A DNA stretch of 64,000 nucleotides from Caulobacteraceae bacterium. GTDB lineage: Bacteria; Pseudomonadota; Alphaproteobacteria; Caulobacterales; Caulobacteraceae. Position 1 is the stretch's first letter. The number at the start of each line of letters is the position of its first letter. This document shows, one piece after another, positions 1-64,000 of this stretch. A program made the position numbers and the translations under genes. Where the stretch lies: assembly GCA_027489335.1 (NCBI GenBank), contig JAIXZX010000012.1, forward strand, positions 62,001-126,000, given 5' to 3'. The notes beneath the pieces were generated by a model that was given only the letters and a program-made list of their open reading frames with translations, made no database searches and was not told where the DNA came from.

Positions 1-2
1 GG

Positions 3-293
3 GCCAGCCGCAACGCCGCCCTGGCCCGTATCCTCATCCCGCTGCAGCACAAGGCCGCCCGCTTCTGGGTCTATTCCATGGGCACAACCACGGAGGAGGA
101 GCGGCTGGCCGACATCTGTCTGCACCGGGCCGTTGCCCAGCGGATCGCCGCCCGGGACGCCGAGGGCGCGCGGGCCGGCATGATCCTGGTGCTCGGCACC
201 ATGCCCCAGACCGTCAAGCGATCCTTGACCGGCCGGGGGGAGGAGGACGCGCCATCCGCGAGCCCGGAGGCGTCAGGAGCGCCTGCAGGTTGA
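3..293 (+). CDS. GntR-family regulator, C-terminal FCD part (5' truncated by window edge)
   Basis: Open from the first bases, so only the last ~96 residues are seen. The visible helices, including an HRAVAQRIAARDAEGARAGM stretch, match the ligand-binding FCD domain of FadR/GntR regulators, where a late His followed by an Ala/Asp-rich helix is typical; the winged-helix DNA-binding part lies outside the window. The tail after about residue 75 is low-complexity (Gly/Glu/Ala/Pro). It reads toward the TonB receptor and the catabolic row that follow, so it is a plausible local regulator of them. Family call is by eye on a fragment, hence moderate confidence. Confidence 0.6.
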   Translation, partial: ASRNAALARILIPLQHKAARFWVYSMGTTTEEERLADICLHRAVAQRIAARDAEGARAGMILVLGTMPQTVKRSLTGRGEEDAPSASPEASGAPAG

Positions 294-333
294 GCTGCGA
301 CCTGGCGCTGATCCGCAGGTGGGCGCCAGGGCG

Positions 334-382
334 GGAATTTTGAACGCTGGACGGGCGCCTCTGAAATTCCGACTGAAATTTC
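334..382. promoter_or_regulatory. Nested AT-rich inverted repeats upstream of the TonB receptor (candidate operator)
   Basis: In the 205-nt gap before the receptor, GGAATTT at 334-340 is mirrored by AAATTCC at 364-370. GAAATT at 363-368 is mirrored by AATTTC at 377-382 with an 8-nt spacer. A TTGACC hexamer at 395-400 follows, a possible -35 element. These AT-rich palindromes stand out in GC-rich DNA and are of the size bound by dimeric regulators such as the adjacent GntR protein. Binding is inferred. Confidence 0.35.
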
Positions 383-498
383 ACGAGACATTTTTGACCT
401 GAGGCCGCGGTCGCGAGACTTTCTCCTTCAAGAGGCGCGTGGACGCGGGGATAACCGCCACCCGGCGGAGGGTCCGCGCCCCTCCTGAAGAGGGCGAT

Positions 499-2883
499 AT
501 GTCAAAGAGACTCATGTTGGTCGCGGGCGCCTCCCTGTCCGCGCTGATCGCAAGTCCGGGCCTGGCCTGGGCGCAGGTTGATATGGTCGACGAGGTGGTG
601 GTCACGGCCCAGGACCGGACCGGCCTGCTGGAGAAGGACCCCAGCGACAGCGTCTTTGGTCTGGACAAGGCGCTGATCGAAACGCCCCGCTCGGCGAGCT
701 TCGCCAGTGACGTGACGCTGGAGCGTTACGGCATCGAGTCGATCGACGATCTGACGGCCATTTCGCCTGGGACCTATACGGCCAGCTTCTACGGCGTGGC
801 CGGCGCCCTCAACATCCGCGGCACCCTGGCGGAGAACTATTTCCGCGGCTTCAAGCGGATCGAGAACCGCGGCACCTATTCCACCCCCATCGCCAATGCG
901 GCGCAGATCGAGATCGTGCGCGGGCCCCCGACGCCGATCTACGGGGCCGGCAAGGTGGGCGGCATGCTGAACTTCGTGCCCAAGTCCGGCCGCACCGAGG
1001 GCGCCTATATCTCGGAGATCTCCGGACAGGCGGACTTCACGGTGGGCTCGTACAACCGCAAGGAAGCCTCGGGCCAGATCAGCATTCCCCTGAACTTCGG
1101 GGGCCTGGAAGGGGGCCTGAACCTCTATGGCCAGGCGGAGAATTCGGACAGCTTCTATCGCGGGATTTCGCCGCGGCGGGAGATGCTGCAGGCCTCGGTG
1201 GACCTGGAGCTGGGCGGCGGCTGGCGCACGGCGTTCGGCGGTATGGCCTTTCACTCCGACGGGGACGTGCAGACCCCGGGCTGGAACCGCCTGACCCAGG
1301 ACCTGATCGACAATCAGACCTATATCACCGGTCGCGACACCACCCTGGTGGACGCCAACGGGGACGGCAAGCTGACCCCCAACGAGGTCGGCTTCTACCC
1401 CTACGCCTCGGCCCTCTACCTGGCCTATTACGGCTTCCCGCAGAGCGACGCCAACCACACCCTGGATGTGGGCGTGGGGACCACCAAGCTTGATCCGCGG
1501 ACCGTCTATATCAGCGACGCCGACTTCTCGAACTCCTGGACCCGGACGGGCTATTTCGACCTGATCCGCGACTTCGACAACGGCTCGGCGCTGAAGTTTC
1601 AGCTGTTCTATGACGAGCTGAAGAACAAGCGGTTCGTCTCCTACGGCTATCCGGCCATGTTTGACTCCCAGGTGGGCGAGGCGCGGGTCACCTATGACTT
1701 CGACTATGATGTCGGCCTGGTGACGTCCAAGTCGTTTGTCGGCGCCTCGTATCGCGCCTTCGACGGACGGCGGATGGAGAGCTTCAACTCCGGCCTGATC
1801 GCTCTGGACCGGCGGGACATCGCGTTTGGCGCGACGGCGAACGACATCATTGATGACCCCTTCTCGCCCGAGACCTACGGCCTGCAGTGGGAGAACGACA
1901 ACAGCTCCACCTGGAGCCAGGCCGGCGTCTTCGTCACCTCGGACATCTTCATCGGCGAGCGTCTGAACCTGATCCTTGGGGGTCGCTACGACCACTATGA
2001 GGTGGAGGCCGAGGACACGGGCCTCGTCAGCTACCAGCCGCCGGGCAAGTTCGAGGACAGCCAGGGCAAGGGGACCTACTCGGCCTCCCTGACCTATCAG
2101 TTCGACTTCGGCCTGATGCCCTACATCACCTATGCCGAGACCGCGGCGCTGGAGATGAGCCAGGCGGGCGACATCGCGCCTTCGCTGATCCAGCAGGACG
2201 CCTGGCTGTCGGACTCCGACCTGGCCGAGGCCGGGGTGAAGTTCCAGCTTTTGTCGGGCTCGCTGGTGGGCTCGGTGGCCGGCTACCGGCAGAACCGCAC
2301 CCAGCTGACCGGCGGGCCTAACCCCACCGTGCGCGGCACCCGGGCCAAGGGCGTGGAGGTGGAGGTGCGCTACCTCGCCACCGACAATCTGTCCTTCACC
2401 TTCGCCGGCAACACCCAGCGCACCACGGTCAAGGGGCCGGACGCCAGCTTCTCCTACATCCCCTACTATGTGACCGGCGTGGACCCGCTGAACGCCTTCG
2501 GCGGCACCTATGTGGTCTGGGAGTTCTCGAGCCTGCCGGGCCGGGGCGGCGACTATGCCTACACCCTGATCCCGCGCACCGTGCTCAGCCTCTATGGCAG
2601 CTACACCAGCGACGAGTATGACTGGGGCCAGGTGGGCGGCGTCTTCGGGGCGACCCGGGTCAGCGAGACGGCCCAGACGGTGGAAAACCCGATCACCTAT
2701 CCGGAATACACCACGGCCAACCTGTCGCTCTTCTATGCGCGGGGCCCGTTCCACGCCTCGCTCAACGTCGATAACGTGTTCGACGAGCTCTTCTTCACCC
2801 CTGCGGCGGACTCCTACGCCAATCTCGCGGCCATTCCCGGCAAGGGCCGCGAGTGGCGGGTGACCCTGAAGCGGTCGTTCTGA
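499..2883 (+). CDS. TonB-dependent outer-membrane receptor
   Basis: Energy-dependent outer-membrane importer of about 794 aa. The ATG at 499 is chosen because it follows a GAAGAGGG purine run and begins a clear signal peptide cleaved after AWA; an upstream in-frame ATG at 439 would put a charged stretch before it. A TonB-box-like DEVVVTAQ follows, then a plug domain (about residues 45-170, IEIVRGPPTPIYGAGKVGG) and a long beta-barrel ending in KRSF with the usual terminal Phe. There is no STN domain, unlike the second receptor in this window. Residues 285-296 form a perfect EF-hand-type loop (D-x-N-x-D-G-x-L-x-x-x-E). It heads the MFS/RutA-like row, so it probably imports that pathway's substrate; the substrate is unknown. 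Confidence 0.9.
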   Translation: MSKRLMLVAGASLSALIASPGLAWAQVDMVDEVVVTAQDRTGLLEKDPSDSVFGLDKALIETPRSASFASDVTLERYGIESIDDLTAISPGTYTASFYGVAGALNIRGTLAENYFRGFKRIENRGTYSTPIANAAQIEIVRGPPTPIYGAGKVGGMLNFVPKSGRTEGAYISEISGQADFTVGSYNRKEASGQISIPLNFGGLEGGLNLYGQAENSDSFYRGISPRREMLQASVDLELGGGWRTAFGGMAFHSDGDVQTPGWNRLTQDLIDNQTYITGRDTTLVDANGDGKLTPNEVGFYPYASALYLAYYGFPQSDANHTLDVGVGTTKLDPRTVYISDADFSNSWTRTGYFDLIRDFDNGSALKFQLFYDELKNKRFVSYGYPAMFDSQVGEARVTYDFDYDVGLVTSKSFVGASYRAFDGRRMESFNSGLIALDRRDIAFGATANDIIDDPFSPETYGLQWENDNSSTWSQAGVFVTSDIFIGERLNLILGGRYDHYEVEAEDTGLVSYQPPGKFEDSQGKGTYSASLTYQFDFGLMPYITYAETAALEMSQAGDIAPSLIQQDAWLSDSDLAEAGVKFQLLSGSLVGSVAGYRQNRTQLTGGPNPTVRGTRAKGVEVEVRYLATDNLSFTFAGNTQRTTVKGPDASFSYIPYYVTGVDPLNAFGGTYVVWEFSSLPGRGGDYAYTLIPRTVLSLYGSYTSDEYDWGQVGGVFGATRVSETAQTVENPITYPEYTTANLSLFYARGPFHASLNVDNVFDELFFTPAADSYANLAAIPGKGREWRVTLKRSF

Positions 2884-2890
2884 TCTGGCG

Positions 2891-2918
2891 CCCGCCGCCC
2901 CGGACAAGGGGCGGCGGG
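2891..2918 (+). terminator. 11-bp GC hairpin between TonB receptor and MFS gene
   Basis: CCCGCCGCCCC (2891-2901) pairs perfectly with GGGGCGGCGGG (2908-2918) around a 6-nt loop, seven bases after the receptor stop. No T-run follows, so it may be a leaky terminator or an mRNA 3'-end stabiliser separating receptor levels from the downstream genes. Confidence 0.45.
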
Positions 2919-2944
2919 ACCTTAGTCCTTGAGTGGAGGCAGAC

Positions 2945-4255
2945 ATGCCCCTGAGCGAATGGCGTCCCTGGGTGGTTCTCGGCGTCTTCAGCCTGCTCCT
3001 GTTCCTGATCTCGGCGGCGACCTTCTCGTCGCTGGGGGTGGTGCTGCCGGCCATGGTCGCCGACCAGCAATGGAGCTGGGCGCAGGCCGGGCTCGGCTTC
3101 ACCCTGCTGGGCGCCTGCTGCGGCGGCTCGGCCTGGTTCCCGCCGATGATCATCCGCAGGTTCGGGGTCCGGGCGGCCCTGCTCCTGGGCACGGCGGTCA
3201 TGGCGGCGGGTTTCATCTGCCTCTACCTGACCCCCAATGTCTGGATCTACTTCCTGGGCACCGCACTCTGCGGGGTGGCCTATCAGCTGATGGCCCTGAT
3301 CCCCGGCACCCATGTGCTGGCGGCCGTCTTCCAGAAGCGGGCCATGGCCTTTGGCCTCTACTTCACCCTGGGGGGCCTGGGCAGCGTGGCCGGGCCTTGG
3401 ATGGCGCTGGGCGTCATGGAGGCCACCGGCGGCGAATGGCGGCCCTTCTGGGCGTTGCAGGCGGTGGCGGCGCTCGCCATCGGCGTCATCTGCTCGCTGC
3501 TGATCCCGTCCAGCGCCTGGCTGAAGGAGTCCTCGGAGCAGATCGATATCGCGGTGAAGGCCGACGCCGAAGCCGCCGCCGCAGCCCCGGTCCAGGCGCC
3601 CCTGGCGGTCTATCGCACGGTCCACGACTGGACCCTGAAACAGGCCATGGCCACGCCGCAGTTCTACATCCTGGTCTCGGCCTATTTCGTCCACCTGCTC
3701 AGCGGGGTGACGGTCTCCAGCCTCTCGGTGGCCCACCTGTCGGAGCGGGGCGTGGCCGCGGGCATCGCTGCGGGCATGCTGAGCCTGGAGGGGCTGATGG
3801 CCACGGTGGCTCGCCTGGGCGGCGGCTTCATCGGCGACCGGATCGATCCCAAGTGGCTGCTGATGTTCGCCGTCGGCGTCCTGGGGGCGGGCTCCCTGGC
3901 GCTCAGCGTGGCCGACACCTATCCGCTGATGATCATCTATGCGGTGGGCACGGGGATTGGCTTTGGCCTGACGTCTCTGGCGGTCACCATCCTGCTGCTC
4001 AACTACTATGGGCGGAAGAACAACCTGGAGATCTTCTCCACGGTCTGCCTGGTGGGCGCGCTCTCGGCGCTCGGCCCGCTGATCGGCGGCTCCCTGCGCG
4101 ATGCGCTGGGCAGCTTCTCCCCCACCTTCCAGCTCTTCGGCGTCGTCGCCGCCGTGGTGTTCATAGCCTCGCTCTTCATGCGCCCGCCGCAGTGGAAGAC
4201 GCAGGCGAGCGCCCCGGCCGCGCCCCCGGCCGGCCTTGTCAACGATCCCGTCTGA
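2945..4255 (+). CDS. MFS transporter
   Basis: Inner-membrane secondary transporter of 436 aa with about 12 hydrophobic segments. The central loop is charged (about residues 195-220), and a GDRIDPKW-type loop follows, matching the major-facilitator Asp/Arg signature. ATG at 2945 is chosen because GGAGG sits six bases upstream; a GTG twelve bases earlier has none. It lies between the TonB receptor and the RutA-like monooxygenase, so it probably carries the same substrate across the inner membrane. It resembles the monocarboxylate/oxalate-formate type of MFS permeases, but the substrate cannot be read from sequence. Confidence 0.85.
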   Translation: MPLSEWRPWVVLGVFSLLLFLISAATFSSLGVVLPAMVADQQWSWAQAGLGFTLLGACCGGSAWFPPMIIRRFGVRAALLLGTAVMAAGFICLYLTPNVWIYFLGTALCGVAYQLMALIPGTHVLAAVFQKRAMAFGLYFTLGGLGSVAGPWMALGVMEATGGEWRPFWALQAVAALAIGVICSLLIPSSAWLKESSEQIDIAVKADAEAAAAAPVQAPLAVYRTVHDWTLKQAMATPQFYILVSAYFVHLLSGVTVSSLSVAHLSERGVAAGIAAGMLSLEGLMATVARLGGGFIGDRIDPKWLLMFAVGVLGAGSLALSVADTYPLMIIYAVGTGIGFGLTSLAVTILLLNYYGRKNNLEIFSTVCLVGALSALGPLIGGSLRDALGSFSPTFQLFGVVAAVVFIASLFMRPPQWKTQASAPAAPPAGLVNDPV

Positions 4256-4266
4256 GGCGTACCCCC

Positions 4267-5331
4267 ATGTTCCAGAAGCCTTCTCCCAACAAGGAATTCG
4301 GCGTCTTCCTGCCGGTCGCCAACGGCGGCTGGATCATCTCGGAGACCTCGCCGCCGCTCAACGACCTCTGGGCCCAGAACCGGGCCGCGGCCGTCGCCGC
4401 CGACGAGGTCGGCATGGACTTCGTCATGTCCATGGGCAAGTGGCGGGGCTTTGGCGGGACCACCAACCACTGGGGCTCGTCCCTGGAGTCGGTGACCATG
4501 ATGGCCGGCATCGCCGAGGCCACCAAGAATGTGAAGATCTGGGCCACCGTCCATCCGCTGCTGCAGAACCCGGCGGTGACGGCCAAGATGATCTCCACCC
4601 TGGACCACATCAGCGGCGGCCGGGCGGGCCTGAACATCGTGGCCGGCGCCTATCGGGCCGAGTTCGACCAGATGGGCATGTGGGACGACAGCCTCGACCA
4701 TGACGCCCGCTATGCGCTCACCGAGGAATGGACCGCCGTGGTCAAGCGCCTTTGGAAGGAGGAGAGCGTCGATCACGCGGGCAGGTTCTTCACGATGAAG
4801 GACGCCCAATCGAGCCCGAAACCCCTGTCCCGGCCCCGTCCAGACCTGATCTGCGCAGGACAGTCCGACCGGGGCTTCCAGTTCTCGGTGCGCGAGGCCG
4901 ACATCTGCTTCATCGGCGGCCGCACGGCCGAGGAGCGCCGCGACAACAGCCTGCGGGCCAAGAAGGTCGCCGCCGACCTCGGCAAGTCGATCAAGACCTA
5001 CGCCATGTGCACCATCGTCCACGGGGAGACCGACGCCAAGGCCGAGGCCATGGTCGAGCACTACAAGTCCGGAACCGACATGGGCGCCATCCTTGAGATG
5101 CTGCGCAGTTGGGGCGTGCCGGCCGACAAGCTGGACGTGGTGGCCAAGCAGCAGGGCGCCTTCATGACCCAAACCGCCGTGGGCTCGCCGGCCACCTGCG
5201 CCGAGCAGGTGCAGGAGTTCGTGGAGTTCGCCCAGCTGGACGGCCTGATGCTGATCTTCCCCAACTATGCGGAGTGCCTGCAGATGTTCGGCGCCGAGAT
5301 CCTGCCCGGCCTGCGTTCGGCCTTCGCATGA
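4267..5331 (+). CDS. LLM-class flavin-dependent monooxygenase, RutA-like
   Basis: A 354-aa bacterial-luciferase-fold enzyme using reduced FMN and oxygen. It aligns by eye with pyrimidine oxygenase RutA (363 aa in E. coli): an early FGVFLPVANGGWIIS strand, a MGKWRGFGG segment where RutA has KLRGFGG, ISGGRAGLNIVAGAYRAEF, FFTMKDAQSSPKP and LICAGQSDRGFQFS. RutA opens the uracil ring between N3 and C4. The same family includes flavin-N5-oxide enzymes acting on other substrates, so uracil is not assured. Its stop overlaps the start of the RutB-like hydrolase (ATGA), and a RutF-like flavin reductase lies three genes on. There is no rutC, rutD, rutE or rutG here, so a related but different ring-opening role is likely. 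Confidence 0.85.
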   Translation: MFQKPSPNKEFGVFLPVANGGWIISETSPPLNDLWAQNRAAAVAADEVGMDFVMSMGKWRGFGGTTNHWGSSLESVTMMAGIAEATKNVKIWATVHPLLQNPAVTAKMISTLDHISGGRAGLNIVAGAYRAEFDQMGMWDDSLDHDARYALTEEWTAVVKRLWKEESVDHAGRFFTMKDAQSSPKPLSRPRPDLICAGQSDRGFQFSVREADICFIGGRTAEERRDNSLRAKKVAADLGKSIKTYAMCTIVHGETDAKAEAMVEHYKSGTDMGAILEMLRSWGVPADKLDVVAKQQGAFMTQTAVGSPATCAEQVQEFVEFAQLDGLMLIFPNYAECLQMFGAEILPGLRSAFA

Positions 5332-5990
5332 GCGCGCTCGCCGCCCCCGTGCAGGCTGAGGATGGGCTGGCGGCCTGGATCACGCCGGCCCGCACCGCCC
5401 TGGTGATCATCGACATGCAGGTGGATTTCGCAGCGCCCGAAGGCCGTCTTGGCCAATGGGGCGTGGATCTGTCCACCGTGCCGCCTGCCCTGGAGAAGGC
5501 CCAGGCCCTGGCGGATGCGGCCCGCAACGCCGGGGCGCCGGTGGTGTTTGTCGGCCTGTTCACCCGGCCAGAGACCGACTCCGGCGCCTGGCGCGAGCGG
5601 ATGCGCCGGCGCGGCGGCGATCCGGACTCCGATTCCGGGCTTTGTCGGGCCGATGAGGTCGGCTCGGACTGGTATGGCCCCAAGCCCCTGCCGGGCGAGG
5701 CGGTGGTGGAGAAGGCCCGCTATTCCGGCTTCCATGACGCGCCGCTGGACAGCGTTCTGAAGGGGCTTGGCGTCGACACCCTGGTGGTGGCGGGCCTGAC
5801 CACGGAATGCTGCGTGGACTGCACGGTCCGCGACGCCTTCCATCTGGACTATCATGTGTTCGTGGCCAGCGACGCCTGCGCCGCCTACGAGGCCGATGTG
5901 CATGCGGCCTCGCTCAAGGCCTTGGAATTGAACTGCGCGATCCTGGTCGAGGCCGACCAGGTGATCACCGCCTGGGAGGAGGCCGCGTAA
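5328..5990 (+). CDS. Isochorismatase-family cysteine hydrolase, RutB-like
   Basis: A 220-aa alpha/beta hydrolase of the isochorismatase/nicotinamidase superfamily. The catalytic triad is visible: Asp in VIIDMQVDF, Lys in VVEKARYSGF, and Cys in the TTECCVDCTVRDA nucleophile turn. RutB of this family hydrolyses ureidoacrylate formed by RutA, and the SDWYGPKPLPGEAVVEKARY context is RutB-like. The start ATG at 5328 overlaps the monooxygenase stop and the stop overlaps the next ATG (TAATG), showing translational coupling. A role just after the oxygenase step is inferred from order and homology. Confidence 0.85.
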   Translation: MSALAAPVQAEDGLAAWITPARTALVIIDMQVDFAAPEGRLGQWGVDLSTVPPALEKAQALADAARNAGAPVVFVGLFTRPETDSGAWRERMRRRGGDPDSDSGLCRADEVGSDWYGPKPLPGEAVVEKARYSGFHDAPLDSVLKGLGVDTLVVAGLTTECCVDCTVRDAFHLDYHVFVASDACAAYEADVHAASLKALELNCAILVEADQVITAWEEAA

Positions 5991-7372
5991 TGGCCGATGG
6001 ATTTCAACTGCCGGGCGCCCAGGCGCCCTATGCCGTCACCGACGCCGACCGCGCCGCCATCGCCGCGGCGATCAGCGAGACCGAGATTGTCGAGCTGGCC
6101 CTGGAGCTGGGCAATATCCCGAGCCCGGCCGGCCATGAGTTCGCCGCCGGCGAGTTCGTCCACGACTGGATGAAGCGTGAGGGGTTCAACCCCCGCCGGG
6201 TCGGCGCGACGCCGGAGCGCAACAACATCATCGGGACCTATGGCGGGACCGGGGAGGGCAAGAACCTGCTGTTCACAGCCCATCTGGACACCGAGGCGCC
6301 CACCTGGAACCCCGACCTCGACTCCTACAAGTACCGCCCCGAAACCCTGGACAATCCGGAGTGGGAGAAGTGCTGGCTCCAGGACGGGGTCCTCTATGGC
6401 TATCCCATCGCCAACGACCGGGGGCCGATGAGCTGCTTCCTGATCGCGGCCAAGGCCCTGAAGGCCGCGGGCTATGATCTGGCGGGCAAGCTCTATCTGA
6501 CCGCCTGCCCGGGCGAGATCGGGCCTGAGCCCATCGAGGAGCACAGGGGCGTGGCCTATATGGGTAAGGATATCGGCGCCCATTACCTGTTCCACCACGG
6601 GGGCGTGGCGCCCGACTACGCCATCGCCGCCGAGGGCTGCGACTTCGGCCTGACCTGGGTCGGCTGCGGCTATGCGGTGTTCCGGATCCGGCTGTGGGGG
6701 GAGGGGGTGTTCACCCCGCTGCTGACCCAGCCGGAGAAGTCCGGCGACCATCCCAACCCGATCTATCGCCTGGGCGCGCTGACTGACGCCATCCACCAGT
6801 GGAGCCGCCAGTACGAGGCCGACAGCGCCTATGAGAGCGCCGGCGGCGTGGCCCTGCCCAAGGCGCAGATCGCCGCGGTGCGCGGCGGCGTTCCCTACGC
6901 CTTCGGGGCCGGGACGGAGCTCGTGAACCTCTATCTCGAGGTAGGCCTGAACCCCCGCCAGCGCATCGCTGATCTGCAGCACTCCCTGGAACGCATGGTC
7001 CGGGCCGCAGGGCTCGGCGAGGTCGATATCGAGCCGGTCGTGGTCCGCCATGGCTTCGAGGCCGATGCGGGCGAGGTCGCCCCCCTGGTGGGCGCGGTGG
7101 ACGCCGCCACCCGCCTGTCGCTCGGCCATCCGGTGCAGCGGGCGGCGCCGGTCTATTCCAGCATGTGGCGCGACCACAACGTGTTCAACATGCAGCGGAT
7201 TCCGGCCATCACCACCGGCTTCAAGCGCTGGCGGCCGAGCCCGAAGGATCTGACCGACAGCGCGCTGGTCTACGCCCTGACGGCCCTGGCCATCTGTGGC
7301 CGGGCCGAGACTGCGGAGGCGAGATCCGGGCCTGCGCCGGTCTATGGCGACAACCCGTTCGGGAACGCCTGA
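5990..7372 (+). CDS. M20-family metallohydrolase-like protein
   Basis: A 460-aa protein with the M20/Zn-amidohydrolase outline. LLFTAHLDTEAP carries the first His-x-Asp ligand pair, a NDRGPMSC segment the bridging Asp, a CPGEIGPE turn the general-base Glu region, and AEGCDF the fourth ligand region. A dimerisation-like lid follows. Where the family normally has a final His-x-x-x-Glu near the C-terminus, this protein reads GFKRWRPSPKDLTDS, and no canonical His is seen. Either a histidine elsewhere (for example RDHNVF) substitutes or the enzyme is atypical. It is coupled to both neighbours by overlapping stop/start codons (TAATG, TGATG). Likely role: hydrolysis of an amide, carbamoyl or ester intermediate. 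Confidence 0.75.
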   Translation: MADGFQLPGAQAPYAVTDADRAAIAAAISETEIVELALELGNIPSPAGHEFAAGEFVHDWMKREGFNPRRVGATPERNNIIGTYGGTGEGKNLLFTAHLDTEAPTWNPDLDSYKYRPETLDNPEWEKCWLQDGVLYGYPIANDRGPMSCFLIAAKALKAAGYDLAGKLYLTACPGEIGPEPIEEHRGVAYMGKDIGAHYLFHHGGVAPDYAIAAEGCDFGLTWVGCGYAVFRIRLWGEGVFTPLLTQPEKSGDHPNPIYRLGALTDAIHQWSRQYEADSAYESAGGVALPKAQIAAVRGGVPYAFGAGTELVNLYLEVGLNPRQRIADLQHSLERMVRAAGLGEVDIEPVVVRHGFEADAGEVAPLVGAVDAATRLSLGHPVQRAAPVYSSMWRDHNVFNMQRIPAITTGFKRWRPSPKDLTDSALVYALTALAICGRAETAEARSGPAPVYGDNPFGNA

Positions 7373-7890
7373 TGGGCCAGGCGACAACCTTCGGCGATCT
7401 CGAGATCGGCGCGCCCTTTGACGGCCCCGCCTGGCGCGCGGCCATGGGCGCCTTCGCCAGCGGCGTGGTCATCGTGACGACGCAAGGGGAGGACGGCGAG
7501 CCCGTGGGAACCACGGTCAGCGCGTTTTCCTCGGTCTCGCTGGATCCGCCCCTGCTGCTGGTCTGCCTGGATCACAAGAGCCGCACTCGGGCGGCGGTGA
7601 AGCGGTCGGGCCATTTCTGCATCAACATCCTGGCCGCAGGGCAAGGTGGGCTGGCCCGCCTGTTCGCAGGCCCCGGCGCCACCGACCGGTTCGCGGGCGT
7701 GACGATCACGCCGGGCGTCCTGGGCGATCCGCAGATCACCGGCGCCCTGGCCAGCATCGACTGTCGCCTGCACTCCCTGCACGCGGCCGGCGACCACGAC
7801 ATCCTGATCGGCCGGGGCCTGAACATCCAGGCGACCCCCGGCGATCCCCTCATCTACAGCCAGGGCCGGTTCCTGGGCCCAGAGGACTAA
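7372..7890 (+). CDS. Flavin reductase, RutF/HpaC-like
   Basis: A 172-aa NAD(P)H:flavin reductase-like protein. It opens with the family pattern WRAAMGAFASGVVIVTT, followed by GTTVSAFSSVSLDPPLLLVCL and a C-terminal IYSQGRF; GHFCINIL is typical of the flavin-binding core. RutF and HpaC supply reduced flavin to separate monooxygenases, so the RutA-like enzyme is the obvious partner. Its start overlaps the M20 gene stop (TGATG). Confidence 0.88.
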   Translation: MGQATTFGDLEIGAPFDGPAWRAAMGAFASGVVIVTTQGEDGEPVGTTVSAFSSVSLDPPLLLVCLDHKSRTRAAVKRSGHFCINILAAGQGGLARLFAGPGATDRFAGVTITPGVLGDPQITGALASIDCRLHSLHAAGDHDILIGRGLNIQATPGDPLIYSQGRFLGPED

Positions 7891-7902
7891 AGGTCAAAGA
7901 CC

Positions 7903-8715
7903 ATGGGATACGAAGTTCTGGACGTGAAGCCGATGACCCGCCGGATCGGCGCCGAGGTGTTCGGGCTCGATCTCGGCAAGCCGCTCAGCAACCGACAGAC
8001 CGCCGAGCTGCGCGAGGCGCTCGCCAATCATCAGGTGCTGTTCTTCCGCGATCAGGAGATGGACCACGACGCCCACAAGGCGGTCGGCCGCCTGTTTGGC
8101 GAACTGGCCATCCACTCGGCCATCCCCGGCATCGAGGGCCATCCGGAGATCGTCGCCATCCATGCCGACGGCGACTCCAAGTTCGTGGCCGGCGAGAACT
8201 GGCACTCCGACCTGACCTGCGATCCCGAGCCGCCCCTGGGCTCGATCCTCTACATGCCTGTGGTGCCCGAGAGCGGCGGCGACACGGTCTTCGCCTCTAT
8301 GTACGCGGCCTATGACACCCTGTCAGAGCGGATGAAGGTCTATCTGGAGGGGCTGCAGGCGGTCCACGACGCCAACCCGGTCTATCAGAAGCTCTTCCCG
8401 GACCTGGACCGGAAGTACAACCGTTCGGTCCATCCGGTGGTCCGCACCCATCCGGTGACGGGGAAGAAGCTGATCTTCGTCAACCCGTCCTACACCACCC
8501 ACATCGAGGGCCTGGCCGACGAGGAGAGCGCGGCCATCCTCAACTTCCTCTACGTCCACTGCATGAACCCCAACTACCAGGTCCGCTTCCGCTGGCGCCC
8601 CAACTCTGTGGCCTTCTGGGACAACCGCTGCACCTGGCACCAGGCCATCTGGGACTACTTCCCGGACACGCGGTCAGGGTTCCGGGTCACGGTGGCGGGG
8701 GATAAGCCGTTTTGA
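7903..8715 (+). CDS. TauD/TfdA-family Fe(II)/2-oxoglutarate dioxygenase
   Basis: A 270-aa non-heme iron oxygenase. The iron site is visible as His101-x-Asp103 in NWHSDLTC and a distal His246 in CTWHQAIWDY; Arg257 or Arg261 should bind the 2-oxoglutarate carboxylate. These enzymes hydroxylate an unactivated carbon next to a heteroatom and so release sulfite, an amine or an ether partner. Twelve bases separate it from the flavin reductase, with AAAGG upstream of the ATG, so it is the last gene of the RutA-like row. A paralogue lies at 11874-12728. Confidence 0.9.
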   Translation: MGYEVLDVKPMTRRIGAEVFGLDLGKPLSNRQTAELREALANHQVLFFRDQEMDHDAHKAVGRLFGELAIHSAIPGIEGHPEIVAIHADGDSKFVAGENWHSDLTCDPEPPLGSILYMPVVPESGGDTVFASMYAAYDTLSERMKVYLEGLQAVHDANPVYQKLFPDLDRKYNRSVHPVVRTHPVTGKKLIFVNPSYTTHIEGLADEESAAILNFLYVHCMNPNYQVRFRWRPNSVAFWDNRCTWHQAIWDYFPDTRSGFRVTVAGDKPF

Positions 8716-8769
8716 GGCTTGGCTAGAGTCTCCGCGGCTGTTTGCGCGAGCCTAACTATTGGCAGCGCT

Positions 8770-9492
8770 CTAGAGTCCATTCCGCAATTCTAGCGCTTCG
8801 TTGGCCATCCCGACGTCGGAAAAGCGGGATGGGTAAGCAATGAGAAGGATGTTCAGAGCGCAAACCCCAGCCTGAGCAATCGACCTTAGCCCGTGCTGAA
8901 GTTGCAAGCTATCACCCACGAGATATGCTTGGTTAAACTCGACCTTGTCATCGCTGTGGATGATGCTGAGGCTTGCGGTAACGGCTTTCTGGTTTGGATG
9001 AGCTCCAAAATCGATCGCACGCTGATACAACTGACTGAAAACCGTTTCAGTCTCGGGATCGCCCGCTTTGATCGTCGCTCTGACTTTCGCAGTTGTGAAA
9101 GCCCTTAGCGCAGCCTCCATTGAGGAGGCACCGTCGTGCCGACGGAGCCAAACTTCGATTAATTCAGGGTTTTTGGCTTGGTGAAGGCAGTATGCTGCGA
9201 ACTCCAGGCATACTCTAAGTGTGGGCCAAACCTCTGTTGTTTGACCCGCAAGCGCGTGCTCACATGACGCCCTGAACGCTGAGTGACTGCGATAAGCTAG
9301 CAGCGCTGCAATAGGTGGTTCTGGATTGATCCAGTTGTCCAGAATTGAAAAATAACATTTGTCGATTCGAAGTAAGAGTCTTGATGCTTCTGGCGCGTTT
9401 ACAAACGAGGCCCACCGATTCCTGTAGGCATCCTGAAAGTATCGCGTGAGCGGATCTTCACCCCATCCAATTGGGGGGAATCTTTCACCCAT
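8770..9492 (-). CDS. Hypothetical protein of AT-richer composition
   Basis: A 240-aa protein I do not recognise. It is mostly helical and soluble, with no signal peptide or membrane segment; a middle Leu/Ala-rich region (TLRVCLEFAAYCLHQAK) suggests an all-alpha fold. The ATG at 9492 follows an AGGCGA stretch; a TTG seven codons upstream is possible. Local GC is near 50%, clearly below the neighbours, and codons end more often in A/T, suggesting recent acquisition. It lies on the opposite strand to both flanking catabolic modules and next to the toxin-antitoxin remnant and repeat. Confidence 0.6.
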   Translation of the reverse strand: MGERFPPIGWGEDPLTRYFQDAYRNRWASFVNAPEASRLLLRIDKCYFSILDNWINPEPPIAALLAYRSHSAFRASCEHALAGQTTEVWPTLRVCLEFAAYCLHQAKNPELIEVWLRRHDGASSMEAALRAFTTAKVRATIKAGDPETETVFSQLYQRAIDFGAHPNQKAVTASLSIIHSDDKVEFNQAYLVGDSLQLQHGLRSIAQAGVCALNILLIAYPSRFSDVGMANEALELRNGL

Positions 9493-9832
9493 CAAACTTC
9501 GCCTGTCTATCAATGGCCTGCATCAGCCAAATGAATTCATCATTACGGCGTCTGCCGCGCTCCGGGGGTGGAGCTTGCCAAGCTCAATGAAGAGTCGTGT
9601 TGGTGCAAGCGGCACTCGATCCCAGCGTGAGCGGCAGGCGTAACGAAGCCACTCGACCCCCCCCGCCGCAGCCAGGGACGGCCACGGCGGGGAGGGGCTG
9701 ACGGTCAAGGGGATGCCCGTCAGGTCTTGGGGAGGCCGATGTTGGGGGAGACCGGCCTAGTCGCCGATCTCGGTGGTCATCTGGCCCATCTTCCGCGTGT
9801 CACTTCAGGACTGAAGGCAACGGTGCGGCGAA
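9493..9832. other. Gene-poor 340-bp stretch: fossil repeat plus parE stub
   Basis: No intact gene is supported here. From 9653 to 9799 lies a degenerate copy of the terminator and 3' end of the SDR gene; from 9800 to about 9836 lies the beginning of a parE-like toxin frame. The 9523-9650 part holds a short open minus-strand frame ending in a stop in phase with the hypothetical gene. I could not assign it; it may be debris of an acquired gene. Confidence 0.55.
9653..9799. repeat. Direct repeat copy A (degenerate SDR 3' end)
   Basis: Aligns base for base, with scattered substitutions and 1-nt indels, to 10972-11120. Both copies carry the CCCCGCCG...CGGCGGGG hairpin, the string GGGGAGGGGCTGACGGTCAA and the last ~27 codons of the SDR gene. 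In this copy the SDR frame has a premature stop, so it is a fossil. Identity is roughly 85-90% by eye. Confidence 0.85.
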
Positions 9833-9836
9833 TCAC
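9777..9836 (-). pseudogene. Truncated parE-like toxin remnant
   Basis: A GTG at 9834-9836 overlaps the parD stop (GTGA), as in typical parDE operons. It begins IRRTVAFSPEV, like the first strand of ParE toxins. After about 12 codons the sequence switches into the fossil SDR repeat and stops at codon 20. The toxin is therefore not made. The identification rests on the short start motif plus its position after parD. Confidence 0.6.
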
Positions 9837-10108
9837 TTGCGATCCTTCGACCGTTCCTCGTGCCGCGCCTGGATGTCGGAGAAGACTGACGCTGAGGAGA
9901 CCGCCCGGCCGGGGTCCTCTCGCATGGCGTCGTAGGTGGGAGCGACCTCTTCCCGCAGCCAGCGGCTGATGGCTTCGTCGCGTTCTTTCAGGGCGCGCAG
10001 GCCGGCGCGGACGACCTCGCTGGCCGAGGCGTAGTCGCCGGAGTTGACCTTGGCGTCGATGAATTCGGCTTGGTCCCTGGGCAGGCTTACGGTTCTCTTC
10101 TCGATCAT
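9833..10108 (-). CDS. ParD-family antitoxin, orphan
   Basis: A 91-aa ribbon-helix-helix antitoxin. An N-terminal strand (KRTVSLP) is followed by DYASASEVVRAGLRALKERD, the signature of ParD/CopG proteins, then a charged C-terminal tail that would wrap the toxin. ParD normally neutralises ParE and represses its own operon. Here the downstream toxin frame is cut after about 12 codons, so the antitoxin is an orphan. A perfect 23-bp palindrome just upstream (10146-10168) is a candidate operator. Confidence 0.85.
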   Translation of the reverse strand: MIEKRTVSLPRDQAEFIDAKVNSGDYASASEVVRAGLRALKERDEAISRWLREEVAPTYDAMREDPGRAVSSASVFSDIQARHEERSKDRK

Positions 10109-10145
10109 GGCTTGGGACCTTTCGCGCTCCAGCGAAGGCTAACAT

Positions 10146-10168
10146 GCGGTATGACTTATTCATACCGC
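10146..10168. promoter_or_regulatory. Perfect palindrome in the parD/GNAT divergent promoter
   Basis: GCGGTATGA (10146-10154), a 5-nt CTTAT spacer, then TCATACCGC (10160-10168). It lies 37 bp upstream of parD and 26 bp upstream of the GNAT start, where a ribbon-helix-helix autorepressor site would be expected. ParD binding is inferred. Confidence 0.55.
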
Positions 10169-10194
10169 AGCGGGCGCGACGGAGGGGGCTTCAC

Positions 10195-10965
10195 ATGCTG
10201 ACCGATCTTCTGGTGCGCTATGACGCCGAGATGCGGCGGGACCCGCCGTTGACGGAAGGGCTGGAGGCGACCCGGATCGGGGGCTTGGTGCGGCTCAGCG
10301 GGCCCTACAACTGCATTGTCTATTCGGACCTGTCGGAGGCCGATGCGGAGGCTCAGGTGGCCGCCGAGGTCGCCCATCTGCGGGCGACCGGCGGGGCGCT
10401 GGAGTGGAAGGTTCACGGGCATGACCGGCCAGGGGACCTGCCGCGCATTCTGGATCGCCATGGCTTTGTCTCTGAGCCTCAGGAGACCCTGCTCGTTCGC
10501 GCCCTGGATGAGGGCCTGCTTGGGCGTCAGGCGGACCCAGGCCTGTCGATCCGGACGGTGACGACGGCCGGGGACGTCGATGACTTCCTGCGCGCCGTCG
10601 AGGCGGCGTTCGGCCACCCGTTCGGCCACGATGCGGCGCAGCTGCTGGCTGACATTGGCGCAGGGGTGGCCTCGGCGCATGTGGCCTATGTGGACGGGGC
10701 GCCCGTGGCGGCGGGCCGGCTGGAGATGCCGGCGGGCCGCAGCTTCGCTGGCCTCTATACGGGCGGGGTGGCGCCGGCCTATCGCGGGCGCGGCCTCTAT
10801 CGCGCCCTGGTGCAGAGCCGGGCGCGGGAGGCCGCCGCCCGGGGCTACGGCTATGTGATCACCGAGGCGCTGGAGACCAGCCGACCGATCCTGGAGACGC
10901 TCGGCTTTGCGCCGCTGACCACGGTCCAGGGCTGGGTGCTTGAGGCGCCGGCCGGCCAAGGCTGA
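10195..10965 (+). CDS. GNAT-family N-acetyltransferase
   Basis: A 256-aa protein whose C-terminal half is a GNAT domain. VAPAYRGRGLYRALVQSR is acetyl-CoA-binding motif A, preceded by an AHVAYVDGAPVAAGRLEM strand pair and followed by an ETSRPILETLGF motif-B-like end. The N-terminal ~110 residues look like a second, degenerate GNAT-like or substrate-recognition half. The start ATG at 10195 follows GGAGGGGG at seven bases; the ATG at 10144 lies inside the palindrome and has no ribosome site. The target is unknown. It sits inside the direct-repeat interval with parD. Confidence 0.8.
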   Translation: MLTDLLVRYDAEMRRDPPLTEGLEATRIGGLVRLSGPYNCIVYSDLSEADAEAQVAAEVAHLRATGGALEWKVHGHDRPGDLPRILDRHGFVSEPQETLLVRALDEGLLGRQADPGLSIRTVTTAGDVDDFLRAVEAAFGHPFGHDAAQLLADIGAGVASAHVAYVDGAPVAAGRLEMPAGRSFAGLYTGGVAPAYRGRGLYRALVQSRAREAAARGYGYVITEALETSRPILETLGFAPLTTVQGWVLEAPAGQG

Positions 10966-10971
10966 GGGCGT

Positions 10972-11120
10972 TCGAACCCCCCGCCGCAGCCTGCGGCGGC
11001 CGCGGCGGGGAGGGGCTGACGGTCAAGGGGATGGCCCGTCAGGTCTTGGGGAAGCCGATGCTGGTGGAGAGGCCGGCCCAGTCGCCGACCTCGGTGGTCA
11101 TCTGGCCCATCTTGCGCATG
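10972..11120. repeat. Direct repeat copy B (intact SDR 3' end and terminator)
   Basis: The parental copy of the repeat at 9653-9799, same orientation about 1.3 kb away. It includes the intergenic hairpin and the last 27 codons of the intact SDR gene. The two copies flank parD plus the GNAT gene. Confidence 0.85.
10979..11010. terminator. Bidirectional hairpin between convergent GNAT and SDR genes
   Basis: CCCCGCCGC (10979-10987) pairs with GCGGCGGGG (11002-11010). It is placed between two convergent genes and conserved in the fossil repeat copy. There is no clear T-run. Confidence 0.5.
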
Positions 11121-11872
11121 GCGTAGTGCAGGGCGTCTTCGCCCAGCAGCAGGTGCAGGGGCGCATCCTCCGCCCCGGCGATCTTCAGGATGGCGGCCGC
11201 AGCCCGGGCCGGATCGCCGCTTTCCTGGCCGGCGTGTTCGGCCAGCAGCTGGGGCGCTATGTGGGCGGTCTGCGCATAATCGGCGATCACCTCGCTGGCG
11301 CGGGTGAGCGAGCGGCCGGCATAGTCGGTGCGCAGGCCGCCGGGCGCCACATTGGTGACCTTGATCCCCAACGGCGCGACTTCCTGGGCCAGGGCCTCGC
11401 CCAGGCCTTCCAGGGCGAACTTGCTGGCGCAGTAGATCCCGGTGCCCGACCAGGCGGCCAGGCCGCTGACCGAGGTGATGTTGATCACGTGGCCTGACCG
11501 GCGAGAGCGCATCCTTGGTAAGGCTGCGCGCAGCACGGCCAGGGGGCCGAAGACATTGGCCTCGAACTGGGCGCGGGCCTCGTCAAGGCTCGTCTCCTCC
11601 ACCGCGCCGGTCAGGCCGTAGCCGGCGTTGTTGACCAGGATGTTGATCCCGGCTGCCAGGGCCTCGGCGCCTGCGACCGCTGCAGCGACCGCGGCCTCAT
11701 CGGTGACATCGGCGACGAAGCCGTGGGCGTTGGGGCCGAGGCTCGCGAAGGCGTCGCGGTCGGCGCCCTTGCGGACCGTGCCGGCCACGATGTCGCCGGC
11801 TTCGAGGGCGGCAAGGGCGAGCGCGCGGCCGAGGCCTGCGCTGACGCCGGTGATGAACCAGGTGCGCGTCAT
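11039..11872 (-). CDS. Short-chain dehydrogenase/reductase (SDR)
   Basis: A 277-aa classical SDR. It shows TGVSAGLGR (cofactor glycine motif, residues ~8-16), NNAGYG, a Ser in NITSVSG and the catalytic YCASK. It oxidises or reduces an alcohol/ketone with NAD(P). The start lies one base after the stop of the TauD-like gene on the same strand, so the two form an operon, divergent from the Rieske/extradiol row. In aromatic pathways such enzymes often act as dihydrodiol or alcohol dehydrogenases; the substrate here is unknown. Its 3' end has been duplicated at 9653-9799. Confidence 0.88.
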   Translation of the reverse strand: MTRTWFITGVSAGLGRALALAALEAGDIVAGTVRKGADRDAFASLGPNAHGFVADVTDEAAVAAAVAGAEALAAGINILVNNAGYGLTGAVEETSLDEARAQFEANVFGPLAVLRAALPRMRSRRSGHVINITSVSGLAAWSGTGIYCASKFALEGLGEALAQEVAPLGIKVTNVAPGGLRTDYAGRSLTRASEVIADYAQTAHIAPQLLAEHAGQESGDPARAAAAILKIAGAEDAPLHLLLGEDALHYAMRKMGQMTTEVGDWAGLSTSIGFPKT

Positions 11873-11873
11873 G

Positions 11874-12728
11874 TCAGTAGGGGGCGTCGCCCTTGGCCCA
11901 CAGGCGGTGCATGGTCCGGAAGTACTTGGTGTCGTCGTAGAGGGTGCCGGTGTGCAGGGTGCAGCGATTGTCCCACATGAGCACGTCGCCCACCTGCCAC
12001 TTGTGGCGGAAGACGAAGGGCTCGCTGGTCATGAATTCCACCAGCTCGTCCACCAGCTCCAGACCCTTGGGGTTCTCCATCCCCACCACCTCGGTCACCG
12101 TGCCGGTCGAGGGCCACAGCGCCTTGCGGCCATCGGCCGGGTGGGTGCGGATCAGGGGATGGACCACGTCGGGGTTGTCGCGCTTGAGCTCTTCCGACAG
12201 CTCCTGGCGGCCGAACTCCCGGGTGGCCATGAAGTGCTGATAGGAGTGGTGGAGGCGAAGGCCGTCCAGCTCCTTCTGGCGCTCAGGGCTGAGCGCGTTC
12301 CAGGCGGCGCAGCCATCGGCCAGCAGGGTGTCGGAGCCCTCGGCCGGGACCTCCACCGCATAGAGCATGGTGCACATGACCGGCTGCGCCTTGTAGGAAT
12401 AGTCGGTGTGCCAGCCGACGCCGTCATTGTGCGCGCCGATCGGTTTGCCATCCACCTCGCGGTTGGAAAGGACGAACACCTTGGGATGGCCGGGCAGGGT
12501 GAACTGCGTCTGGGTGTGGTCCTCGGGCTCGCCGAACAGGGCCACAAAGTCCACCAGCTGTTGAGGGCTCATCTCCTGGCCGCGTAGCAGGATGGCGCCG
12601 TGCCGGTGGAAGGTGTCGACCACGCCAGCCAGGGTTTCAGCGTCGGCGCGGGCGAGGTCCACATCGAGGATCTCGGCGCCGAAGCCGGGCTTCAGCTCGC
12701 GGGTCTTGAGTTGGACGGCGGTGGTCAT
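11874..12728 (-). CDS. TauD/TfdA-family dioxygenase (second copy)
   Basis: A 284-aa Fe(II)/2-oxoglutarate dioxygenase. Ligands His107-x-Asp109 in WHTDYSY and His259 in CTLHTGTLYDD are visible, with Arg271/Arg275 for 2-oxoglutarate. It is closer to the TfdA/alkylsulfatase-like group than to the copy at 7903-8715 (VWNALSPE-type helices, PLIRTHP strand shared by both). ATG at 12728 follows a GGAG; the frame stays open upstream but without a ribosome site. It is one base from the SDR and divergent from the Rieske gene. Confidence 0.9.
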   Translation of the reverse strand: MTTAVQLKTRELKPGFGAEILDVDLARADAETLAGVVDTFHRHGAILLRGQEMSPQQLVDFVALFGEPEDHTQTQFTLPGHPKVFVLSNREVDGKPIGAHNDGVGWHTDYSYKAQPVMCTMLYAVEVPAEGSDTLLADGCAAWNALSPERQKELDGLRLHHSYQHFMATREFGRQELSEELKRDNPDVVHPLIRTHPADGRKALWPSTGTVTEVVGMENPKGLELVDELVEFMTSEPFVFRHKWQVGDVLMWDNRCTLHTGTLYDDTKYFRTMHRLWAKGDAPY

Positions 12729-12991
12729 CGGCGCAGGCTCCGGCTGTGTGGGAACGACCTTAGCCGGGCAGGGGCGCGGCGGTCTTGTCCATCCGCGCAC
12801 ATTTGCTTGCCAGCGCCCGAGCGAGGAGTTGGGCGGCTGATCAGCCCCTGATCACCGCCGCCTGCAAAGGAGGCGATCGTGGTCTTTGGCCGCGCGCCGG
12901 CCAAGTTCTCGTGCGCGCTGGTGCAAGACCGCCCCCACGCTGGCGCCTACCGTCAAGGCCTCGACCGAACCGGAAGCCGAGGGTCCACAGC
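12729..12991. promoter_or_regulatory. Divergent promoter region between TauD/SDR and Rieske operons
   Basis: These 263 bases carry no gene and must hold both promoters. An inverted repeat TTGGCCG-CGCGC-CGGCCAA lies at 12886-12904, about 90 bp upstream of the Rieske start, and may be an operator, for instance for the AraC regulator at the end of that row. No clear -10/-35 pair was found. Confidence 0.35.
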
Positions 12992-14200
12992 ATGCGCGCG
13001 AACCTCCTGAACGACGCCTTCTTCGACGGGCTGTCCACCTCCATGGAGGGGTTTGAGACCGCCGAGACCCTGCCGCCGGCCTGCTACGTCGACGCCGGCT
13101 TCTACGAGTTCGAGAAGGAGGCGGTGTTCAACCACGAATGGCTCTGCGTGGGCCGCGAGTCCTGGGTGATGACGCCCGGCGACTACTTCACCACCTCGAT
13201 CATCGGCGAGCCCATCGTGGTGGCGCGGACGCGCAAGAACGAGCTGGTGGCCATGAGTTCGGTCTGCCAGCACCGGGCCATGCTGGTGGCCGAGGGCCAT
13301 GGCAACACCCGCGGCTTCGTCTGCCCCTACCACCACTGGACCTATGGCCTGGACGGCAAGCTGGTGAATGCGCCGGCCATGGAGCAGACCTGCGGCTTCG
13401 ACAAGAAGAAGATCGCCCTGCCGAGGTTCAAGGTCGAGGTGTGGCTGGGCTTCGTCTTCGTGAATTTCGATCTGGAGGCCGCCCCGCTGGCGCCGCGCCT
13501 GACCGAGATCGAGGCTGCGCTCGCCGGCTACGACCTTTCCCATGCCGAAGGACCCCGGCCCGATCCCGCCGCCAAGCTCCCCTGGAACTGGAAGGTGATG
13601 TTCGAGAACAACAATGACGGCTACCACGCCAGCCGTCTGCACCAGGGGCCGCTGCACGACTTCGTCCCCAGCGCCCAGTCGGTCTTTCCCGAGGCCGCCG
13701 AAGGCGCCGCCGGATACCTGCGCTTCAACGGCACCCTGCATCCCGACGCCAGCTTCAACGTGACGCAAAAGGCCCTGCTGCCGGTCTTCCCCAAGCTGAC
13801 CGAGACGGATCGCAGCAGGATGACCTTCGCCAACATCCCGCCGACCCTGTCGCTCGTGGTGACCAGCGACATGGTCATCTACCTGATCGTCCGGGCTGAC
13901 GGGCCCGAGACCCACGAGATGGACACCGGCCTGCTCTTTGCGCCCGGCGCCATGCAGGACCCGGCCTTCGAACACAAGCTGGCCATGAACATGGCCGCGG
14001 CCAGCGCCATCATCGCCCAGGACCTGCATGTGGATGGTTTGGTGCAGGCGGGCCTGCGCTCGCGCTTCGCCATCCGTGGCCGCTATTCCTGGCAGGAGGG
14101 CGCCCAGATCGCCTTCAACCGCTGGCTGACCCCGCGCTATCAGCAGACGTGGAAGGCGATGAGCGCCGACGCCCGGCCGCGCGTCGAGGTCCCGGCATGA
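12992..14200 (+). CDS. Rieske non-heme iron oxygenase, alpha subunit type
   Basis: A 402-aa terminal oxygenase. The Rieske [2Fe-2S] ligands are Cys92-x-His94 and Cys111-x-x-His114 (CQHRAM, CPYHHW). The mononuclear iron site is visible as Asp209, His212 and His217 in NNNDGYHASRLH. Such enzymes hydroxylate or demethylate aromatic and N-heterocyclic substrates with electrons from a separate reductase; none is encoded next door. The start ATG at 12992 has GAGGG upstream. It is coupled (ATGA) to the extradiol dioxygenase that follows, consistent with ring hydroxylation followed by ring cleavage. Confidence 0.9.
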   Translation: MRANLLNDAFFDGLSTSMEGFETAETLPPACYVDAGFYEFEKEAVFNHEWLCVGRESWVMTPGDYFTTSIIGEPIVVARTRKNELVAMSSVCQHRAMLVAEGHGNTRGFVCPYHHWTYGLDGKLVNAPAMEQTCGFDKKKIALPRFKVEVWLGFVFVNFDLEAAPLAPRLTEIEAALAGYDLSHAEGPRPDPAAKLPWNWKVMFENNNDGYHASRLHQGPLHDFVPSAQSVFPEAAEGAAGYLRFNGTLHPDASFNVTQKALLPVFPKLTETDRSRMTFANIPPTLSLVVTSDMVIYLIVRADGPETHEMDTGLLFAPGAMQDPAFEHKLAMNMAAASAIIAQDLHVDGLVQAGLRSRFAIRGRYSWQEGAQIAFNRWLTPRYQQTWKAMSADARPRVEVPA

Positions 14201-15012
14201 GCGGGCTTGCTGAACGCCTGCCGGTGGTCTTCTTCGGCCACGGCAGCCCGATGATCGCCATCGAGACCAACGACACCACCGCAGCCTGGGGCGCGATCGG
14301 CGAGTCGATCGGCAAGCCCAAGGCCATCCTGTGCGTCTCGGCCCACTGGCTGACCCGCGGGGTGGGGGTCACCGCCATGGCCCAGCCGCGGACCATCCAC
14401 GACTTCGGCGCCTCGTTTCCGCAGGCTTTGTTCAACGTCCAGTACCCCGCGCCCGGCGATCCGGCCCTGGCGCGGCGCGTGGCCGAGCTGCTAGCGCCGC
14501 TGCCCGTGGCGCAGGACGAGGGCTGGGGTCTGGACCACGGGACCTGGTCGGTGCTGTGCAAGGCCTATCCCAAGGCCGATGTGCCGGTCGTCCAGCTGTC
14601 GATGGACGCCAGCAAGCCGCCGGCCTGGCACTATGAGATGGGCCGCAAGCTCGCCCCCCTGCGGGACGAAGGCGTGCTGATCGTCGCCACCGGCAATATC
14701 GTCCACAACCTGCCGGCCATGGACTGGGGCGCCCGCCACCGCCCGGCCTTCGACTGGGCAGCCGCCTTCAACGATCACATCAAGGCCGCCATCGCCAATG
14801 ACGAGCCGCAGGCCGCGGTGGCCTATGAGGCCTTCGGCGAGGCGGCCAGCCGTTCCGTGCCCACGCCCGACCACTACTGGCCGCTACTCTATGCGCTGGG
14901 CGCCCGGATGCCCGGCGATCGCGCCCTCTTCGGCCCCGACCACATCGAGCACGGCTCGCTCAGCATGACCACGGTGATGCTCGACAGCCGCCCGGCCGCG
15001 CAGGCCGCCTGA
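14197..15012 (+). CDS. Class III extradiol ring-cleavage dioxygenase, DODA/YgiD type
   Basis: A 271-aa LigB-fold enzyme of the DOPA 4,5-dioxygenase group. Conserved histidines appear in VVFFGHGSPM, CVSAHWLTRG, DHGTWSVL and NIVHNL, with the late PTPDHYWPLLYALG block typical of the family. It cleaves catechol-like rings next to the diol using Fe(II) or Zn. The ATG overlaps the Rieske stop (ATGA), so the two are translated together. Together with the SDR it could complete hydroxylation, dehydrogenation and cleavage of a ring; that order is inference. Confidence 0.88.
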   Translation: MSGLAERLPVVFFGHGSPMIAIETNDTTAAWGAIGESIGKPKAILCVSAHWLTRGVGVTAMAQPRTIHDFGASFPQALFNVQYPAPGDPALARRVAELLAPLPVAQDEGWGLDHGTWSVLCKAYPKADVPVVQLSMDASKPPAWHYEMGRKLAPLRDEGVLIVATGNIVHNLPAMDWGARHRPAFDWAAAFNDHIKAAIANDEPQAAVAYEAFGEAASRSVPTPDHYWPLLYALGARMPGDRALFGPDHIEHGSLSMTTVMLDSRPAAQAA

Positions 15013-15038
15013 TTTGCCGCTTTCCCAAGGACGTCCCC

Positions 15039-16130
15039 ATGGCCTTCATCTGCGAGCCGACCGAGACCCGGGCCGACACCCTGCCGGGCGCCCTGCACAC
15101 CCTGAACGCCACGTCCAAGACCGTGCACTGGGGCTACTTCGATCCCGCCCGGGGCCCGGCCTTACGGATCAAGAGCGGCGACCTGGTGCAGGCCGAGGCC
15201 ATCACCCACCATGCCGGCGATGATCCCGAGCTGATGATGGACGAGGCGGTCACCGCCATTTTCCGCGAGATTCCCGAGGCTGACCGCAATCCCGGCGTCC
15301 ACATCATGACCGGCCCCATCCATGTGGAGGGCGCCGAACCTGGCGACATGCTGGAGGTGCGCTATCTGCGCATGGTCCCGCGCTGCAATTACGGCTCCAA
15401 CCTCGCGGCCAACTGGGGCCACCTCTATGACGAGTTCGACCAGAAGGAGCGGGTGACCATCTATGAGCTGGACCCCAACGCCCAGACCGCCAGCGCGCTC
15501 TATGCCTACGACTTCCCGGGCAAGTATCTGACGCCGGGGACCATCACCAACTGCCCGGTCTGTGATCGCCAGGGCGCGCTGCCCGGGGTCCGCGTGCCCG
15601 TGCGGCCCCACCTGGGAACGGCCGGCGTCGCGCCCAATGTGAACGGCCGGGTCAGCACGATCCCGCCGGGCCTGCATGGGGGCAATATCGACAACTGGCG
15701 CATCGGCGCCGGGGCGACCATGTACTATCCGGTGCAGGTGGACGGCGCCCTGTTCTCCATCGGTGATCCCCATGTCAGCCAAGGCGACGGCGAGATCAGC
15801 GGCACGGCCATTGAGGCCTCGCTGAACGTCCTGATGCAGATCGTCCTGCGCAAGGACTTCACCTTCCCCTCGCCGCTTCTGGAGACGCCAAACTGGTGGA
15901 TTGTCCATGGGTTCGATCCGGATCTTAACCGGGCGATGAAGAACGCGTCGCTCGACATGCTGGGCCTGCTCACCGAGCAGCAAGGCCTGTCGCGCAACGA
16001 CGCCTATTCCCTGATGAGCGTGGCCGCCGACTTCTCCATCACCCAGGTGGTGGATGGCACCCAGGGCATCCATGTGCGCATCCCCCGCGGCATCTTCCCC
16101 GCCAAGGGCAGCGTGCGTGACCCGACCTAG
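15039..16130 (+). CDS. Acetamidase/formamidase family hydrolase, cytoplasmic
   Basis: A 363-aa FmdA/AmdA-family amidohydrolase. Family blocks: THHAGDDPELMMDEAV, MTGPIHVEGAEPGDMLEV, GVAPN...STIPPGLHGGNIDN, and GDPHVSQGDGEISGTAIE, which holds metal-binding His/Asp/Glu residues. It has no signal peptide, unlike the paralogue at 46280-47377. AAGGA lies eight bases before the ATG, 26 bases after the extradiol gene. These enzymes release ammonia from short amides, which fits a nitrogenous substrate for the module. Confidence 0.9.
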   Translation: MAFICEPTETRADTLPGALHTLNATSKTVHWGYFDPARGPALRIKSGDLVQAEAITHHAGDDPELMMDEAVTAIFREIPEADRNPGVHIMTGPIHVEGAEPGDMLEVRYLRMVPRCNYGSNLAANWGHLYDEFDQKERVTIYELDPNAQTASALYAYDFPGKYLTPGTITNCPVCDRQGALPGVRVPVRPHLGTAGVAPNVNGRVSTIPPGLHGGNIDNWRIGAGATMYYPVQVDGALFSIGDPHVSQGDGEISGTAIEASLNVLMQIVLRKDFTFPSPLLETPNWWIVHGFDPDLNRAMKNASLDMLGLLTEQQGLSRNDAYSLMSVAADFSITQVVDGTQGIHVRIPRGIFPAKGSVRDPT

Positions 16131-16139
16131 GCCACGACC

Positions 16140-17102
16140 TTGAAGGCCTGGCAGTTCACCACCGACGCCTATCTGAAGCCGCAGCGTCGGGACGCCTGGC
16201 GCGAGGCCATGGAGCGGCTGCGCCTGCCGGTCGGCGACCTGCCGGCAGAAGGCGCTTTCCATGCCCAGGTCTCCAGCCTGACGTCGCCCATGGGGGTGGA
16301 GTTTTCGGTGGTGGCCTCGACGCCGCAGGAGATTTCCGGCCGCAATCCCCACCAGCCCGCCGCCATCTGGATGGCGGTGCTGCTGGAGGGGGAGGCGACC
16401 CTGCTGGACGGCGCGCGCGAGATTCCCATGGCGGCCGGCGACATCGTCTATGGCCCGACCGGCCAGGCCGCGGGCCTTCGCCTGGAGAGCCGGTTCCGCC
16501 TGCTGTTCATCACCGCGCCGCGGGTGGCCCTGGACCACCGGCTGCTGGCGCCTTCGGCCCTTCGGCTGGGGCATCTGGCGACAGGGCAGGGGATTAATCA
16601 TGTCTTTTCAGGCTTGTTGCGGGCGACAGCTGAATCACTGGATGAACTGACGTCGGATCAGCTGCGCCCCGTCGAACTGGCGCTCACCGAATTCCTGGTG
16701 GCCTGCCTGGCCCAGGATGGCGGCCCGGCGGCTCGTGGCGGGGCGGAAGGGGCACGCGCGGTCCAGATGCACCGGGTCCGCCAGACCATCGAGGTCCTGC
16801 TGGCCGAACCGGAGCTGACCCTGCGCCGGGTGGCCGACGAGGACGGGGTCTCGCCGCGTTATCTGCAGAAGTTGTTCGCCGGCCAGGGGCAGAGCTTCAC
16901 CGGCTATGTGCGCGGCCGCAGGCTGGAGCGCTGCCGGGCCGACCTCGCCAGTCCCGCCTGCGCCCAGCTTTCGATCTCCGAAATCTGCTTCCGCTGGGGG
17001 TTCAACGGGTCGGCCCATTTCAGCCGCGCCTTCCGCAGCGCCTATGGCCAGTCGCCCCGGGAATACCGCCGCGCCGCCATCGGTGAGGCCGCCGCGGACT
17101 AG
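16140..17102 (+). CDS. AraC-family transcriptional regulator
   Basis: A 320-aa regulator with an N-terminal cupin-like sensing domain (about residues 40-180) and a C-terminal double HTH. LTLRRVADEDGVSPRYLQKL is the first HTH, and ISEICFRWGFNGSAHFSRAF with the SPREYRR end is the second. The start is TTG at 16140, nine bases after the amidase stop, without a strong ribosome site. As the last gene of the Rieske/extradiol/amidase row it probably activates that row; the inducer is unknown. Confidence 0.9.
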   Translation: MKAWQFTTDAYLKPQRRDAWREAMERLRLPVGDLPAEGAFHAQVSSLTSPMGVEFSVVASTPQEISGRNPHQPAAIWMAVLLEGEATLLDGAREIPMAAGDIVYGPTGQAAGLRLESRFRLLFITAPRVALDHRLLAPSALRLGHLATGQGINHVFSGLLRATAESLDELTSDQLRPVELALTEFLVACLAQDGGPAARGGAEGARAVQMHRVRQTIEVLLAEPELTLRRVADEDGVSPRYLQKLFAGQGQSFTGYVRGRRLERCRADLASPACAQLSISEICFRWGFNGSAHFSRAFRSAYGQSPREYRRAAIGEAAAD

Positions 17103-17108
17103 ACGCCG

Positions 17109-18020
17109 TCAGGCGGCGGCCAACAGGGCCTCGACCTCGGCGGCGGTGGGCATGGAGGCCGCAGCCCCGGCCCGGGTGACCGACAGGGCGGCCGCGGCAT
17201 TGGCGAAGGCCATGGCAGTAGGCAGGGGAAGGCCCCGGTCGAGACCGGCGGCCAGCGCCCCGCAGAAGCAGTCGCCGGCCCCGGTGGTGTCCACCGCCTG
17301 CTGGCGCAGGCCAGCTACGCGGAACACCTCGTCTCCCCGCACCGCCACGGCGCCCGCGGCGCCCAGGGTGGCAAGCACCGTCTGGCCGGGCCGGGCCAGG
17401 GCGCGGGCCGCAGCGATGGCGGCTTCACTGTCGGCTGGTTCGGCGTCCAGGCCTGCAAAGCTCGCCAGCTCGGTCTCGTTGAGGATCAGCATGTCGGCCA
17501 GGGCGAGCAGCGGCGCGCCATCGGCCAAGGCGGGGGCTGTGTTGAGGATCTTGAGCGCGCCGGCCGCTTCGGGCCGGGTAAAGAGGGTCTCAATGGCCGC
17601 CAGGGTGGCCTCGAACTGGGTGAGGATCACGCCGGCCCCGCCGAGGTCAGCGGCGCTGGCCGCCTCCGCGCCATAGAGGGCGTTGGCGCCGGCGGCCACG
17701 ACGATCATGTTCCGCGCAGCATCATCGACGGTGATGAAGGCCTGGCCCGTGGGCGCCGCGGCTTCATGCCGGACGCCGCCAACATCCACGCCACTGCGGG
17801 CCAGAAAATCCAACATGAAGTCGCCGGCGCCATCCTGACCCACAGCGCCCAGCAGGCGGACCGGCGCCCCCAGGCGGGCGGCGGCCACGGCCTGGTTGGC
17901 GCCCTTGCCGCCGGGAAACTGGGCGAGACTTCGGCTGGCGACGGTTTCGCCGGGGCGGGGCAGTTCGGCGACCTGCGCCACATGGTCCAGATTGACGCCG
18001 CCCAGGACGCACACGCTCAT
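17109..18020 (-). CDS. rbsK: Ribokinase (PfkB family)
   Basis: A 303-aa sugar kinase. The N-terminal PfkB/ribokinase pattern is PGGKGANQAVAAARLG. The C-terminal one is DTTGAGDCFCGALAAGL, with the catalytic Asp in GAGD. The start ATG at 18020 follows GGGAG at seven bases; an upstream in-frame start lacks a site. It phosphorylates ribose or a related nucleoside sugar with ATP in the cytoplasm. It is convergent with the AraC gene and does not sit with a ribose transporter, so it may serve ribose released from nucleosides. Confidence 0.88.
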   Translation of the reverse strand: MSVCVLGGVNLDHVAQVAELPRPGETVASRSLAQFPGGKGANQAVAAARLGAPVRLLGAVGQDGAGDFMLDFLARSGVDVGGVRHEAAAPTGQAFITVDDAARNMIVVAAGANALYGAEAASAADLGGAGVILTQFEATLAAIETLFTRPEAAGALKILNTAPALADGAPLLALADMLILNETELASFAGLDAEPADSEAAIAAARALARPGQTVLATLGAAGAVAVRGDEVFRVAGLRQQAVDTTGAGDCFCGALAAGLDRGLPLPTAMAFANAAAALSVTRAGAAASMPTAAEVEALLAAA

Positions 18021-18096
18021 GGGACGACTCCCCGCCAATGATCCAGGGCTACCGACCTAGGACATTTGCTCTGAAATGTCAGCGAGCGTGGTCGCT

Positions 18097-19476
18097 TCAG
18101 ATCGCCTTGGCGTGCCGCTGGGCGTCCGGCGCCAGATAGGCGTCGAACAGGGCGCAGATCGAGCGCACCAGCATCCGCCCGCGGGGGGTGACAGTCAGCA
18201 CCTGGCCGTCCCAGGTCGCCAGCCCGTCCTGCTGGAAGTCATGCAGCCGGGCGAGGGCGTCGTGCAGGTCGGCGAGCGTACGGCCGTGGCGGTCGCAGGC
18301 GGCGGCGAGATCTACGGCGAAGTCGCACATCAGCCGCTCGATAATGTCGGCGCGGAAGCGGTCCTCGTCGGTGACCGCGACGCCCCGGGCGATGGGCAGC
18401 TTGCCGTCGGCGACCGCATGGCGCCAGCCGAGCTCGGCGGTGATATTCTGCACATAGCCGCCGGGCGTCGTGCCGATGGCCGAGGCGCCGAGCCCCAGCA
18501 GCGTGCCGGCCGCGTCCGTGGTGTAGCCCTGGAAGTTGCGATGCAGGGCGCCCTCAGTCGCGGCCTTGGCCAGGGTGTCCTCGGGCAGGGCGAAGTGGTC
18601 GAGGCCGATCTGCACATAGCCCTCGGCCTTCAGCCGCTCGGCGGCGGCCTGGCTCTGCTCCAGCCGCTCGGCCGGGCCGGGCAGGGCGGCCTCGTCGATC
18701 AGCTGCTGATGGGCCTTCATCCAGGGCACATGGGCGTAGCCGAACAGGGCCAGCCGCTCAGGGCGCAGGGTCAGCACCGCGTCCAGGGTGGAGAGCGTGT
18801 TGCGGGTCGTCTGGTGGGGCAGGCCGTACATCAGGTCGAGATTGACCGAGGCGACGCCGGCGTCGCGCAGGCTCTCCACGCACTCGGCGATGTCCTCGAA
18901 CTTCTCCTGGCGGTTCACTGCGCTCTGCACCTCAGGCGCCAGGTTCTGAACCCCGAGGCTGGCCCGCGACAGGCCGTGATAGGCCGCCGCCCGGATCCAG
19001 TCCCGCGACAGGACGGCGGGGTCCAGCTCGGCGGCGATCTCGGCGTCGGGGGCCACATTGAAGACGTGGCGAAGCCCGCCGAAGATGGTGGTCAGTTCCT
19101 CGACGCTGAGCATGTTGGGGGTGCCGCCGCCCAGGTGGATGTCGCCCACCGACATCTTGCCCGGCAGGGCCTGTTCCAGGGTGGAGAGCTCGGTCATCAG
19201 CAGGGCGACATAGTCGCGGACCGGCTCGTGGCGGCTGACCGCCCGGGTGTTGCAGCCGCAGTACCAGCAGAGCCGGGCGCAGAAGGGGATGTGCAGATAG
19301 ACCGACACCGGCGTGGTGACCGGCAGGGCCGCCAGCCAGGCGCGGTAGGCGGCTTCGTTCACCTCCGGGGTGAACTGCACCGCCGTGGGATAGCTGGTGT
19401 AGCGGGGCGCGCGGCCATCGTACTTGGCGATCAGGTGCGCGTCGGCGGGGGCGTGGGGATTGTAGAGCACGGTCAT
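18097..19476 (-). CDS. hemN: Oxygen-independent coproporphyrinogen III oxidase
   Basis: A 459-aa radical-SAM enzyme making protoporphyrinogen IX for heme when oxygen is low. The CX3CX2C cluster motif is CARLCWYC in YLHIPFCARLCWYCGC. GGGTPN binds SAM, and DLMYGLPHQT is a further HemN block. ATG at 19476 is preferred over an upstream frame extension of low-complexity residues. A TTGAT-N4-GTCAC sequence 34 bases upstream resembles a FixK/Fnr box, matching known FNR/FixK control of hemN. It lies next to fixK on the same strand but has its own promoter. Confidence 0.93.
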   Translation of the reverse strand: MTVLYNPHAPADAHLIAKYDGRAPRYTSYPTAVQFTPEVNEAAYRAWLAALPVTTPVSVYLHIPFCARLCWYCGCNTRAVSRHEPVRDYVALLMTELSTLEQALPGKMSVGDIHLGGGTPNMLSVEELTTIFGGLRHVFNVAPDAEIAAELDPAVLSRDWIRAAAYHGLSRASLGVQNLAPEVQSAVNRQEKFEDIAECVESLRDAGVASVNLDLMYGLPHQTTRNTLSTLDAVLTLRPERLALFGYAHVPWMKAHQQLIDEAALPGPAERLEQSQAAAERLKAEGYVQIGLDHFALPEDTLAKAATEGALHRNFQGYTTDAAGTLLGLGASAIGTTPGGYVQNITAELGWRHAVADGKLPIARGVAVTDEDRFRADIIERLMCDFAVDLAAACDRHGRTLADLHDALARLHDFQQDGLATWDGQVLTVTPRGRMLVRSICALFDAYLAPDAQRHAKAI

Positions 19477-19509
19477 GGCCCCATCATCCGTATGGGACGA
19501 GGCGCCGCC

Positions 19510-19523
19510 GTGACCCAGATCAA
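19510..19523 (-). promoter_or_regulatory. FixK/Fnr-type box upstream of hemN
   Basis: On the minus strand it reads TTGATCTGGGTCAC, matching TTGAT-N4-RTCAA at all but the last position. It is centred about 40 bases upstream of the hemN start, near the normal position for Fnr/FixK activation. The nearby FixK protein carries the ETVSR recognition helix expected to read TTGAT. Confidence 0.55.
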
Positions 19524-19531
19524 AAGCAGAA

Positions 19532-19559
19532 AGGCCGCCACGCTTGTGCGTGACGGCCT
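19532..19559 (-). terminator. Intrinsic terminator-like hairpin upstream of hemN
   Basis: AGGCCG-x-CACGC pairs with GCGTG-x-CGGCCT around a 4-nt loop. On the minus strand it is followed by TTTCTGCTTTT. It would end fixK or a small RNA transcribed from the gap, just before the hemN promoter. Confidence 0.55.
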
Positions 19560-19839
19560 CTCGAAGGGCTGCTGATCGGCGGTGTGCAGGACAATCTGCT
19601 GCCCGTCTCACCCAGGGTCAGCGACCCCGATCTTTGGCTGGCCGAAGCGGGTCGCCGGGCTTGAGCCCCTGGCGAACGCAGGGTTGCCGGCGCAGCGGGC
19701 CAGCTCCGTCTGGGGCGGAGCCGGGCGCTGCGCCGGCGGGGCGCTGAAGCTGGAGTTCGACCGCGACGGGGTGGTGCGGCGACGAACTCCCGTCTCGACA
19801 GGTCCGGGCGCGGGCCTGGGCTGACCCACGCTCGATGGC

Positions 19840-20484
19840 CTATTCGGCGAGGCGTTCCAGCGCGTCCCAGCGCGTCACGCGGAAGCGTCGGCAGCCGTCG
19901 AATTCGACGACCGAGGCGCCCTGGAGCTGGGTCAGCATCCGCGAGACGGTTTCAATGGTGAGGCCCAGATAGTCGGCCATGTCCTGGCGACCCATGGGGA
20001 GGGCCACCTGCTCGGACCGGTCCCGTTGGGCCAGGTCCATGAGGAAGGAGGCGACCTTCTCGCAGGCGGTCTTGCGGCCGAGAACCAGCAGGTGTTCCTG
20101 GGTGCGTTCCAGCTCACGACGGGTGGCCTGCCAAAGGGCGCGGTCCAGGTCCTCGTCGCCGGCGAAGGTCTTCACCGCCGAGCGCTTGACCACCAGGAGG
20201 GTGCAGTCGCAGAGGGCTTCGGCGGAGAAGCGGTGCAGGTCGCCGGTCTCCAGGCCCACGAGATCGCCGGGATAGTAGAAGCTGCCCACCTGCCGGCGTC
20301 CGTCGCTCAACAGGCGGGTGGTGCGCACCGCGCCGGTGACGACGATGTAGAGCAGATCGGCCTCTTCATCCTGACAGAAGATCTCCTCGTCCTTCGCGAA
20401 GTTCATGCGAAGGCCGAGACGCTCCATCACCTGGGCGATGGCCGGCGTGGCGAGGGGGGCGTCGGGGGCGTAGGCGAGGGTCAT
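19840..20484 (-). CDS. fixK: FixK-like Crp/Fnr transcriptional regulator
   Basis: A 214-aa cNMP-fold regulator with a C-terminal winged helix; MGRQDMADYLGLTIETVSRM holds the E-x-x-SR recognition helix typical of Fnr/FixK. The N-terminal Cys cluster of oxygen-sensing Fnr is absent, so it is of the FixK type, controlled by expression rather than by its own iron-sulfur cluster. The start at 20484 has AAGGA upstream. A FixJ-like box (20556-20568) and an Fnr box (20615-20628) lie in its divergent promoter, consistent with FixLJ activation and autoregulation. Confidence 0.88.
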   Translation of the reverse strand: MTLAYAPDAPLATPAIAQVMERLGLRMNFAKDEEIFCQDEEADLLYIVVTGAVRTTRLLSDGRRQVGSFYYPGDLVGLETGDLHRFSAEALCDCTLLVVKRSAVKTFAGDEDLDRALWQATRRELERTQEHLLVLGRKTACEKVASFLMDLAQRDRSEQVALPMGRQDMADYLGLTIETVSRMLTQLQGASVVEFDGCRRFRVTRWDALERLAE

Positions 20485-20555
20485 GGCGGATGTCCTTGAG
20501 CCGATGACCTCATCCTGGCCCGCACCGCCTTCGTCCGACATTCGGGTCTGCTACC

Positions 20556-20568
20556 TAAGTAGTTTCCC
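20556..20568 (+). promoter_or_regulatory. FixJ-box-like sequence upstream of fixK
   Basis: TAAGTAGTTTCCC closely resembles the TAAGTAATTTCCC core that I recall for phospho-FixJ binding at rhizobial fixK promoters. It is 72 bases upstream of the fixK start, a plausible activator position, with fixJ and fixL encoded 1.3-3 kb away. Strand orientation relative to fixK is inverted, so confidence is moderate. Confidence 0.5.
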
Positions 20569-20614
20569 GGATTTGCGGCGCGCGCGTCCTTTGACTTCGA
20601 TCTGCGCGGCGTCC

Positions 20615-20628
20615 TTGACCCTGGTCAA
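20615..20628. promoter_or_regulatory. Perfect Fnr/FixK box between fixK and the quinone reductase gene
   Basis: TTGACCCTGGTCAA is a perfect TTGAC-N4-GTCAA palindrome and extends to an 8+2+8 palindrome (20613-20630). It lies 49 bases upstream of the quinone reductase ATG and 130 bases upstream of fixK, so it could activate the former and autoregulate the latter. Confidence 0.7.
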
Positions 20629-20677
20629 GGCGAGGGGGCGACCTTCGGCCTCAGTCTGGCCCGCCAGGAGCGCGCCC

Positions 20678-21280
20678 ATGACGACCATCCGAACTGACCG
20701 CCGCAAGATCCTGCTGATCAACGGCCACCCCGATCCCCATCCCGACCGGCTCTGCTCGGCCCTCGCCACCGCCTATGGCGAAGGCGCCGAGGCCGCTGGC
20801 CATACGGTCAGGCGGATTGAGGTGGGGGGCCTGTCCCTGGCGCCCATCACCTCGCAGGCGGCGTTCATGTCGGCGCCTGACCCCGAGGTGGCTGAGATTC
20901 AGGCTGCGGTGCGCGAGGCCGATCATCTGGTGATGATCTATCCCCTCTGGCTCGGGGCGCCGCCCGCGGTGTTCAAGGCCTTCCTGGAGCAGGTGTTCCG
21001 CTACGGGCTGGCCCTGGCCGCGCCGGGAGAGGCCAAGGGGGTGAAGGGCCTGCTGGGCGGCCGCTCGGCCCGGGTGGTGGTGACCATGGGCATGCCCGGC
21101 TTCATCTTCAGGCTGGTGTTCTTCGCCCACGGCCTGAAGTGCGTGAGCCGGGGCCTGCTATGGATTTCCGGCGTACGCCCGGTGCGCGAGATGGCCCTGG
21201 GCCCGGCGGAATCCCCGAGCCCGGCGCAGCGCCTCAGATGGATCGCTCGAATGCGTCGCCTGGGGGCGGCGGCGATCTGA
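20678..21280 (+). CDS. Flavodoxin-fold NAD(P)H (quinone) oxidoreductase
   Basis: A 200-aa protein of the NQO1/MdaB/KefF family. It has an early KILLINGHPDPHPDRLCSAL nucleotide-binding strand, a VMIYPLWLGAPPAVFKAFLEQVF flavin-contact block and a GRSARVVVTMGMP strand. It probably reduces quinones or other acceptors by two electrons using FMN/FAD. CAGGAG lies eight bases before the ATG. The perfect Fnr/FixK box 49 bases upstream suggests induction at low oxygen. Confidence 0.85.
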   Translation: MTTIRTDRRKILLINGHPDPHPDRLCSALATAYGEGAEAAGHTVRRIEVGGLSLAPITSQAAFMSAPDPEVAEIQAAVREADHLVMIYPLWLGAPPAVFKAFLEQVFRYGLALAAPGEAKGVKGLLGGRSARVVVTMGMPGFIFRLVFFAHGLKCVSRGLLWISGVRPVREMALGPAESPSPAQRLRWIARMRRLGAAAI

Positions 21281-21283
21281 GCC

Positions 21284-21673
21284 TCAGAGCGGCAGGATGC
21301 GGTGGATATGGCCCAGGAGATGGTCGCCCAGCAGGGGTTTCTCCACCAGCTGGGCTTGCAGCCGGGCGGCGCGGGCGCGAACCCCTGGGGTCGGGTTGCT
21401 GGTGATCAGGATGGCCGGCAGGCTGACGTTCCGGTCGCGCAGGGTCTGCAGCACGTCCAGCCCTGAGATGCCCGACAGGCGGTAGTCCAGGACGAGGCAG
21501 GCGTCGCGTTCTGGAATGTCATGCGCGATCAGCTCTTCCCCCGTGGCGCAGGACTCCACCCGATAGCCCTCGATCTCCAGGGAGAAGGTAAGCGCCAGGC
21601 GCAGAGCGGCGTCGTCGTCCAGAAGGACGACCACGGGCGCCGGGCGGATCAGGGTGAGCGACTCGGGAAGCAT
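21284..21673 (-). CDS. fixT: Single-domain response regulator, FixT-like
   Basis: A 129-aa receiver domain without an output domain. It has the acidic pocket DDD (19-21), phospho-acceptor Asp63 in LVLDYRLSG, a conserved Ser/Thr after ILI and Lys in VEKP. In Caulobacter the stand-alone receiver FixT inhibits FixL. This gene sits directly downstream of fixJ and fixL on the same strand, which supports the name by context. A degenerate FixK box (21731-21744) lies upstream, as expected for FixK-driven feedback. The symbol is tentative. Confidence 0.7.
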   Translation of the reverse strand: MLPESLTLIRPAPVVVLLDDDAALRLALTFSLEIEGYRVESCATGEELIAHDIPERDACLVLDYRLSGISGLDVLQTLRDRNVSLPAILITSNPTPGVRARAARLQAQLVEKPLLGDHLLGHIHRILPL

Positions 21674-21730
21674 GGGCCGGGGCTGCAGCGGGCGGGAGCC
21701 TCCACCCTAGGGATGGGGCAGAACCCGTCC

Positions 21731-21744
21731 TTGATCCACCGCAA
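21731..21744. promoter_or_regulatory. Degenerate FixK/Fnr half-palindrome upstream of the FixT-like gene
   Basis: TTGATCCACCGCAA keeps one perfect TTGAT half and 3 of 5 bases of the other, 58 bases upstream of the FixT-like start. Confidence 0.35.
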
Positions 21745-21767
21745 ACGGCGATGCGCAAGGGGAGGGG

Positions 21768-22370
21768 CTAGGGCCGGACCAGCAGCACCATGCGGATCAA
21801 TTCCGACAGTCCCCGGGCGCCGGTCTTGGACATCACATTGGCCCGATAGACCTCCACGGTCCTGGGGCTGATTCCCAATTCGTGGGCGATCACCTTGTTG
21901 AGCTTTCCCTCCACCACGCCATCGAGCACTTCGTGCTCCCTGGGCGACAGGCTTTCCAGCACCGCCCGGACCCGCTCCCGCTCGGGATCCGCCGCGAGGT
22001 CGGCCGCTGGTGATTGGGCTGCGCGGATCGCGGCCAACAGGGTTTCTTCTTCGAAGGGCTTCTCCAGGAAGTCCACCACGCCCGCCTTCATCGCCTCCAC
22101 CGCCAGCGGGACGTCCCCGTGGCCGGTGATCATGATGACCGGATAGGCGCAGGCCCGGGCCTTAAGGCGGCGCACGAGGTCGAGGCCGGTCATGCCCGGC
22201 ATGCGGATGTCGGTGACAATGACGCCGGCCGCGACGGCCTCAAGGGCGTCCAGGAAGGCCTGCGCTGAGTCATAGGTGCAGGCGGTGAGGCCGGCGGTGT
22301 CCAGGAGGAAGGCGAGGGAGTCCCGCATCGCCTCGTCATCATCGATCACATGAACCACAGACTCAGTCAT
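21768..22370 (-). CDS. fixJ: Two-component response regulator FixJ
   Basis: A 200-aa regulator with an N-terminal receiver (phospho-acceptor Asp54 in [12 protein letters not shown], Lys in FLEKPFEE) and a C-terminal LuxR/FixJ HTH. The HTH segment contains [19 protein letters not shown] and [17 protein letters not shown]. The start at 22370 overlaps the end of fixL by 8 bases. Phosphorylated by FixL under low oxygen, it would activate fixK; a matching box is present upstream of fixK. Confidence 0.93.
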
Positions 22371-23856
22371 CGGACTCCAAATCCTCACGCCGCACGGCCC
22401 GCAGGGTGAAGCGGAAGATCGTGCCCCCGCCCGGATTGGGCTCAGCCCAGATCCTGCCCCCGTGCGCCTCAACGATCGTTCGCGAGATCGACAGCCCGAC
22501 ACCCATACCTTGCGGCTTGGTGGTGACGAAAGGCTGGAACAGCTGATCGATCATCTCAGGGGCGATGCCTGGGCCGGTGTCGGTGACCACCACCTCGACC
22601 ATATCTTCAGCCGCTGGTCGTGTGGCGACGGTCAGCTCCCGCCGCGGCGAGGTCTCCATCGCGTCGATGGCGTTGCGCATGAGGTTGAGCAGCACCTGCT
22701 GGACCTGGACCTTGTCGGCCAGGACAAGGGCAAGCTGATGATCCAGCCGGAACTCCAGCCGCACCCCGCGTTCCTTGGCCCCGATCATGGCCAGGGCGCC
22801 GGCTTCCTCAAGAAGCTGAGGCAGGTTCTCGATACGGCGGTCCGACTCGCCCTTGGACACGAAGTCCCGCAGTCGGCGGATGATGTGGCCGGCGCGCAGC
22901 GCCTGTTCCGTTGCGCTGGACAGGGCGCCTTTGATCTTGTCCCGGTCGAGGGACGGCGCATCGAGCAGGCGCTCAGAGCCCTTCATATAGTTGGCGATGG
23001 CTGACAGGGGCTGGTTCAGTTCATGCGCCAGCGCCGAGGCCATTTCACCGAGGGCGGTCAGGCGCGAGACGTGGACCAGCTCGGACTGCAGGTCCTGGAC
23101 CCGGCGCTCGGTGCTCTGGCGCTCGGTCAGGTCGCGGACGAAGCCGGTGAAGAACCGCTTGCCGGCGGTCTCCATCTCACCCACGGCCAGTTCCATCGGG
23201 AAGGTGGAGCCGTCCTTCCGCGCGCCGACCACGACCCGGCCGATTCCGATGATCCGGCGCTCGCCGGTCTGCATGTAGCGTTGGAGATAGCCGTCATGCT
23301 GTTCCCGGTAGGGGCTGGGCATCAGCGCCGAGACATTGCGGCCCACCGCCTCATCGGCCCGCAGGCCGAACAGCCGTTCAGCTGCGACGCTGAAGGAACG
23401 CATCACCCCGTGGTCGTCGATGACGATCATGGCGTCGGGCACGGTTTCCAGGATCGAACGGAGGCGGGCCTCGCTCTCGGCCAGGTGGAGGATCGCCTCG
23501 GCGCCTTCAAGCGTGCGGCGCTGAAGGTGATGGCCGGCCGCGGCGATGGCCAGGCCGCTGATGACGAACAGCAGGCTGTCCACCTGATTGGGCGCGTCTG
23601 CGAAGGCGGCGCGACCGCCCAGCAGCCAGACGCAGGCCATCCCGGCCAGAGTCGCCAGCAGCGCAGGACCTGCACCACCCATCAGTCCCCCGACCACCGC
23701 AGCGGGCAGAAAGATCAGATAGACGGTCCGCTCGCCCACCAGGGGCAGGATCGCGACATAGAAGGCCGCCGACAGGGCGGTGGCCCCGGCGGCCCACAGA
23801 TAGCCGGCCCAGGCGGGCCTTCGAGCTGCGACGCTTTGCCAGGTCAGCCAATGCAT
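22363..23856 (-). CDS. fixL: Oxygen-sensing histidine kinase FixL
   Basis: A 497-aa membrane kinase: about four N-terminal transmembrane segments (residues 17-110), a heme-PAS domain (about 130-245), then dimerisation and ATPase domains. The heme pocket is recognisable: REQHDGY supplies the proximal His187, and IIGIGR the distal Arg207 that couples ligand state to kinase activity in FixL. The phospho-acceptor is His278 in [23 protein letters not shown] and GVGLSIS are the N, G1 and G2 boxes. High oxygen should keep it inactive. It forms an operon with fixJ. Confidence 0.94.
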
Positions 23857-23967
23857 GGAGACATGCGGTAGAAGGGGCTGCGGCCCTTGGCAAGCTCATG
23901 GGGTAAGGCTTGCCGGGCGGATCGGCGACGCCAGACCCGCGCGACCGGGCCGAAGGAGGCTTCATCA

Positions 23968-24591
23968 GTGGATGATTTCAGATGGGCGTCCTTCCTGCTG
24001 GCCGCCGTACTGATCGAACTGACTCCGGGGCCGAACATGGGCTACCTGGCCCTAGTCAGCGCGCGGCGCGGATGGGGGGCGGGTCTGCTCACCGTGCTGG
24101 GCGTGACGCTCGGGCTGGGGGCTCACATGCTGGCCGCTGCGGCTGGCCTGTCTCAACTGGCGGTGGCGCAGCCGGCCCTTTACCAGGGTCTGAGATGGGG
24201 CGGGGTTCTGTATCTCCTGTGGCTGGCCTGGGAGAGTTGGCGGTCCCGGGAATCGTCAGCGGAGCTCCCGGATCTGTCGACGGGGGATTGGCGCGACGTC
24301 CGCCGGGGCTTTGTCACCAATGTCCTGAACCCCAAGGCGCTGATCTTCTATGTGGCGGTTTTGCCGAGCTTTGCGCCACAGCAAACGGAAACGCCCCTTG
24401 GGGATTTCCTTCTGCTGGGGACGCTCCACCTCAGTGTCGCGGTGGTGATCCACCTTGGTCTCGTGGCCCTGGGCGCACGGGCCTATGGCTGGGTCGCAAA
24501 GGCTGACCGGGCGCCCCAGGTGCAGGCGGCCTTCGCCCTCGGGCTCGTGGCGGTGGCCGGCTGGGTGGCCTGGAGCACCCGGGGCGGGTAG
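23968..24591 (+). CDS. LysE/RhtB-family exporter
   Basis: A 207-aa inner-membrane protein with about six transmembrane segments. Early ELTPGPNM is the LysE/RhtB signature; a second family block is FVTNVLNPKALIFYVAVLP. The GTG at 23968 is chosen because GAAGGAGG lies eight bases upstream; the open frame before it is not protein-like. Members export amino acids or related metabolites. It is divergent from fixL with a ~110-bp shared gap. Confidence 0.9.
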   Translation: MDDFRWASFLLAAVLIELTPGPNMGYLALVSARRGWGAGLLTVLGVTLGLGAHMLAAAAGLSQLAVAQPALYQGLRWGGVLYLLWLAWESWRSRESSAELPDLSTGDWRDVRRGFVTNVLNPKALIFYVAVLPSFAPQQTETPLGDFLLLGTLHLSVAVVIHLGLVALGARAYGWVAKADRAPQVQAAFALGLVAVAGWVAWSTRGG

Positions 24592-24599
24592 GGCGGGGG

Positions 24600-24704
24600 C
24601 TATCGCTTGCCGCTGTTCGACCAGTTGCTCACGGCGAACAGGGTGAAGGCGAAGGCGCCGAAGGTGGCGAGCACGAGGCCCAGATAGAGGTCGTGAACCG
24701 TCAT
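24600..24704 (-). CDS. 34-residue single-pass membrane protein
   Basis: A short frame with a good ribosome site (GAGGAG seven bases before the ATG) encodes 34 residues. It has a short N-terminus (MTVHD), one hydrophobic helix (about residues 6-26, LYLGLVLATFGAFAFTLFAV) and a polar SNWSNSGKR tail. Size and topology resemble small subunits that stabilise respiratory oxidases, but I cannot match it to CydX or CcoQ. It is tail-to-tail with the LysE gene and next to the fix block. AATTTCCC about 50 bases upstream echoes the FixJ-like box core, weakly. Confidence 0.65.
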   Translation of the reverse strand: MTVHDLYLGLVLATFGAFAFTLFAVSNWSNSGKR

Positions 24705-24847
24705 GATGTTGCTCCTCTCTGACCGGCCAAGGATTCATCCGCAGGTCAGGTCGGGAAATTCCGGTCCGGCGCCTAGGTAGGATTACGGAGGCGGTATGGA
24801 CGGCGACCTCGGCTAGTCTGACGCGACCCAGACCTCGGAGTTCGGTC

Positions 24848-25234
24848 ATGCGAGACGCCCTGATCATTCTGAGCCTTGCCGGCGCCCTGGCTTCCTGCGC
24901 CACGCCGCAGCCTGCGCCGCCGCAGCCGATGAGCCCAGCCGCCGAGCGCGGACTTCAGTTCGCCGTCCGGTCCTGCGCCGGCTGCCATGCGGTGGACAGC
25001 GCGGGCCACAGCGCCAATGCGGTCGCCCCGCCTTTCGCCAGTGTGCGTATGCGCCACACCGCCATCGGTCTCGAGCGATCGCTGGCTCAGATCTCACGTG
25101 AAGGGCATGGGGAGATGCCGCCCATCTATATGACCGCTGCGGAGATGGCGGACCTCGTCGCCTACATCGAATCCCTGGAGCCCATAGCCGAGGCCCCTGC
25201 GCCCGCGACCCAGGTCCGGACCGCCGGCCTCTAG
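24848..25234 (+). CDS. Lipoprotein cytochrome c, class I type
   Basis: A 128-aa precursor. An N-terminal lipobox (GALASC, Cys at 17) predicts outer- or inner-membrane anchoring facing the periplasm. One heme-c site CAGCH lies at about residues 43-47, with a likely axial Met in GEMPPIYMT. The proline-rich linker after the lipobox is typical of tethered cytochromes. Its TAG stop shares a CTAG with the stop of the convergent SDR-VKOR gene. It would shuttle electrons in the respiratory chain, in keeping with the adjacent micro-oxic genes. Confidence 0.85.
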   Translation: MRDALIILSLAGALASCATPQPAPPQPMSPAAERGLQFAVRSCAGCHAVDSAGHSANAVAPPFASVRMRHTAIGLERSLAQISREGHGEMPPIYMTAAEMADLVAYIESLEPIAEAPAPATQVRTAGL

Positions 25235-27711
25235 AGAATCCGCCGGTTCCAGCCGCCGTAGCGTGCGCGCACAGGCCCGCGGCGGACGGCGAGGGCGACC
25301 AGGGCCAAGCCTGCGATGACGGCCGCTGCGGTGTGGGCCGCAGTGCTCTCAAACGTCAACCCGCTGACCATCAGGGCCACCCCCAGCAGAGGCAGGGCCA
25401 GGCGGGCGGTGCGGGTCACCTCGGCCGCGGCGATCGAGATCACAGTCAGGACCAGCGCGCCGATCAGGTGGTCGGCGTCAGCCGCCGCGCCCTCAGCGCC
25501 GAGCGTCAGCCGGGTGAACATAAGCCAGATCCCCACCAGGGCGGCCAGGCCAAGGTTCCAGGGCAGGTTCACGCCGCCCCCGGCCATGTCACGCAGGATG
25601 GCCGGCGCGGGGCGGGCGAACTCGTCGGTGACGCCCTCGCTCTCTCCGTCATCGGTGTCGCCGACCAGCAGGGTGCGCAGGATCGGGTGACCGGCCCGCG
25701 TGCGCCGCGCCAGGAACTGCAGGCTCGCGAGCAGCTCATCCATGGCGTAGGGCACCTGCAGCAGCATGGCTGCGGCCCCGATCAGGCACAGGGTGCACCA
25801 GGTCCCGATGACGATGGGCTGGATGATGATGAAGGCGATGGAGACGACGCCAAGCGGCACGATCATCAGGCCAAAGGCGATCACCAGCCAGGGCATGGTC
25901 CGCCAGCGACGCCGGGAGCCGATCAGGCCCGTGACGATCTCCAGGGCGTAGACCAGGGCGCCCACCGCCGCGTCAGGGATCGGCCAGGCCTTGGAGACGT
26001 CGGAGGTGATGATCTCCTCGGTCCCGTTGCGGGGATCGGGGCCGCCGGGAAAGAAGGGCTCCCAGACCGCGCCGATATGGCCGAGCTGGTAGGCCGACAG
26101 GGTGAGCGACACGAACAGGCCGACCAGAGCCAGGACAATGATCGGGACTCGCTGGGTCCAGTCCGACGGGTTGTAACTCCAGCCCGGTGGGGTCATGGGG
26201 CCGGCAAGCTCGGCCGCGGCGGTGACGCCGGGGTCGGGGCGCAGGCCCACCGCCAACCCCATGGCGAGCCCCCCGACCAGAATTCCGTTGAGGAAGGCCG
26301 CCGATGAGGGCGTCCAGAAGAGGATCGGGGCGAACATGATCCACAGCCCGATCGCGGCGGCGCCCCAGCGGGCGATCCACAGGCGCGCGCTCAGGGCCAG
26401 AGCGCCCAGCCCCATGAGGGCTAGGCCCGAGGCGATCTGGACACCCATCAGGCGACCGTCCTCCAGGCCCATGACCGGCGTGGTTGCGATCATCCAGGCG
26501 CCAAGCGCCATGACGCTCATCTGGGCCCAGCGCTGGGCGCCGTGCGCCTGGCCATAGGCCGCTTCGTGCCGGCGCCGGGCGTCCTCGGGGTCGAGGTCGG
26601 CGTCCTGAGCATCGGTCATCCAGGCGGGCAGGGGCACGCCGTTGGCCTCGTGCCAACCTTCCGGATCGCTCTTCAAGGAGGCGACCAGGGCGGGCAACTC
26701 GTCGCGCAGATGATGGCGCGGGCGCCAGCCGAGCAGGTCTGCGGCCCGGCCGATATCGAGGGCGTAATGATCGTCGGCCATCCGCACCATGAAAGGGCGA
26801 ATGAACGGCTTCTCGCCCTGGTCGAGGGCGTCGGGGACAATCGGCTCAACCTTCTCCTGCGCCCAGGCGCCCAGGGCGGCCACAGGCTTGGGCGCCTGGA
26901 AGGTGGCCCAGTCTTCCCCGTGGATCAGCTGGCCGATCTCATCCTGCAGGTTCTGGTAGGAGACCGCGTCAGCCTCACCAATCAGGATCGCCGTATTGGC
27001 GGGAAGGCTGTGGCGTCGGTCCACCGCACGCACGAAGGCGTCCACCATGTCGGCCTTGTGCAGCATCGATTGACCGACATCGGTGTCGCCCGAATAGAGG
27101 TGGCTTTCGAAGTCCCGGCCATAAATCCGGGCGATCTGCTGCGACAGGGTCGGGACGGCTGCCCTGTCGTCATAGACCCCCGCCAGCCGCAGCAGGAGGT
27201 AGGGGATTTTTCCTGCGTCCTCAGCGACGGCGGCTTCGGCTCTGGCCTTCGACTGCGGATAGACCCAGCGGGGGTCCAGAGGCTGGCGCTCATCAATCCG
27301 CTCGCCGGGGCCCACCGGCGCATGGACCAGCATGGTGCTGGCATAGATGAACTGATCGACCTCGAAGTCCTGCAGCCCGACCAGCAGTCGCCGGGTCCCT
27401 TCGACGTTGAGCGTCTCATAGAGGGGGTGATCCTCGCCAGAGAAGTCGAAATAGGCCGCAAGATGGATGACGCTGGCCAGCTGGTCGCCATGCTCGCGTC
27501 TGACCTGGTCGAGCGCCGCCTTGACGGAGTCCTCATCCGTCAGGTCCGCGGGGATCAGCGGATAGTCGCGAGGCGCGGCCTCGAGGTCGAGCCCGACGAT
27601 CCGGTAGCGCGCCGACAGGCCGGCGGCCAGGGTCGCGCCGAGATTGCCGGCCGCGCCGGTAATCAGGACAAGCGGCTTGGGCTGCGGGGGCGGCCCCTGG
27701 GGCTCATTCAT
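25231..27711 (-). CDS. SDR epimerase-like / SPW-repeat / VKOR-like fusion membrane protein
   Basis: An 826-aa composite protein. Residues ~13-345 are an extended SDR: TGAAGNLG at 18-25, catalytic-type YPQSK at 151-155, and sugar-epimerase-like HKADMVDAFV. Residues ~394-490 are two SPW-type transmembrane repeats (RWAQMSVMALGAWM, ARWGAAAIGLWIMFAP). Residues ~520-660 form a VKOR-like four-helix domain with CTLC at 639-642, the quinone-linked disulfide motif. Residues ~715-810 are further transmembrane helices. An NAD-dependent cytosolic domain is thus joined to a membrane dithiol/quinone domain. The function is unknown; it may link NAD(P)H to quinone or disulfide chemistry. The start lies two bases from the preceding small gene. 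Confidence 0.8.
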   Translation of the reverse strand: MNEPQGPPPQPKPLVLITGAAGNLGATLAAGLSARYRIVGLDLEAAPRDYPLIPADLTDEDSVKAALDQVRREHGDQLASVIHLAAYFDFSGEDHPLYETLNVEGTRRLLVGLQDFEVDQFIYASTMLVHAPVGPGERIDERQPLDPRWVYPQSKARAEAAVAEDAGKIPYLLLRLAGVYDDRAAVPTLSQQIARIYGRDFESHLYSGDTDVGQSMLHKADMVDAFVRAVDRRHSLPANTAILIGEADAVSYQNLQDEIGQLIHGEDWATFQAPKPVAALGAWAQEKVEPIVPDALDQGEKPFIRPFMVRMADDHYALDIGRAADLLGWRPRHHLRDELPALVASLKSDPEGWHEANGVPLPAWMTDAQDADLDPEDARRRHEAAYGQAHGAQRWAQMSVMALGAWMIATTPVMGLEDGRLMGVQIASGLALMGLGALALSARLWIARWGAAAIGLWIMFAPILFWTPSSAAFLNGILVGGLAMGLAVGLRPDPGVTAAAELAGPMTPPGWSYNPSDWTQRVPIIVLALVGLFVSLTLSAYQLGHIGAVWEPFFPGGPDPRNGTEEIITSDVSKAWPIPDAAVGALVYALEIVTGLIGSRRRWRTMPWLVIAFGLMIVPLGVVSIAFIIIQPIVIGTWCTLCLIGAAAMLLQVPYAMDELLASLQFLARRTRAGHPILRTLLVGDTDDGESEGVTDEFARPAPAILRDMAGGGVNLPWNLGLAALVGIWLMFTRLTLGAEGAAADADHLIGALVLTVISIAAAEVTRTARLALPLLGVALMVSGLTFESTAAHTAAAVIAGLALVALAVRRGPVRARYGGWNRRIL

Positions 27712-27713
27712 GC

Positions 27714-27986
27714 TCAGAAGGTCAGCAAGGCCGCGACCACCACCGCGGCGAGCATGACCGCTGCGGCGATCGCCCAGGCCAGCGGTGGTAGGACGAGGCC
27801 GGGCGCCTGCGGATCGGGCCGGGTGGGCATGGGCGAGCGGCCCGCGCCTGGATCTGACTGCGGCGCGTGGGCTCCGCCGGCTTCGGCGTCGGCCGAGGCC
27901 GGGGCCGCCCCAGGATCGAACACCGGTTCAGCGCTGTTGGGGCGCTCGCGCCACTGGTCGTCCTTGGTCTGCAGCGGATGGGTCAT
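27714..27986 (-). CDS. Small C-terminally anchored membrane protein
   Basis: A 90-aa protein: a hydrophilic Pro/Ala/Asp-rich N-terminal ~65 residues followed by one C-terminal transmembrane helix (PPLAWAIAAAVMLAAVVVAA). No family is recognised. It is spaced two bases from the SDR-SPW-VKOR gene and 19 bases from the small gene before it, so all three are probably co-transcribed and it may help the membrane fusion protein. Confidence 0.6.
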   Translation of the reverse strand: MTHPLQTKDDQWRERPNSAEPVFDPGAAPASADAEAGGAHAPQSDPGAGRSPMPTRPDPQAPGLVLPPLAWAIAAAVMLAAVVVAALLTF

Positions 27987-28005
27987 AGGGGGAGAACCCC
28001 GACGG

Positions 28006-28266
28006 TCAGACGAGGTTCCCCGCCTGATCACGGCCCTCTTCGCCGGTATGATGTTCGGATTGACCCGAGGCTTCGGCGGTGGAGAACACCTCTTCCTCGC
28101 CATCGTCCTGCAGACCCGCGCGGGCCGCCGAGACCTCCAGCTCGGCCTGCGCCAGCACGAGGCGCAGGGCGGCGGCTTCGTCTTCAGCCTCGACGACGGC
28201 CCGGCGGAGCGGCGTGGCGTCGGCGCGGGTCCCCAGTCGGATTTCGATCACCCAATGGGTGGGCAT
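28006..28266 (-). CDS. Small hypothetical protein, first gene of the SDR-VKOR operon
   Basis: An 86-aa soluble protein: a short beta stretch (THWVIEIRLG), then an Ala/Glu-rich helix and an acidic, His-containing tail. GAAGGAG six bases before the ATG supports expression. I do not recognise the family. It precedes the tail-anchored protein and the SDR-VKOR fusion on the same strand. Confidence 0.6.
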   Translation of the reverse strand: MPTHWVIEIRLGTRADATPLRRAVVEAEDEAAALRLVLAQAELEVSAARAGLQDDGEEEVFSTAEASGQSEHHTGEEGRDQAGNLV

Positions 28267-28347
28267 GGCGGACTCCTTCGAAACACAGGAGCTGAACGAG
28301 CGAGGGCGCGAAGCGCTCCGTCTCAGCGCCGATCAGGCGCAGGCATG

Positions 28348-28379
28348 AAAAAAAAGGGCCGGCGCGAACGCCGACCCTT
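28348..28379 (-). terminator. Intrinsic terminator of the cold-shock gene
   Basis: Stem GGGCCGGCG (28356-28364) with CGCCGACCC (28369-28377), one G-U type mismatch on the minus strand, followed on that strand by eight T residues. It is the most conventional rho-independent terminator in the window. Confidence 0.85.
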
Positions 28380-28406
28380 CTTGAGTTCAGAGACGTCTGA
28401 AGCGGT

Positions 28407-28616
28407 TTAGGCCGCTTGCAGATTGGCCGCCGACATCTTGCCGTTGCGGGCGTCGCGCTGCATTTCAAAGCCGAGTTTCTGGCCCTCGTGCAGCGAGGCC
28501 ATGCCGGCGCGCTCCACGGCTGAAATGTGAACGAAAACGTCGGCGCCGCCGTCGTCAGGCTGGATGAAGCCAAAGCCTTTTTGGCCGTTAAACCACTTCA
28601 CGGTTCCGGTGCTCAT
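28407..28616 (-). CDS. CspA-family cold-shock protein
   Basis: A 69-aa single OB-fold nucleic-acid chaperone. RNP1 is KGFGFI and RNP2 is VFVHIS; the start [17 protein letters not shown] is diagnostic. It melts RNA structure in the cytoplasm. The 28617-28860 leader is AT-rich and long, as in cold-regulated csp mRNAs, with a possible -35/-10 pair on the minus strand about 165 bases upstream. A strong terminator follows the gene. Confidence 0.95.
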
Positions 28617-28925
28617 GTTGATTCCCTTTCCGGGTCTAAATATTCACGCGCCCAACAGCGGTCGCACGATCAAATTTTCGGAGAGGGTCGAGAAGTCCAG
28701 ACGTCGTACGAAGTGCGCAGCGGTGGAATTTAGGCGAGCCAAAACGATATTCGATAGTCCAACATCGCACAAAATTGACCCTGAAGGCAAGATTATTTTC
28801 CGTAAGACGCGGACTTACAGCGGAAATTCCTATATACTAATTCTTCACAACACGTTCTGGTCGCCGGCCCTCATTGCGTTTGTCGCCCTGTGGAGGTCTC
28901 GGTCGGACCCTTACAGGAGCCTGCC
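28617..28925. promoter_or_regulatory. 309-bp AT-rich divergent gap: csp leader and DUF2188-like promoter
   Basis: No gene is seen. The base composition is markedly AT-richer than the surroundings. On the minus strand it should hold the cold-shock gene promoter and a long 5' UTR. On the plus strand TATACT near 28836 could be a -10 for the gene at 28926, and GTAAG/CTTAC form a small inverted repeat just before it. Assignments are tentative. Confidence 0.4.
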
Positions 28926-29135
28926 ATGCGCGAAATTCGGGATCGGATCGTTTTCACGGTGGCCCGCCATGACGGTTATTGGGCCGTCGAGCAGGACGGC
29001 GCCTTCAGCGACCACAGCATCGACAAGGAAGAGGCCAAGGCCGCAGCGAACAAGCGCGCCCGCGCCGCCCAGGACAAGGGCCAGCCCTGCCTGGTGCGGG
29101 TTAGCGGGGAACACGGCTTCTTCGCCGCAGCCTGA
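28926..29135 (+). CDS. Small DUF2188-like protein
   Basis: A 69-aa protein. The pattern VFTVARHDGYWAVEQDG, then an Ala-rich KEEAKAAANKRARA helix and a final VRVSGEHGFF strand, resembles DUF2188 proteins, which are short beta-alpha-beta units of unknown role. ATG at 28926 is favoured by CAGGAG seven bases upstream; a GTG-type start 12 codons earlier is unsupported. Confidence 0.65.
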   Translation: MREIRDRIVFTVARHDGYWAVEQDGAFSDHSIDKEEAKAAANKRARAAQDKGQPCLVRVSGEHGFFAAA

Positions 29136-29158
29136 CCACCGCTGGGAGAGAACGGTCG

Positions 29159-29449
29159 TTACTGGCCCGGCGGCGGAGGGATCTCGCTGCCGCTGGGCTG
29201 CGACCCTGGCTCGCTGTAGGCCTCTGAAGGCGCGCCGCCCGGCTGTCCATAGGCTGGCGTCTGGTCGGCGCCGCCGCCGCTCATCGCCCCCTGTGGCGGT
29301 GCGTCCAGGGCCCCGGCCTCATTGTCCACCACGCCAAGGTCCGCCCCGGTGGCGGCGGGCTCACCCTGACCGCAGGCGGCGATCAGCAGACCTGCGGCAG
29401 ACAGCGCGGCGGCAAGGCCAAGGGGGCGGGGTCGCGGGGTCGTCATCAT
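29159..29449 (-). CDS. Small secreted lipoprotein
   Basis: A 96-aa precursor with a signal peptide and lipobox LLIAAC (Cys 26). It is followed by a disordered Gly/Pro/Ser/Ala-rich segment ending in PPPPGQ. GAGGAG lies seven bases before the first of two ATGs. No domain is recognised; it may be a surface spacer lipoprotein. It is convergent with the DUF2188-like gene and divergent from the cytochrome c' gene. Confidence 0.65.
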   Translation of the reverse strand: MMTTPRPRPLGLAAALSAAGLLIAACGQGEPAATGADLGVVDNEAGALDAPPQGAMSGGGADQTPAYGQPGGAPSEAYSEPGSQPSGSEIPPPPGQ

Positions 29450-29651
29450 CTGGAAGCTCCTCTCGTTCAGACGCCAATGCGCCGCTCACGGCGACGGTTC
29501 CCGCCCCATGGCGCGACGGCTGCGCAAGCCATGGGCGCCTGAGGGGTAAGCCGGCGGCGCACCGCCCTTCCATCCTGACGCCAAACCTGTGCCATATTAG
29601 AGGGGAGACTCACCGCGCGGCGCGCAAACCCGGCCTTGAGGGATCCCGACC

Positions 29652-30164
29652 ATGACCGTTCCGTCCTCCGCCCCCATCTGGCGTACCGCCCGAATTGGCC
29701 TCATGGCCGCCGCCATGGCGGTGATGGTCGCCGCCTGCGGCCAGCAGGCAGGCGAAGAGGTGGCGGCCAGCGACGCTGCCGTCCCGCCCGCGGTGGCCGA
29801 GCGGCAGGAGGGCTTCAAGGCGCTCGGCGCCTCCTTCAAGCTCATCAATGACCAGCTCAAGACCGACGTCCCGGACATGGCGCAGATCGTCCCGGCGGCG
29901 GAACGGATGAACGTCCTGGCTAGCCAGATCCCGACCTGGTTTCCCGCTGGCACCGGCCCTGACGATGGGGTGAAGACCGACGCCCTGGCGACCGTCTGGA
30001 CGGACCCGGAGGGCTTCTCGGCGGCCCAGGCTCGCCTTGCAGAGGCCACGACCCGACTGCAGGAGCTGGCGATCGCTGGCGACGCGGCCGGCCTGCGCGA
30101 GCATGTGAAGATGGTCGGCGCCAGCTGCGGCGGCTGTCACGACAACTTCCGCGTCGAGCAGTAG
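29652..30164 (+). CDS. Cytochrome c' -like lipoprotein
   Basis: A 170-aa precursor. The signal ends in a lipobox (VMVAAC, Cys 29), and the mature part is a four-helix bundle with the heme site CGGCHDNFR at the extreme C-terminus, as in class II cytochromes c'. These bind NO or pass electrons in the periplasm. The b561 gene starts two bases after its stop, so the two are probably expressed together as an electron-transfer pair. Confidence 0.88.
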   Translation: MTVPSSAPIWRTARIGLMAAAMAVMVAACGQQAGEEVAASDAAVPPAVAERQEGFKALGASFKLINDQLKTDVPDMAQIVPAAERMNVLASQIPTWFPAGTGPDDGVKTDALATVWTDPEGFSAAQARLAEATTRLQELAIAGDAAGLREHVKMVGASCGGCHDNFRVEQ

Positions 30165-30166
30165 CT

Positions 30167-30823
30167 GTGACGGGCCGAAGCGATCAGGTTCGGGTCTGGG
30201 ATCTACCCACCCGCCTTGTCCACTGGGCTCTGGCGGTCCTTGTCCTGATCGCGTGGCTCAGCGGCGGCGAGCGGATGGAAATCCATCGCTATGCCGGCTA
30301 CGGGATCCTCGGTCTGGTGATCTTCCGACTCTATTGGGGCGTTGCGGGGGGATCGACGGCCAGATTCTCAGAGTTCGTGAAAGGTCCGGGCACGGTCCTG
30401 GCCTATGTGCGGGGCTGGCGCGGTGCGCCAGCCAGCTTCGGACACAATCCCCTCGGCGCGCTCAGCGTCCTGCTGCTGGTGGTTCTGCTGATCATTCAGT
30501 TGGGACTTGGACTCTTTGCGGTCGATGTCGACGGCATGGAGTCGGGCCCCTTCGCCCGGTTCGTCAGCTTTGAGACCGGGCGGACCGCCGCGGACCTGCA
30601 CGAGCTGAACTTCCGACTGTTGCAGGCCGCCGTGGCGCTGCACCTGGCGGCCATCGCCGCCTATGCCATCTTCAAGCGGCGCAACTTGGTGAAGCCGATG
30701 GTGACGGGGCAGGACGCGACTGCTGGCCTGGAAGGTGAGCTGCGCCCGGCGCCCCTGTGGCGCCTCGCCCTTGGCGTCGTGATCGCCGTCTTGGTGGTGG
30801 TGCTGATCGCCCGCGCAGGCTAG
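30167..30823 (+). CDS. Cytochrome b561-type membrane protein
   Basis: A 218-aa di-heme membrane cytochrome with about four to five transmembrane helices. Candidate heme ligands are His in [22 protein letters not shown] and ALHLAAI. The [11 protein letters not shown] start is characteristic of prokaryotic b561. The GTG start lies two bases after the cytochrome c' stop. It would pass electrons between the quinone pool and the periplasmic cytochrome. Confidence 0.9.
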
Positions 30824-30834
30824 TCAGCCGCCTC

Positions 30835-31677
30835 ATGATCCTGACCCTTTCCTGCGCCGACCGGCCCGGCATCGTGGCCTGCGTGGCGAGCTTTCTGTTC
30901 GACCGCGGCGGCAACATCATCGACGCCCAGCAGTTCGGCGACGTCGAGACCGACCGCTTCTTCATGCGGGTGGTGTTCGAGGCCGGCGAGACCTCCGCCG
31001 AGGCCCTGCGCGAGGCCTTCGCCCCCATCGGCGAAGAGTTCGGCATGAACTGGACCCTGCGAGACCCCAAGGTGCGCCGCAAGGTGATGATCCTGGCCTC
31101 CCAGGCCGACCACTGCCTGTCGGATCTGGTCTGGCGCTGGCGGCGGGGCGAACTGCCCATGGATATATGCGCGGTGGTGTCGAACCACCCCGCCGACACC
31201 TATTCCAGCATCGACCTGAGCGGTCTGCCCTTCCACCACCTGCCGGTGAACCGCGACACCAAGCTGGAGCAGGAGGCTGCAGTCTGGTCGCTGGTCCAGT
31301 CCACAGGCGCCGAACTGGTGGTGCTCGCCCGCTACATGCAGATCCTGTCCGATGGACTGGCCGCCAAGCTGGAAGGCCGCTGCATCAACATCCACCACTC
31401 CTTCCTGCCGGGTTTCAAGGGCGCGCGGCCCTATCATCAGGCCCATGCGCGCGGGGTGAAGGTGATCGGGGCCACCGCCCACTATGTCACCGCCGACCTC
31501 GACGAAGGCCCGATCATCGAGCAGGACGTGGAGCGGATCAGCCACCGGGATACGCCCGCAGCCCTGATCCGCAAGGGCCGCGACATCGAGCGCCGGGTGC
31601 TGGCCCGGGCCGTGCGCTGGCACCTGGAGGACCGGGTGCTGCTGAACGGCGCCAAGACCGTGGTCTTCACAGACTAG
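30835..31677 (+). CDS. purU: Formyltetrahydrofolate deformylase
   Basis: A 280-aa cytoplasmic enzyme hydrolysing 10-formyl-THF to formate and THF. It has an N-terminal ACT domain ([20 protein letters not shown]) and a C-terminal formyltransferase fold with catalytic Asn/His ([11 protein letters not shown]) and Asp ([13 protein letters not shown]). It balances one-carbon units and feeds formate to purine synthesis. The start ATG at 30835 is 11 bases after the b561 stop. folD, also of folate metabolism, is about 15 kb away. Confidence 0.93.
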
Positions 31678-31685
31678 GCCCGCCC

Positions 31686-32843
31686 TCAATAGGAACGCGG
31701 CAGGCCCAGCACGTGCTCGGCCAGATAGGCCAGGATCAGGTTCGTGGAGATCGGGGCCACCTGATAGAGGCGGGTCTCGCGGAACTTGCGCTCCACGTCA
31801 TACTCCTCGGCGAAGCCAAACCCGCCATGGGTCTGGATGCACATGTCCGCCGCCGCCCAGGAGGCTTCCGAGGCCAGCAGCTTGGCCATGTTGGCCTCTT
31901 CCCCGGCCGGATCGCCCGCCTCGTAGCGGGCCGCCGCCTCATAGGTCATCAGCCTGGCGGCGCGGACCTGAGCGTAAGCCCGGGCGATGGGGAACTGCAC
32001 CCCCTGGTTCTGGCCTATGGGGCGGCCGAACACCACGCGGCTGGTGGCGTAGTCGCGCGCCTTGTCCACGAACCAGCGGCCGTCGCCGATGCACTCGGCG
32101 GCGATCAGGATGCGCTCGGCGTTCATGCCATCAAGGATGTAGCGGAAGCCCTTGCCCTCTTCGCCGATCAGGCAGGAGGCCGGGATTTCCAGATCATCGA
32201 AGAAGAGCTCGGTGGTGGCGTGGTTGAACATGGTGCGGATCGGCTTGATGGTCAGGCCGCGCCCGACGGCCTCGCGCATGTCCAGCAGGAACACCGACAG
32301 GCCCTCGGTCTTCTTCGCCGTCTCCTCCCGCGGGGTGGTCCGGGCCAGCAGGACCATCAGATCGGAGTGCTCGGCCCGGCTGATCCACACCTTCTGACCG
32401 TTGATGATGTAGCTGTCGCCCTTGCGCACCGCCTGGGTGGTGAGGGCGGTGGTGTCGGTGCCGGCGCCCGGCTCAGTGACGCCAAAGGCCTGCAGGCGCA
32501 CCTCGCCCGAGGCGATCTTCGGCAGCCATTGGGACTTCTGGGCCTCGCTGCCATGCCGCAGCACTGTGCCCATGGTGTACATCTGGGCGTGGACAGCCGC
32601 GGCGTTGCAGCCGCTGGCGTGGATTTCTTCCAGGATCGCCGCGGCCGCCGACAGGCCCAGGCCGCTGCCGCCATAGGTCTCCGGGATCAGCACGCCGAGA
32701 AGGCCAGCCTCAGTCAGCGCCTGGACGAATTCCGTGGGATAGGTCCGCTCGCGATCCCGCGCTCGCCAGTACTCGCCCGGGAAGCCGGCGCAAAGCCTGC
32801 GCACGGTCTCGAGAACGGCCTCATGTTCCTGCGCCGGGTTCAT
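31686..32843 (-). CDS. Acyl-CoA dehydrogenase
   Basis: A 385-aa flavoprotein introducing a trans-2 double bond in acyl-CoA. Family signatures: FGVTEPGAGTDTTAL near residue 120 (FAD/substrate), IINGQKVWIS, and QTHGGFGFAEEYDVER with the C-terminal flavin-binding turn. The usual catalytic Glu region (about residue 365) reads APISTNLILA, so the base is not obvious and may lie in a helix as in isovaleryl-CoA-type members. The acyl-chain preference is unknown. It is convergent with purU, eight bases apart. Confidence 0.9.
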   Translation of the reverse strand: MNPAQEHEAVLETVRRLCAGFPGEYWRARDRERTYPTEFVQALTEAGLLGVLIPETYGGSGLGLSAAAAILEEIHASGCNAAAVHAQMYTMGTVLRHGSEAQKSQWLPKIASGEVRLQAFGVTEPGAGTDTTALTTQAVRKGDSYIINGQKVWISRAEHSDLMVLLARTTPREETAKKTEGLSVFLLDMREAVGRGLTIKPIRTMFNHATTELFFDDLEIPASCLIGEEGKGFRYILDGMNAERILIAAECIGDGRWFVDKARDYATSRVVFGRPIGQNQGVQFPIARAYAQVRAARLMTYEAAARYEAGDPAGEEANMAKLLASEASWAAADMCIQTHGGFGFAEEYDVERKFRETRLYQVAPISTNLILAYLAEHVLGLPRSY

Positions 32844-33012
32844 ATCGATCTCCCACTGGCTGACCCTATCAAGCCCTTAGATCAGGCCGCAGCGCCGGGA
32901 AACCGCGCCCCTACGTCAAGCTTCGCGGGCGTGGTCGCTCGCGGCCGCTGGCGCTTTGCGGCGGATTGCGGCAGATGGCGCAACAGAACCCCATGCCCAT
33001 GGAGCCACCCCC

Positions 33013-33858
33013 TTGGACCAGCTCAAGGCGCTGATCACCTCGCCGCGCACAGAGAAGATCATCACCGCTCTGATCGTCATCAACGCGATCACGCTCGGGC
33101 TGGAGACCAGCCCCTGGGCCATGGCCAATTTCGGTGAGGTCCTGCTGATGCTGGACCGGGCGATCCTGGCGGTGTTCGTCGCCGAGATCGTGGCCCGCAT
33201 CGCCGTCCACCGTCTGGCCTTCTTCAAGGACCCCTGGAGCCTGTTCGACTTCGCCATTGTCGGCATCGCGCTGGTGCCGGCGGCCGGGGCCTTCTCGGTG
33301 CTGCGGGCCCTGCGGATCCTCCGCGTGTTGCGGATGATCACCCTGGTGCCGTCTTTGCGCCGGGTGGTGGGCGCCCTGATCAGCGCCCTGCCGGGGATGG
33401 GATCGATCATCCTGTTGATGACGCTGATCTTCTATGTGGCCTCGGTGATGGCCACCAAACTGTTCGCCGCCAGCTTCCCCCAGTGGTTCGGATCGATCCC
33501 GGCCTCGGCCTATTCCCTGTTCCAGGTGATGACCCTGGAAAGCTGGTCCATGGGCATCGTGCGGCCGGTGATGGAGGTCTATCCCTATGCCTGGGCCTTC
33601 TTCGTGCCCTTCATCCTTTGCACCACCTTCACCATGCTGAACCTGTTCATCGGCATCGTGGTCAACGCCATGCAGAGCGAGCATGAGGAGGAGGCCAAGG
33701 CCGAGCGCCAGCAGATCGAGGAAGACCTGCGCCTGGCCAGCGCCGAGCGACAGAAGGCCCATGCCGAGGACGCGGCCGATCTCGCCGCCCTGCGCACTGA
33801 ACTGTCGGCCCTACGTCAGGAGATCGGCGCTCTGAGCCAACGGCTGACGGAGCGCTGA
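33013..33858 (+). CDS. Bacterial voltage-gated sodium channel (NavBac type)
   Basis: A 281-aa six-transmembrane ion channel subunit, tetrameric by family. S4 is the Arg-rich [20 protein letters not shown]. The pore filter TLESWSMG (residues 174-181) is identical to the sodium-selective LESW filter of NavAb/NavMs, and the S6 end [11 protein letters not shown] is alike. A long C-terminal coiled coil (about 225-281, heptad Leu/Ala) would hold the tetramer. TTG at 33013 is preferred (GGAG upstream; aligns with NavMs start); another TTG lies at 32956. It mediates voltage-dependent sodium entry, possibly for motility or pH response. Confidence 0.9.
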
Positions 33859-33930
33859 GACGCGCACAGGCTTAAGCTTTGGTTGACGGGCCAAGGTCTA
33901 GGTTAGCCAGAAGGTATCGGCCGTTCGCCC

Positions 33931-36003
33931 TTGTCCTGGAGTTCCCCCATTACCCGTCAGAGCCGACAGCTGCTTCTCGCCGTCACGCTTTACGGCTGCT
34001 ACGTCGCCAATCTCTGGCTGACGAACGTCCTCCAGATGTCGACCGGCGTCGGGACGATCTGGACGGCGAACGCCTTCGTCATCGGCGCCATCCTTCTGCT
34101 GCCGGCTCGCTGGGCGCCGGTCCTGCTGGCCGTGGGCTTTGTACTGCAGGGCGCGGTCATTCTGAGCTTTGGCCATCCGCTCTATGCCGCCGTGGGCTAC
34201 AGCCTGGTGAATGTCATCGAGGCGGTGGCCGTGGTCTATCTGGCGCGGCGTCTCAACGCGGTCCGGCTGACGACGCCGGGGCGGTTCGCCGCGCTGATCT
34301 TCCTGGTCCTGGCGCCGGTGCTGGTGATGGCCGCCCTGATCCTGGGCCTGGGGGCCTTGGTCATCGAAGGCGAGTTTCCAGGCGCCATGCTGGCCAACCG
34401 ACTGGCGGCCAAGTTCCTCGGGATGTCCCTGGTCCTGCCGGCCATCCTGCTGCTCACCCAGGGCCGGCGGACGCGCCTTGTCTCCGAGCGAATTCTGGAG
34501 ATCGCGCTGGGCTATGTGGCGGTGGCGGTGTTGGTGGGGCTGATCATCACGCCGGCCGCGCCGATCGCCCTGTTGGCCATGTTCCCGGTGATCACTATTC
34601 TCGGGCTTCGGACTGGGCCCCAGGCTGTCACCGTGGCTATGGCGGTGGCGTGTGTGGTTCTGTTCACAGTGGGCTTCCTGTGGGGCCGCACGCCGGTCCT
34701 GGCGGAGACCCGGACCCTCAATCAGCAGGTGACCCTCTTCCAGATCTATCTGGGACTGGTGTTCGGCACGGGCATCGTCACCGCCTTGATGGCCATCCAC
34801 CAGCAGCGCCTGCGCGACCTGATCCTGCGGCGGTCCATCAGCCATCAGCGGGCCCGGGAGCGGGCTGAGGCCGCCTCGGTGGCCAAGACCGATTTCCTGG
34901 CCACGATGAGCCACGAGATTCGCACGCCGCTGAATTCCATCATCGGCTTCGCCCAGGTCCTGGAGATGGACAAGGAGATGCGGGCCGACAGCCGTCGGCA
35001 GATCGATCTGATCCGACGCTCGGGCATCGCGCTGCTGACCGTGGTCAACGACATCCTGGACTTCTCCAAGGTCGAGGCAGGCCGCATCGAACTCGATCCC
35101 AAGCCGGTCGACCTGACCGTCGTCTGCCGTGACGCCCTGGCCATCGTCGCCGAGGCGGCCGACAGCAAGGGCCTGGCTCTGACCATGGAGGTTGAGGGCG
35201 AGTTGGCCGGCGGTCACGTCTGTGACGACCATCGGCTCTGCCAGGTGCTGCTCAACTATCTGAACAATGCGGTGAAGTTCACCGATGCAGGCCAGATCAC
35301 CCTGACCTTGGCGCTGACGGCCGAAGGCGATCGCGACCGGGTGCGAATCTCTGTCGCCGATACAGGCGTGGGCATCACCAAGGAGGCCGCCGCCGCCCTG
35401 TTCCAGCGGTTCAGCCAGGTGGATTCCTCGGTCAGCCGCACCCATGGCGGCTCGGGCCTCGGCCTGGCGATCTGCAAGGGCCTCATAGAAGCCATGGGCG
35501 GACAGGTCGGGGTCGACTCCGCGCCCGGCGCCGGCTCCACCTTCTGGTTGGAACTGACCCTGGAGCGGGCCCGGGCGCCCATGCAACCGATCGAGGAGGA
35601 GGATCGCGCTGAAGCCCTGTCGGCGCATGTCCTGCTGGTCGACGACCATCCGATGAACCGCGAACTTGGGGTTCTGATGCTGCAGATTCTAGGCTGCACG
35701 GTCGATGTGGCCTGCGACGGCCGCGAGGCGATCGAGGCGGCAAAGACCGGTCGTTATGACGCTATCCTGATGGATCTGCACATGCCTGTGGTGGACGGCT
35801 TGGCGGCCACTCGGGCCATCCGCGCCATGGACGGTCCGATGAGCCAGGCGCCCATCATCGCCATGAGCGCCGACGTACTGCCTGAGCAGATTGCGCGCAT
35901 GCGCGAGGCCGGCATGGTCGACAGCGTCGGCAAGCCGGTGAAAATCGAAAACCTGCAGGCCTGCCTCAGTCGTTGGACCGGACCGAACGCCGCGGCCGCC
36001 TGA
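33931..36003 (+). CDS. Hybrid sensor histidine kinase with MASE1-like membrane sensor
   Basis: A 690-aa protein: about eight N-terminal transmembrane helices (residues 12-285) resembling MASE1, then the kinase core and a C-terminal receiver. The kinase has H-box His328 in ATMSHEIRTPLNS, an N box LLNYLNNAVKFT and G boxes DTGVGI/GSGLGLAICKG. The receiver has Asp615 in AILMDLHMPVVDG. Start uncertain: the TTG at 33931 has no ribosome site, whereas an ATT at 33949 has GGAG seven bases upstream. The sensed signal and any partner Hpt or regulator are unknown; a stand-alone Hpt protein is encoded at 58063. Confidence 0.88.
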   Translation: MSWSSPITRQSRQLLLAVTLYGCYVANLWLTNVLQMSTGVGTIWTANAFVIGAILLLPARWAPVLLAVGFVLQGAVILSFGHPLYAAVGYSLVNVIEAVAVVYLARRLNAVRLTTPGRFAALIFLVLAPVLVMAALILGLGALVIEGEFPGAMLANRLAAKFLGMSLVLPAILLLTQGRRTRLVSERILEIALGYVAVAVLVGLIITPAAPIALLAMFPVITILGLRTGPQAVTVAMAVACVVLFTVGFLWGRTPVLAETRTLNQQVTLFQIYLGLVFGTGIVTALMAIHQQRLRDLILRRSISHQRARERAEAASVAKTDFLATMSHEIRTPLNSIIGFAQVLEMDKEMRADSRRQIDLIRRSGIALLTVVNDILDFSKVEAGRIELDPKPVDLTVVCRDALAIVAEAADSKGLALTMEVEGELAGGHVCDDHRLCQVLLNYLNNAVKFTDAGQITLTLALTAEGDRDRVRISVADTGVGITKEAAAALFQRFSQVDSSVSRTHGGSGLGLAICKGLIEAMGGQVGVDSAPGAGSTFWLELTLERARAPMQPIEEEDRAEALSAHVLLVDDHPMNRELGVLMLQILGCTVDVACDGREAIEAAKTGRYDAILMDLHMPVVDGLAATRAIRAMDGPMSQAPIIAMSADVLPEQIARMREAGMVDSVGKPVKIENLQACLSRWTGPNAAAA

Positions 36004-36024
36004 CCGCTCAGACGTCCCGTCCGC

Positions 36025-36366
36025 TCAGGGGAGGGGCTCGCCCTCGGGCGTCCGGCGTTTGTCCCAGGAGCCGAACTCATAGGCGATGCAGCGGTCGATC
36101 AGGGTGCGCCAGACCGGCTCGGCGATGGCTTCGGAGAGACCGGCCTCACGGGCGGCGGCGCGGACCTTGGCGACCACGTCCTCGATGCGGGCCTCATCGC
36201 GCACCACGCCGCGGTGGGGTTTGATCCGGGCGGCGGCGTCCATGAAGCCCTGCCGCTCGGCCAGCAGCTTGACCAGGGCCCGGTCGAGGGCGTCCACCCC
36301 CTGGCGGACCTCGGTCATGGAGGTGCAGTCGGCCGGCGCCTTGTGGTCGTCAATCTCAATCAGCAT
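36025..36366 (-). CDS. Chorismate mutase, AroQ class
   Basis: A 113-aa all-helical enzyme converting chorismate to prephenate. The N-terminal helix VRQGVDALDRALVKLLAERQ carries the conserved Arg and Leu pattern, and RIKPHRGVVRDEARIEDVVAKV supplies the second Arg/Lys set. It resembles short monofunctional or PchB-like mutases. An internal Met at codon 17 is an alternative start. It sits tail-to-tail with the kinase gene and next to a LysR gene on the same strand. Confidence 0.88.
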   Translation of the reverse strand: MLIEIDDHKAPADCTSMTEVRQGVDALDRALVKLLAERQGFMDAAARIKPHRGVVRDEARIEDVVAKVRAAAREAGLSEAIAEPVWRTLIDRCIAYEFGSWDKRRTPEGEPLP

Positions 36367-36399
36367 TCAGCACTCTGGTCGCTTGTGCGCCGGCGCTCG

Positions 36400-37368
36400 C
36401 TAGATGCCGGCCCCATTGTCTATCGCCCGCAGGGCGGCCTCGTGGGCCTGAGCCTCGGCTGTAATCCAGGCGGTGAACGCCTTGACCTGCGGCAGCCGAC
36501 CCTTGGCCTTGGGATGGACGAGGTAATAGGCGAAGTCCACCGCCGTGGCGATCTGTAACGGCGCAACCAGCCGCCCGGCCTCCAGATCGGCCTGGGCCAG
36601 GGTGCGCTTGGCCAGCGCCACGCCGCGGCCGTTGGCGGCGGCTTCAATGACCAGGCTCGACTGATTGAAGCGCGGCCCCCGCGAACCATCCACCGTCTTC
36701 AGACCCCGGGCCGCCAGCCACATGGCCCAGTCCGGACAGGAGGCGTCGAGCTCAGCCGAGCCGTCATGCAGCAGGATGTGATTGACCAGGTCAGCGGGCT
36801 CGTTGAGCGGAATGCGGGCCATCAGTTCAGGGCTGGCCACGGCCAGCACCGTCTCGCTCATCAGGGGTGTGACCTCGAGCCCGGGATAGCGGCCCGAGCC
36901 ATAGCGGATGGCGAGGTCCACCTCGCCGGCGCTCAGATCCACCAGCTCCATGCCGGCCGACAGCCAGACGTCCACCTGGGGATGGGCCTCCTCGAACTTC
37001 CCGAGCCTGGGCACCAGCCACTTGGCGGCGAAGGAGGGCGCAGCCGTGATGCTGAGTCGACGCCCATCCACCGCCGCGGTGAGCAGCGAGGCGGCCTCGG
37101 CCAGACGGTCAAAGGCCTCGCGCAGGGCGGGCAGGGCGGTCTGGGCGGCGTCGGTCAGCAACAGGCCCTTGGGCGTGCGTTTGAACAGGGCCGCGCCGAC
37201 ATAGTCCTCAAGGTTCTGAATCTGCTGGCTGACCGCACCTGGGGTCACCGAGAGCTCCTCTGCGGCGCGGCTGAAATTCAGATGGCGGGCGGCGGCCTCA
37301 AAGGCGCGCAGGGCGTTGAGGGGCGGCAGACGCCTTCGGTCGCCGCTGCGTTCAGCCTGTCGTTCCAT
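36400..37368 (-). CDS. LysR-family regulator, GcvA-like
   Basis: A 322-aa regulator. The N-terminal HTH (PPLNALRAFEAAARHLNFSR, then ELSVTPGAVSQQIQNLE) matches the GcvA/AmpR subgroup; the rest is a substrate-binding fold. AGGAAAA lies six bases before the ATG at 37368. It is divergent from the sulfate assimilation operon across 173 bp that contain a TTGC...GCAA palindrome, so control of that operon in the manner of CysB/Cbl is plausible but inferred. Confidence 0.88.
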   Translation of the reverse strand: MERQAERSGDRRRLPPLNALRAFEAAARHLNFSRAAEELSVTPGAVSQQIQNLEDYVGAALFKRTPKGLLLTDAAQTALPALREAFDRLAEAASLLTAAVDGRRLSITAAPSFAAKWLVPRLGKFEEAHPQVDVWLSAGMELVDLSAGEVDLAIRYGSGRYPGLEVTPLMSETVLAVASPELMARIPLNEPADLVNHILLHDGSAELDASCPDWAMWLAARGLKTVDGSRGPRFNQSSLVIEAAANGRGVALAKRTLAQADLEAGRLVAPLQIATAVDFAYYLVHPKAKGRLPQVKAFTAWITAEAQAHEAALRAIDNGAGI

Positions 37369-37403
37369 AAGTTTTCCTGAACCCCGGGGCAGAACTCCTT
37401 GGG

Positions 37404-37541
37404 TTGCGAAGTGGGGTGGTTTTCCCCAGTTTGCAAGCATCCGGCGGCGTCATGGCCCTTTCGTCGCCGGATATTCGACGGGGCGGGCGCAATCCCGCCC
37501 CGTCGGCCTTCGGGCTCAAGAGTGATAGAGAAGCTAAAACC
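37404..37541 (+). promoter_or_regulatory. Leader of the sulfate assimilation operon with tandem hairpins
   Basis: A candidate LysR site TTGC(37404-37407)...GCAA(37433-37436) surrounds a TGGGG/CCCCA stem. Two stable hairpins follow. The first is CCGGCG-x-CG with CG-x-CGCCGG, about 37441-37470. The second is a perfect 12-bp stem CGACGGGGCGGG (37476-37487) with CCCGCCCCGTCG (37494-37505), 36 bases before the cobA start. No T-run follows. The layout suggests mRNA-level control in addition to the LysR regulator, but it matches no riboswitch that I recognise. Confidence 0.45.
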
Positions 37542-38387
37542 ATGGCGACCAGCGACCGATCCATCCGGCGACCCGGCGGTCTCGTCCTTCTGGACGGGGC
37601 GAGCGCCCGCGCGGCCGGGAGGGTGTGGCTGGTGGGGGCAGGTCCCGGCGATCCAGAGCTTCTGACCCTGAAGGCGCTGAAGGCGCTGCAGGGCGCGCAG
37701 GTCGTGGTGCACGACGGCCTCGTCTCTGACGAAATTCTCGATCTCGCGCCCGCCGGCGCCCAGCGGATCAGCGTAGCCAAGCGCAAGTCGCGACATGCCT
37801 ACCCTCAGGAAGAAATCAACCGCATGCTGGTGGCCTTCGCTCTGCAGGGCTTGAGGGTCGTGCGGCTGAAGGGGGGCGACCCCTTCATCTTCGGCCGGGG
37901 CGGCGAAGAGCTGGAAGCCTGCCGTGCGGCGGGCGTCGAGTGCGTGATTGTTCCTGGCGTCACCGCGGCCCTGGCGGCCGGGGCCAGCGCCGGCGCGCCC
38001 CTGACCCACCGCGGCATGGCCCAGGCGGTCACCTTCGTCACCGGCCACGCGGCCAAGGATGGCGAGCCCGACCTGGACTGGGAGAGCCTGGCCCGCCCCA
38101 ACCAGACGGTGGTCATCTATATGGGCGTCTCAACCGCGTCCGGGATCGCCCGCAGACTGACACAGGCCGGCCGTAACCCGGCCACGCCGGCGCTTATTGT
38201 CGAGAACGCCAGCCGCGCCGACGAACGGCGCTTGGTCACCACCTTAGGGGGGCTGGCGGAGGTCGCCGCCACGCTCAAGGGGCCGGCCCTGCTGATCGTG
38301 GGCGAAGCCATGGCCCTGGCCCAGGCGGGAGAGGCCGGGCTGGCGACACAGATTGAGGCTCGCGCCGTCGAGCTGGGAGGCAAGTGA
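37542..38387 (+). CDS. cobA: Uroporphyrinogen-III C-methyltransferase
   Basis: A 281-aa SUMT methylating uroporphyrinogen III to precorrin-2 with SAM, the first step to siroheme. Signatures: VWLVGAGPGDPELLTLKALKAL, VVRLKGGDPFIFGRGGEE, and PGVTAALAAGASAGAPLTHRG. It lacks the dehydrogenase/ferrochelatase half of CysG, so those steps must be encoded elsewhere. The siroheme it makes is the cofactor of the sulfite reductase two genes on. One base separates it from the DUF2849 gene. Confidence 0.92.
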   Translation: MATSDRSIRRPGGLVLLDGASARAAGRVWLVGAGPGDPELLTLKALKALQGAQVVVHDGLVSDEILDLAPAGAQRISVAKRKSRHAYPQEEINRMLVAFALQGLRVVRLKGGDPFIFGRGGEELEACRAAGVECVIVPGVTAALAAGASAGAPLTHRGMAQAVTFVTGHAAKDGEPDLDWESLARPNQTVVIYMGVSTASGIARRLTQAGRNPATPALIVENASRADERRLVTTLGGLAEVAATLKGPALLIVGEAMALAQAGEAGLATQIEARAVELGGK

Positions 38388-38388
38388 G

Positions 38389-38748
38389 ATGAAGGCCCTG
38401 ACCGCCAACCGTCTGATCGACGGCGATGTGGTGTTCTGGAAGTCCGGCCAGTGGGTCGAGGGCTTCGGGGACGCTGACCTGTTTGACGATCCAGAAGCCG
38501 CCGAGGCCGCCGAGGGCCAGGCCAAGTCGCAGCCGACCGTGGTGATCGATCCCTATCTGATCGACCTCATCGAGTCCGACGGCCTCTGGGCGCCGCTGAG
38601 CTATCGCGAGCGCATCCGGGCGCTCGGCCCCACCAACCACCCGACCCACGGCAAGCAGGCTGTGGGCGGCGATGTGGTCGAAGCCCTGTTGCATGCCGAC
38701 GGCGCGGCCCGCTCCAGCGGTCGCGTCAACCTGATCAAGCGTAAGTAA
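38389..38748 (+). CDS. DUF2849 protein
   Basis: A 119-aa small protein that regularly lies between cobA and the sulfite reductase gene in alphaproteobacteria. It begins KALTANRLIDGDVVFWKSG and has a basic C-terminus (VNLIKRK). GGGAGG lies ahead of the ATG, which is one base from the cobA stop. Its role is unknown; context suggests assistance in siroheme handling or sulfite reductase assembly. Confidence 0.85.
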   Translation: MKALTANRLIDGDVVFWKSGQWVEGFGDADLFDDPEAAEAAEGQAKSQPTVVIDPYLIDLIESDGLWAPLSYRERIRALGPTNHPTHGKQAVGGDVVEALLHADGAARSSGRVNLIKRK

Positions 38749-38758
38749 GGAGCGACGG

Positions 38759-40414
38759 ATGTACCAGTACGACGCTGTCGACCAGGAATTCGTCGCTGAC
38801 CGCGCCCGGGAGTTCCGCGAGCAGGTGGCCAGGCGCCTGTCGGGCGAGCTGAGCGAAGACCAGTTCAAGACCCTGCGGCTGATGAACGGCCTCTATCTGC
38901 AGCTTCACGCCTACATGCTGCGGATCGCCATTCCCTATGGCTCGCTGAACGGCCGCCAGATGCGCCGCCTGGCCCACATCGGCCGGACCTACGATCGGGG
39001 CTATGGGCACTTCACCACCCGCCAGAACCTGCAGTTCCACTGGATTAAGCTGCGGGACGCGCCGGACATCCTCGACCAGCTGGCCGAGGTGGACATGCAC
39101 GCCATCCAGACCAGCGGCAACTGCATCCGCAATGTGACGTCCGATCCCTATGCCGGCGCCACCGCCGAGGAGCTGGACGATCCGCGGGTCTGGTCTGAGG
39201 CGATCCGCCAGTGGTCGAGCCTGCACCCGGAATTCTCGTTCCTGCCCCGCAAGTTCAAGATCGCCATCACGGCTGCGCCCAAGGACCGCACGGCGGCCAA
39301 GGTGCATGACATCGGGCTGATGATCCGCCGCGGCCGCGACGGCCAGCTGGGCTTTGAGGTGATCGTCGGCGGCGGCCTCGGGCGCACCCCCTATGTGGGT
39401 CCGACCATCGCCGAGTTTCTGCCGGCCAACCGGCTGTTCTCGTACCTGGAGGCGATCCTGCGGGTCTACAACCGCCACGGTCGCCGGGACAATATCTACA
39501 AGGCCCGGATCAAGATCCTGGTCGCCGCCCTGGGAGCCGAAGAGTTCGCCCGCCAGGTGGCGGAGGAGTGGGCCAAGATCGGGCCGGAGGGCGACCTGCC
39601 AGACACCGAGCTCGCCCGCATCCGCGGCGCCTTCGCCACGACCGTCTTCGACGCCTTGCCGGCCCATTCTGAGGTCTTCGAGGCGGCCAAGGCGGCCGAT
39701 CCGGCCCTGGCCCGGTTTGCGCGCAACAATCTGCGCCCGCACAAGAAGCCCGGCTACACGATCGTCGAGGTCTCGCTGAAGACCATCGGTGAGACGCCCG
39801 GCGACGCCACCTCCGACCAGATGGACGTAATCGCCGATCTGGCCGAGCGCTATGGCCAGGACGATATCCGGGTGACGCACGAGCAGAACCTCGTTCTGCC
39901 CCATGTGCGTCTGGATGATGTGCCTGAGGTCTTCGCCCAGCTGCAGGCCGCGGGGCTCGCCAGCGCCAATGTGAACCTGATCTCGGACATCATCGCCTGC
40001 CCGGGGCTGGACTACTGCGCGCTGGCCAACGCTCGCGCGATCCCCGTGGCTCAGCAGATCGCCCAGACCTTCGCCGATCCTGATCGCGCCGAGGCCATCG
40101 GCGAGCTGAAGATCAAGATCAGTGGCTGCATCAACGCCTGTGGCCACCACCATGTGGGCCACATCGGCATTCTGGGCGTCGATAAGAAGGGCGAGGAGTT
40201 CTACCAGCTCACCCTCGGCGGCTCCGGCGCCGAGGATGCTGCGGTGGGCAAGATGCTCGGCCCGGCCCTGCCGTACGACAAGGTGGCCAGCGCCATCGAC
40301 ACCCTGGTCGAGGTCTATCTGCGTGAACGCCACGAGGGCGAGCGCTTCCTCGACACCTACCGCCGCACCGGCGTCGAACCCTTTAAGGAGGCCGTCTATG
40401 CCGACGCTCATTAG
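38759..40414 (+). CDS. cysI: Ferredoxin-type sulfite reductase, hemoprotein
   Basis: A 551-aa siroheme/[4Fe-4S] enzyme of the nitrite/sulfite reductase family, reducing sulfite to sulfide. Cluster ligands are Cys414 and Cys420 (CPGLDYC) and Cys457 and Cys461 (GCINACGHHH). Two ferredoxin-like half-domains are visible (YGHFTTRQNLQFHW and DIRVTHEQNLVLPHV). With cysH and cobA adjacent, the sulfite reading is preferred over nitrite. Its end overlaps the DUF934 gene by 17 bases. Confidence 0.92.
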   Translation: MYQYDAVDQEFVADRAREFREQVARRLSGELSEDQFKTLRLMNGLYLQLHAYMLRIAIPYGSLNGRQMRRLAHIGRTYDRGYGHFTTRQNLQFHWIKLRDAPDILDQLAEVDMHAIQTSGNCIRNVTSDPYAGATAEELDDPRVWSEAIRQWSSLHPEFSFLPRKFKIAITAAPKDRTAAKVHDIGLMIRRGRDGQLGFEVIVGGGLGRTPYVGPTIAEFLPANRLFSYLEAILRVYNRHGRRDNIYKARIKILVAALGAEEFARQVAEEWAKIGPEGDLPDTELARIRGAFATTVFDALPAHSEVFEAAKAADPALARFARNNLRPHKKPGYTIVEVSLKTIGETPGDATSDQMDVIADLAERYGQDDIRVTHEQNLVLPHVRLDDVPEVFAQLQAAGLASANVNLISDIIACPGLDYCALANARAIPVAQQIAQTFADPDRAEAIGELKIKISGCINACGHHHVGHIGILGVDKKGEEFYQLTLGGSGAEDAAVGKMLGPALPYDKVASAIDTLVEVYLRERHEGERFLDTYRRTGVEPFKEAVYADAH

Positions 40415-40904
40415 GCGACAGGACGACGACCAGTTCAACCTGGGCGATGATCCCTTCACCGCGGTGGCCGATGACGAAGGCCTGCCGCCAGGCGACGTGA
40501 TCATCTCGTTCACCCGCTTCCAGGCCGAGGGCGACCGCCTGCTGGCCGAAGGGCGCGCCGTCGGCGTGCGCCTGGAGCCGGCCGAGGAGGTCGAGGCCCT
40601 GGCCTATGACCTGCCCCGGATCGCGGTGGTGGCGCTCGCCTTCCCCAAGTATCGGGACGGCCGGGCCTATACCGCCGCCCGGCTGCTGCGCCAGCGGTTC
40701 AGCTATGCCGGCGAAGTCCGCGCCGTGGGTGAGGTGCTGCGCGAGCAGGCCGGCTTCATGGTCCGTTGCGGATTTGACGCCTTCGCCCCGGCCGATGGGG
40801 CAAGCCCGGCGGACTGGGCGCATGCCGTCCATCGCCACCGACACGTCTATCAGCGGGCCGCCGATCTGCGGACGCCCGCCTATGTGGAGCGCGAGGGAGG
40901 GTGA
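40398..40904 (+). CDS. DUF934 protein
   Basis: A 168-aa protein of the DUF934 family, almost always found between cysI and cysH. The conserved core is RIAVVALAFPKYRDGRAYTAARLLRQRFSY followed by GEVRAVGEVLREQAGFM. AAGGAGG precedes the ATG, which lies inside the end of cysI. The exact role is unproven; co-occurrence suggests electron delivery or regulation in sulfite reduction. Confidence 0.88.
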   Translation: MPTLIRRQDDDQFNLGDDPFTAVADDEGLPPGDVIISFTRFQAEGDRLLAEGRAVGVRLEPAEEVEALAYDLPRIAVVALAFPKYRDGRAYTAARLLRQRFSYAGEVRAVGEVLREQAGFMVRCGFDAFAPADGASPADWAHAVHRHRHVYQRAADLRTPAYVEREGG

Positions 40905-40906
40905 CC

Positions 40907-41662
40907 ATGGCCTATGACCAGACCGACCACCTCTCCGTCGCCGATCGGCTGGACGGCGAGTTGCGTCATGCCGAGCCGACCGAGATCATCGCCGCGGCCC
41001 ACCACGAGTTCGGCGACAAGCTGGCCCTGGTGTCGTCCTTCGGCGCGGAATCGGCGGTCCTGCTGCATCTGGCCGCCCAGGTGAACCCCGACATTCCGGT
41101 GCTGTTCCTCGACACCGGCATGCTGTTTGGCCAGACCCTGGACTATCGGCGCGGGCTGGCCAAACGCCTGGGCCTGACCGACGTGCGCGACCTGCGTCCG
41201 CACTATCAGGATCTGGCGGTGTCGGATCCGCAGGCCAAGCTCTGGCAGACCGACGTGGATGGCTGCTGCCATATCCGCAAGGTGCTGCCCCTGGACCGGG
41301 CGCTGGGCGAGTTCGACGCCTGGATCACCGGGCGCAAGCGCTTCCACGGGGGCGACCGGCTGTCCATGCGGGTGGTCGAGGAGGCCGACCCGCACGTGAA
41401 GTTCAATCCCCTGGCCAACTGGGGCAAGGAAGACCTCGACGCCTATGTCGTGGCCCACGACCTGCCGCCCCATCCCCTGGTGGCGCAAGGCTTTCCGTCC
41501 ATCGGCTGCTGGCCCTGCACCTCGCCGGTGGAGGACGGGCAGGATGTCCGGGCAGGCCGCTGGCAGGGTTCGCAAAAGAGCGAATGCGGCATACATGTCG
41601 CCCGCGCGCCGGGCGTCTCCATGATCGGCGGCGGCTCAGGCAATGTCGGCGGCGACATTTGA
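40907..41662 (+). CDS. cysH: Adenylyl-sulfate (APS) reductase, [4Fe-4S] type
   Basis: A 251-aa assimilatory sulfonucleotide reductase. Cys120-Cys121 (DGCCHIRK) and Cys201/Cys204 (GCWPC) form the CC...CxxC iron-sulfur set of APS-using enzymes; the catalytic Cys is in KSECGIH near the C-terminus. LVSSFGAESAVLLHLA is the nucleotide-binding start. It reduces APS to sulfite with thioredoxin. ATG at 40907 has GGAGG seven bases upstream; a GTG two codons earlier overlaps the DUF934 stop. Confidence 0.92.
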   Translation: MAYDQTDHLSVADRLDGELRHAEPTEIIAAAHHEFGDKLALVSSFGAESAVLLHLAAQVNPDIPVLFLDTGMLFGQTLDYRRGLAKRLGLTDVRDLRPHYQDLAVSDPQAKLWQTDVDGCCHIRKVLPLDRALGEFDAWITGRKRFHGGDRLSMRVVEEADPHVKFNPLANWGKEDLDAYVVAHDLPPHPLVAQGFPSIGCWPCTSPVEDGQDVRAGRWQGSQKSECGIHVARAPGVSMIGGGSGNVGGDI

Positions 41663-41690
41663 CCTGCGCCTGAACAGAAAAGACGAAGTG

Positions 41691-42503
41691 ATGACTGACG
41701 TGACCGTGGCCGCTCCGGCCCCCAAGAAGGCCGGCGCCTTCCACCTGGAGACCGTGACCTGGGTCCAGCATTGGACTGACAGCCTGTTCTCGTTCCGCAC
41801 GACGCGGGATCCGTCCCTTCGGTTCTCCAGCGGGCAATTCGTGATGGTCGGCCTGGAGGTGGACGGCAAGCCGCTGCTGCGCGCCTATTCCATCGCCAGC
41901 CCGGCTTGGCATGAGGAGCTGGAATTCTATTCCATCAAGGTGCCGGACGGCCCGCTGACCTCGCGCCTGCAGAAGATCAAGGTGGGCGACCAGGTGCTGA
42001 TCGGCCGCAAGCCCACCGGGACCCTGGTGCTGGACGGCCTGAAGCCCGGCAAGCGGCTCTATATGCTGGGCACCGGCACGGGCCTCGCCCCCTGGCTGTC
42101 GCTGGCCCGCGACCCGGAAGTCTATGAGCGGTTCGATGAGGCGATCGTCACCCACACGGTGCGCAACGTCGCCGACCTGAACTATCGCGAGCTGTTCGAG
42201 GAAGACCTGGCCAAGGACGAGATCCTGTCCGAAGTCATTGGCGACAAGCTGCGCTACTACCCCACCGTGACGCGGGAGCCCTTCAAGACGCAGGGCCGGA
42301 TCACTGACCTGATCGCTTCGGGCCAGCTGTTCGAGGATCTGGGCGTGCCGCCGCTGGATCCGGCGGTTGACCGGCTGATGCTGTGCGGCGGCCCTTCGGT
42401 GCTGGCCGACCTGAAGACCATGCTGATCGAGCGCGGCTTCGAGGAAGGCTCCATCGCCAAGCCTGGCGATTTCGTGCTGGAAAAGGCCTTCGTCGAGACC
42501 TGA
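41691..42503 (+). CDS. fpr: Ferredoxin-NADP+ reductase
   Basis: A 270-aa FAD enzyme. LLRAYSIASPAW binds FAD (RxYS pattern), LYMLGTGTGLAPWLSLARD is the NADP/GxGxG block, and LMLCGGPSVLADLK and the C-terminal aromatic-free FVLEKAFVET end match bacterial FPR subclass I. As the last gene of the operon it likely provides reduced ferredoxin for the ferredoxin-type sulfite reductase. The start at 41691 follows a GACGAAG purine run. Confidence 0.92.
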   Translation: MTDVTVAAPAPKKAGAFHLETVTWVQHWTDSLFSFRTTRDPSLRFSSGQFVMVGLEVDGKPLLRAYSIASPAWHEELEFYSIKVPDGPLTSRLQKIKVGDQVLIGRKPTGTLVLDGLKPGKRLYMLGTGTGLAPWLSLARDPEVYERFDEAIVTHTVRNVADLNYRELFEEDLAKDEILSEVIGDKLRYYPTVTREPFKTQGRITDLIASGQLFEDLGVPPLDPAVDRLMLCGGPSVLADLKTMLIERGFEEGSIAKPGDFVLEKAFVET

Positions 42504-42508
42504 GGCCG

Positions 42509-42553
42509 CGCCTTCAGGCTGAAGGCCAGGGCCCCGGCGCTATTTCGCCGGGG
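42509..42553. terminator. Paired hairpins at the end of the sulfate operon
   Basis: GCCTTC...GAAGGC (42509-42525) is followed by a perfect CCCCGGCG-ctattt-CGCCGGGG stem (42532-42553). The latter overlaps the stop region of the convergent 3D-domain gene, so it can serve both directions. Confidence 0.5.
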
Positions 42554-43022
42554 GGCAGCCCTTGAATTCGCCGACCTTGGTGACGGTCAGCTCTGACAGG
42601 TTCAGGGGCATCATCGGCTTCATGGAGGCGCGTCCATGGCCGGTAAAGAGGTCGATCTTCTCCCCCTTGATCGCGCCGCCCACATCGGAGGCGTACCAGT
42701 AGCCGTCATGGGCGCCGCCGTCGGGCATGGGCAGGCCGACGGTTTCCTTGATGAACAGCACCGTGCGGCGGGGGATCAGGGTCTTGTCGATGGCCGCAGT
42801 GCGCATGGCGACCACCTTGCAGCCCAGGGAGTCCAGGGCGCCGACGCCCACTGCGCCCGCATGATAGAGGGTCGCCCGCATCTTGAAGGCCGGCGTGCCC
42901 GGAAGGCCGCCGGTCATCGCGCCGACGATCAGGTCGCCGATCGGGTCGTTCGTCTCGGCCTGGGAACTGGAAGCCAGGGCCAGGAAGGGTAGAGCCGCCA
43001 GGGCGGCGAGGCGGCGTCGCAT
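42540..43022 (-). CDS. Secreted 3D-domain protein
   Basis: A 160-aa precursor. The signal peptide is MRRRLAALAALPFLALASSSQA. The C-terminal part has the 3D (three-Asp) fold found in MltA lytic transglycosylases and RpfB-like proteins: AIDKTLIPRRTVLFI, then YASDVGGAIKGEKIDLF with two of the three Asp. It is probably periplasmic, acting on or binding peptidoglycan. It is smaller than MltA and lacks its second domain. Confidence 0.82.
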   Translation of the reverse strand: MRRRLAALAALPFLALASSSQAETNDPIGDLIVGAMTGGLPGTPAFKMRATLYHAGAVGVGALDSLGCKVVAMRTAAIDKTLIPRRTVLFIKETVGLPMPDGGAHDGYWYASDVGGAIKGEKIDLFTGHGRASMKPMMPLNLSELTVTKVGEFKGCPPAK

Positions 43023-43188
43023 GGCGGCGTCATCCTGCGTCGTGAAACTGGTAGGGGCGTGGGTAGCCGCCCTGGCGCCGGATCGCAAGCCGTTCAATTG
43101 AGGTCTTCTCGCGGCGCTGCGAGTCTATCTGACTTGGCGCCCGGCATTGCTCAGTTATCAACAGACTGGTGTCGAGCTGGGGATTCAT

Positions 43189-43779
43189 ATGCGCCTGAAG
43201 ATCTACGGGGACTCCATCTCGGGCAACTGCCTGAAGGTGAAGTGGACGGCCGAGCGGCTGGGTCTGGACTATGAGTGGATCGAGATCGACCTGCTGAAGG
43301 GCGAGACCCAGACGCCGCAGTTTCGCGCGATCAACCCGGCGGGCCAAGTCCCAGTGGTCGTTCTGGCGGACGGTCGGCCGTTGGCCCAGTCCAACGCCAT
43401 CATCCTACATCTGGCCGAGGGCTCCGACCTCATTCCCGCGGACCCCTATGCCCGGGCCCGGATGCTCGAATGGATGTTCTGGGAGCAGTACAGCCACGAA
43501 CCCTATGTGGCTGTGGCGAGATTCCATGTGGTCTATCAGGGCCGGGCCGTGGCCGACCTCGATCCCAAGCTGGTGGCCAAGGGAGCCAGCGCCCTCCAGA
43601 GGCTGGAGGACGGGCTGGACGACGCTCAATTCCTCGTGGGCGATGCGCTCAGTCTCGCCGACGTCGCCCTGGTCGCCTATACCCGCCTGGCTGGCGAGGG
43701 CGGCTTCGACCTGGCGCTCTATCCCAAGGTTCAGGCCTGGATCGCGCGGGTGGAGGCGGCCCTGCCGATCACGTCCTAA
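43189..43779 (+). CDS. Glutathione S-transferase
   Basis: A 196-aa GST: a thioredoxin-fold N-domain (LKIYGDSISGNCLKVKW with a Ser-rich catalytic loop, INPAGQVPVVVL cis-Pro, QSNAIILHLA glutathione-binding Ser) and a helical C-domain with GDALSLADVALVAYT. It conjugates or isomerises electrophiles with glutathione in the cytoplasm. ATG at 43189 fits the domain start. Confidence 0.9.
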   Translation: MRLKIYGDSISGNCLKVKWTAERLGLDYEWIEIDLLKGETQTPQFRAINPAGQVPVVVLADGRPLAQSNAIILHLAEGSDLIPADPYARARMLEWMFWEQYSHEPYVAVARFHVVYQGRAVADLDPKLVAKGASALQRLEDGLDDAQFLVGDALSLADVALVAYTRLAGEGGFDLALYPKVQAWIARVEAALPITS

Positions 43780-43792
43780 GGAGAATTCCGCG

Positions 43793-44809
43793 ATGCGGAT
43801 GGCGACGCTTCCCCTTGTCCTGGCGGCCCTGTCCGTCCTCGCCCCGACCCACGCCCTGGCCTGGGGGGGACACGGACACCGGATCATCGGCGTGGCGGCG
43901 ATGGAGGCCCTGCCCGAAGAGGTTCCCGCCTTCCTGCGCGATCCTACCGCCATCAGCCAGATCGGCGAACTCAGCCGCGAGCCTGACCGCTCCAAGGGGG
44001 CGGGGAAGATCCATGATAGCAACCGGGACTCCGCCCACTTCGTGGACATCGACGACGCCGGCCTCGTCATGGGCGGCCCCCGGTTCGAAAAGCCCCTGGC
44101 GCCGACCCGCGCCGACTACGAGGCGCAGCTTCAGGCCGCCGGGACCGACAGCTGGAAGGCCGGCTATCTCCAGTATTCCATCGTTGATCAGTACCAGCAG
44201 CTGACCCTGGACTTCGCCTACTGGCGGGTGCTGGTCGCCGCCGAGGCCCGCGAGACCGATCCGGGCCGCCGCGCCTGGTACGCCGCCGACCGGGCCCTGC
44301 GCGAGGGCCTGCTTAAGATGACCATCGGCGCGCTGTCGCACTATGTGGCTGACGGCGCCCAGCCCCTGCACACCACGGTGCACTACAACGGCTGGAACGC
44401 GGACTATCCCAATCCGAACGGCTACACGACCGCCAGGATCCACGGCCTGTTCGAGGGCGAGTTCACCCGGGCCAATGTGGAGCTGGCCGAGCTGAAGGCC
44501 GCCATGTCGCCCTTGCGGCTGTGTGACTGCGCCATCGAGGATCGGACGGTCGCCTACATCCTGGCGGGGTTCGCCGAGGTGGAGCCCTTTTACGCCCTGG
44601 AGAAAGCGGGCGGGTTTGCGCCAGCTGATCCGCGTGGCGTCGCTTTTGTCCTCACCCGCACCAGCGCCGGGGCCTCCGAGCTGCGGGATGTCATCGTCGA
44701 GGCCTGGCGTGACAGCGCCGACTCCCAGGTCGGCTGGCGTCCGGTGAAGGTCGCTGATGTGGAGGCCGGCCGGGTCGATCCGTTCGACGCTCTGTTCTCC
44801 ATCGACTGA
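43793..44809 (+). CDS. Secreted S1/P1-family nuclease
   Basis: A 338-aa precursor. The signal peptide is cleaved after THALA, leaving Trp as the first mature residue (WGGHGHRIIG); in S1/P1 and PC-PLC enzymes the N-terminal Trp binds zinc. Further ligands: HFVDIDD, SHYVADGAQPLHTTVH and GLFEGEFTRAN. It should degrade single-stranded nucleic acids in the periplasm using three zinc ions. AAGGAG is nine bases upstream. The Nudix gene starts within its stop (ATGA-type overlap). Confidence 0.88.
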   Translation: MRMATLPLVLAALSVLAPTHALAWGGHGHRIIGVAAMEALPEEVPAFLRDPTAISQIGELSREPDRSKGAGKIHDSNRDSAHFVDIDDAGLVMGGPRFEKPLAPTRADYEAQLQAAGTDSWKAGYLQYSIVDQYQQLTLDFAYWRVLVAAEARETDPGRRAWYAADRALREGLLKMTIGALSHYVADGAQPLHTTVHYNGWNADYPNPNGYTTARIHGLFEGEFTRANVELAELKAAMSPLRLCDCAIEDRTVAYILAGFAEVEPFYALEKAGGFAPADPRGVAFVLTRTSAGASELRDVIVEAWRDSADSQVGWRPVKVADVEAGRVDPFDALFSID

Positions 44810-45261
44810 TGGCCACGGTTCCCCAGTTCGGCGTACCGCAGCCCGGCCGACCCTATCCCGACCGTCCTGTGGCCTTTGGCGTAGGTCTGCGGGACGGGCA
44901 GGTGGCCCTGGTGCGGGTCGAGCCCGCCGATGGGCCCGAACGCGTCGACCTGCCGGGGGGCGGCATAGATCCTGGCGAGAGTCCCGAGGCGGCCATGGCC
45001 CGGGAGTTTCTGGAGGAGACCGGCCTTGAGGTCCGCCCCTTGGGTCTGCTGACGCGGGCCGACCACTACTTCGTCAATGGCGCGGCCGAGAGCTTCAACA
45101 CCCGCGGCGTCTTCTTCGCGGCTGAGGTCATCGCCGAGCGCCCGGAGCAGAAGATCGAGGCCGATCACACCCTGTTCTGGCGTCCGCCCGAGGTGGCGCT
45201 CCGCCTGCTCAGCCGCGACAGCCACGCCTGGGCCCTGACCTGCTGGCTGCGACGGGGCTGA
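44809..45261 (+). CDS. Nudix hydrolase
   Basis: A 150-aa pyrophosphohydrolase. The Nudix box is complete: GGGIDPGESPEAAMAREFLE with EETG following (G-x5-E-x7-RE-x2-EE-x-G). It hydrolyses a nucleoside diphosphate linked to another group; the substrate is unknown. Its ATG overlaps the nuclease stop. Confidence 0.9.
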   Translation: MATVPQFGVPQPGRPYPDRPVAFGVGLRDGQVALVRVEPADGPERVDLPGGGIDPGESPEAAMAREFLEETGLEVRPLGLLTRADHYFVNGAAESFNTRGVFFAAEVIAERPEQKIEADHTLFWRPPEVALRLLSRDSHAWALTCWLRRG

Positions 45262-45346
45262 CCCACTGGCGCGACCGGGGCGGCGCGTTGCGCGAACCGG
45301 CTCCACCCTTTAGTGGCAGGCGCATACGAAGCGCGCAGGAGTCGTC

Positions 45347-46243
45347 ATGTCCCAGGCCCAGATCATCGACGGCAAGCTCTACGCCGAACGCGTTCGCGCC
45401 GGCGTGGCCGAGGAGGTCGCCCGACTGCGTCAGGACCATGGGCTGCAGCCGGGCCTGGCCGTCATCGTGGTCGGGGACGACCCGGCCAGCCAGGTCTATG
45501 TGAAGTCCAAGGGCGAGCAGTCTCTGGCCGCCGGCATGCATTCGGTGACCCACCGGCTGCCGGGCGACGCCAAGCTGGACGAGCTGCTGCTGTTGATCGC
45601 CGGGCTGAATGAGGACGCACGGGTGCACGGCATCCTGCTGCAGCTGCCCCTGCCGGACCATCTGGACACCCGGGCGGCGCTGGCCGCTATCCATCCTGAC
45701 AAGGACGTCGATGGCTTGCATGTCGTCAACGCCGGGCGTCTGGCCAGCGGCGAGCCAGCCCTGACGCCCTGCACGCCGCTCGGCTGCATGATCATGCTGC
45801 GCGAGACCCTGGGGGACCTGTCGGGCAAGACCGCAGTGGTCGTGGGCCGCTCGGTGCTGGTGGGCCGGCCCGTGGCCCAGCTGCTGCTGCAGGCCGATTG
45901 CACCGTGACCATCGCCCATTCCCGCACCCGCGACCTGCCGGCGGTTTGCCGCCAGGCCGACATCCTGGTGGCCGCGGTCGGCCGGCCCCAGATGATCCGC
46001 GGCGATTGGATCAAGCCAGGCGCGACCGTGATCGATGTGGGGATCAACCGGGTGCCCTTCGACAATCCGGAAAAGGCCGCGGCGGGCAGAACCAAGCTGG
46101 TGGGCGACGTGGCCTTCAAGGAGGCCCGCGAGGTGGCCGGCGCCATCACCCCGGTGCCGGGCGGGGTGGGCCTGATGACGGTGGCCTGCCTGCTGCAGAA
46201 CACCGTCACCGCCGCCAAACGGCAGCACGGCCTGGACGCATGA
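45347..46243 (+). CDS. folD: Methylenetetrahydrofolate dehydrogenase/cyclohydrolase
   Basis: A 298-aa bifunctional folate enzyme. Signatures: [17 protein letters not shown] with the catalytic Lys, [42 protein letters not shown] (NADP fold) and [15 protein letters not shown]. It interconverts 5,10-methylene-, methenyl- and 10-formyl-THF in the cytoplasm. It probably works with purU (30835) on the formyl-THF pool. Confidence 0.95.
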
Positions 46244-46247
46244 TCGC

Positions 46248-46272
46248 GGAGGCGGCGTGGGGCGCCGCCTCC
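46248..46272. terminator. Bidirectional hairpin between folD and the exported acetamidase
   Basis: GGAGGCGGCG (46248-46257), a 5-nt loop, then CGCCGCCTCC (46263-46272): a perfect 10-bp stem centred in the 36-bp convergent gap. Confidence 0.65.
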
Positions 46273-46279
46273 GGTCGGT

Positions 46280-47377
46280 CTATTCGGTCCAGTAGGGGGC
46301 GGTTTTCAGGAACAGCTTCTTGGGCACGGTCCCGTAGATGATCTCCACGCCGTCCACGGCCTCGGCGACGGCGAAGTCGACCGCAATGCTGGAGATGGAA
46401 TAGGCGTCCGCCTTCGGGATGCCGGCGTGCTCCTGAAGGAAGGCCACCGTGTTTTCCACCGACTTGCGCATGGCGTTGTCGAGGTCCTCATCCAGGCCCA
46501 TCACATAGTAGTTCTCGGCGTCCTCGGCGAAGGGGGCGGGCATGGAAGCGCCCTTGCCCTTATGGACGATGAACTGGAGCGTGCCGGTCAGCGAGGCCTC
46601 GATGGCGTTGCCCGAGACCTCCCCGTCCCCTTGGGCGGCGTGAGCGTCGCCCGTGTAGAACAGGGCGCCCGGGTTGAAGACGGGCAGATAGAGGGTGGAG
46701 CCGACCACCAGTCGCTTGAGGTCCATATTGCCGCCGAAGATCCCCGGCGCCCGTGATCCGACTGTGCCGATGGCCGGGTCGGGCGCCACCGCCATGATCC
46801 CCAGGAAGGGGCCGAGGGGCACTTCAATGTCGGGCGAGAACAGCGCGACCTTCCGCTCCAGGTCGAACTTCAGAATCTTCTGAACCTGCTCGGTGAGCAG
46901 GCCCGGGACCACCCCGCCGGTCCCGGGGCTGTTGACGCCGTAAGGCACCCGGTGCTCCAGATCGACGACCCGGATCTCCAGCATGTCACCGGGCTCGGCG
47001 CCCTCCACATAGATCGGGCCGGTCAGGACGTGACCGCGCCAGCCTTCCCCGGTGCTGGCCGCGGCGATGTCCTTGACGTCCTGCAGGACCTCATCGGCGG
47101 TGATCCCGGCCTGGGCGAAATAGGCGACGGGGTCATTGGTCAGGCCGCCGTGGGAGACCGTGTCGATCCGCACGGTCTGCCCAGACGTGATGCGTAGAAC
47201 CGGCGCGCGGGTGGCGGAAATCGACCCGCGCAGGACCGTTTCTGGGGTCGAGCGAAGATAGGCGTCGTGAGCGGCGGGTTGGGCTAGGACCGGTCCGGAA
47301 ATCGCGGCGACGGCGGCGGCAAGGATAGCGTGTCTGATCACGTGGCGGCGTCCTTTTGAGGTGATGGGGGGCGACAT
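46280..47377 (-). CDS. Exported acetamidase/formamidase family protein
   Basis: A 365-aa FmdA/AmdA-family hydrolase with an N-terminal signal peptide (hydrophobic RHAILAAAVAAISGPVLAQ). It shows LTGPIYVEGAEPGDMLEIRV, APDPAIGTVGSRAPGIFGGN and GDAHAAQGDGEVSGNAIEAS. Its ATG directly follows the receptor stop (TAG-ATG); a GTG at 47341 with AAGGA upstream is a possible alternative. As the last gene after a sigma/FecR/TonB-receptor set, it would act in the periplasm on the imported compound. The cytoplasmic paralogue is at 15039-16130. Confidence 0.88.
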   Translation of the reverse strand: MSPPITSKGRRHVIRHAILAAAVAAISGPVLAQPAAHDAYLRSTPETVLRGSISATRAPVLRITSGQTVRIDTVSHGGLTNDPVAYFAQAGITADEVLQDVKDIAAASTGEGWRGHVLTGPIYVEGAEPGDMLEIRVVDLEHRVPYGVNSPGTGGVVPGLLTEQVQKILKFDLERKVALFSPDIEVPLGPFLGIMAVAPDPAIGTVGSRAPGIFGGNMDLKRLVVGSTLYLPVFNPGALFYTGDAHAAQGDGEVSGNAIEASLTGTLQFIVHKGKGASMPAPFAEDAENYYVMGLDEDLDNAMRKSVENTVAFLQEHAGIPKADAYSISSIAVDFAVAEAVDGVEIIYGTVPKKLFLKTAPYWTE

Positions 47378-50300
47378 CTAGAAGCTCATCCGCACGCCGG
47401 CCTTGAAGGCGCGGCCGACCAGGTCGTAGGGCGAGCCGCCAAGGCTGATCGCCACGATCGGCGGGTCCTTGTCGAACAGGTTGTCGATGTTGAGATAGGC
47501 CTGGATCTGGCGACCCGGCCGGTCGACGACCTGGTAACGCAGACTGGTGTTCCAGTAGACGGCCTCGGGCCAGACGTTCTTGTTGACGCTGTTGGAGGCG
47601 GCCGGGTTGTAATTCGGGTCTTCCGGCCCAACCAGATTGACGTTGTACTTGATGGAGCTGGTGTAACGGACCATCAGGTTAGCGGTCAGCCGACCCAGAT
47701 TGTAGGTGGCCTGGCCGTTCCACGACCAGGTGGGCAGGGTGGCGCCGGCATTGTCGGTGTCGCGCGTTCCGGCGATGGTCCGCAGATCATCTACCCAGGT
47801 GCCCAGGGCCCGCAGGGTGAGGTCGCCGGGCAGGTCGAAATTCTCCAGCGGGGCGCGGTAGGCCATCTCGATATCCACCCCGTTGGTGCGCAGGGCGTTG
47901 AGGTTCAGCTGGGGCACATTGACCCGGGAGACGCCGATCGGGCTGCTGGGATCGAGCTCGACGAACCGGGCATAGGACTGGTCCCCGCCCACCAGCAGAC
48001 GGTCGAGGATTTCCTGGACGCCCAGGGTGGCGATCACGTCTCGGATCTCGATATCGTAGTAGTCGACCGAGGCGCGGAAGCCGGTGGCCCAATCCCAGGT
48101 CGGCTGGAACACCACACCGACTGTGGTCGTGTCGGCGGTCTCTGGAACCAGTTGGTCATTGCCCACCGTATTGCTCTTGGTGAAGCCCGACCGGCCGGTG
48201 ACCCGGTTGACGACGTTGGGATTGCCCTCGGAGCCCGGATTGAACAGCTCGTTGATGTTGGGCGCGCGGATGTCCCGGGACCGGGTGAAGCGCAGACGCA
48301 GGGCGTCCACCGGCTCCCAGGTGGCGCCGACCTTCCAGGTGGTGACCGAGCCCGAGGTGGAATAGTTGGTCCGCCGCACCGCGCCGTTCAGGTCCAGGGC
48401 CTGGGCGAAGGGCAGGTCGCGCAGGACCGGCACACCGCCTTCCAGATAGGCCTCCTTCACCTCGATCTCGCCGGTATAGGTGGGGTAGTTCTGGTTCATC
48501 AGGGCGCCCCGCTTGCAGTCGGGGCAGCCGTTCACATCGGCGGTGTCCTTGCGCCACTCAAAGCCGGTGGCGATGGCGACGGGGCCGGCCGGCAGGTCGA
48601 ACAGCTCGCCGGCCAGGTTGGCCTGCACCGTGTACTGACGCAGGTCGTTCTTCTGCTGGGAGGCGGAGTTGAAATAGGCCAGGGCGGCCTTGTTCTGCTC
48701 CACATTGGCGCCAAAGATATTGTAGGGCACGCAGCCCGGCGACAGGTTGGCGATCCACTTGGCCCGCTCTTCAGGACGCTGGGCGTTGAAGTAGGGATTG
48801 GTCTCCACCGGCCCGCAGGCGGGCTTGCCGTCGGGCCCGGTCACCACATAGGCCGCCTGGAAGAAGTCAGCCGTGCGCGGCGTGCCGCTGAGGTTGGGAT
48901 TGAAGGTGGCGCGGCCTAGACCCAGGCCCACATCCCACTTCCAGTCGTCGAAGACCGTGCCGTCCAGGCCGAAGTCAGCCTGCAGGCTTTCCGTGCGGTT
49001 GCGCGAGCGGATCGAGCCCACATCATCGCGGCGGGTGGCGCTGTAAGGGATACGATCCACCCCGGCCGCCCGCATGGCGGTGACCACCGAGGCCGGCAGG
49101 AAGGGGTTGGTGATCAGGACCGGGTAGTTGTTGTAGTTGGGAATCCGCGCCCCGAAGGACTGCCCGTAGGTCAGAAGGTTGCCGTAGTGCAACTGGGCGA
49201 AGGCGTTGATGTCCGGTGTCAGCTCGTACTCCACCCGGGCCAGGGCGGCGCTGCGGTCATAGGCCGGGCGCAAGCGCTGGTCCGGGTTCTCCCAGCTGTC
49301 CACCGTGCCGCCGATCATCTCGGTGTTCCCGATGATCGAGCCGTACTGATACTGGAAGATGCCGCCGTCGGCGTTCCAGGCGGTGCCGCGCAGGGGTCCT
49401 GAGGGCACCAGGCCGTTGGAATTGTAGGCCGAGGTGAAGACGTTGTTGGAGATGATCGTGGCCGGCAGACCGGCCGGACGGTTGGCCGGAAGCGACAGCA
49501 CGCCGGGATAGCTTTCGCCCCATTCCCGGGAATCCATCAGGCCCGTGCCATTGTTCAGGGTGAAGTCGCCCCCGATGATGAAGTGGCCCCGTCCGTCGGC
49601 GAAAGACGTTCCCCAGGCGGTCGAGCCGTTGACCTCGACATTGTCCCCCTCCTGAGAGACGCCGTACTGCAGATTGAGGTCCAGGCCTTCCATGCGGTTG
49701 CGCAGGATGAAGTTGACGACCCCGGCCACGGCGTCGGAGCCGTAGGCGGCCGAGGCGCCGCCGGTGACGATCTCCACCCGCTCGATCAGGCTGGTGGGGA
49801 TCAGGTTGGTGTCGAACAAACCCGTCTGGCCATCGGGCACGTGGCGACGGCCATTGAGCATCACCAGGGTGCGCTGCCCCCCGAGCCCCCTCAGATCCAG
49901 GTTGGCCTTGGAGGCGTTCTGGGCGCCGGTGGAGTTCACGCTCGGGCCGCTGGAGCCCCGGAAGCTGGGAATGTCGCGGACGATTTCGAACACGCTGGCG
50001 GCGGCGCGCTGGTCGATCTCGGCCGCGCCGACGGTGGTGACCGGGGTCGGCGCCTGGAAGCCGCTGACCTGCAGGCGGGAGCCCGTCACAAGGACTTCGC
50101 CGACCTCAACCTCCGCGGCGGCCGCCACGGGCATCGGCGCGGCGGGCGCCGTCGCCATTGGGGCGCTGGGCGCCTGCCAGGCGGTGCGAATCAGGGGCGT
50201 GGGCGCGGGGCCCAGGGTGATGGTGCGGCCATCATCGGCGACGATCACCAGATCAGTGCCGGCCAGCAGCCCCTTCAGGGCCTGACGGACCGGCAGGTCC

Positions 50301-50527
50301 CCCTGGACGCCGCGGGTCTGCTTGTGGCGCACTTGGTCAGCGGCGACGAGGATCTGAACGCCGGCCTGGCGGGCGAACTCGGCTATGCCTGATGAGGCCG
50401 GCTGCGGCGCGACCTGAAAGGGCTGAACCTGCGCCCAGACCGGTGCTGCGGTCAGCATCGCGCCGACGGCGCAGGCGCCGAAAAGGCTCCGCCGCAAGGC
50501 GGTCATCGTCTTGGTGTTGGTGCTCAT
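47378..50527 (-). CDS. TonB-dependent receptor with N-terminal STN signalling domain
   Basis: A 1049-aa outer-membrane transducer. A signal peptide (~residues 1-32, ending PVWAQ) precedes an STN domain (about 35-105, IAEFARQAGVQILVAADQ). A TonB box follows (EVLVTGSR), then a plug (QRAASVFEIVRDIPSFRGSS) and a barrel ending in SF. The STN domain normally contacts a FecR-like anti-sigma, and one is encoded just upstream with its sigma factor. CxxC pairs (GCPDCKRG) occur in a barrel loop. Substrate unknown; the adjoining exported amidase hints at an amide or peptide-like ligand rather than only iron. Confidence 0.92.
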   Translation of the reverse strand: MSTNTKTMTALRRSLFGACAVGAMLTAAPVWAQVQPFQVAPQPASSGIAEFARQAGVQILVAADQVRHKQTRGVQGDLPVRQALKGLLAGTDLVIVADDGRTITLGPAPTPLIRTAWQAPSAPMATAPAAPMPVAAAAEVEVGEVLVTGSRLQVSGFQAPTPVTTVGAAEIDQRAAASVFEIVRDIPSFRGSSGPSVNSTGAQNASKANLDLRGLGGQRTLVMLNGRRHVPDGQTGLFDTNLIPTSLIERVEIVTGGASAAYGSDAVAGVVNFILRNRMEGLDLNLQYGVSQEGDNVEVNGSTAWGTSFADGRGHFIIGGDFTLNNGTGLMDSREWGESYPGVLSLPANRPAGLPATIISNNVFTSAYNSNGLVPSGPLRGTAWNADGGIFQYQYGSIIGNTEMIGGTVDSWENPDQRLRPAYDRSAALARVEYELTPDINAFAQLHYGNLLTYGQSFGARIPNYNNYPVLITNPFLPASVVTAMRAAGVDRIPYSATRRDDVGSIRSRNRTESLQADFGLDGTVFDDWKWDVGLGLGRATFNPNLSGTPRTADFFQAAYVVTGPDGKPACGPVETNPYFNAQRPEERAKWIANLSPGCVPYNIFGANVEQNKAALAYFNSASQQKNDLRQYTVQANLAGELFDLPAGPVAIATGFEWRKDTADVNGCPDCKRGALMNQNYPTYTGEIEVKEAYLEGGVPVLRDLPFAQALDLNGAVRRTNYSTSGSVTTWKVGATWEPVDALRLRFTRSRDIRAPNINELFNPGSEGNPNVVNRVTGRSGFTKSNTVGNDQLVPETADTTTVGVVFQPTWDWATGFRASVDYYDIEIRDVIATLGVQEILDRLLVGGDQSYARFVELDPSSPIGVSRVNVPQLNLNALRTNGVDIEMAYRAPLENFDLPGDLTLRALGTWVDDLRTIAGTRDTDNAGATLPTWSWNGQATYNLGRLTANLMVRYTSSIKYNVNLVGPEDPNYNPAASNSVNKNVWPEAVYWNTSLRYQVVDRPGRQIQAYLNIDNLFDKDPPIVAISLGGSPYDLVGRAFKAGVRMSF

Positions 50528-50674
50528 CCTATCCCCCGTGGCTCACACCGGCTCCATCCGGCGTCAGGGGGGAGGACGGGGCGGGGTCAGGGTTCCGGGG
50601 GCGCCAGGGCGGCTCCTGTCGATATCGCCGCCAATCGCTTGGAAATTAATCAGCCGTCGTGGTCGGCGGCGCGA

Positions 50675-51628
50675 TCACGGGCGCCAGAGGCGCAGGGTCT
50701 CGCCCTCACGGCGAACCTCGGCGTCCAGCAGCTTGGTCACGGACGTGACGAAGGACTCTGGGTCGCCTGTGCGGAACAGGCCCACCAGGCGTTCGCCGCC
50801 GAGCTCGGGATCCTCAACGACGATCTTCAGCGTGTTGTACCGGTTAAACTCCGCGGCGGCCTCGGCGAGGGTTTCGCCGTCGAGCACCAGCTCGCCCTGC
50901 CGCCAGGCGAGGCTGCGTCGGATCGCGGCCGGGTCGGGGGTGACCACAAAGGGCTGACCGCCATCGGCGATCGTCAGCCGGTGCCCGGCGGGCACCTCAG
51001 CGCGCTGGTCGCTGTCGGAGCGGGAGGCTGCGACCATCCCGTCGGTGACCTGCAGATCGGTCCGTTCGCCCCGTTGCCGGACGCTGAAGGCGGTGCCAAC
51101 GGCCTCGAAGCGCGTTCCGCCGGCGCGTACGACGAAGGGGCGCTGGGTGTCGTGGGCGACGTCGAACCAGGCCTCGCCCCGCAGCACATCGACCTGCCGG
51201 CGCCGCGCGGTGAACTGGACCTTCAGGGCGCTGTCGGTGTTGAGGATCATCTGAGTGCCGTCGGCCAGGGGGGCGCGCCGAATTTCGCCCAGGCCGGTGG
51301 TGAACGCCTCTGTGCGGAGGTTCAGCAGGACGCCTGCGCCGCCCATCGCTGCGGCCGCTCCCCCAATACCCCAGGCCAGTAGGGCGCGGCGGGGCAGGGC
51401 TGGCGCCGCAGGCTCCGGCCGCAGGGCGTCCGACGGCAGGGCGCGGGCCCGGTCCACTAGGCTGAGGGCGGCTTGAGCGCGAAGATAGGCCCCCTGCCGG
51501 CGGGGATCTCCCGAAAGCCATGCCGCCAGCTCCGCCGCGGTATTGGGCTCCAGCTCCCGCGCATCGCTCCGCACGGCCCATAGGGCCGCCTCGTCATCGA
51601 TCTCTCTTGCGGGTTGAACCTCTGACAT
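50675..51628 (-). CDS. FecR-family anti-sigma factor / signal transducer
   Basis: About 317 aa: a cytoplasmic N-terminal DUF4880-like helix region (AALWAVRSDARELEPNTAAELAAWLSGDP), one transmembrane helix (LLAWGIGGAAAAMGGAGVLL), then a periplasmic FecR domain (LADGTQMILNTDSALKVQF, EVPAGHRLTIADGG) and an STN-like end. It relays receptor occupancy to the sigma factor. ATG at 51628 overlaps the sigma gene by 35 bases; another ATG at 51664 would extend it. Confidence 0.9.
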   Translation of the reverse strand: MSEVQPAREIDDEAALWAVRSDARELEPNTAAELAAWLSGDPRRQGAYLRAQAALSLVDRARALPSDALRPEPAAPALPRRALLAWGIGGAAAAMGGAGVLLNLRTEAFTTGLGEIRRAPLADGTQMILNTDSALKVQFTARRRQVDVLRGEAWFDVAHDTQRPFVVRAGGTRFEAVGTAFSVRQRGERTDLQVTDGMVAASRSDSDQRAEVPAGHRLTIADGGQPFVVTPDPAAIRRSLAWRQGELVLDGETLAEAAAEFNRYNTLKIVVEDPELGGERLVGLFRTGDPESFVTSVTKLLDAEVRREGETLRLWRP

Positions 51629-52181
51629 CAGGCTGTGGACGGCTGGCCGCCTCTTCTGCTCCATCGTCGCCGGTGAGCGCGCTCAGGATCAGACGCAATC
51701 CCCGCGCCGCCTGGGCCTCAACCACATTCTCGGTTACGCCGAGCCGCTGGGCGATCTCACGCTGGGACAGCCCATCGACCCGGCGCATCATGAATATCGT
51801 CCTGCACCGCTCCGGCAAAGCCTGGATGACGGCCTGGACCCGGCGAAGCTCCAGCCGGCCGGCCACCACCCGCTCGGCGGAGGGCGCATGATCTAAGACG
51901 TCCATCAGAGCCAGTTCCGTCGTACGGGCGAGCGACACCACGCGGGCCTGTCGCAGGCGATCGGTCACCACGCTGCGGGTGGTCTGAAACAGATAGGCCC
52001 GCCCGTTCTGGATGTGGTCGACCGAGGCCAGCGCCGCGATACGGCAGTAGGCGTCCTGAACGATGTCGTCGATTTCGTCGCGGCTCCATCCGGCGCGGCT
52101 CAGCCAGCGACGGACGTCGCCCTCATGAGGGAGGATCTGAGCGCCCACCCAGGCGACAAATTTTGCACGGGGTTCGGCCAT
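51594..52181 (-). CDS. ECF sigma factor, FecI-like
   Basis: A 195-aa sigma-70 family protein with region 2 (WSRDEIDDIVQDAYCRIAAL, RAYLFQTTRSVVTDRLR) and region 4 HTH (LSQREIAQRLGVTENVVEAQ). It would direct transcription of the following fecR/receptor/amidase genes when the receptor is occupied. A perfect palindrome in its leader hides its likely ribosome site (52190-52208). Confidence 0.92.
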   Translation of the reverse strand: MAEPRAKFVAWVGAQILPHEGDVRRWLSRAGWSRDEIDDIVQDAYCRIAALASVDHIQNGRAYLFQTTRSVVTDRLRQARVVSLARTTELALMDVLDHAPSAERVVAGRLELRRVQAVIQALPERCRTIFMMRRVDGLSQREIAQRLGVTENVVEAQAARGLRLILSALTGDDGAEEAASRPQPDVRGSTRKRDR

Positions 52182-52447
52182 GACGGTGTCCCCTGGCGGC
52201 GCCAGGGGCGTCGACCATCGACGGAAACGGTCGGCGGCGCCTGTCGACGGATCAAGGGACTGGGGGCCGGCGGCGGGCCGCCCACGGCCAAGCTGACCTG
52301 AACGCGTTCAACCTGACCTCCAGTCGAACAGCGTACTGCACGGTCTGCAGGCGGAGGGACTCTGGGGCGATCGCCCGGCTCGATTGTGACTCCGCCAGGG
52401 CGCAGGCTCGAGTTGCGGGCGGGCTGTCCTGGAGTTGGCCGCCGCGC
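52182..52447. other. 266-bp gap upstream of the ECF sigma gene
   Basis: No gene seen. It contains the sigma leader hairpin, a GTCGAC...GTCGAC inverted pair and, near 52432-52460, GC-rich bases at the end of the convergent-strand lipid transport operon (same strand). The sigma promoter must lie here but is not obvious. Confidence 0.35.
52190..52208 (-). promoter_or_regulatory. Leader hairpin overlapping the ribosome site of the ECF sigma gene
   Basis: On the minus strand CCCCTGGCG-C-CGCCAGGGG is a perfect 9-bp inverted repeat; its 3' arm contains the AGGGGA that is the only plausible ribosome site, eight bases before the ATG. Confidence 0.45.
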
Positions 52448-53074
52448 CTAGGCGGCCGGGGCGCCGTTGCGGTTCGACCAGTCCACCAGTTCGCTGAGCA
52501 CTTGGCTGACGGCGGCGTCGTAGGCCGAGACGATCTGGCTCACCCGGTTGTCGCTGGCGCGGATTTCGGCCTGGAAGATTTCCTCGGCGGCCAATGTGCG
52601 GTCATCGCGGGAGACCAGGGTGGCGCGCACCCGCACCACCACGATGGGCGGAGCCTCCTGGCCCCGGTCATAGACGGTCTCGAACTGGCGCACATCAAGG
52701 CGCAGGACACTGGCGGCCTCGCGCACCTCGCCCCGGGTGACCAGGCGGGCGGGTCCTGTGTTGGCGTCGAACGCCCGGGCGACGGCTTCTTCGAACAGGA
52801 CGCTGGCTGGCGCCACCCAGCGGGCGCTGGCCACATAGGCGGCCTCGGCCCCGGTCATGGTGAGGATCCGGTCGCCGCTGGCGGCCCGGGCGAAGCCCGT
52901 GCTGGGCACGATCAGGCCAAAGGACTCGGCGCTGCGCGGCGTCGCTGCGTCTTCGGTCATGCCGGCGCCGAAGCTATAGAGCTGCGAGGGCTCGGTGTCC
53001 GGCAGCAGGGAGACACAGGCCGACAGGGCGAGGGCCGCGGCGGTGACGACCAGGGTCCGCAGAGGCGCGATCAT
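52448..53074 (-). CDS. ABC-transport auxiliary lipoprotein (PqiC/MlaC-position component)
   Basis: A 208-aa precursor lipoprotein (lipobox ALSAC, Cys 20) with the ABC-type transport auxiliary fold: QLYSFGAG, LIVPSTGFARAASGDRILTM and a late SAYDAAVSQVLSELVDW. Such proteins sit at the outer membrane and work with MCE/Mla importers. Its ATG overlaps the MCE gene stop (ATGA). Last gene of the mla-type operon. Confidence 0.85.
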   Translation of the reverse strand: MIAPLRTLVVTAAALALSACVSLLPDTEPSQLYSFGAGMTEDAATPRSAESFGLIVPSTGFARAASGDRILTMTGAEAAYVASARWVAPASVLFEEAVARAFDANTGPARLVTRGEVREAASVLRLDVRQFETVYDRGQEAPPIVVVRVRATLVSRDDRTLAAEEIFQAEIRASDNRVSQIVSAYDAAVSQVLSELVDWSNRNGAPAA

Positions 53075-54009
53075 GGCTGGATCTCCAGTTCCTTGGCGGG
53101 GCCCTTGCTCACCACGCCGCGGGGGTTGGCGCTGACCTCATTGGTGAGGCGCGAGAGGGACTCGGCGGCGTCCTGCAGGGTTTCCGCCGCGCGGGTGACC
53201 TGGGGCAGGCCATAGGTGGCGAAGTCGGCGGTGGGCCCCTCCAGGGAGGCCAGCATCCGGCGCAGGTCGGCGGCGGCGGCCTCGGTTTCGGTGGCGGCCT
53301 CGCTCAGGCTGGCCATGGCCGCACGTCCATCGGTGTCGACGATGTCCCGCGTGGAGGCGGCCAGGGCGCGGGCCTCCTCGGCGGCCTCACCGATATTCTG
53401 CAGGGCGACCTGGGCGTCAGCGATGATCGCCTTGCGCTCGCGCAGCTCGGCGGTGACCGCCTGGGCGTCGGAAATGGCGGCCCCCAAGGTGAGGATGTTC
53501 TCGTCAGAGAGAACGCGGTTGACCCGGTCCAGGGCCTCCACAGTGCGTGACAGCACGGTCCCGCCGCCTTCCAGGAGGTCGGCCAGGGCGCTGCGCTGGC
53601 TCTGGATCACGGGAATCTTGCCCTCGGGCGAGGTTTCCTTCAGCAGGGGCCTGGTCGAGGTGCCTGCCGAGATCTGCACATAGTTCAGGCCGGTGATCCC
53701 CTGAGGCTCAAGGGTGGCGAAGGAGTCCACGCGGATCGGAACGTCGGAATTCACCCGCACCCGGGAAATCACCCGGCTCGGATTGGTCCGGTCGAGCGAG
53801 ATGTCGGTGACTTCGCCGACCTTGATGCCGTTGAAGTGCACCTCGCCGCCCTGGGTCAGGCCTCGCACCGGACCCTGGAACAGAATGTCGTAGACATCAT
53901 AGTCCCGGGCGAAGGCGACCCGCGCCAGCCAGATGCTGAATATGACCAGTCCGACGAACAGGATCAGGGTCGAGAGGCCCACCAGGGCGTAGTTGGCGTT
54001 CTTTTCCAT
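53071..54009 (-). CDS. mlaD: MlaD/MCE-family substrate-binding protein
   Basis: A 312-aa inner-membrane anchored protein: an N-terminal transmembrane helix (ALVGLSTLILFVGLVIFSIWL), one MCE domain (about 35-115, GPVRGLTQGGEVHFNGIKVG and EPQGITGLNYVQI) and a long helical, coiled-coil-like C-terminus. MCE proteins form rings or tubes that carry lipids between the membranes. Longer than E. coli MlaD, closer to alphaproteobacterial forms. Two bases from the ATPase gene. Confidence 0.88.
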   Translation of the reverse strand: MEKNANYALVGLSTLILFVGLVIFSIWLARVAFARDYDVYDILFQGPVRGLTQGGEVHFNGIKVGEVTDISLDRTNPSRVISRVRVNSDVPIRVDSFATLEPQGITGLNYVQISAGTSTRPLLKETSPEGKIPVIQSQRSALADLLEGGGTVLSRTVEALDRVNRVLSDENILTLGAAISDAQAVTAELRERKAIIADAQVALQNIGEAAEEARALAASTRDIVDTDGRAAMASLSEAATETEAAAADLRRMLASLEGPTADFATYGLPQVTRAAETLQDAAESLSRLTNEVSANPRGVVSKGPAKELEIQP

Positions 54010-54011
54010 AA

Positions 54012-54833
54012 TCAGGCCCGGCTCCCCTGGGCGGTGGCTTTCGCCGCGGCGCGGCCCCTGGGGCCGAGGAAGTATTCCTGGATCCAGGGATGGTCTGAGG
54101 ATTCCAGCTTGGCGACCGGGGCCTCGGCGACGACCTTCCGGTCTGCGATCACGGCCACGCGGTCGGTGATCGTATAGAGGCTGTCGAGGTCGTGGGTGAT
54201 CATGAAGACCGTAAGATGGAGGCTGTCGGACAGATCGCGGATCAGTTCGTCAAAGGCGCCCGCGCCGATGGGATCAAGGCCCGCCGTGGGTTCGTCCAGA
54301 AAGAGCAGGTCGGGGTCGAGGGCGAGGGCCCGGGCCAGCGCCGCGCGTTTGCGCATGCCGCCGGACAGCTCAGATGGCTTGAGCGCGCCGGCGTCCGGGC
54401 GCAGACCGACCAGGGCGATCTTCAGGTCGGCCAGCTCTTCCATCTCACGCACCGACAGCCGTGTGTGCTCGCGCATGGGCGCCTCGATGTTTTCCCGCAC
54501 GGTCAGGTTGGAGAACAGCGCGCCGTGCTGGAACAGAACGCCCCAGCGGCGCTCCAGTCCCCCGGCCTCCCGGCTGCGGCTGACGTCCTGGCCGAAGACC
54601 TTCACGACGCCGCCCTCCGGGACCTTCAGGCCGATGATGGAGTTCAACAGAACCGACTTACCCGAGCCAGACCCACCCACCACGGCGACCACCTCGCCGC
54701 GGCGGACATTCAGGTTCAGGTCCTCATGGACCACATGGTCGCCGAACTGCGAGCGCAGACCTTCGACCTCGATCACGAAGTCGTCGCCCTGTGCGTCGGT
54801 CAGGGCGTCGGGATGAGGGGCGAGGTCGGTCAA
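54012..54833 (-). CDS. mlaF: ABC transporter ATP-binding protein, MlaF-like
   Basis: A 273-aa ATPase with Walker A GGSGSGKSVL, a Q-loop in VLFQHGALFSNLTV, signature LSGGMRKRAALARALA, Walker B LLFLDEPTAGLDP and H-loop ITHD. HGALFSNLTV and GGMRKR are typical of MlaF. It powers retrograde or anterograde phospholipid transport. The TTG start overlaps the permease stop (TTGA), so the two are translationally coupled; the frame is open upstream but lies inside the permease gene. Confidence 0.9.
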   Translation of the reverse strand: MTDLAPHPDALTDAQGDDFVIEVEGLRSQFGDHVVHEDLNLNVRRGEVVAVVGGSGSGKSVLLNSIIGLKVPEGGVVKVFGQDVSRSREAGGLERRWGVLFQHGALFSNLTVRENIEAPMREHTRLSVREMEELADLKIALVGLRPDAGALKPSELSGGMRKRAALARALALDPDLLFLDEPTAGLDPIGAGAFDELIRDLSDSLHLTVFMITHDLDSLYTITDRVAVIADRKVVAEAPVAKLESSDHPWIQEYFLGPRGRAAAKATAQGSRA

Positions 54834-55966
54834 ATGTCCAGCTCCATGTAGAGCAGGGCGAAGGCCGCATCGATCATGATGATGGCGAAGATGGCGTGCA
54901 CCACCGCCGCCGTCACCCGCCGTCCCAGGGATTCCACATCGCCGCCGACTTCCATGCCCTGGCGACAGCCAATGCCGGCGATGACGATGGCCATGATCGG
55001 GGCCTTGGACAGGCCCACCCAGAAGTGTGTCGGGCCGACATACTCCAGGATGCGCTGGAAGAAGAAGCTCGGACCAATGTCGAGCACGCTCCACGTGACC
55101 GCGAGGCCGCCGCAGAGGCCGGCCAGGGTGGCGACGAAGGTCAGGAGCGGAATGGTGACCAGCAGGGCCATGAAGCGGGGGAAGACCAGGGCCTCGAAGG
55201 GATCGACGCCCATCACCTTCATGGCGTCCACCTCCTGATTCATCTTCATGGAGCCGATCTCGGCGGCGAAGGATGAGGCCGATCTGCCGGCCAGCAGGAT
55301 GGCGGTGATCAGAATGTTGAACTCCCGCAGCACCGCCACGCCGATCAGCTCGACGGCGAAGACCTGGGCGCCGAACTCGCGGAGCATATTGGCGCCCAGC
55401 AGGCCCACGACTGCGCCGATGAAAAAGGAGGTCACGGCCACGATGGGAATGGCGTCCAGGCCAGCGCGCTCGGCCAGGGAGAAGACCGAGGCCCAACGGA
55501 TGCGCAGGGGATTGACCACGCTCTTGGCCAGCACGATCAGCAGATGGCCGGCGAAGACCAGGGTGTCGAAGGCGTCATAGCCGGTGCTGACCACCCCCTT
55601 GCCGATCCGCACCGTCATCTCGTGCCACCCGCGCAGCTCGCGCTTGGGCGCTTCACGCTTGGCGGCGGCTTCGGCCACCAGTTCGATCAGGCGCTGGCTT
55701 TCCGGACGGGCCTCGACCTTGGCCGGATCAAGCGCGCCGCCGGCGGCGCGGATCAGGGCGAAGGCGCCGGCCGTATCCAGCTTGCCGACCTCGGTGAGAT
55801 CAAAGTGCTGCGCCGGGGCGCCTCGCAGCGCGGCGCTGAGGCGACGGCCTTCCCGGTCCAGGGCGTTCAGCGTCCAGTCGCCGGTCAGCCGGACCGTCCG
55901 CGAATCCCCATCGCCGACAAGCTCGAAAGCTGCGGGCTGGTCGCCATTGGGGGAAACCTTGGAAAT
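54830..55966 (-). CDS. mlaE: MlaE-family permease with N-terminal STAS domain, probable ATT start
   Basis: The permease part (about 240 C-terminal residues) is clear: FFIGAVVGLLGANMLREFG, ELIGVAVLREFNILITAILL and MKVMGVDPFEALVFPR. Reading upstream of the first GTG (55678) the frame stays open for about 100 codons and encodes a STAS/MlaB-like domain (TVRLTGDWTLNAL, FDLTEVGKLDTAGAFALI). This stretch has no ATG, GTG or TTG. ATT at 55964-55966 has TTTGGAG seven bases upstream and is my choice of start (378 aa). If only the GTG were used the STAS domain would be lost. STAS-MlaE fusions are known in the family. Confidence 0.8.
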   Translation of the reverse strand: MSKVSPNGDQPAAFELVGDGDSRTVRLTGDWTLNALDREGRRLSAALRGAPAQHFDLTEVGKLDTAGAFALIRAAGGALDPAKVEARPESQRLIELVAEAAAKREAPKRELRGWHEMTVRIGKGVVSTGYDAFDTLVFAGHLLIVLAKSVVNPLRIRWASVFSLAERAGLDAIPIVAVTSFFIGAVVGLLGANMLREFGAQVFAVELIGVAVLREFNILITAILLAGRSASSFAAEIGSMKMNQEVDAMKVMGVDPFEALVFPRFMALLVTIPLLTFVATLAGLCGGLAVTWSVLDIGPSFFFQRILEYVGPTHFWVGLSKAPIMAIVIAGIGCRQGMEVGGDVESLGRRVTAAVVHAIFAIIMIDAAFALLYMELDI

Positions 55967-56211
55967 GGTGCGGCTCCAAACTCAGGGCGGATTCGAATGA
56001 CGCCGCCTCGCCGAAATCCTAGCAGAGCCCGGGGTCTGGTCGGAACGTCTTATGGCGCCGGTTGTTCCTCCGGGACCAAACCTGCAGAAAATCCCAAGCT
56101 TGGCCGCCGATGATGTCTCGCTTTCGCCCGAATTGACCGTGTAGAGAGGGGCGTCGGCGGCCCCCCTGCCGACAATTCTGAAAATGCGAATTCAAGGCTG
56201 GGAGCGTTGCG

Positions 56212-56574
56212 TTGGCCCGCCAACTCGATTTCGCCGGAAAGTCCGGCGCCACTTATCGGTACACCGCCCTGGAGGATGACCGCATCCCGCCGACAGCGGG
56301 GGCGAACTATATCATCGCCGAAACCGGCCCAGGGTTAGAGCCGCGGCTCCTCTATGCCGGGGAGACCGAGAATGTCATGGCCGATGATCTGAGCGGCCGT
56401 CTCGACGATGTTCGCCAGCGCTGGCCCGGCGCGGAACTGCTGCTGCGGCTCAATGTGCGACGCGCGGTCAGGGTGGCTGAACGTGAAGACCTGGTGGCGG
56501 CCTATCTTCCGCCGCTCAATGATCCGCCAGAAGTCCATCCCACCGCAGACCACGGCGCCTCACCGAACCCCTGA
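56212..56574 (+). CDS. Small GIY-YIG-like hypothetical protein
   Basis: A 120-aa protein starting at TTG with GGAG seven bases upstream. The arrangement ANYIIAETG...RLLYAGETENV...DLSGRLDDV...AEREDLVAAYLPPLN recalls GIY-YIG nucleases: Y-I-x, YxGxTxN, a Glu in the late helix and the closing P-P-L-N. The first tyrosine motif is degenerate and the catalytic Arg is not certain, so it may be a non-catalytic relative. Tail-to-tail with the superoxide dismutase gene. Confidence 0.55.
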   Translation: MARQLDFAGKSGATYRYTALEDDRIPPTAGANYIIAETGPGLEPRLLYAGETENVMADDLSGRLDDVRQRWPGAELLLRLNVRRAVRVAEREDLVAAYLPPLNDPPEVHPTADHGASPNP

Positions 56575-56614
56575 CGCCTCCAGGACGCAGCGACCCCCTG
56601 ACATCGCGATCTGG

Positions 56615-56658
56615 GGCGCGCCCGGACTATGCGCCGAAGGGCGCAAGCCGGGCGCGCC
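56615..56658. terminator. Long bidirectional hairpin before the superoxide dismutase gene end
   Basis: GGCGCGCCCGG (56615-56625) pairs perfectly with CCGGGCGCGCC (56648-56658); inside, TGCGCC pairs with GGCGCA around GAAG. It lies in the convergent gap between the GIY-YIG-like and superoxide dismutase genes. Confidence 0.7.
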
Positions 56659-56664
56659 TCAGTC

Positions 56665-57387
56665 CTATTGTCGGGCGGCGTCGAACAGGCGGTTGGCTTC
56701 ATTCCAGTTGAGCACGCCCCACCAGGCGCTCAGATAGCCGCCGCGGTTGTTCTGGTGCTTCAGGTAATAGGCGTGTTCCCAAACGTCATTGGCGATGACC
56801 GGCGCCCCCTTCACCGGGGCGTCGTCCATCAGCGGGTTGTCCTGGTTCGGCGTCGAGGCGACGGCCAGCTTGTCGCCGTCCCACACCAGCCAGGCCCAGC
56901 CTGAGCCGAACCGCTGGGCGCCGGCGGCCTCGAAGGCCTTCTTGAAGGCGTCCATCGACCCGAAGTCCTTGTCGATCTGCGCCTTCAGCGCCGCAGACGG
57001 CTCACCCACCTGACCGGCGGGCGCCATCAGCGTCCAGAACAGGGTGTGGTTATAGTGGCCGCCGGCATTGTTGCGGACTGCGGCCGGGTGCTTCGACACT
57101 TCGGCCAGGATCGCCTCCAGGGACTTGCCGGCCAGAGCCGGGGTCTGGGCGACGGCGGCGTTGAGATTGTTCACATAGCCCTGGTGATGCCGGCCGTGGT
57201 GGATCTGCATGGTCTGGGCGTCGATCACCGGCTCCAGGCCCTCGTATCCGTAGGGCAGGGGGGCGAGTTCGAAGGCGGCCGCCGGCGCAGCGGCGGCCTG
57301 GGGCGCGGCCGACTGAGCCTGGACCATGGCGGGGGCGGCCACCAGGCAGGTGGCGAAAAGGGCGAGGCGAAGCGCGGGCGCAGGCAT
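56665..57387 (-). CDS. Exported Fe/Mn superoxide dismutase
   Basis: A 240-aa enzyme with a signal peptide (ALRLALFATCLVAAPAMVQAQ) and an Ala/Pro/Gln linker before the SOD fold begins (FELAPLPYGYEGLEP). Metal ligands are His in MQIHHGRHH and GHYNHTLFW, Asp and His in NDVWEHAYYLKHQN. It removes superoxide, here in the periplasm, which is less usual for this family than for Cu/Zn enzymes. Iron versus manganese cannot be decided by eye. Confidence 0.93.
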   Translation of the reverse strand: MPAPALRLALFATCLVAAPAMVQAQSAAPQAAAAPAAAFELAPLPYGYEGLEPVIDAQTMQIHHGRHHQGYVNNLNAAVAQTPALAGKSLEAILAEVSKHPAAVRNNAGGHYNHTLFWTLMAPAGQVGEPSAALKAQIDKDFGSMDAFKKAFEAAGAQRFGSGWAWLVWDGDKLAVASTPNQDNPLMDDAPVKGAPVIANDVWEHAYYLKHQNNRGGYLSAWWGVLNWNEANRLFDAARQ

Positions 57388-57553
57388 ATCAGATCATCCT
57401 TGAGTTCGTACGGACGCAGGGGAGGCGAGCATAACCTTGCGATGACGGCGCCGACAGTCCGCGCCGCTCGCCCTGAGGCGAACGCCCGGGAGGCCGAAGC
57501 GTTGCCATCCGCCTGGCGCCAAAGCGCAGCTCCGTCCCCGCGGCCTTACGGGT

Positions 57554-57829
57554 TCAGTCCTGAAACCGGGCCAGCACCATGACGAGGCCGATCGCCTGCG
57601 CGCCGATTATCCAGGCCAGCCTCGCCCCGAACGGCTGCTTGCGCGTCTTGTGACGCAGGAGCTGCTGGGCGGCCACAGCGCCAGCGGATCCGCCCAGGGC
57701 GGCCATCAAAAGAAGGGTGCGTTCGGGGATCCGGCGACCGCCGGTCCTTGCCTGATGCTTGTCGATGGCGAACAGGGCGAAGGTCGCCGCATTGATCGCG
57801 ACGAGGCTGAGGACGACGAGCGGCCACAT
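57554..57829 (-). CDS. DUF1294 membrane protein
   Basis: A 91-aa protein with about three hydrophobic segments; AIDKHQARTGGRRIPERTLLLMAALGGSAGA and the RHKTRKQPF motif define DUF1294. Function unknown. ATG at 57829 follows CGGAG. It lies just downstream of the tRNA-Lys gene on the same strand. Confidence 0.88.
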   Translation of the reverse strand: MWPLVVLSLVAINAATFALFAIDKHQARTGGRRIPERTLLLMAALGGSAGAVAAQQLLRHKTRKQPFGARLAWIIGAQAIGLVMVLARFQD

Positions 57830-57878
57830 GCACAGTGCTCCGAAGGACCCCGACACACGTGGGGGACCGGCCACCTTC

Positions 57879-57896
57879 AGTTTTCGAGGGAAAACT
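57879..57896 (-). terminator. Hairpin just downstream of tRNA-Lys
   Basis: AGTTTTC and GAAAACT form a 7-bp stem with a 4-nt loop immediately after the encoded CCA. No T-run follows, so its terminator role is weakly supported. Confidence 0.35.
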
Positions 57897-57972
<76 letters not shown>

Positions 57973-58062
57973 ATCGCGTCGGACCCCTTTGGCGGGGGTC
58001 CCGGCGAGGGCGCGGAACATAGCCGGATTTCTCGGCTTGGCAAGCGAGGGGCGAAGAGAATT

Positions 58063-58416
58063 ATGGCCAGGCGTGATCTGACCGGGGCGGTGGACTTCGG
58101 CTATCTAGAATCCTACGCCGCCGGCGACCTGGATGTGGTGCAGGAGGTGCTGGAGCTGTTTCGCCAGCAGGCGGCCCTGTGGGCGCCGCTGATCGCCCCT
58201 GGCCAGGAGGGCTGGCCGGACGCGGTCCACACCATCAAGGGAACGGCGAGGGGGATCGGCGCGGGGGCTCTGGCCGAGGCCTGCGAGGCCGCCGAGCTCC
58301 ATGGCGAGGGACGTCTGCCGGCGGTGCGCGACGCCCTGGACGCCGCCCTCTCGGATGTGGCCGCCTATGTCCACGAACTCATGTTGCGGTCCTTGAAAAC
58401 CCCACCCGTGCGCTGA
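58063..58416 (+). CDS. Hpt-domain phosphotransfer protein
   Basis: A 117-aa helical protein with the Hpt signature HTIKGTARGIGAGALAEACE, in which the His accepts phosphate. Single-domain Hpt proteins relay phosphate between hybrid kinases and regulators; the hybrid kinase at 33931 is a possible but unproven partner. ATG at 58063 follows a GAAGAGA run; the longer frame runs through the tRNA and is not used. Confidence 0.82.
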   Translation: MARRDLTGAVDFGYLESYAAGDLDVVQEVLELFRQQAALWAPLIAPGQEGWPDAVHTIKGTARGIGAGALAEACEAAELHGEGRLPAVRDALDAALSDVAAYVHELMLRSLKTPPVR

Positions 58417-58422
58417 GCGACC

Positions 58423-58635
58423 TCAGTGGGTGCGGCCGCCGCCGTCATCGGAGCCGCTGTCGTCCGAAGCGTCCGGCTCATCGGGCTCTGCGGGCTCGGG
58501 CGGCCCTTCGGCCCCATACTGGGCCAGCACCCCGTGCAGGCCGAGCAGCGCGTCCTGGGTCACCACCGCATGCAGCCAGATCTCGTAGCGCCCATCGCTC
58601 AGGGGCCGGTAGTTCAGCTCTGGGGGCTTGCTCAT
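58423..58635 (-). CDS. Small hypothetical protein with acidic tail
   Basis: A 70-aa protein: MSKPPELNYRPLSDGRYEIW, then AVVTQDALLGLHGVLAQYG and a Pro/Asp/Glu/Ser/Gly tail. The N-terminal 40 residues look like a small folded unit; the tail is disordered. No family recognised. It is convergent with the Hpt gene. Confidence 0.55.
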   Translation of the reverse strand: MSKPPELNYRPLSDGRYEIWLHAVVTQDALLGLHGVLAQYGAEGPPEPAEPDEPDASDDSGSDDGGGRTH

Positions 58636-58804
58636 GGGGCTATCCGAATCGACTGGAACACTGGCCAGCAGCCTAACCCATGGGCGGCGCCGCCGAGAGC
58701 CGCCACCGATCACTCTGGGCCGGGGTTGTTGGACGGCGGGCGCTGGCGCCCCTAGGGTCCTCACGGGGCCGCAAGGCGCTGTTCTGTCGCTGGAGACGCC
58801 GACC

Positions 58805-59362
58805 ATGAGATTCGCCCTGACCCTGGCCGCCGCCGCGTGGCTGATCGCTGCGCCCGCAGCCCTGGCGCAAAGCCCGGCCGGCGAGTTCTTCACGGCCCTG
58901 GGACAGCTCTGCGGTCAGAGTTTCAAGGGCCAGGTGGCCGCTGGGAACGAGACCGATGCGGCGTTCCGCGAGGCTGAACTGGTCATGACGGTGGCCAGCT
59001 GCAGCGATACCGAAATCCGCGTCCCCTTCCATGTGGGGGCGGATCGCTCGCGCACCTGGGTGATCACCCGGATCGGCGAGGACCGGCTGCGGCTGAAGCA
59101 CGATCATCGCCATAAAGACGGGACCGAGGACGAGATCTCGCAATACGGCGGCGACAGCCTGGAGTCCGGAACCGCTGGCCGCCAGAGCTTCCCGGCGGAC
59201 GCAGAGTCCATCGCGCTCTTCACCCGCACCGACCGCACGATATCCAACACCAATGTCTGGTCCCTGGAGCTGTCGCCGGAAACCTTCACCTATGAGCTGG
59301 CCCGGCCCGGTCGCCTGTTCCGCGTGGCGTTCGACCTGACCCGGCCGCTCAGCCCGCCCTAA
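58805..59362 (+). CDS. Secreted hypothetical protein
   Basis: A 185-aa precursor with a signal peptide cleaved after ALAQ (MRFALTLAAAAWLIAAPAALA). The mature part begins PAGEFFTALGQLCGQSFKG and contains a beta-rich region (IRVPFHVGADRSRTWVITR, LRLKHDHRHKDGTEDEIS). I do not recognise a characterised family, though the pattern suggests a conserved periplasmic beta protein. Its end overlaps the end of the convergent helicase gene by four bases. Confidence 0.7.
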   Translation: MRFALTLAAAAWLIAAPAALAQSPAGEFFTALGQLCGQSFKGQVAAGNETDAAFREAELVMTVASCSDTEIRVPFHVGADRSRTWVITRIGEDRLRLKHDHRHKDGTEDEISQYGGDSLESGTAGRQSFPADAESIALFTRTDRTISNTNVWSLELSPETFTYELARPGRLFRVAFDLTRPLSPP

Positions 59363-62300
59363 CGCCCCAGCGCAGGCGGGGCGAGCCGCAGGCGGTTCAG
59401 GTGGTCGGTCTCCAGATCCGCTCGGAGCCGCGTCTCGATGGCCGCGGAGATCGCCGCCGAGAGGTCGGGTGTCAGGCGCGAGAAGCCGAGCGCCCGCGAG
59501 GTCTCGGAAATCAACTCAGGCGCCTCAAGGGCCTGGTTCTGCCGAAGCACAAGCTCCGCGGCCGCCGCCAATTCTCCCGGGGCGATCATGCCGGCCTTGC
59601 GGACGTGGTCCCCGGAGGCAAGCCCAGAGCGGGTTCGCGGCAAGATCTCGCCTGAGTCCTGCCGCAGCCAGAAGGGGCCGTCGGACCGGACCTCCCCGCG
59701 GGCCTGGGCGGCGCGAAGCCCGGCGAGGGCCGCCTCCTGCACCCGGCTGCCGGCCCGTTGCAGGCCGCAGGCTGCGGCCAGCCTTCGGGCGACTTCCTCC
59801 TCGTGGATGGGCTGCTCGATACGGACGATCTCGCTGACGATCCCCGCCAGCTGCTCGGCGCTCAGGCGGTGGGGCTCGATCCCCTGGGGCGCCTCCGGCG
59901 TGGCGAACCGGTAGGGGGGTAGGCTTGTGGCTGGCGTTGATGCGGACAGGGTGTTGAACTCAGCGGTCGCCTCGAGCGCCGGCTCATCGCGTTCAACGGC
60001 CAGGAGGTCGACCTCTTCAACCGGCGCTATAGGCGCGGGCCGGCCGGCGGCGGCCGCGTCGAGGGCCTGGCGCAGCTTTTCGATCTCGTGATCGCGGCGA
60101 TAGAACCAGTCGGTCGACCAGATCCGGTGCATGCGCCAACCGCGGGCCTCCAGGATCTGCTGGCGCAGGCGATCGCGATCCCTGGCGTAGCGTGAGGCGT
60201 GATAGGCCGCCCCGTCGCACTCGATGCCCAGGATGTAGCGATCGGGGTTTGCGGGATCAACGACGCCCAGGTCGATGAAGAAGCCGGCCATCCCCACCTG
60301 CGGGTGGCAGTCATAGCCGAGGTCGCGCACCGCCAGGCTGACGGCGTGCTCGAAATCGCTGTCGAAGCCCCTTGCCGACGGGGTGATGAGATCGCTGTAG
60401 CCATGGCGGGCGAGGGTCAGGAACTCTTTGAGCGCCACGACCCCTGGCCGGGCGCCCGCGTCCAGCTTGATGTCGTCAGGATCGAGGGAGGAGAAGACCT
60501 CGCAGCGCTTTCGCGCCCGGGTGATCAGCACGTTCAGACGCCGCTCCCCGCCCTCGCGCCCCACCGGACCGAAGTTCTGGGTCAGCCGCCCGTCGCGGTC
60601 CTTGCCATAGCCGACCGAAATGAAAATCACATCGCGCTCATCGCCCTGGATATTCTCCAGGTTCTTCACAAACAGCGGCGCCCGGGTCGCGGTCCCCTTG
60701 ATGAACGCGTCCAGCTCGGGGTGCTTGCGGGCCAGATCATCGATACGGTCCCGGACGCAGTCGCGCTGGGCCACTGAAAACGTCCCGACGCCGAGGGAGA
60801 GGTCGGTCCGCTCCCGGGCGTGACGCAGGACGGCCTGGGCGACGGCCTCGGCCTCGATCTCGTTGCGCGCGGTGCGGCCGCGCTCGTAGCCGCCGGGCGT
60901 AACGGCGTGAAAGACGAGCCCGGTCTCCCCATCGCTGGCCCGCGCCACCACCGAGGGCGGCATCATCAGCTGGTTGCGATAGAAGTTACGGTTGGAGGTG
61001 GCGATCAGGGCGGGGTGTTCGCTGCGGTAGTGCCAGCGCAGCATCCGCTCGGGGAAGCGCGAGCAGAGGTTCAGGATACTCTCGATGTCCTTGACCGTCG
61101 CCTTGCGGACCCCGGCGGGACCAGACACGTCCTCGTCGTCCTCGTCATCGGGACCGTCGTCATTGACCATGCGGTTGAAGAAGCTGGTCGGCGGAAGCTG
61201 ACGGTCATCGCCCACCACCACCACCTGACGGCATCGGGCGATGGCGCCCAGGGCATCCTCCGGCCTGACCTGACTGGCCTCGTCGATCACCAGCAGGTCG
61301 AACTGCACGACGCCAGGTTTCAGATACTGCGCGATGGACAGGGGGCTCATAAGGAAGACCGGCGTGAACCGCAGGATCGCCTCGCCGGCCTGCTCCATGA
61401 GCTGTCGCACAGGCTTCAGCCGGCGGGACTTGTTCATCTCGTCCACCAGCACCCCGACGGCGCCGGCGCTGCCGGTCGGGCGGCGGCTCATATGGACCTG
61501 GGCGACCTCCCGGGCGAGGGAGCGGATCCGCGCCCGGTCGGCCCCGCGAAACCGCCGGACAGCGGGGTCGAGATCATCCCCCTGGGCCTGCCCCAGGGTC
61601 GGATCGGCCGCCAGCATGGCCTTCCACATCGCCTCATAGGCCGCCAGCATCAGCACCGGCGCCGTCTGCTCTGGCGCGATCTCGCCCTCGAAGACCTGCC
61701 GCGCGAAGTCGCCGGCGCCGGACTGGTTCAGCCATGCCAGGTCGTCACGGATCGGCGGCCACTGGGCGATGTCCCCCAGCCGGCCGCGCCAGCGCTGGAC
61801 GACGCCAGCCAGGTCGGCCGCGCTCAGCGCCCCCCGCGGGCGGCCATCGAAGGCCACGACCTCATCCAGACTGAGCCGGGCCGCCAGCTCGTCGAACGCG
61901 CCAAGCGCCGCGACCTGGGCGTCCTCCAGGGCGCTGGCCTGGATCGCAGCCTTCGGCGCACGCTCCAGCACCTCGCGGGAGACCAGGCTGATCCGGGGCT
62001 GGTGTTGCGCGGCGGCCTGCAGCCAGGCGGCGAGATCGGCGGCGAAGACCCAGTCGGTGGCCTCGCCGCGCCAGCGATCGGCGAGCCAGGGCTTGAGGCG
62101 CGCCTCAGCCTCCTCCAAGGCCTTGACGAGAGCCTGGGCGGCCATGAGGTCGTCGAGAGCGGCGATGCGCGCGGCCTGCTTGGGCAGTTTCCCAATCCAG
62201 ACGCCGCGCAGATCGGCCACCGCTGTGCGGTAACGCCCAGAGAAGATGCGCAGGAGGGAGCCGCCTTCGCCCGCTAGAATACGGCGGCAGGTCGCCCAGC

Positions 62301-64000
62301 CCTCCCGCCAGGCCTCGGGCCTGATCAGCGGCTCCAGTAGCGCGCGCAAGGTCCGCAGACGCACCGCCGCGCCCGCGGTCTCGGCGAGGTCATCGGCGAG
62401 GCCTACGGCCAGGGGATGGGCGATGGCCTCGACCGCCGCCTCCTGGCGCTGAGCTAGATGACGCAGGGCTGAAATCCAGTCCGGCGTCTCGGCCAGGCTC
62501 GGCGCCTCGCCGACCCCCAGCAGCTCGCCCGCGGCCCGACCCGCCGCAGACAGGGTGGTCAGGCGTTGGCTGACCTCGTCCAGCAGGGGGGCCAGACGCG
62601 CCTGCTCCAGCGCATCGGGCGCAGCCATCCCGGCGCCGCGCCAGGGGTGTGCGGCGGGGGCGCCGGCCAGCGCCAGCCGCCCCCCGAGACGTTCGGCCCG
62701 GGCTCGCGCCGTCTCCAACATGTCGGCCCCCCAGTTGGCGGCCTCCGCCAGTTCGAACCGCGGGGCCGGCGCCCCCTGGCCCTGGAGCAGGCTCATGGCC
62801 CCGATCAGGTCAAAGGCCGACAGGCCCGCGCGGCCCCGCCGGTGGAGGCGGTCGGACTGGGCGCGCAGCTGACCCTGGGTCGCCGACAGGAGATCCAGGA
62901 TCCCTGATCCTCCGCCCGCTGGCGCGGTCGCATCCCTGGCCCGCCTGAGCTGGTCCAGGACCTGTGTCTTGGCCGCCTTGCGGCTGTGCAGTTCCAGGCA
63001 AAGGGGCGCCAGACCCCGATCCACCAGCCGCTGATGGACCACCTCCAGGGCGGCCATCTTCTCGGCGACGAACAGCACGCTGCGGCCCCTGTGCACGGCG
63101 CCGGCGATGATGTTGGTGATGGTCTGCGACTTGCCGGTCCCGGGCGGGCCCTGGATGACCAGGTTCTTGCCGGCCATGACCTCCTGGATGGCGATGGCCT
63201 GGGAGCTGTCGGCGTCGGTGATGTGGATCAGCTCGGCGAGGGGAAAGACCTCGTCGATCCGCCCGTCGTCTCCGATCAGCGGCGTATCGTCCACCTCCTG
63301 ATCGTCGCGCAGCAAGACCTGGCGCAGGATCGGATGGCCGGTGAGCTGGCCTGGCCTTGGCCAGTTGGCTGGGTCCAGGTCCCGCCAGAGCAGGAACTTG
63401 GCGAAGGAGAAGAAGCCCAGCAGGATTTCATCGCCGCGGACGCTCCAGCCGGGCCGTTCGCCGATGGCCGCGGCGACCTGGGCGGCGTAGTCGGAGGGCG
63501 TCCAGTCCTCGTCCTCCGGCAGGTCGGGCAGGGCGAGGCCGAAATTCTCCTTCAGCCAGGCCTGCAGGCTGACATTGGCGATCAGATCGTCGGGGCGAAG
63601 CTCCAGCTTGAAGCGGTCCTTGGCCCCATCGCGGACCAGATCCACCGGCAGCAGGATGAGCGGCGCATAGCGGGGCGTGTCGGCGGCGCGGGTCTCCCGC
63701 CACTCCAGGAATCCCAGGGCCAGGAACAGGACATTGACCCCCTGTTCCTCCTCCAGGGTCTGGCCCTCATAATAGAGGCTCAGCAGGCGCTTCTGCAGCG
63801 CCTCGGCGGTCATGGAGGTCGGCAGACGACCCTCGCGAGAGGGGCGTTCGCCGATGTCGAGCGGAGGCTCCGCCGACGTCTCGGCGCCGGCGGCGAAGGT
63901 CATGACGCGCCCGGCGCTGAGCGTCCGGAACACCTCGTCCGACCGGCGGCCGGAAATCCTCACCTGACGGGCGGTGGCTGAACCCAGGGGGGTGTTGATC
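59359..64000 (-). CDS. DUF4011-type SF1 helicase with Vsr-like nuclease and DUF3320-like end (5' truncated)
   Basis: At least 1546 residues; the frame is open at the right edge (…NTPLGSATARQ before the GTG at 63963), so the N-terminus lies outside. The visible order is a DUF4011-like region, Walker A GPPGTGKSQTITNI near residue 280, and a long helical insert. A helicase core follows, with Walker B LLVIDEASQ near residue 900 and GDDRQLPPTSFF. Next are RLNVLITRARKRCEVF, a Vsr/REase-like domain (IECDGAAYHASRYARDRDRLR, about 1210-1290) and a DUF3320-like wing (about 1390-1430). The combination is that of helicase-nuclease proteins linked to anti-phage defence by comparative genomics. No other defence gene is visible inside the window. 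Confidence 0.85.
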   Translation of the reverse strand, partial: INTPLGSATARQVRISGRRSDEVFRTLSAGRVMTFAAGAETSAEPPLDIGERPSREGRLPTSMTAEALQKRLLSLYYEGQTLEEEQGVNVLFLALGFLEWRETRAADTPRYAPLILLPVDLVRDGAKDRFKLELRPDDLIANVSLQAWLKENFGLALPDLPEDEDWTPSDYAAQVAAAIGERPGWSVRGDEILLGFFSFAKFLLWRDLDPANWPRPGQLTGHPILRQVLLRDDQEVDDTPLIGDDGRIDEVFPLAELIHITDADSSQAIAIQEVMAGKNLVIQGPPGTGKSQTITNIIAGAVHRGRSVLFVAEKMAALEVVHQRLVDRGLAPLCLELHSRKAAKTQVLDQLRRARDATAPAGGGSGILDLLSATQGQLRAQSDRLHRRGRAGLSAFDLIGAMSLLQGQGAPAPRFELAEAANWGADMLETARARAERLGGRLALAGAPAAHPWRGAGMAAPDALEQARLAPLLDEVSQRLTTLSAAGRAAGELLGVGEAPSLAETPDWISALRHLAQRQEAAVEAIAHPLAVGLADDLAETAGAAVRLRTLRALLEPLIRPEAWREGWATCRRILAGEGGSLLRIFSGRYRTAVADLRGVWIGKLPKQAARIAALDDLMAAQALVKALEEAEARLKPWLADRWRGEATDWVFAADLAAWLQAAAQHQPRISLVSREVLERAPKAAIQASALEDAQVAALGAFDELAARLSLDEVVAFDGRPRGALSAADLAGVVQRWRGRLGDIAQWPPIRDDLAWLNQSGAGDFARQVFEGEIAPEQTAPVLMLAAYEAMWKAMLAADPTLGQAQGDDLDPAVRRFRGADRARIRSLAREVAQVHMSRRPTGSAGAVGVLVDEMNKSRRLKPVRQLMEQAGEAILRFTPVFLMSPLSIAQYLKPGVVQFDLLVIDEASQVRPEDALGAIARCRQVVVVGDDRQLPPTSFFNRMVNDDGPDDEDDEDVSGPAGVRKATVKDIESILNLCSRFPERMLRWHYRSEHPALIATSNRNFYRNQLMMPPSVVARASDGETGLVFHAVTPGGYERGRTARNEIEAEAVAQAVLRHARERTDLSLGVGTFSVAQRDCVRDRIDDLARKHPELDAFIKGTATRAPLFVKNLENIQGDERDVIFISVGYGKDRDGRLTQNFGPVGREGGERRLNVLITRARKRCEVFSSLDPDDIKLDAGARPGVVALKEFLTLARHGYSDLITPSARGFDSDFEHAVSLAVRDLGYDCHPQVGMAGFFIDLGVVDPANPDRYILGIECDGAAYHASRYARDRDRLRQQILEARGWRMHRIWSTDWFYRRDHEIEKLRQALDAAAAGRPAPIAPVEEVDLLAVERDEPALEATAEFNTLSASTPATSLPPYRFATPEAPQGIEPHRLSAEQLAGIVSEIVRIEQPIHEEEVARRLAAACGLQRAGSRVQEAALAGLRAAQARGEVRSDGPFWLRQDSGEILPRTRSGLASGDHVRKAGMIAPGELAAAAELVLRQNQALEAPELISETSRALGFSRLTPDLSAAISAAIETRLRADLETDHLNRLRLAPPALGR

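Follow-up and report, generated by a model that had tools for sequence, protein, structure and literature searches.

A conserved gene island of Caulobacterales and relatives that looks like an undescribed pathway for an aromatic-fused pyrimidine, possibly a flavin

Gene content and extent of the island

The window analyzed here is a stretch of 64,000 nucleotides from a Caulobacteraceae genome (assembly GCA_027489335.1, contig JAIXZX010000012.1, positions 62,001 to 126,000). Close to its start, a TonB-dependent receptor, an MFS carrier, a RutA-like LLM oxygenase, a RutB-like hydrolase, an M20-type hydrolase, a flavin reductase, and a TauD-type dioxygenase lie in one direction between 499 and 8715 (Table 1), with overlapping codons (4 nt at the LLM/RutB-like junction and 1 nt at both the RutB-like/M20 and the M20/reductase junctions), just as a sequence-only reading had described them. 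The limits drawn by that reading (2945 to 8715) turned out to be too narrow, however. The row belongs to a larger island, of which it forms one end; the island begins upstream from the window and reaches ca. 18,020. The GntR, RutE-family, and VOC genes located just upstream indicate that the unit was cut by the window edge. At the other end, the genes from 11039 to 18020 are part of the same system. The earlier idea of a ring compound that is opened and then trimmed by hydrolysis and hydroxylation was too small, since the set extends to a module for aromatic rings and, at some loci, to a ribokinase.

TABLE 1 Features of the island. Loci out of 80 are the best 80 of 154 M20 relatives; L137 coordinates refer to genes extending or lying upstream from the window.
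Feature	Coordinates	Strand	Evidence and occurrence
VOC gene	L137:10114-10605, upstream of window	-	78% to VOC of Kozakia island
RutE-family gene	L137:10837-11424, upstream of window		298 bits, cut-off 152
GntR/FCD regulator, 3' end	1..293	+	Pfam FCD in window piece; GntR and FCD in whole gene, L137:11466-12293
TonB-dependent receptor	499..2883	+	Pfam plug and barrel; like gene in 46/80 loci
MFS carrier	2945..4255	+	68/80 loci
RutA-like LLM oxygenase	4267..5331	+	256 bits to RutA; 73/80 loci
RutB-like cysteine hydrolase, isochorismatase fold	5328..5990	+	98 bits to RutB; 75/80 loci
M20-type hydrolase, proposed aromatic aminohydrolase	5990..7372	+	Query family of the 80 loci
Flavin reductase	7372..7890	+	Pfam Flavin_Reduct; 41/80 loci
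TauD-type Fe/2-oxoglutarate dioxygenase 1	7903..8715	+	62/80 loci
Short-chain dehydrogenase (SDR)	11039..11872	-	50/80 loci
TauD-type dioxygenase 2	11874..12728	-	28/80 loci
Rieske oxygenase, alpha subunit	12992..14200	+	44/80 loci
LigB/YgiD-type extradiol dioxygenase	14197..15012	+	44/80 loci
Acetamidase/formamidase family hydrolase	15039..16130	+	Pfam FmdA_AmdA; 50/80 loci
AraC-type regulator	16140..17102	+	50/80 loci
Ribokinase	17109..18020	-	TIGR02152, 271 bits, cut-off 300; 27/91 loci

NCBIfam models for lactate, monocarboxylate, and oxalate/formate carriers matched the MFS carrier weakly, and the best NCBIfam match of the flavin reductase was HsaB (136 bits), with 104 bits for RutF, whose cut-off was missed. 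With 329 bits, the LigB/YgiD-type dioxygenase passes the curated threshold for 4,5-DOPA extradiol dioxygenase (233); its nearest solved relative is YgiD. The ribokinase, although below its curated cut-off, is the sole ribokinase-family match in the source genome at an E value of 1e-30. Its residues Asn14, Asp16, Gly41, Gly42, Lys43, Asn46, Glu143, and Asp255, which align with the ribose-binding and catalytic positions of Escherichia coli RbsK, are kept in the window protein and six aligned relatives, except for Asn14 and Asp16 in one relative with a short called start.

Distribution and co-occurrence

Among the best 80 of 154 relatives retrieved by a search with an M20 alignment, the M20 gene was accompanied by the RutB-like gene in 75 and by the LLM in 73, so the gene order is not due to chance. 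Its conservation, which the sequence-only reading had named as favoring a new pathway if found in other Caulobacterales, was seen across loci. The island was found in Caulobacterales, Parvibaculum, sphingomonads, Komagataeibacter, Kozakia, and some plasmids, and all nine core genes were present in 33 of 91 loci. Several loci of the island type lack some of its parts. The ribokinase adjoins the set in no fewer than five arrangements. At 48 of the 74 loci spanning at least 18 kb, no ribokinase was found; the Kozakia island is one of them, as is every Caulobacter-titled locus except L075. In a comparison with the Kozakia island, the LLM, RutB-like, and M20 proteins are less conserved than the enzymes encoded downstream, and no Rieske reductase of the Kozakia kind was found in the window or in L137. 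Two plasmids carry an MFS-LLM-RutB-M20-reductase module, and their annotated flanks show no aromatic module.

In 299 Caulobacterales genomes, the genes are strictly nested: the 17 genomes with the Rieske gene all have the M20 gene, the 24 with the M20 gene fall within the 29 with the cluster-type LLM, and this holds for unlinked genes too (in G066 the distance is ca. 43 kb and in G141 38 kb, and in G101 the genes lie on separate contigs), which speaks for a single pathway. Five genomes have the LLM and RutB-like genes without M20, and seven have two M20 genes but no Rieske gene. The ca. 17 genes conserved in Phenylobacterium, Caulobacter, and related bacteria appear to encode an undescribed pathway, which would open and strip an aromatic-fused pyrimidine ring. 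We found no description of this partly plasmid-borne island, with its clear order of chemistry, in the open-licence literature.

Relation to the uracil (Rut) pathway

Several features recall the Rut system of E. coli, namely, the RutA-like oxygenase (36% identical to RutA), the RutB-like hydrolase (32% identical to RutB), the flavin reductase, the RutE homologue upstream, and the conserved O2 site. No solved enzyme comes as close to the LLM as RutA (216 bits; the next one has 111), and Thr105 and Asn134 of RutA, which bind O2 according to PMC10005588, are kept in 92 of 92 window-type LLMs. Trp139 of RutA is replaced by Ala in the window protein and by Ala or Ser in this type of LLM; it is missing also from 5/5 LLMs of the Rid type (see below), so its loss is no proof of a larger substrate. 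For the RutB-like protein, the catalytic residues Asp24, Lys133, and Cys166 of RutB are kept in 84, 85, and 84, respectively, of 85 aligned rows that include E. coli RutB.

The presence of RutA-, RutB-, RutE-, and RutF-like genes together would suit a divergent but otherwise ordinary uracil operon, a reading that is nevertheless very improbable and largely refuted. The LLM (256 bits, cut-off 498) and the RutB-like protein (98 bits, cut-off 378) are, like the reductase, below their Rut family cut-offs, and M20 and aromatic-ring enzymes are present here, unlike in E. coli Rut. In the trees, RutA proteins from genuine rut operons formed a clade of their own (6/6, support of 1.0 and 100) with the window LLM outside, the placement that the sequence-only reading had named as favoring a new pathway. 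The opposite outcome, a grouping with true RutA and the missing rut genes elsewhere in the genome, did not occur: there is no other RutA-family match, and the source genome (94.9% complete) has no true RutC (best 42 bits, cut-off 169) and no RutG match at an E value of 1e-5. RutD was sought in the window and in L137 and found in neither. The absence of rutCDEG noted earlier stands for rutC and rutG in this genome and for rutD in the window and L137, but not for rutE, a homologue of which (55% identical to E. coli RutE) lies 0.6 kb upstream from the window and was hidden by the window edge. Some genomes with this LLM also carry genuine rut operons: a Caulobacter-type genome (G042) has one besides the full system, and two others (G161 and G116) have one besides an LLM/RutB-like pair without M20. 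The LLM is, to judge from these comparisons, not a uracil RutA. A RutE homologue was observed at 9 of the 90 window-type loci, and it has no step in the scheme proposed below.

The M20 enzyme and a proposed route

The M20 enzyme is a full-length relative of 5-nitroanthranilate aminohydrolase (PDB 5k8m-5k8p; residues 33 to 439 of 460, 296 bits, E value of 5e-87), its only solved relative; the label derives from this match and from weak NCBIfam matches (best 32 bits), and Pfam gave no match. 5-Nitroanthranilate aminohydrolase takes off an aromatic amine beside a carboxylate, and by analogy the window protein may do the same. The sequences NDRGPM and RDHN of the window protein correspond to NCKGPM and RDTN in the solved enzyme, and the two metal sites may therefore not be alike.

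We give a probability of roughly 45% to the island being a Rut-like catabolism of an aromatic-fused pyrimidinedione, with a flavin, either riboflavin or lumichrome, as the most likely substrate. Uptake would be by the TonB receptor and MFS carrier, and a TauD enzyme would hydroxylate the ribityl carbon on the nitrogen, freeing ribose that the ribokinase could phosphorylate. The LLM, with FMNH2 from the reductase, would cleave the amide bond of the pyrimidinedione to a ureido-carboxylate, and the RutB-like hydrolase would strip the ureido group (as CO2 and NH3), leaving an aromatic amine beside a carboxylate. Being aromatic, this amine could not be released through the enamine chemistry of a Rid-type enzyme (RutC), and M20 is proposed to displace it with water, like 5-nitroanthranilate aminohydrolase. 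The Rieske oxygenase, extradiol dioxygenase, and amidase would take the remaining quinoxaline apart to a catechol, a ring-cleavage product that could cyclize to a pyrone, and a fragment of the oxamide type.

The order of reactions resembles that of the lum lumichrome pathway of Nocardioides simplex as given in PMC12746152, that is, ring opening (LumH), urea removal (LumI, ca. 24 kDa), conversion of amine to hydroxyl (LumM, ca. 52 kDa), Rieske oxygenation (LumABCD), and extradiol cleavage (LumE), a likeness of the reactions described. A Rieske oxygenase and an extradiol dioxygenase are each found in 44 of the 80 loci (the best 80 of 154 M20 relatives). However, the opening by LumH (80 kDa) is described there as hydrolytic, whereas an oxidative opening by the LLM is proposed here. 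Among the window genes scanned, nothing corresponds to the P450 LumU, LumKL, or LumJ. The 17 window products covered by the scan (between 3 and 19611) included no P450, TPP decarboxylase, or xanthine oxidase, so the later steps would differ from lum. No riboflavin lyase was recognized; an extra LLM in L091 is nearer to MoxC/YtnJ.

The same paper (PMC12746152) mentions an older route in Pseudomonas RF (Stadtman) in which ribose was split off and urea and oxalamide (oxamide) arose. Each of the products listed there (urea, oxamide, ribose, quinoxalinedione, and carboxypyrone) has a candidate enzyme in the island, which is possibly the route for Stadtman's unassigned riboflavin degradation. Rather short of even odds, in our estimate, is the fuller proposal of an undescribed flavin degradation in Proteobacteria by RutA-type oxidative opening, nucleophilic aromatic deamination by M20, and a Rieske/extradiol/amidase finish, with this gene set behind the Pseudomonas RF chemistry or a close variant. 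If right, it would name genes by which soil and water bacteria degrade vitamin B2 or a like compound, show that RutA-type ring opening is not confined to uracil but also covers ring-fused pyrimidines, give a natural role to M20 aromatic aminohydrolases, and make the Pseudomonas RF route, whose enzymes were never assigned, testable in cultured Caulobacter.

Alternative substrates and chemistries

The LLM/RutB-like/M20 trio alone would fit any ring-fused uracil, and the same enzyme logic could act on a pterin or lumazine (perhaps from folate), a deazaflavin (F420/FO), a 7-deazapurine nucleoside, or a quinazolinedione, with pyrazine, quinoline, pyrrole, or benzene as the leftover ring. We regard this as unlikely, if the most credible of the alternatives. 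The core module without an aromatic module on the two plasmids is consistent with it, as is a TRZ/deaminase-like amidohydrolase in the set at at least five sphingomonad-type loci (L110, L112, L120, L121, and L124; one was scanned), an enzyme that a 2-amino pterin or purine would need; this gene was seen at those five loci only and is below every curated cut-off. Pterins have no carbocycle for the Rieske and extradiol enzymes and release no ribose, and F420 is far rarer than flavin. Even with such a substrate, the island would remain a conserved, partly plasmid-borne system with a clear order of chemistry.

Somewhat more doubtful is a single-ring pyrimidine or small N-heterocycle (a substituted uracil, the thiamin pyrimidine, a pyridine, or an imidazole compound), opened by the LLM, with M20 as an ordinary amidase or deacylase and the aromatic module serving a second, coimported compound. 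The five genomes with LLM and RutB-like genes but no M20 would agree with it, as would the TenA and deaminase genes beside related plasmid LLMs, but those loci rely on Rid and RutD-like genes, which window-type loci lack, and the strict nesting, even of unlinked genes, favors one pathway. Least probable of these three is that the LLM carries out some other chemistry (e.g., C-S or C-C cleavage or N-hydroxylation of a plant or microbial aromatic alkaloid) and resembles RutA by ancestry only. Solved LLM relatives are catalytically diverse, and TauD, Rieske, extradiol, and amidase enzymes would suit many aromatic N-compounds; yet RutA is much the closest solved enzyme, and a RutB-like partner with its catalytic residues kept nearly always adjoins the LLM.

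Related plasmid loci of the Rid type

Another kind of RutA-like operon was found on plasmids of Rhizobium, Pantoea, Paracoccaceae, and Cupriavidus. Its LLMs are 42 to 45% identical to that of the window but, unlike it, group with RutA in the trees (11/11; support of 100 in IQ-TREE and 0.90 in FastTree). Rid and RutD-like genes are present at 5/5 of these loci versus 0/90 of the window type, which usually have the M20 enzyme in their place, and the five have neither a RutB-like gene nor an M20 of the window kind. In Rhizobium and Paracoccaceae, genes for TenA and a deaminase accompany the LLM and point to the thiamin pyrimidine as the substrate of these plasmid loci.

Gene layout of the island

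The seven genes that the sequence-only reading had placed in one row were all found, in one direction and with ends that overlap or nearly touch. The boundaries drawn for that row were too narrow: the window starts inside a larger unit, which has further genes both upstream and downstream (see table).

Genes of the island and other features in the window and directly upstream of it
Feature	Position	Remark
RutE-family gene	directly upstream of the window, same contig (L137)	298 bits, cut-off 152
VOC protein	directly upstream of the window, same contig (L137)	
GntR/FCD regulator, 3' end only	first 293 bases of the window	
TonB receptor	499-2883	same direction as the six following genes
MFS	2945-4255	same direction as TonB receptor
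LLM oxygenase	4267-5331	same direction as TonB receptor
RutB-like hydrolase	5328-5990	same direction as TonB receptor
M20	5990-7372	same direction as TonB receptor
Flavin reductase	7372-7890	same direction as TonB receptor
TauD	7903-8715	same direction as TonB receptor
ORF without Pfam match	8770-9513	between the upstream row and the 11039-18020 genes
GNAT gene	near 10144-10965	between the two gene blocks; present in 5 of the best 80 M20 loci
SDR, second TauD, Rieske oxygenase, LigB-type extradiol dioxygenase, acetamidase/formamidase, AraC regulator, ribokinase	11039-18020	
Second acetamidase/formamidase-like ORF	46280-47377, - strand	adjoins a 1049-aa ORF; 32% to the amidase of the Kozakia island

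Conservation and spread

An alignment search of the genome collection with the M20 hydrolase gave 154 relatives; the 80 best loci were retained, some of them on short contigs. Gene order was expected to be conserved, and the partner genes indeed recur in these best 80 of 154: the RutB-like gene in 75, the LLM in 73, MFS in 68, TauD in 62, amidase, SDR and AraC regulator in 50 each, the TonB receptor in 46, Rieske and LigB in 44 each, VOC in 43, the reductase in 41 and the second TauD in 28. LLM, RutB-like gene, M20, TauD, Rieske, LigB, amidase, SDR and VOC were all present in 33 of 91 loci. This set adds 11 loci to those 80; 17 of its members are under 18 kb long, and four pairs of loci share a genome (L046/L093, L050/L102, L077/L088 and L072/L092). 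Locus counts were obtained by tblastn; gene calls were unreliable at lower GC (e.g., loci L100, L122, L125 and L128).

The closest relatives with a genus name belong to Phenylobacterium, and loci of the set also come from Caulobacter (among them the strains sp. Root655, L068, and BK020, L063, which carry the island), Hyphomonas, Parvibaculum, Sphingomonas, Novosphingobium, Sphingobium, Altericroceibacterium, Komagataeibacter and Aliiglaciecola, while a Kozakia plasmid bears the set with IS5-family elements both on its flanks and within it. Among 299 Caulobacterales genomes the genes are strictly nested, with the Rieske gene (E limit 1e-110) in 17, inside 24 with the M20 (1e-80), inside 29 with a cluster-type LLM (1e-60; 31 genomes matched, and G022 and G061 were left out, their sole match being a true RutA at 36-39%); because these genomes are related, the nested cases do not count as independent events. 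Co-occurrence is kept even with the parts far apart (about 43 kb in genome G066, 38 kb in G141 and on separate contigs in G101). Of 385 genomes sampled evenly across the class, 3 have the M20, the window's own counted.

L133 and L134 have a minimal version, an MFS-LLM-RutB-M20-reductase module plus a helix-turn-helix regulator, on plasmids of Paraburkholderia graminis and Acinetobacter baumannii, in the latter amid IS elements; the first half of the island travels by itself there. In genome G221 the LLM is split over two frames (L051:8955-10060), and an in-frame stop interrupts the M20 match in both G206 and G221, so the system may be decaying in the genus of these two.

Separation from the uracil Rut pathway

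One explanation for such a gene set would be a divergent uracil operon. A RutE-family gene lies just upstream of the window, contrary to the sequence-only reading, which had listed it among the missing rut genes; the absence held for RutC (best match in the genome 42 bits, cut-off 169) and RutG (no match in the genome). No other RutA-family match was found in the window's own genome, and the scores fall far short of the family cut-offs: 256 of 498 bits for the LLM against RutA, 98 of 378 for the RutB-like protein against RutB and 104 of 255 for the reductase against RutF. Genome G042 carries the full set together with a genuine rut operon, and G161 and G116 a genuine operon together with only the LLM and RutB-like pair of the island system; the proteins of these operons have the following identities to Escherichia coli: RutA 68-69%, RutB 73-74%, RutC 70-71% and RutD 45%. 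In trees of the LLMs, from the first of which sequences of 330 aa or less were left out, RutA formed its own clade (6/6; support 1.0 and 100) with the LLMs of the window type outside, as had been predicted. The latter were monophyletic in two FastTree trees (92/92, support 0.97; 93/93, 0.96) and not one clade in IQ-TREE (support 66), so that their status as a single clade depends on method and rooting. Cut-offs, tree, coexisting true rut operons and missing RutC and RutG together led us to reject the uracil operon, and the comparative evidence bears out the separate pathway of ring opening suggested by the sequence-only reading.

An M20 hydrolase in place of Rid and RutD

Twelve LLM matches on plasmids comprised four loci of the window type (L133, L134, L135 and L157), five loci of a second type (two Rhizobium, Pantoea, a Paracoccaceae strain and Cupriavidus) and matches H14-H16, which were left out. 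Rid-family and RutD-like genes lie close to the LLM in all five loci of the second type (5/5), none of which has a RutB-like gene or an M20 of the window's kind; at the limits used, neither Rid nor RutD-like genes were found at the 90 window-type loci (0/90). The sole solved relative of the M20 is 5-nitroanthranilate aminohydrolase (E 5e-87), which exchanges an aromatic amine next to a carboxylate for a hydroxyl. With free uracil, RutA- and RutB-type steps would yield aminoacrylate, an enamine open to hydrolysis by a Rid protein; with uracil fused to an aromatic ring, the same steps would leave an aromatic amine beside a carboxylate, and an M20-type aminohydrolase would be required. Chemistry and gene content thus suggest that the M20 stands in for the Rid/RutD step. 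We give a probability of roughly 0.65 to the LLM, RutB-like hydrolase and M20 acting together as an 'aromatic Rut' on some fused pyrimidine.

All seven genomes of the 299 with the M20 and without Rieske (G021, G060, G080, G185, G200, G223 and G259; loci L045, L046, L047 and L052) have the M20 twice. Where measured, the second copy is at 55-64% to that of the window, and in the four loci examined it directly follows the LLM.

In RutA, Thr105 and Asn134 bind O2 and Trp139 borders the cavity on the other face, according to PMC10005588, whose residue numbers were transferred to E. coli RutA by an offset of 19. Both O2-binding residues are kept in 92/92 window-type LLMs, and Trp139 is replaced by Ala or Ser in all 92. 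The position is also Ser in 5/5 LLMs of the Rid-bearing loci; therefore, the loss of Trp139 shows a changed pocket and not its size, and it was discarded as proof of a bigger substrate.

Candidate substrate and comparison with known pathways

The combination of a fused pyrimidinedione, an aromatic ring whose breakdown calls for Rieske and extradiol enzymes, and a side chain that yields ribose points to flavins, and a flavin is tentatively proposed as the substrate, at slightly less than even odds; the roles given to TauD, amidase, SDR, VOC and RutE are guesses. The ribokinase is the genome's only match to its family (271 bits, where the cut-off is 300, just missed). Residues that line up with the positions in E. 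coli RbsK for ribose binding and catalysis are retained. Of the 91 loci, 27 have the ribokinase next to the set; among the 74 loci of at least 18 kb the number is 26. At least five placements occur: it follows AraC in Phenylobacterium and the amidase in a Caulobacteraceae MAG (L123), and it precedes SDR-GntR in a Caulobacter MAG (L075), the LLM in sphingomonads and the SDR in Hyphomonas (L050). Counted against a flavin are the 48 of 74 longer loci in which no ribokinase was found, five genomes with LLM and RutB-like gene without M20, and the seven genomes that have the M20 twice but no Rieske gene. A deaminase-like amidohydrolase, which would suit a pterin or purine instead, occurs in at least five loci of sphingomonad type (one profile-scanned). 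The downstream enzymes are also better conserved than the trio between Kozakia and the window (SDR, LigB, Rieske, TauDs, amidase and VOC at 55-78%; LLM, RutB-like and M20 at 43-47%). An FMN riboswitch was dropped as a pointer to flavins, as Rfam gave only a tRNA in the four sources scanned (window, L137, L053 and L113).

Among the 89 other loci of the window type, a Rieske reductase like that of Kozakia was found at one, L125; none was found in the window or in L137. In Hyphomonas, a small 2Fe-2S ferredoxin gene directly precedes the LLM (L050:9262-9582); its product might pass electrons to the Rieske oxygenase. Locus L091 has two extra LLM-family genes directly after TauD (12205-14240); a riboflavin lyase was rejected there, the second being nearer to MoxC/YtnJ (218 versus 121 bits for the lyase).

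In the reconstituted lumichrome pathway of Nocardioides simplex ATCC 6946 (PMC12746152), LumH opens the pyrimidine, the 24-kDa LumI removes urea and the 52-kDa LumM exchanges the amine for a hydroxyl, before Rieske and extradiol steps. The order of reactions proposed for the island is the same, but the 17 window products scanned included no P450, TPP decarboxylase or xanthine oxidase of the kind that pathway has. According to the same paper, an older riboflavin route in Pseudomonas RF removed ribose and formed urea and oxalamide, none of its enzymes was reconstituted, and the strain was not preserved (PMC12746152). Island candidates for these products would be the RutB-like hydrolase (urea), the amidase (oxalamide) and TauD with the ribokinase (ribose). 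The island is a variation on known chemistry, built from known enzyme families; no description of it as a pathway was found in the open-licence papers searched.

Observations at other loci

In 21 of 91 loci a single open frame, about 700-790 aa where called, joins the AraC-type regulator to an acetamidase/formamidase-like domain (L108:11479-13794; also L049, L051, L103, L105, L106, L110, L113-L115, L117, L120-L122, L124 and L127-L132), possibly a regulator that senses via an enzyme-derived domain.

Three plasmid loci of Rhizobium daejeonense, a Paracoccaceae strain and Rhizobium sp. ACO-34A (L153, L156 and L158) carry a RutA-like LLM together with Rid proteins, an alpha/beta hydrolase, a TRZ-type deaminase and the thiaminase II TenA. 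They also have an ArgE/DapE-type M20, which one record labels a formylaminopyrimidine deformylase. The set looks like a breakdown route for the pyrimidine half of thiamin, and a literature search found nothing on such a route. On the Cupriavidus necator plasmid pENH92 (L154:9644-23188), a RutA-like LLM, Rid, a RutD-like gene and ribA/ribBA occur with a Rieske oxygenase, a PDR/VanB reductase and a formaldehyde dehydrogenase, perhaps a set for the breakdown of an N-methylated pyrimidine.
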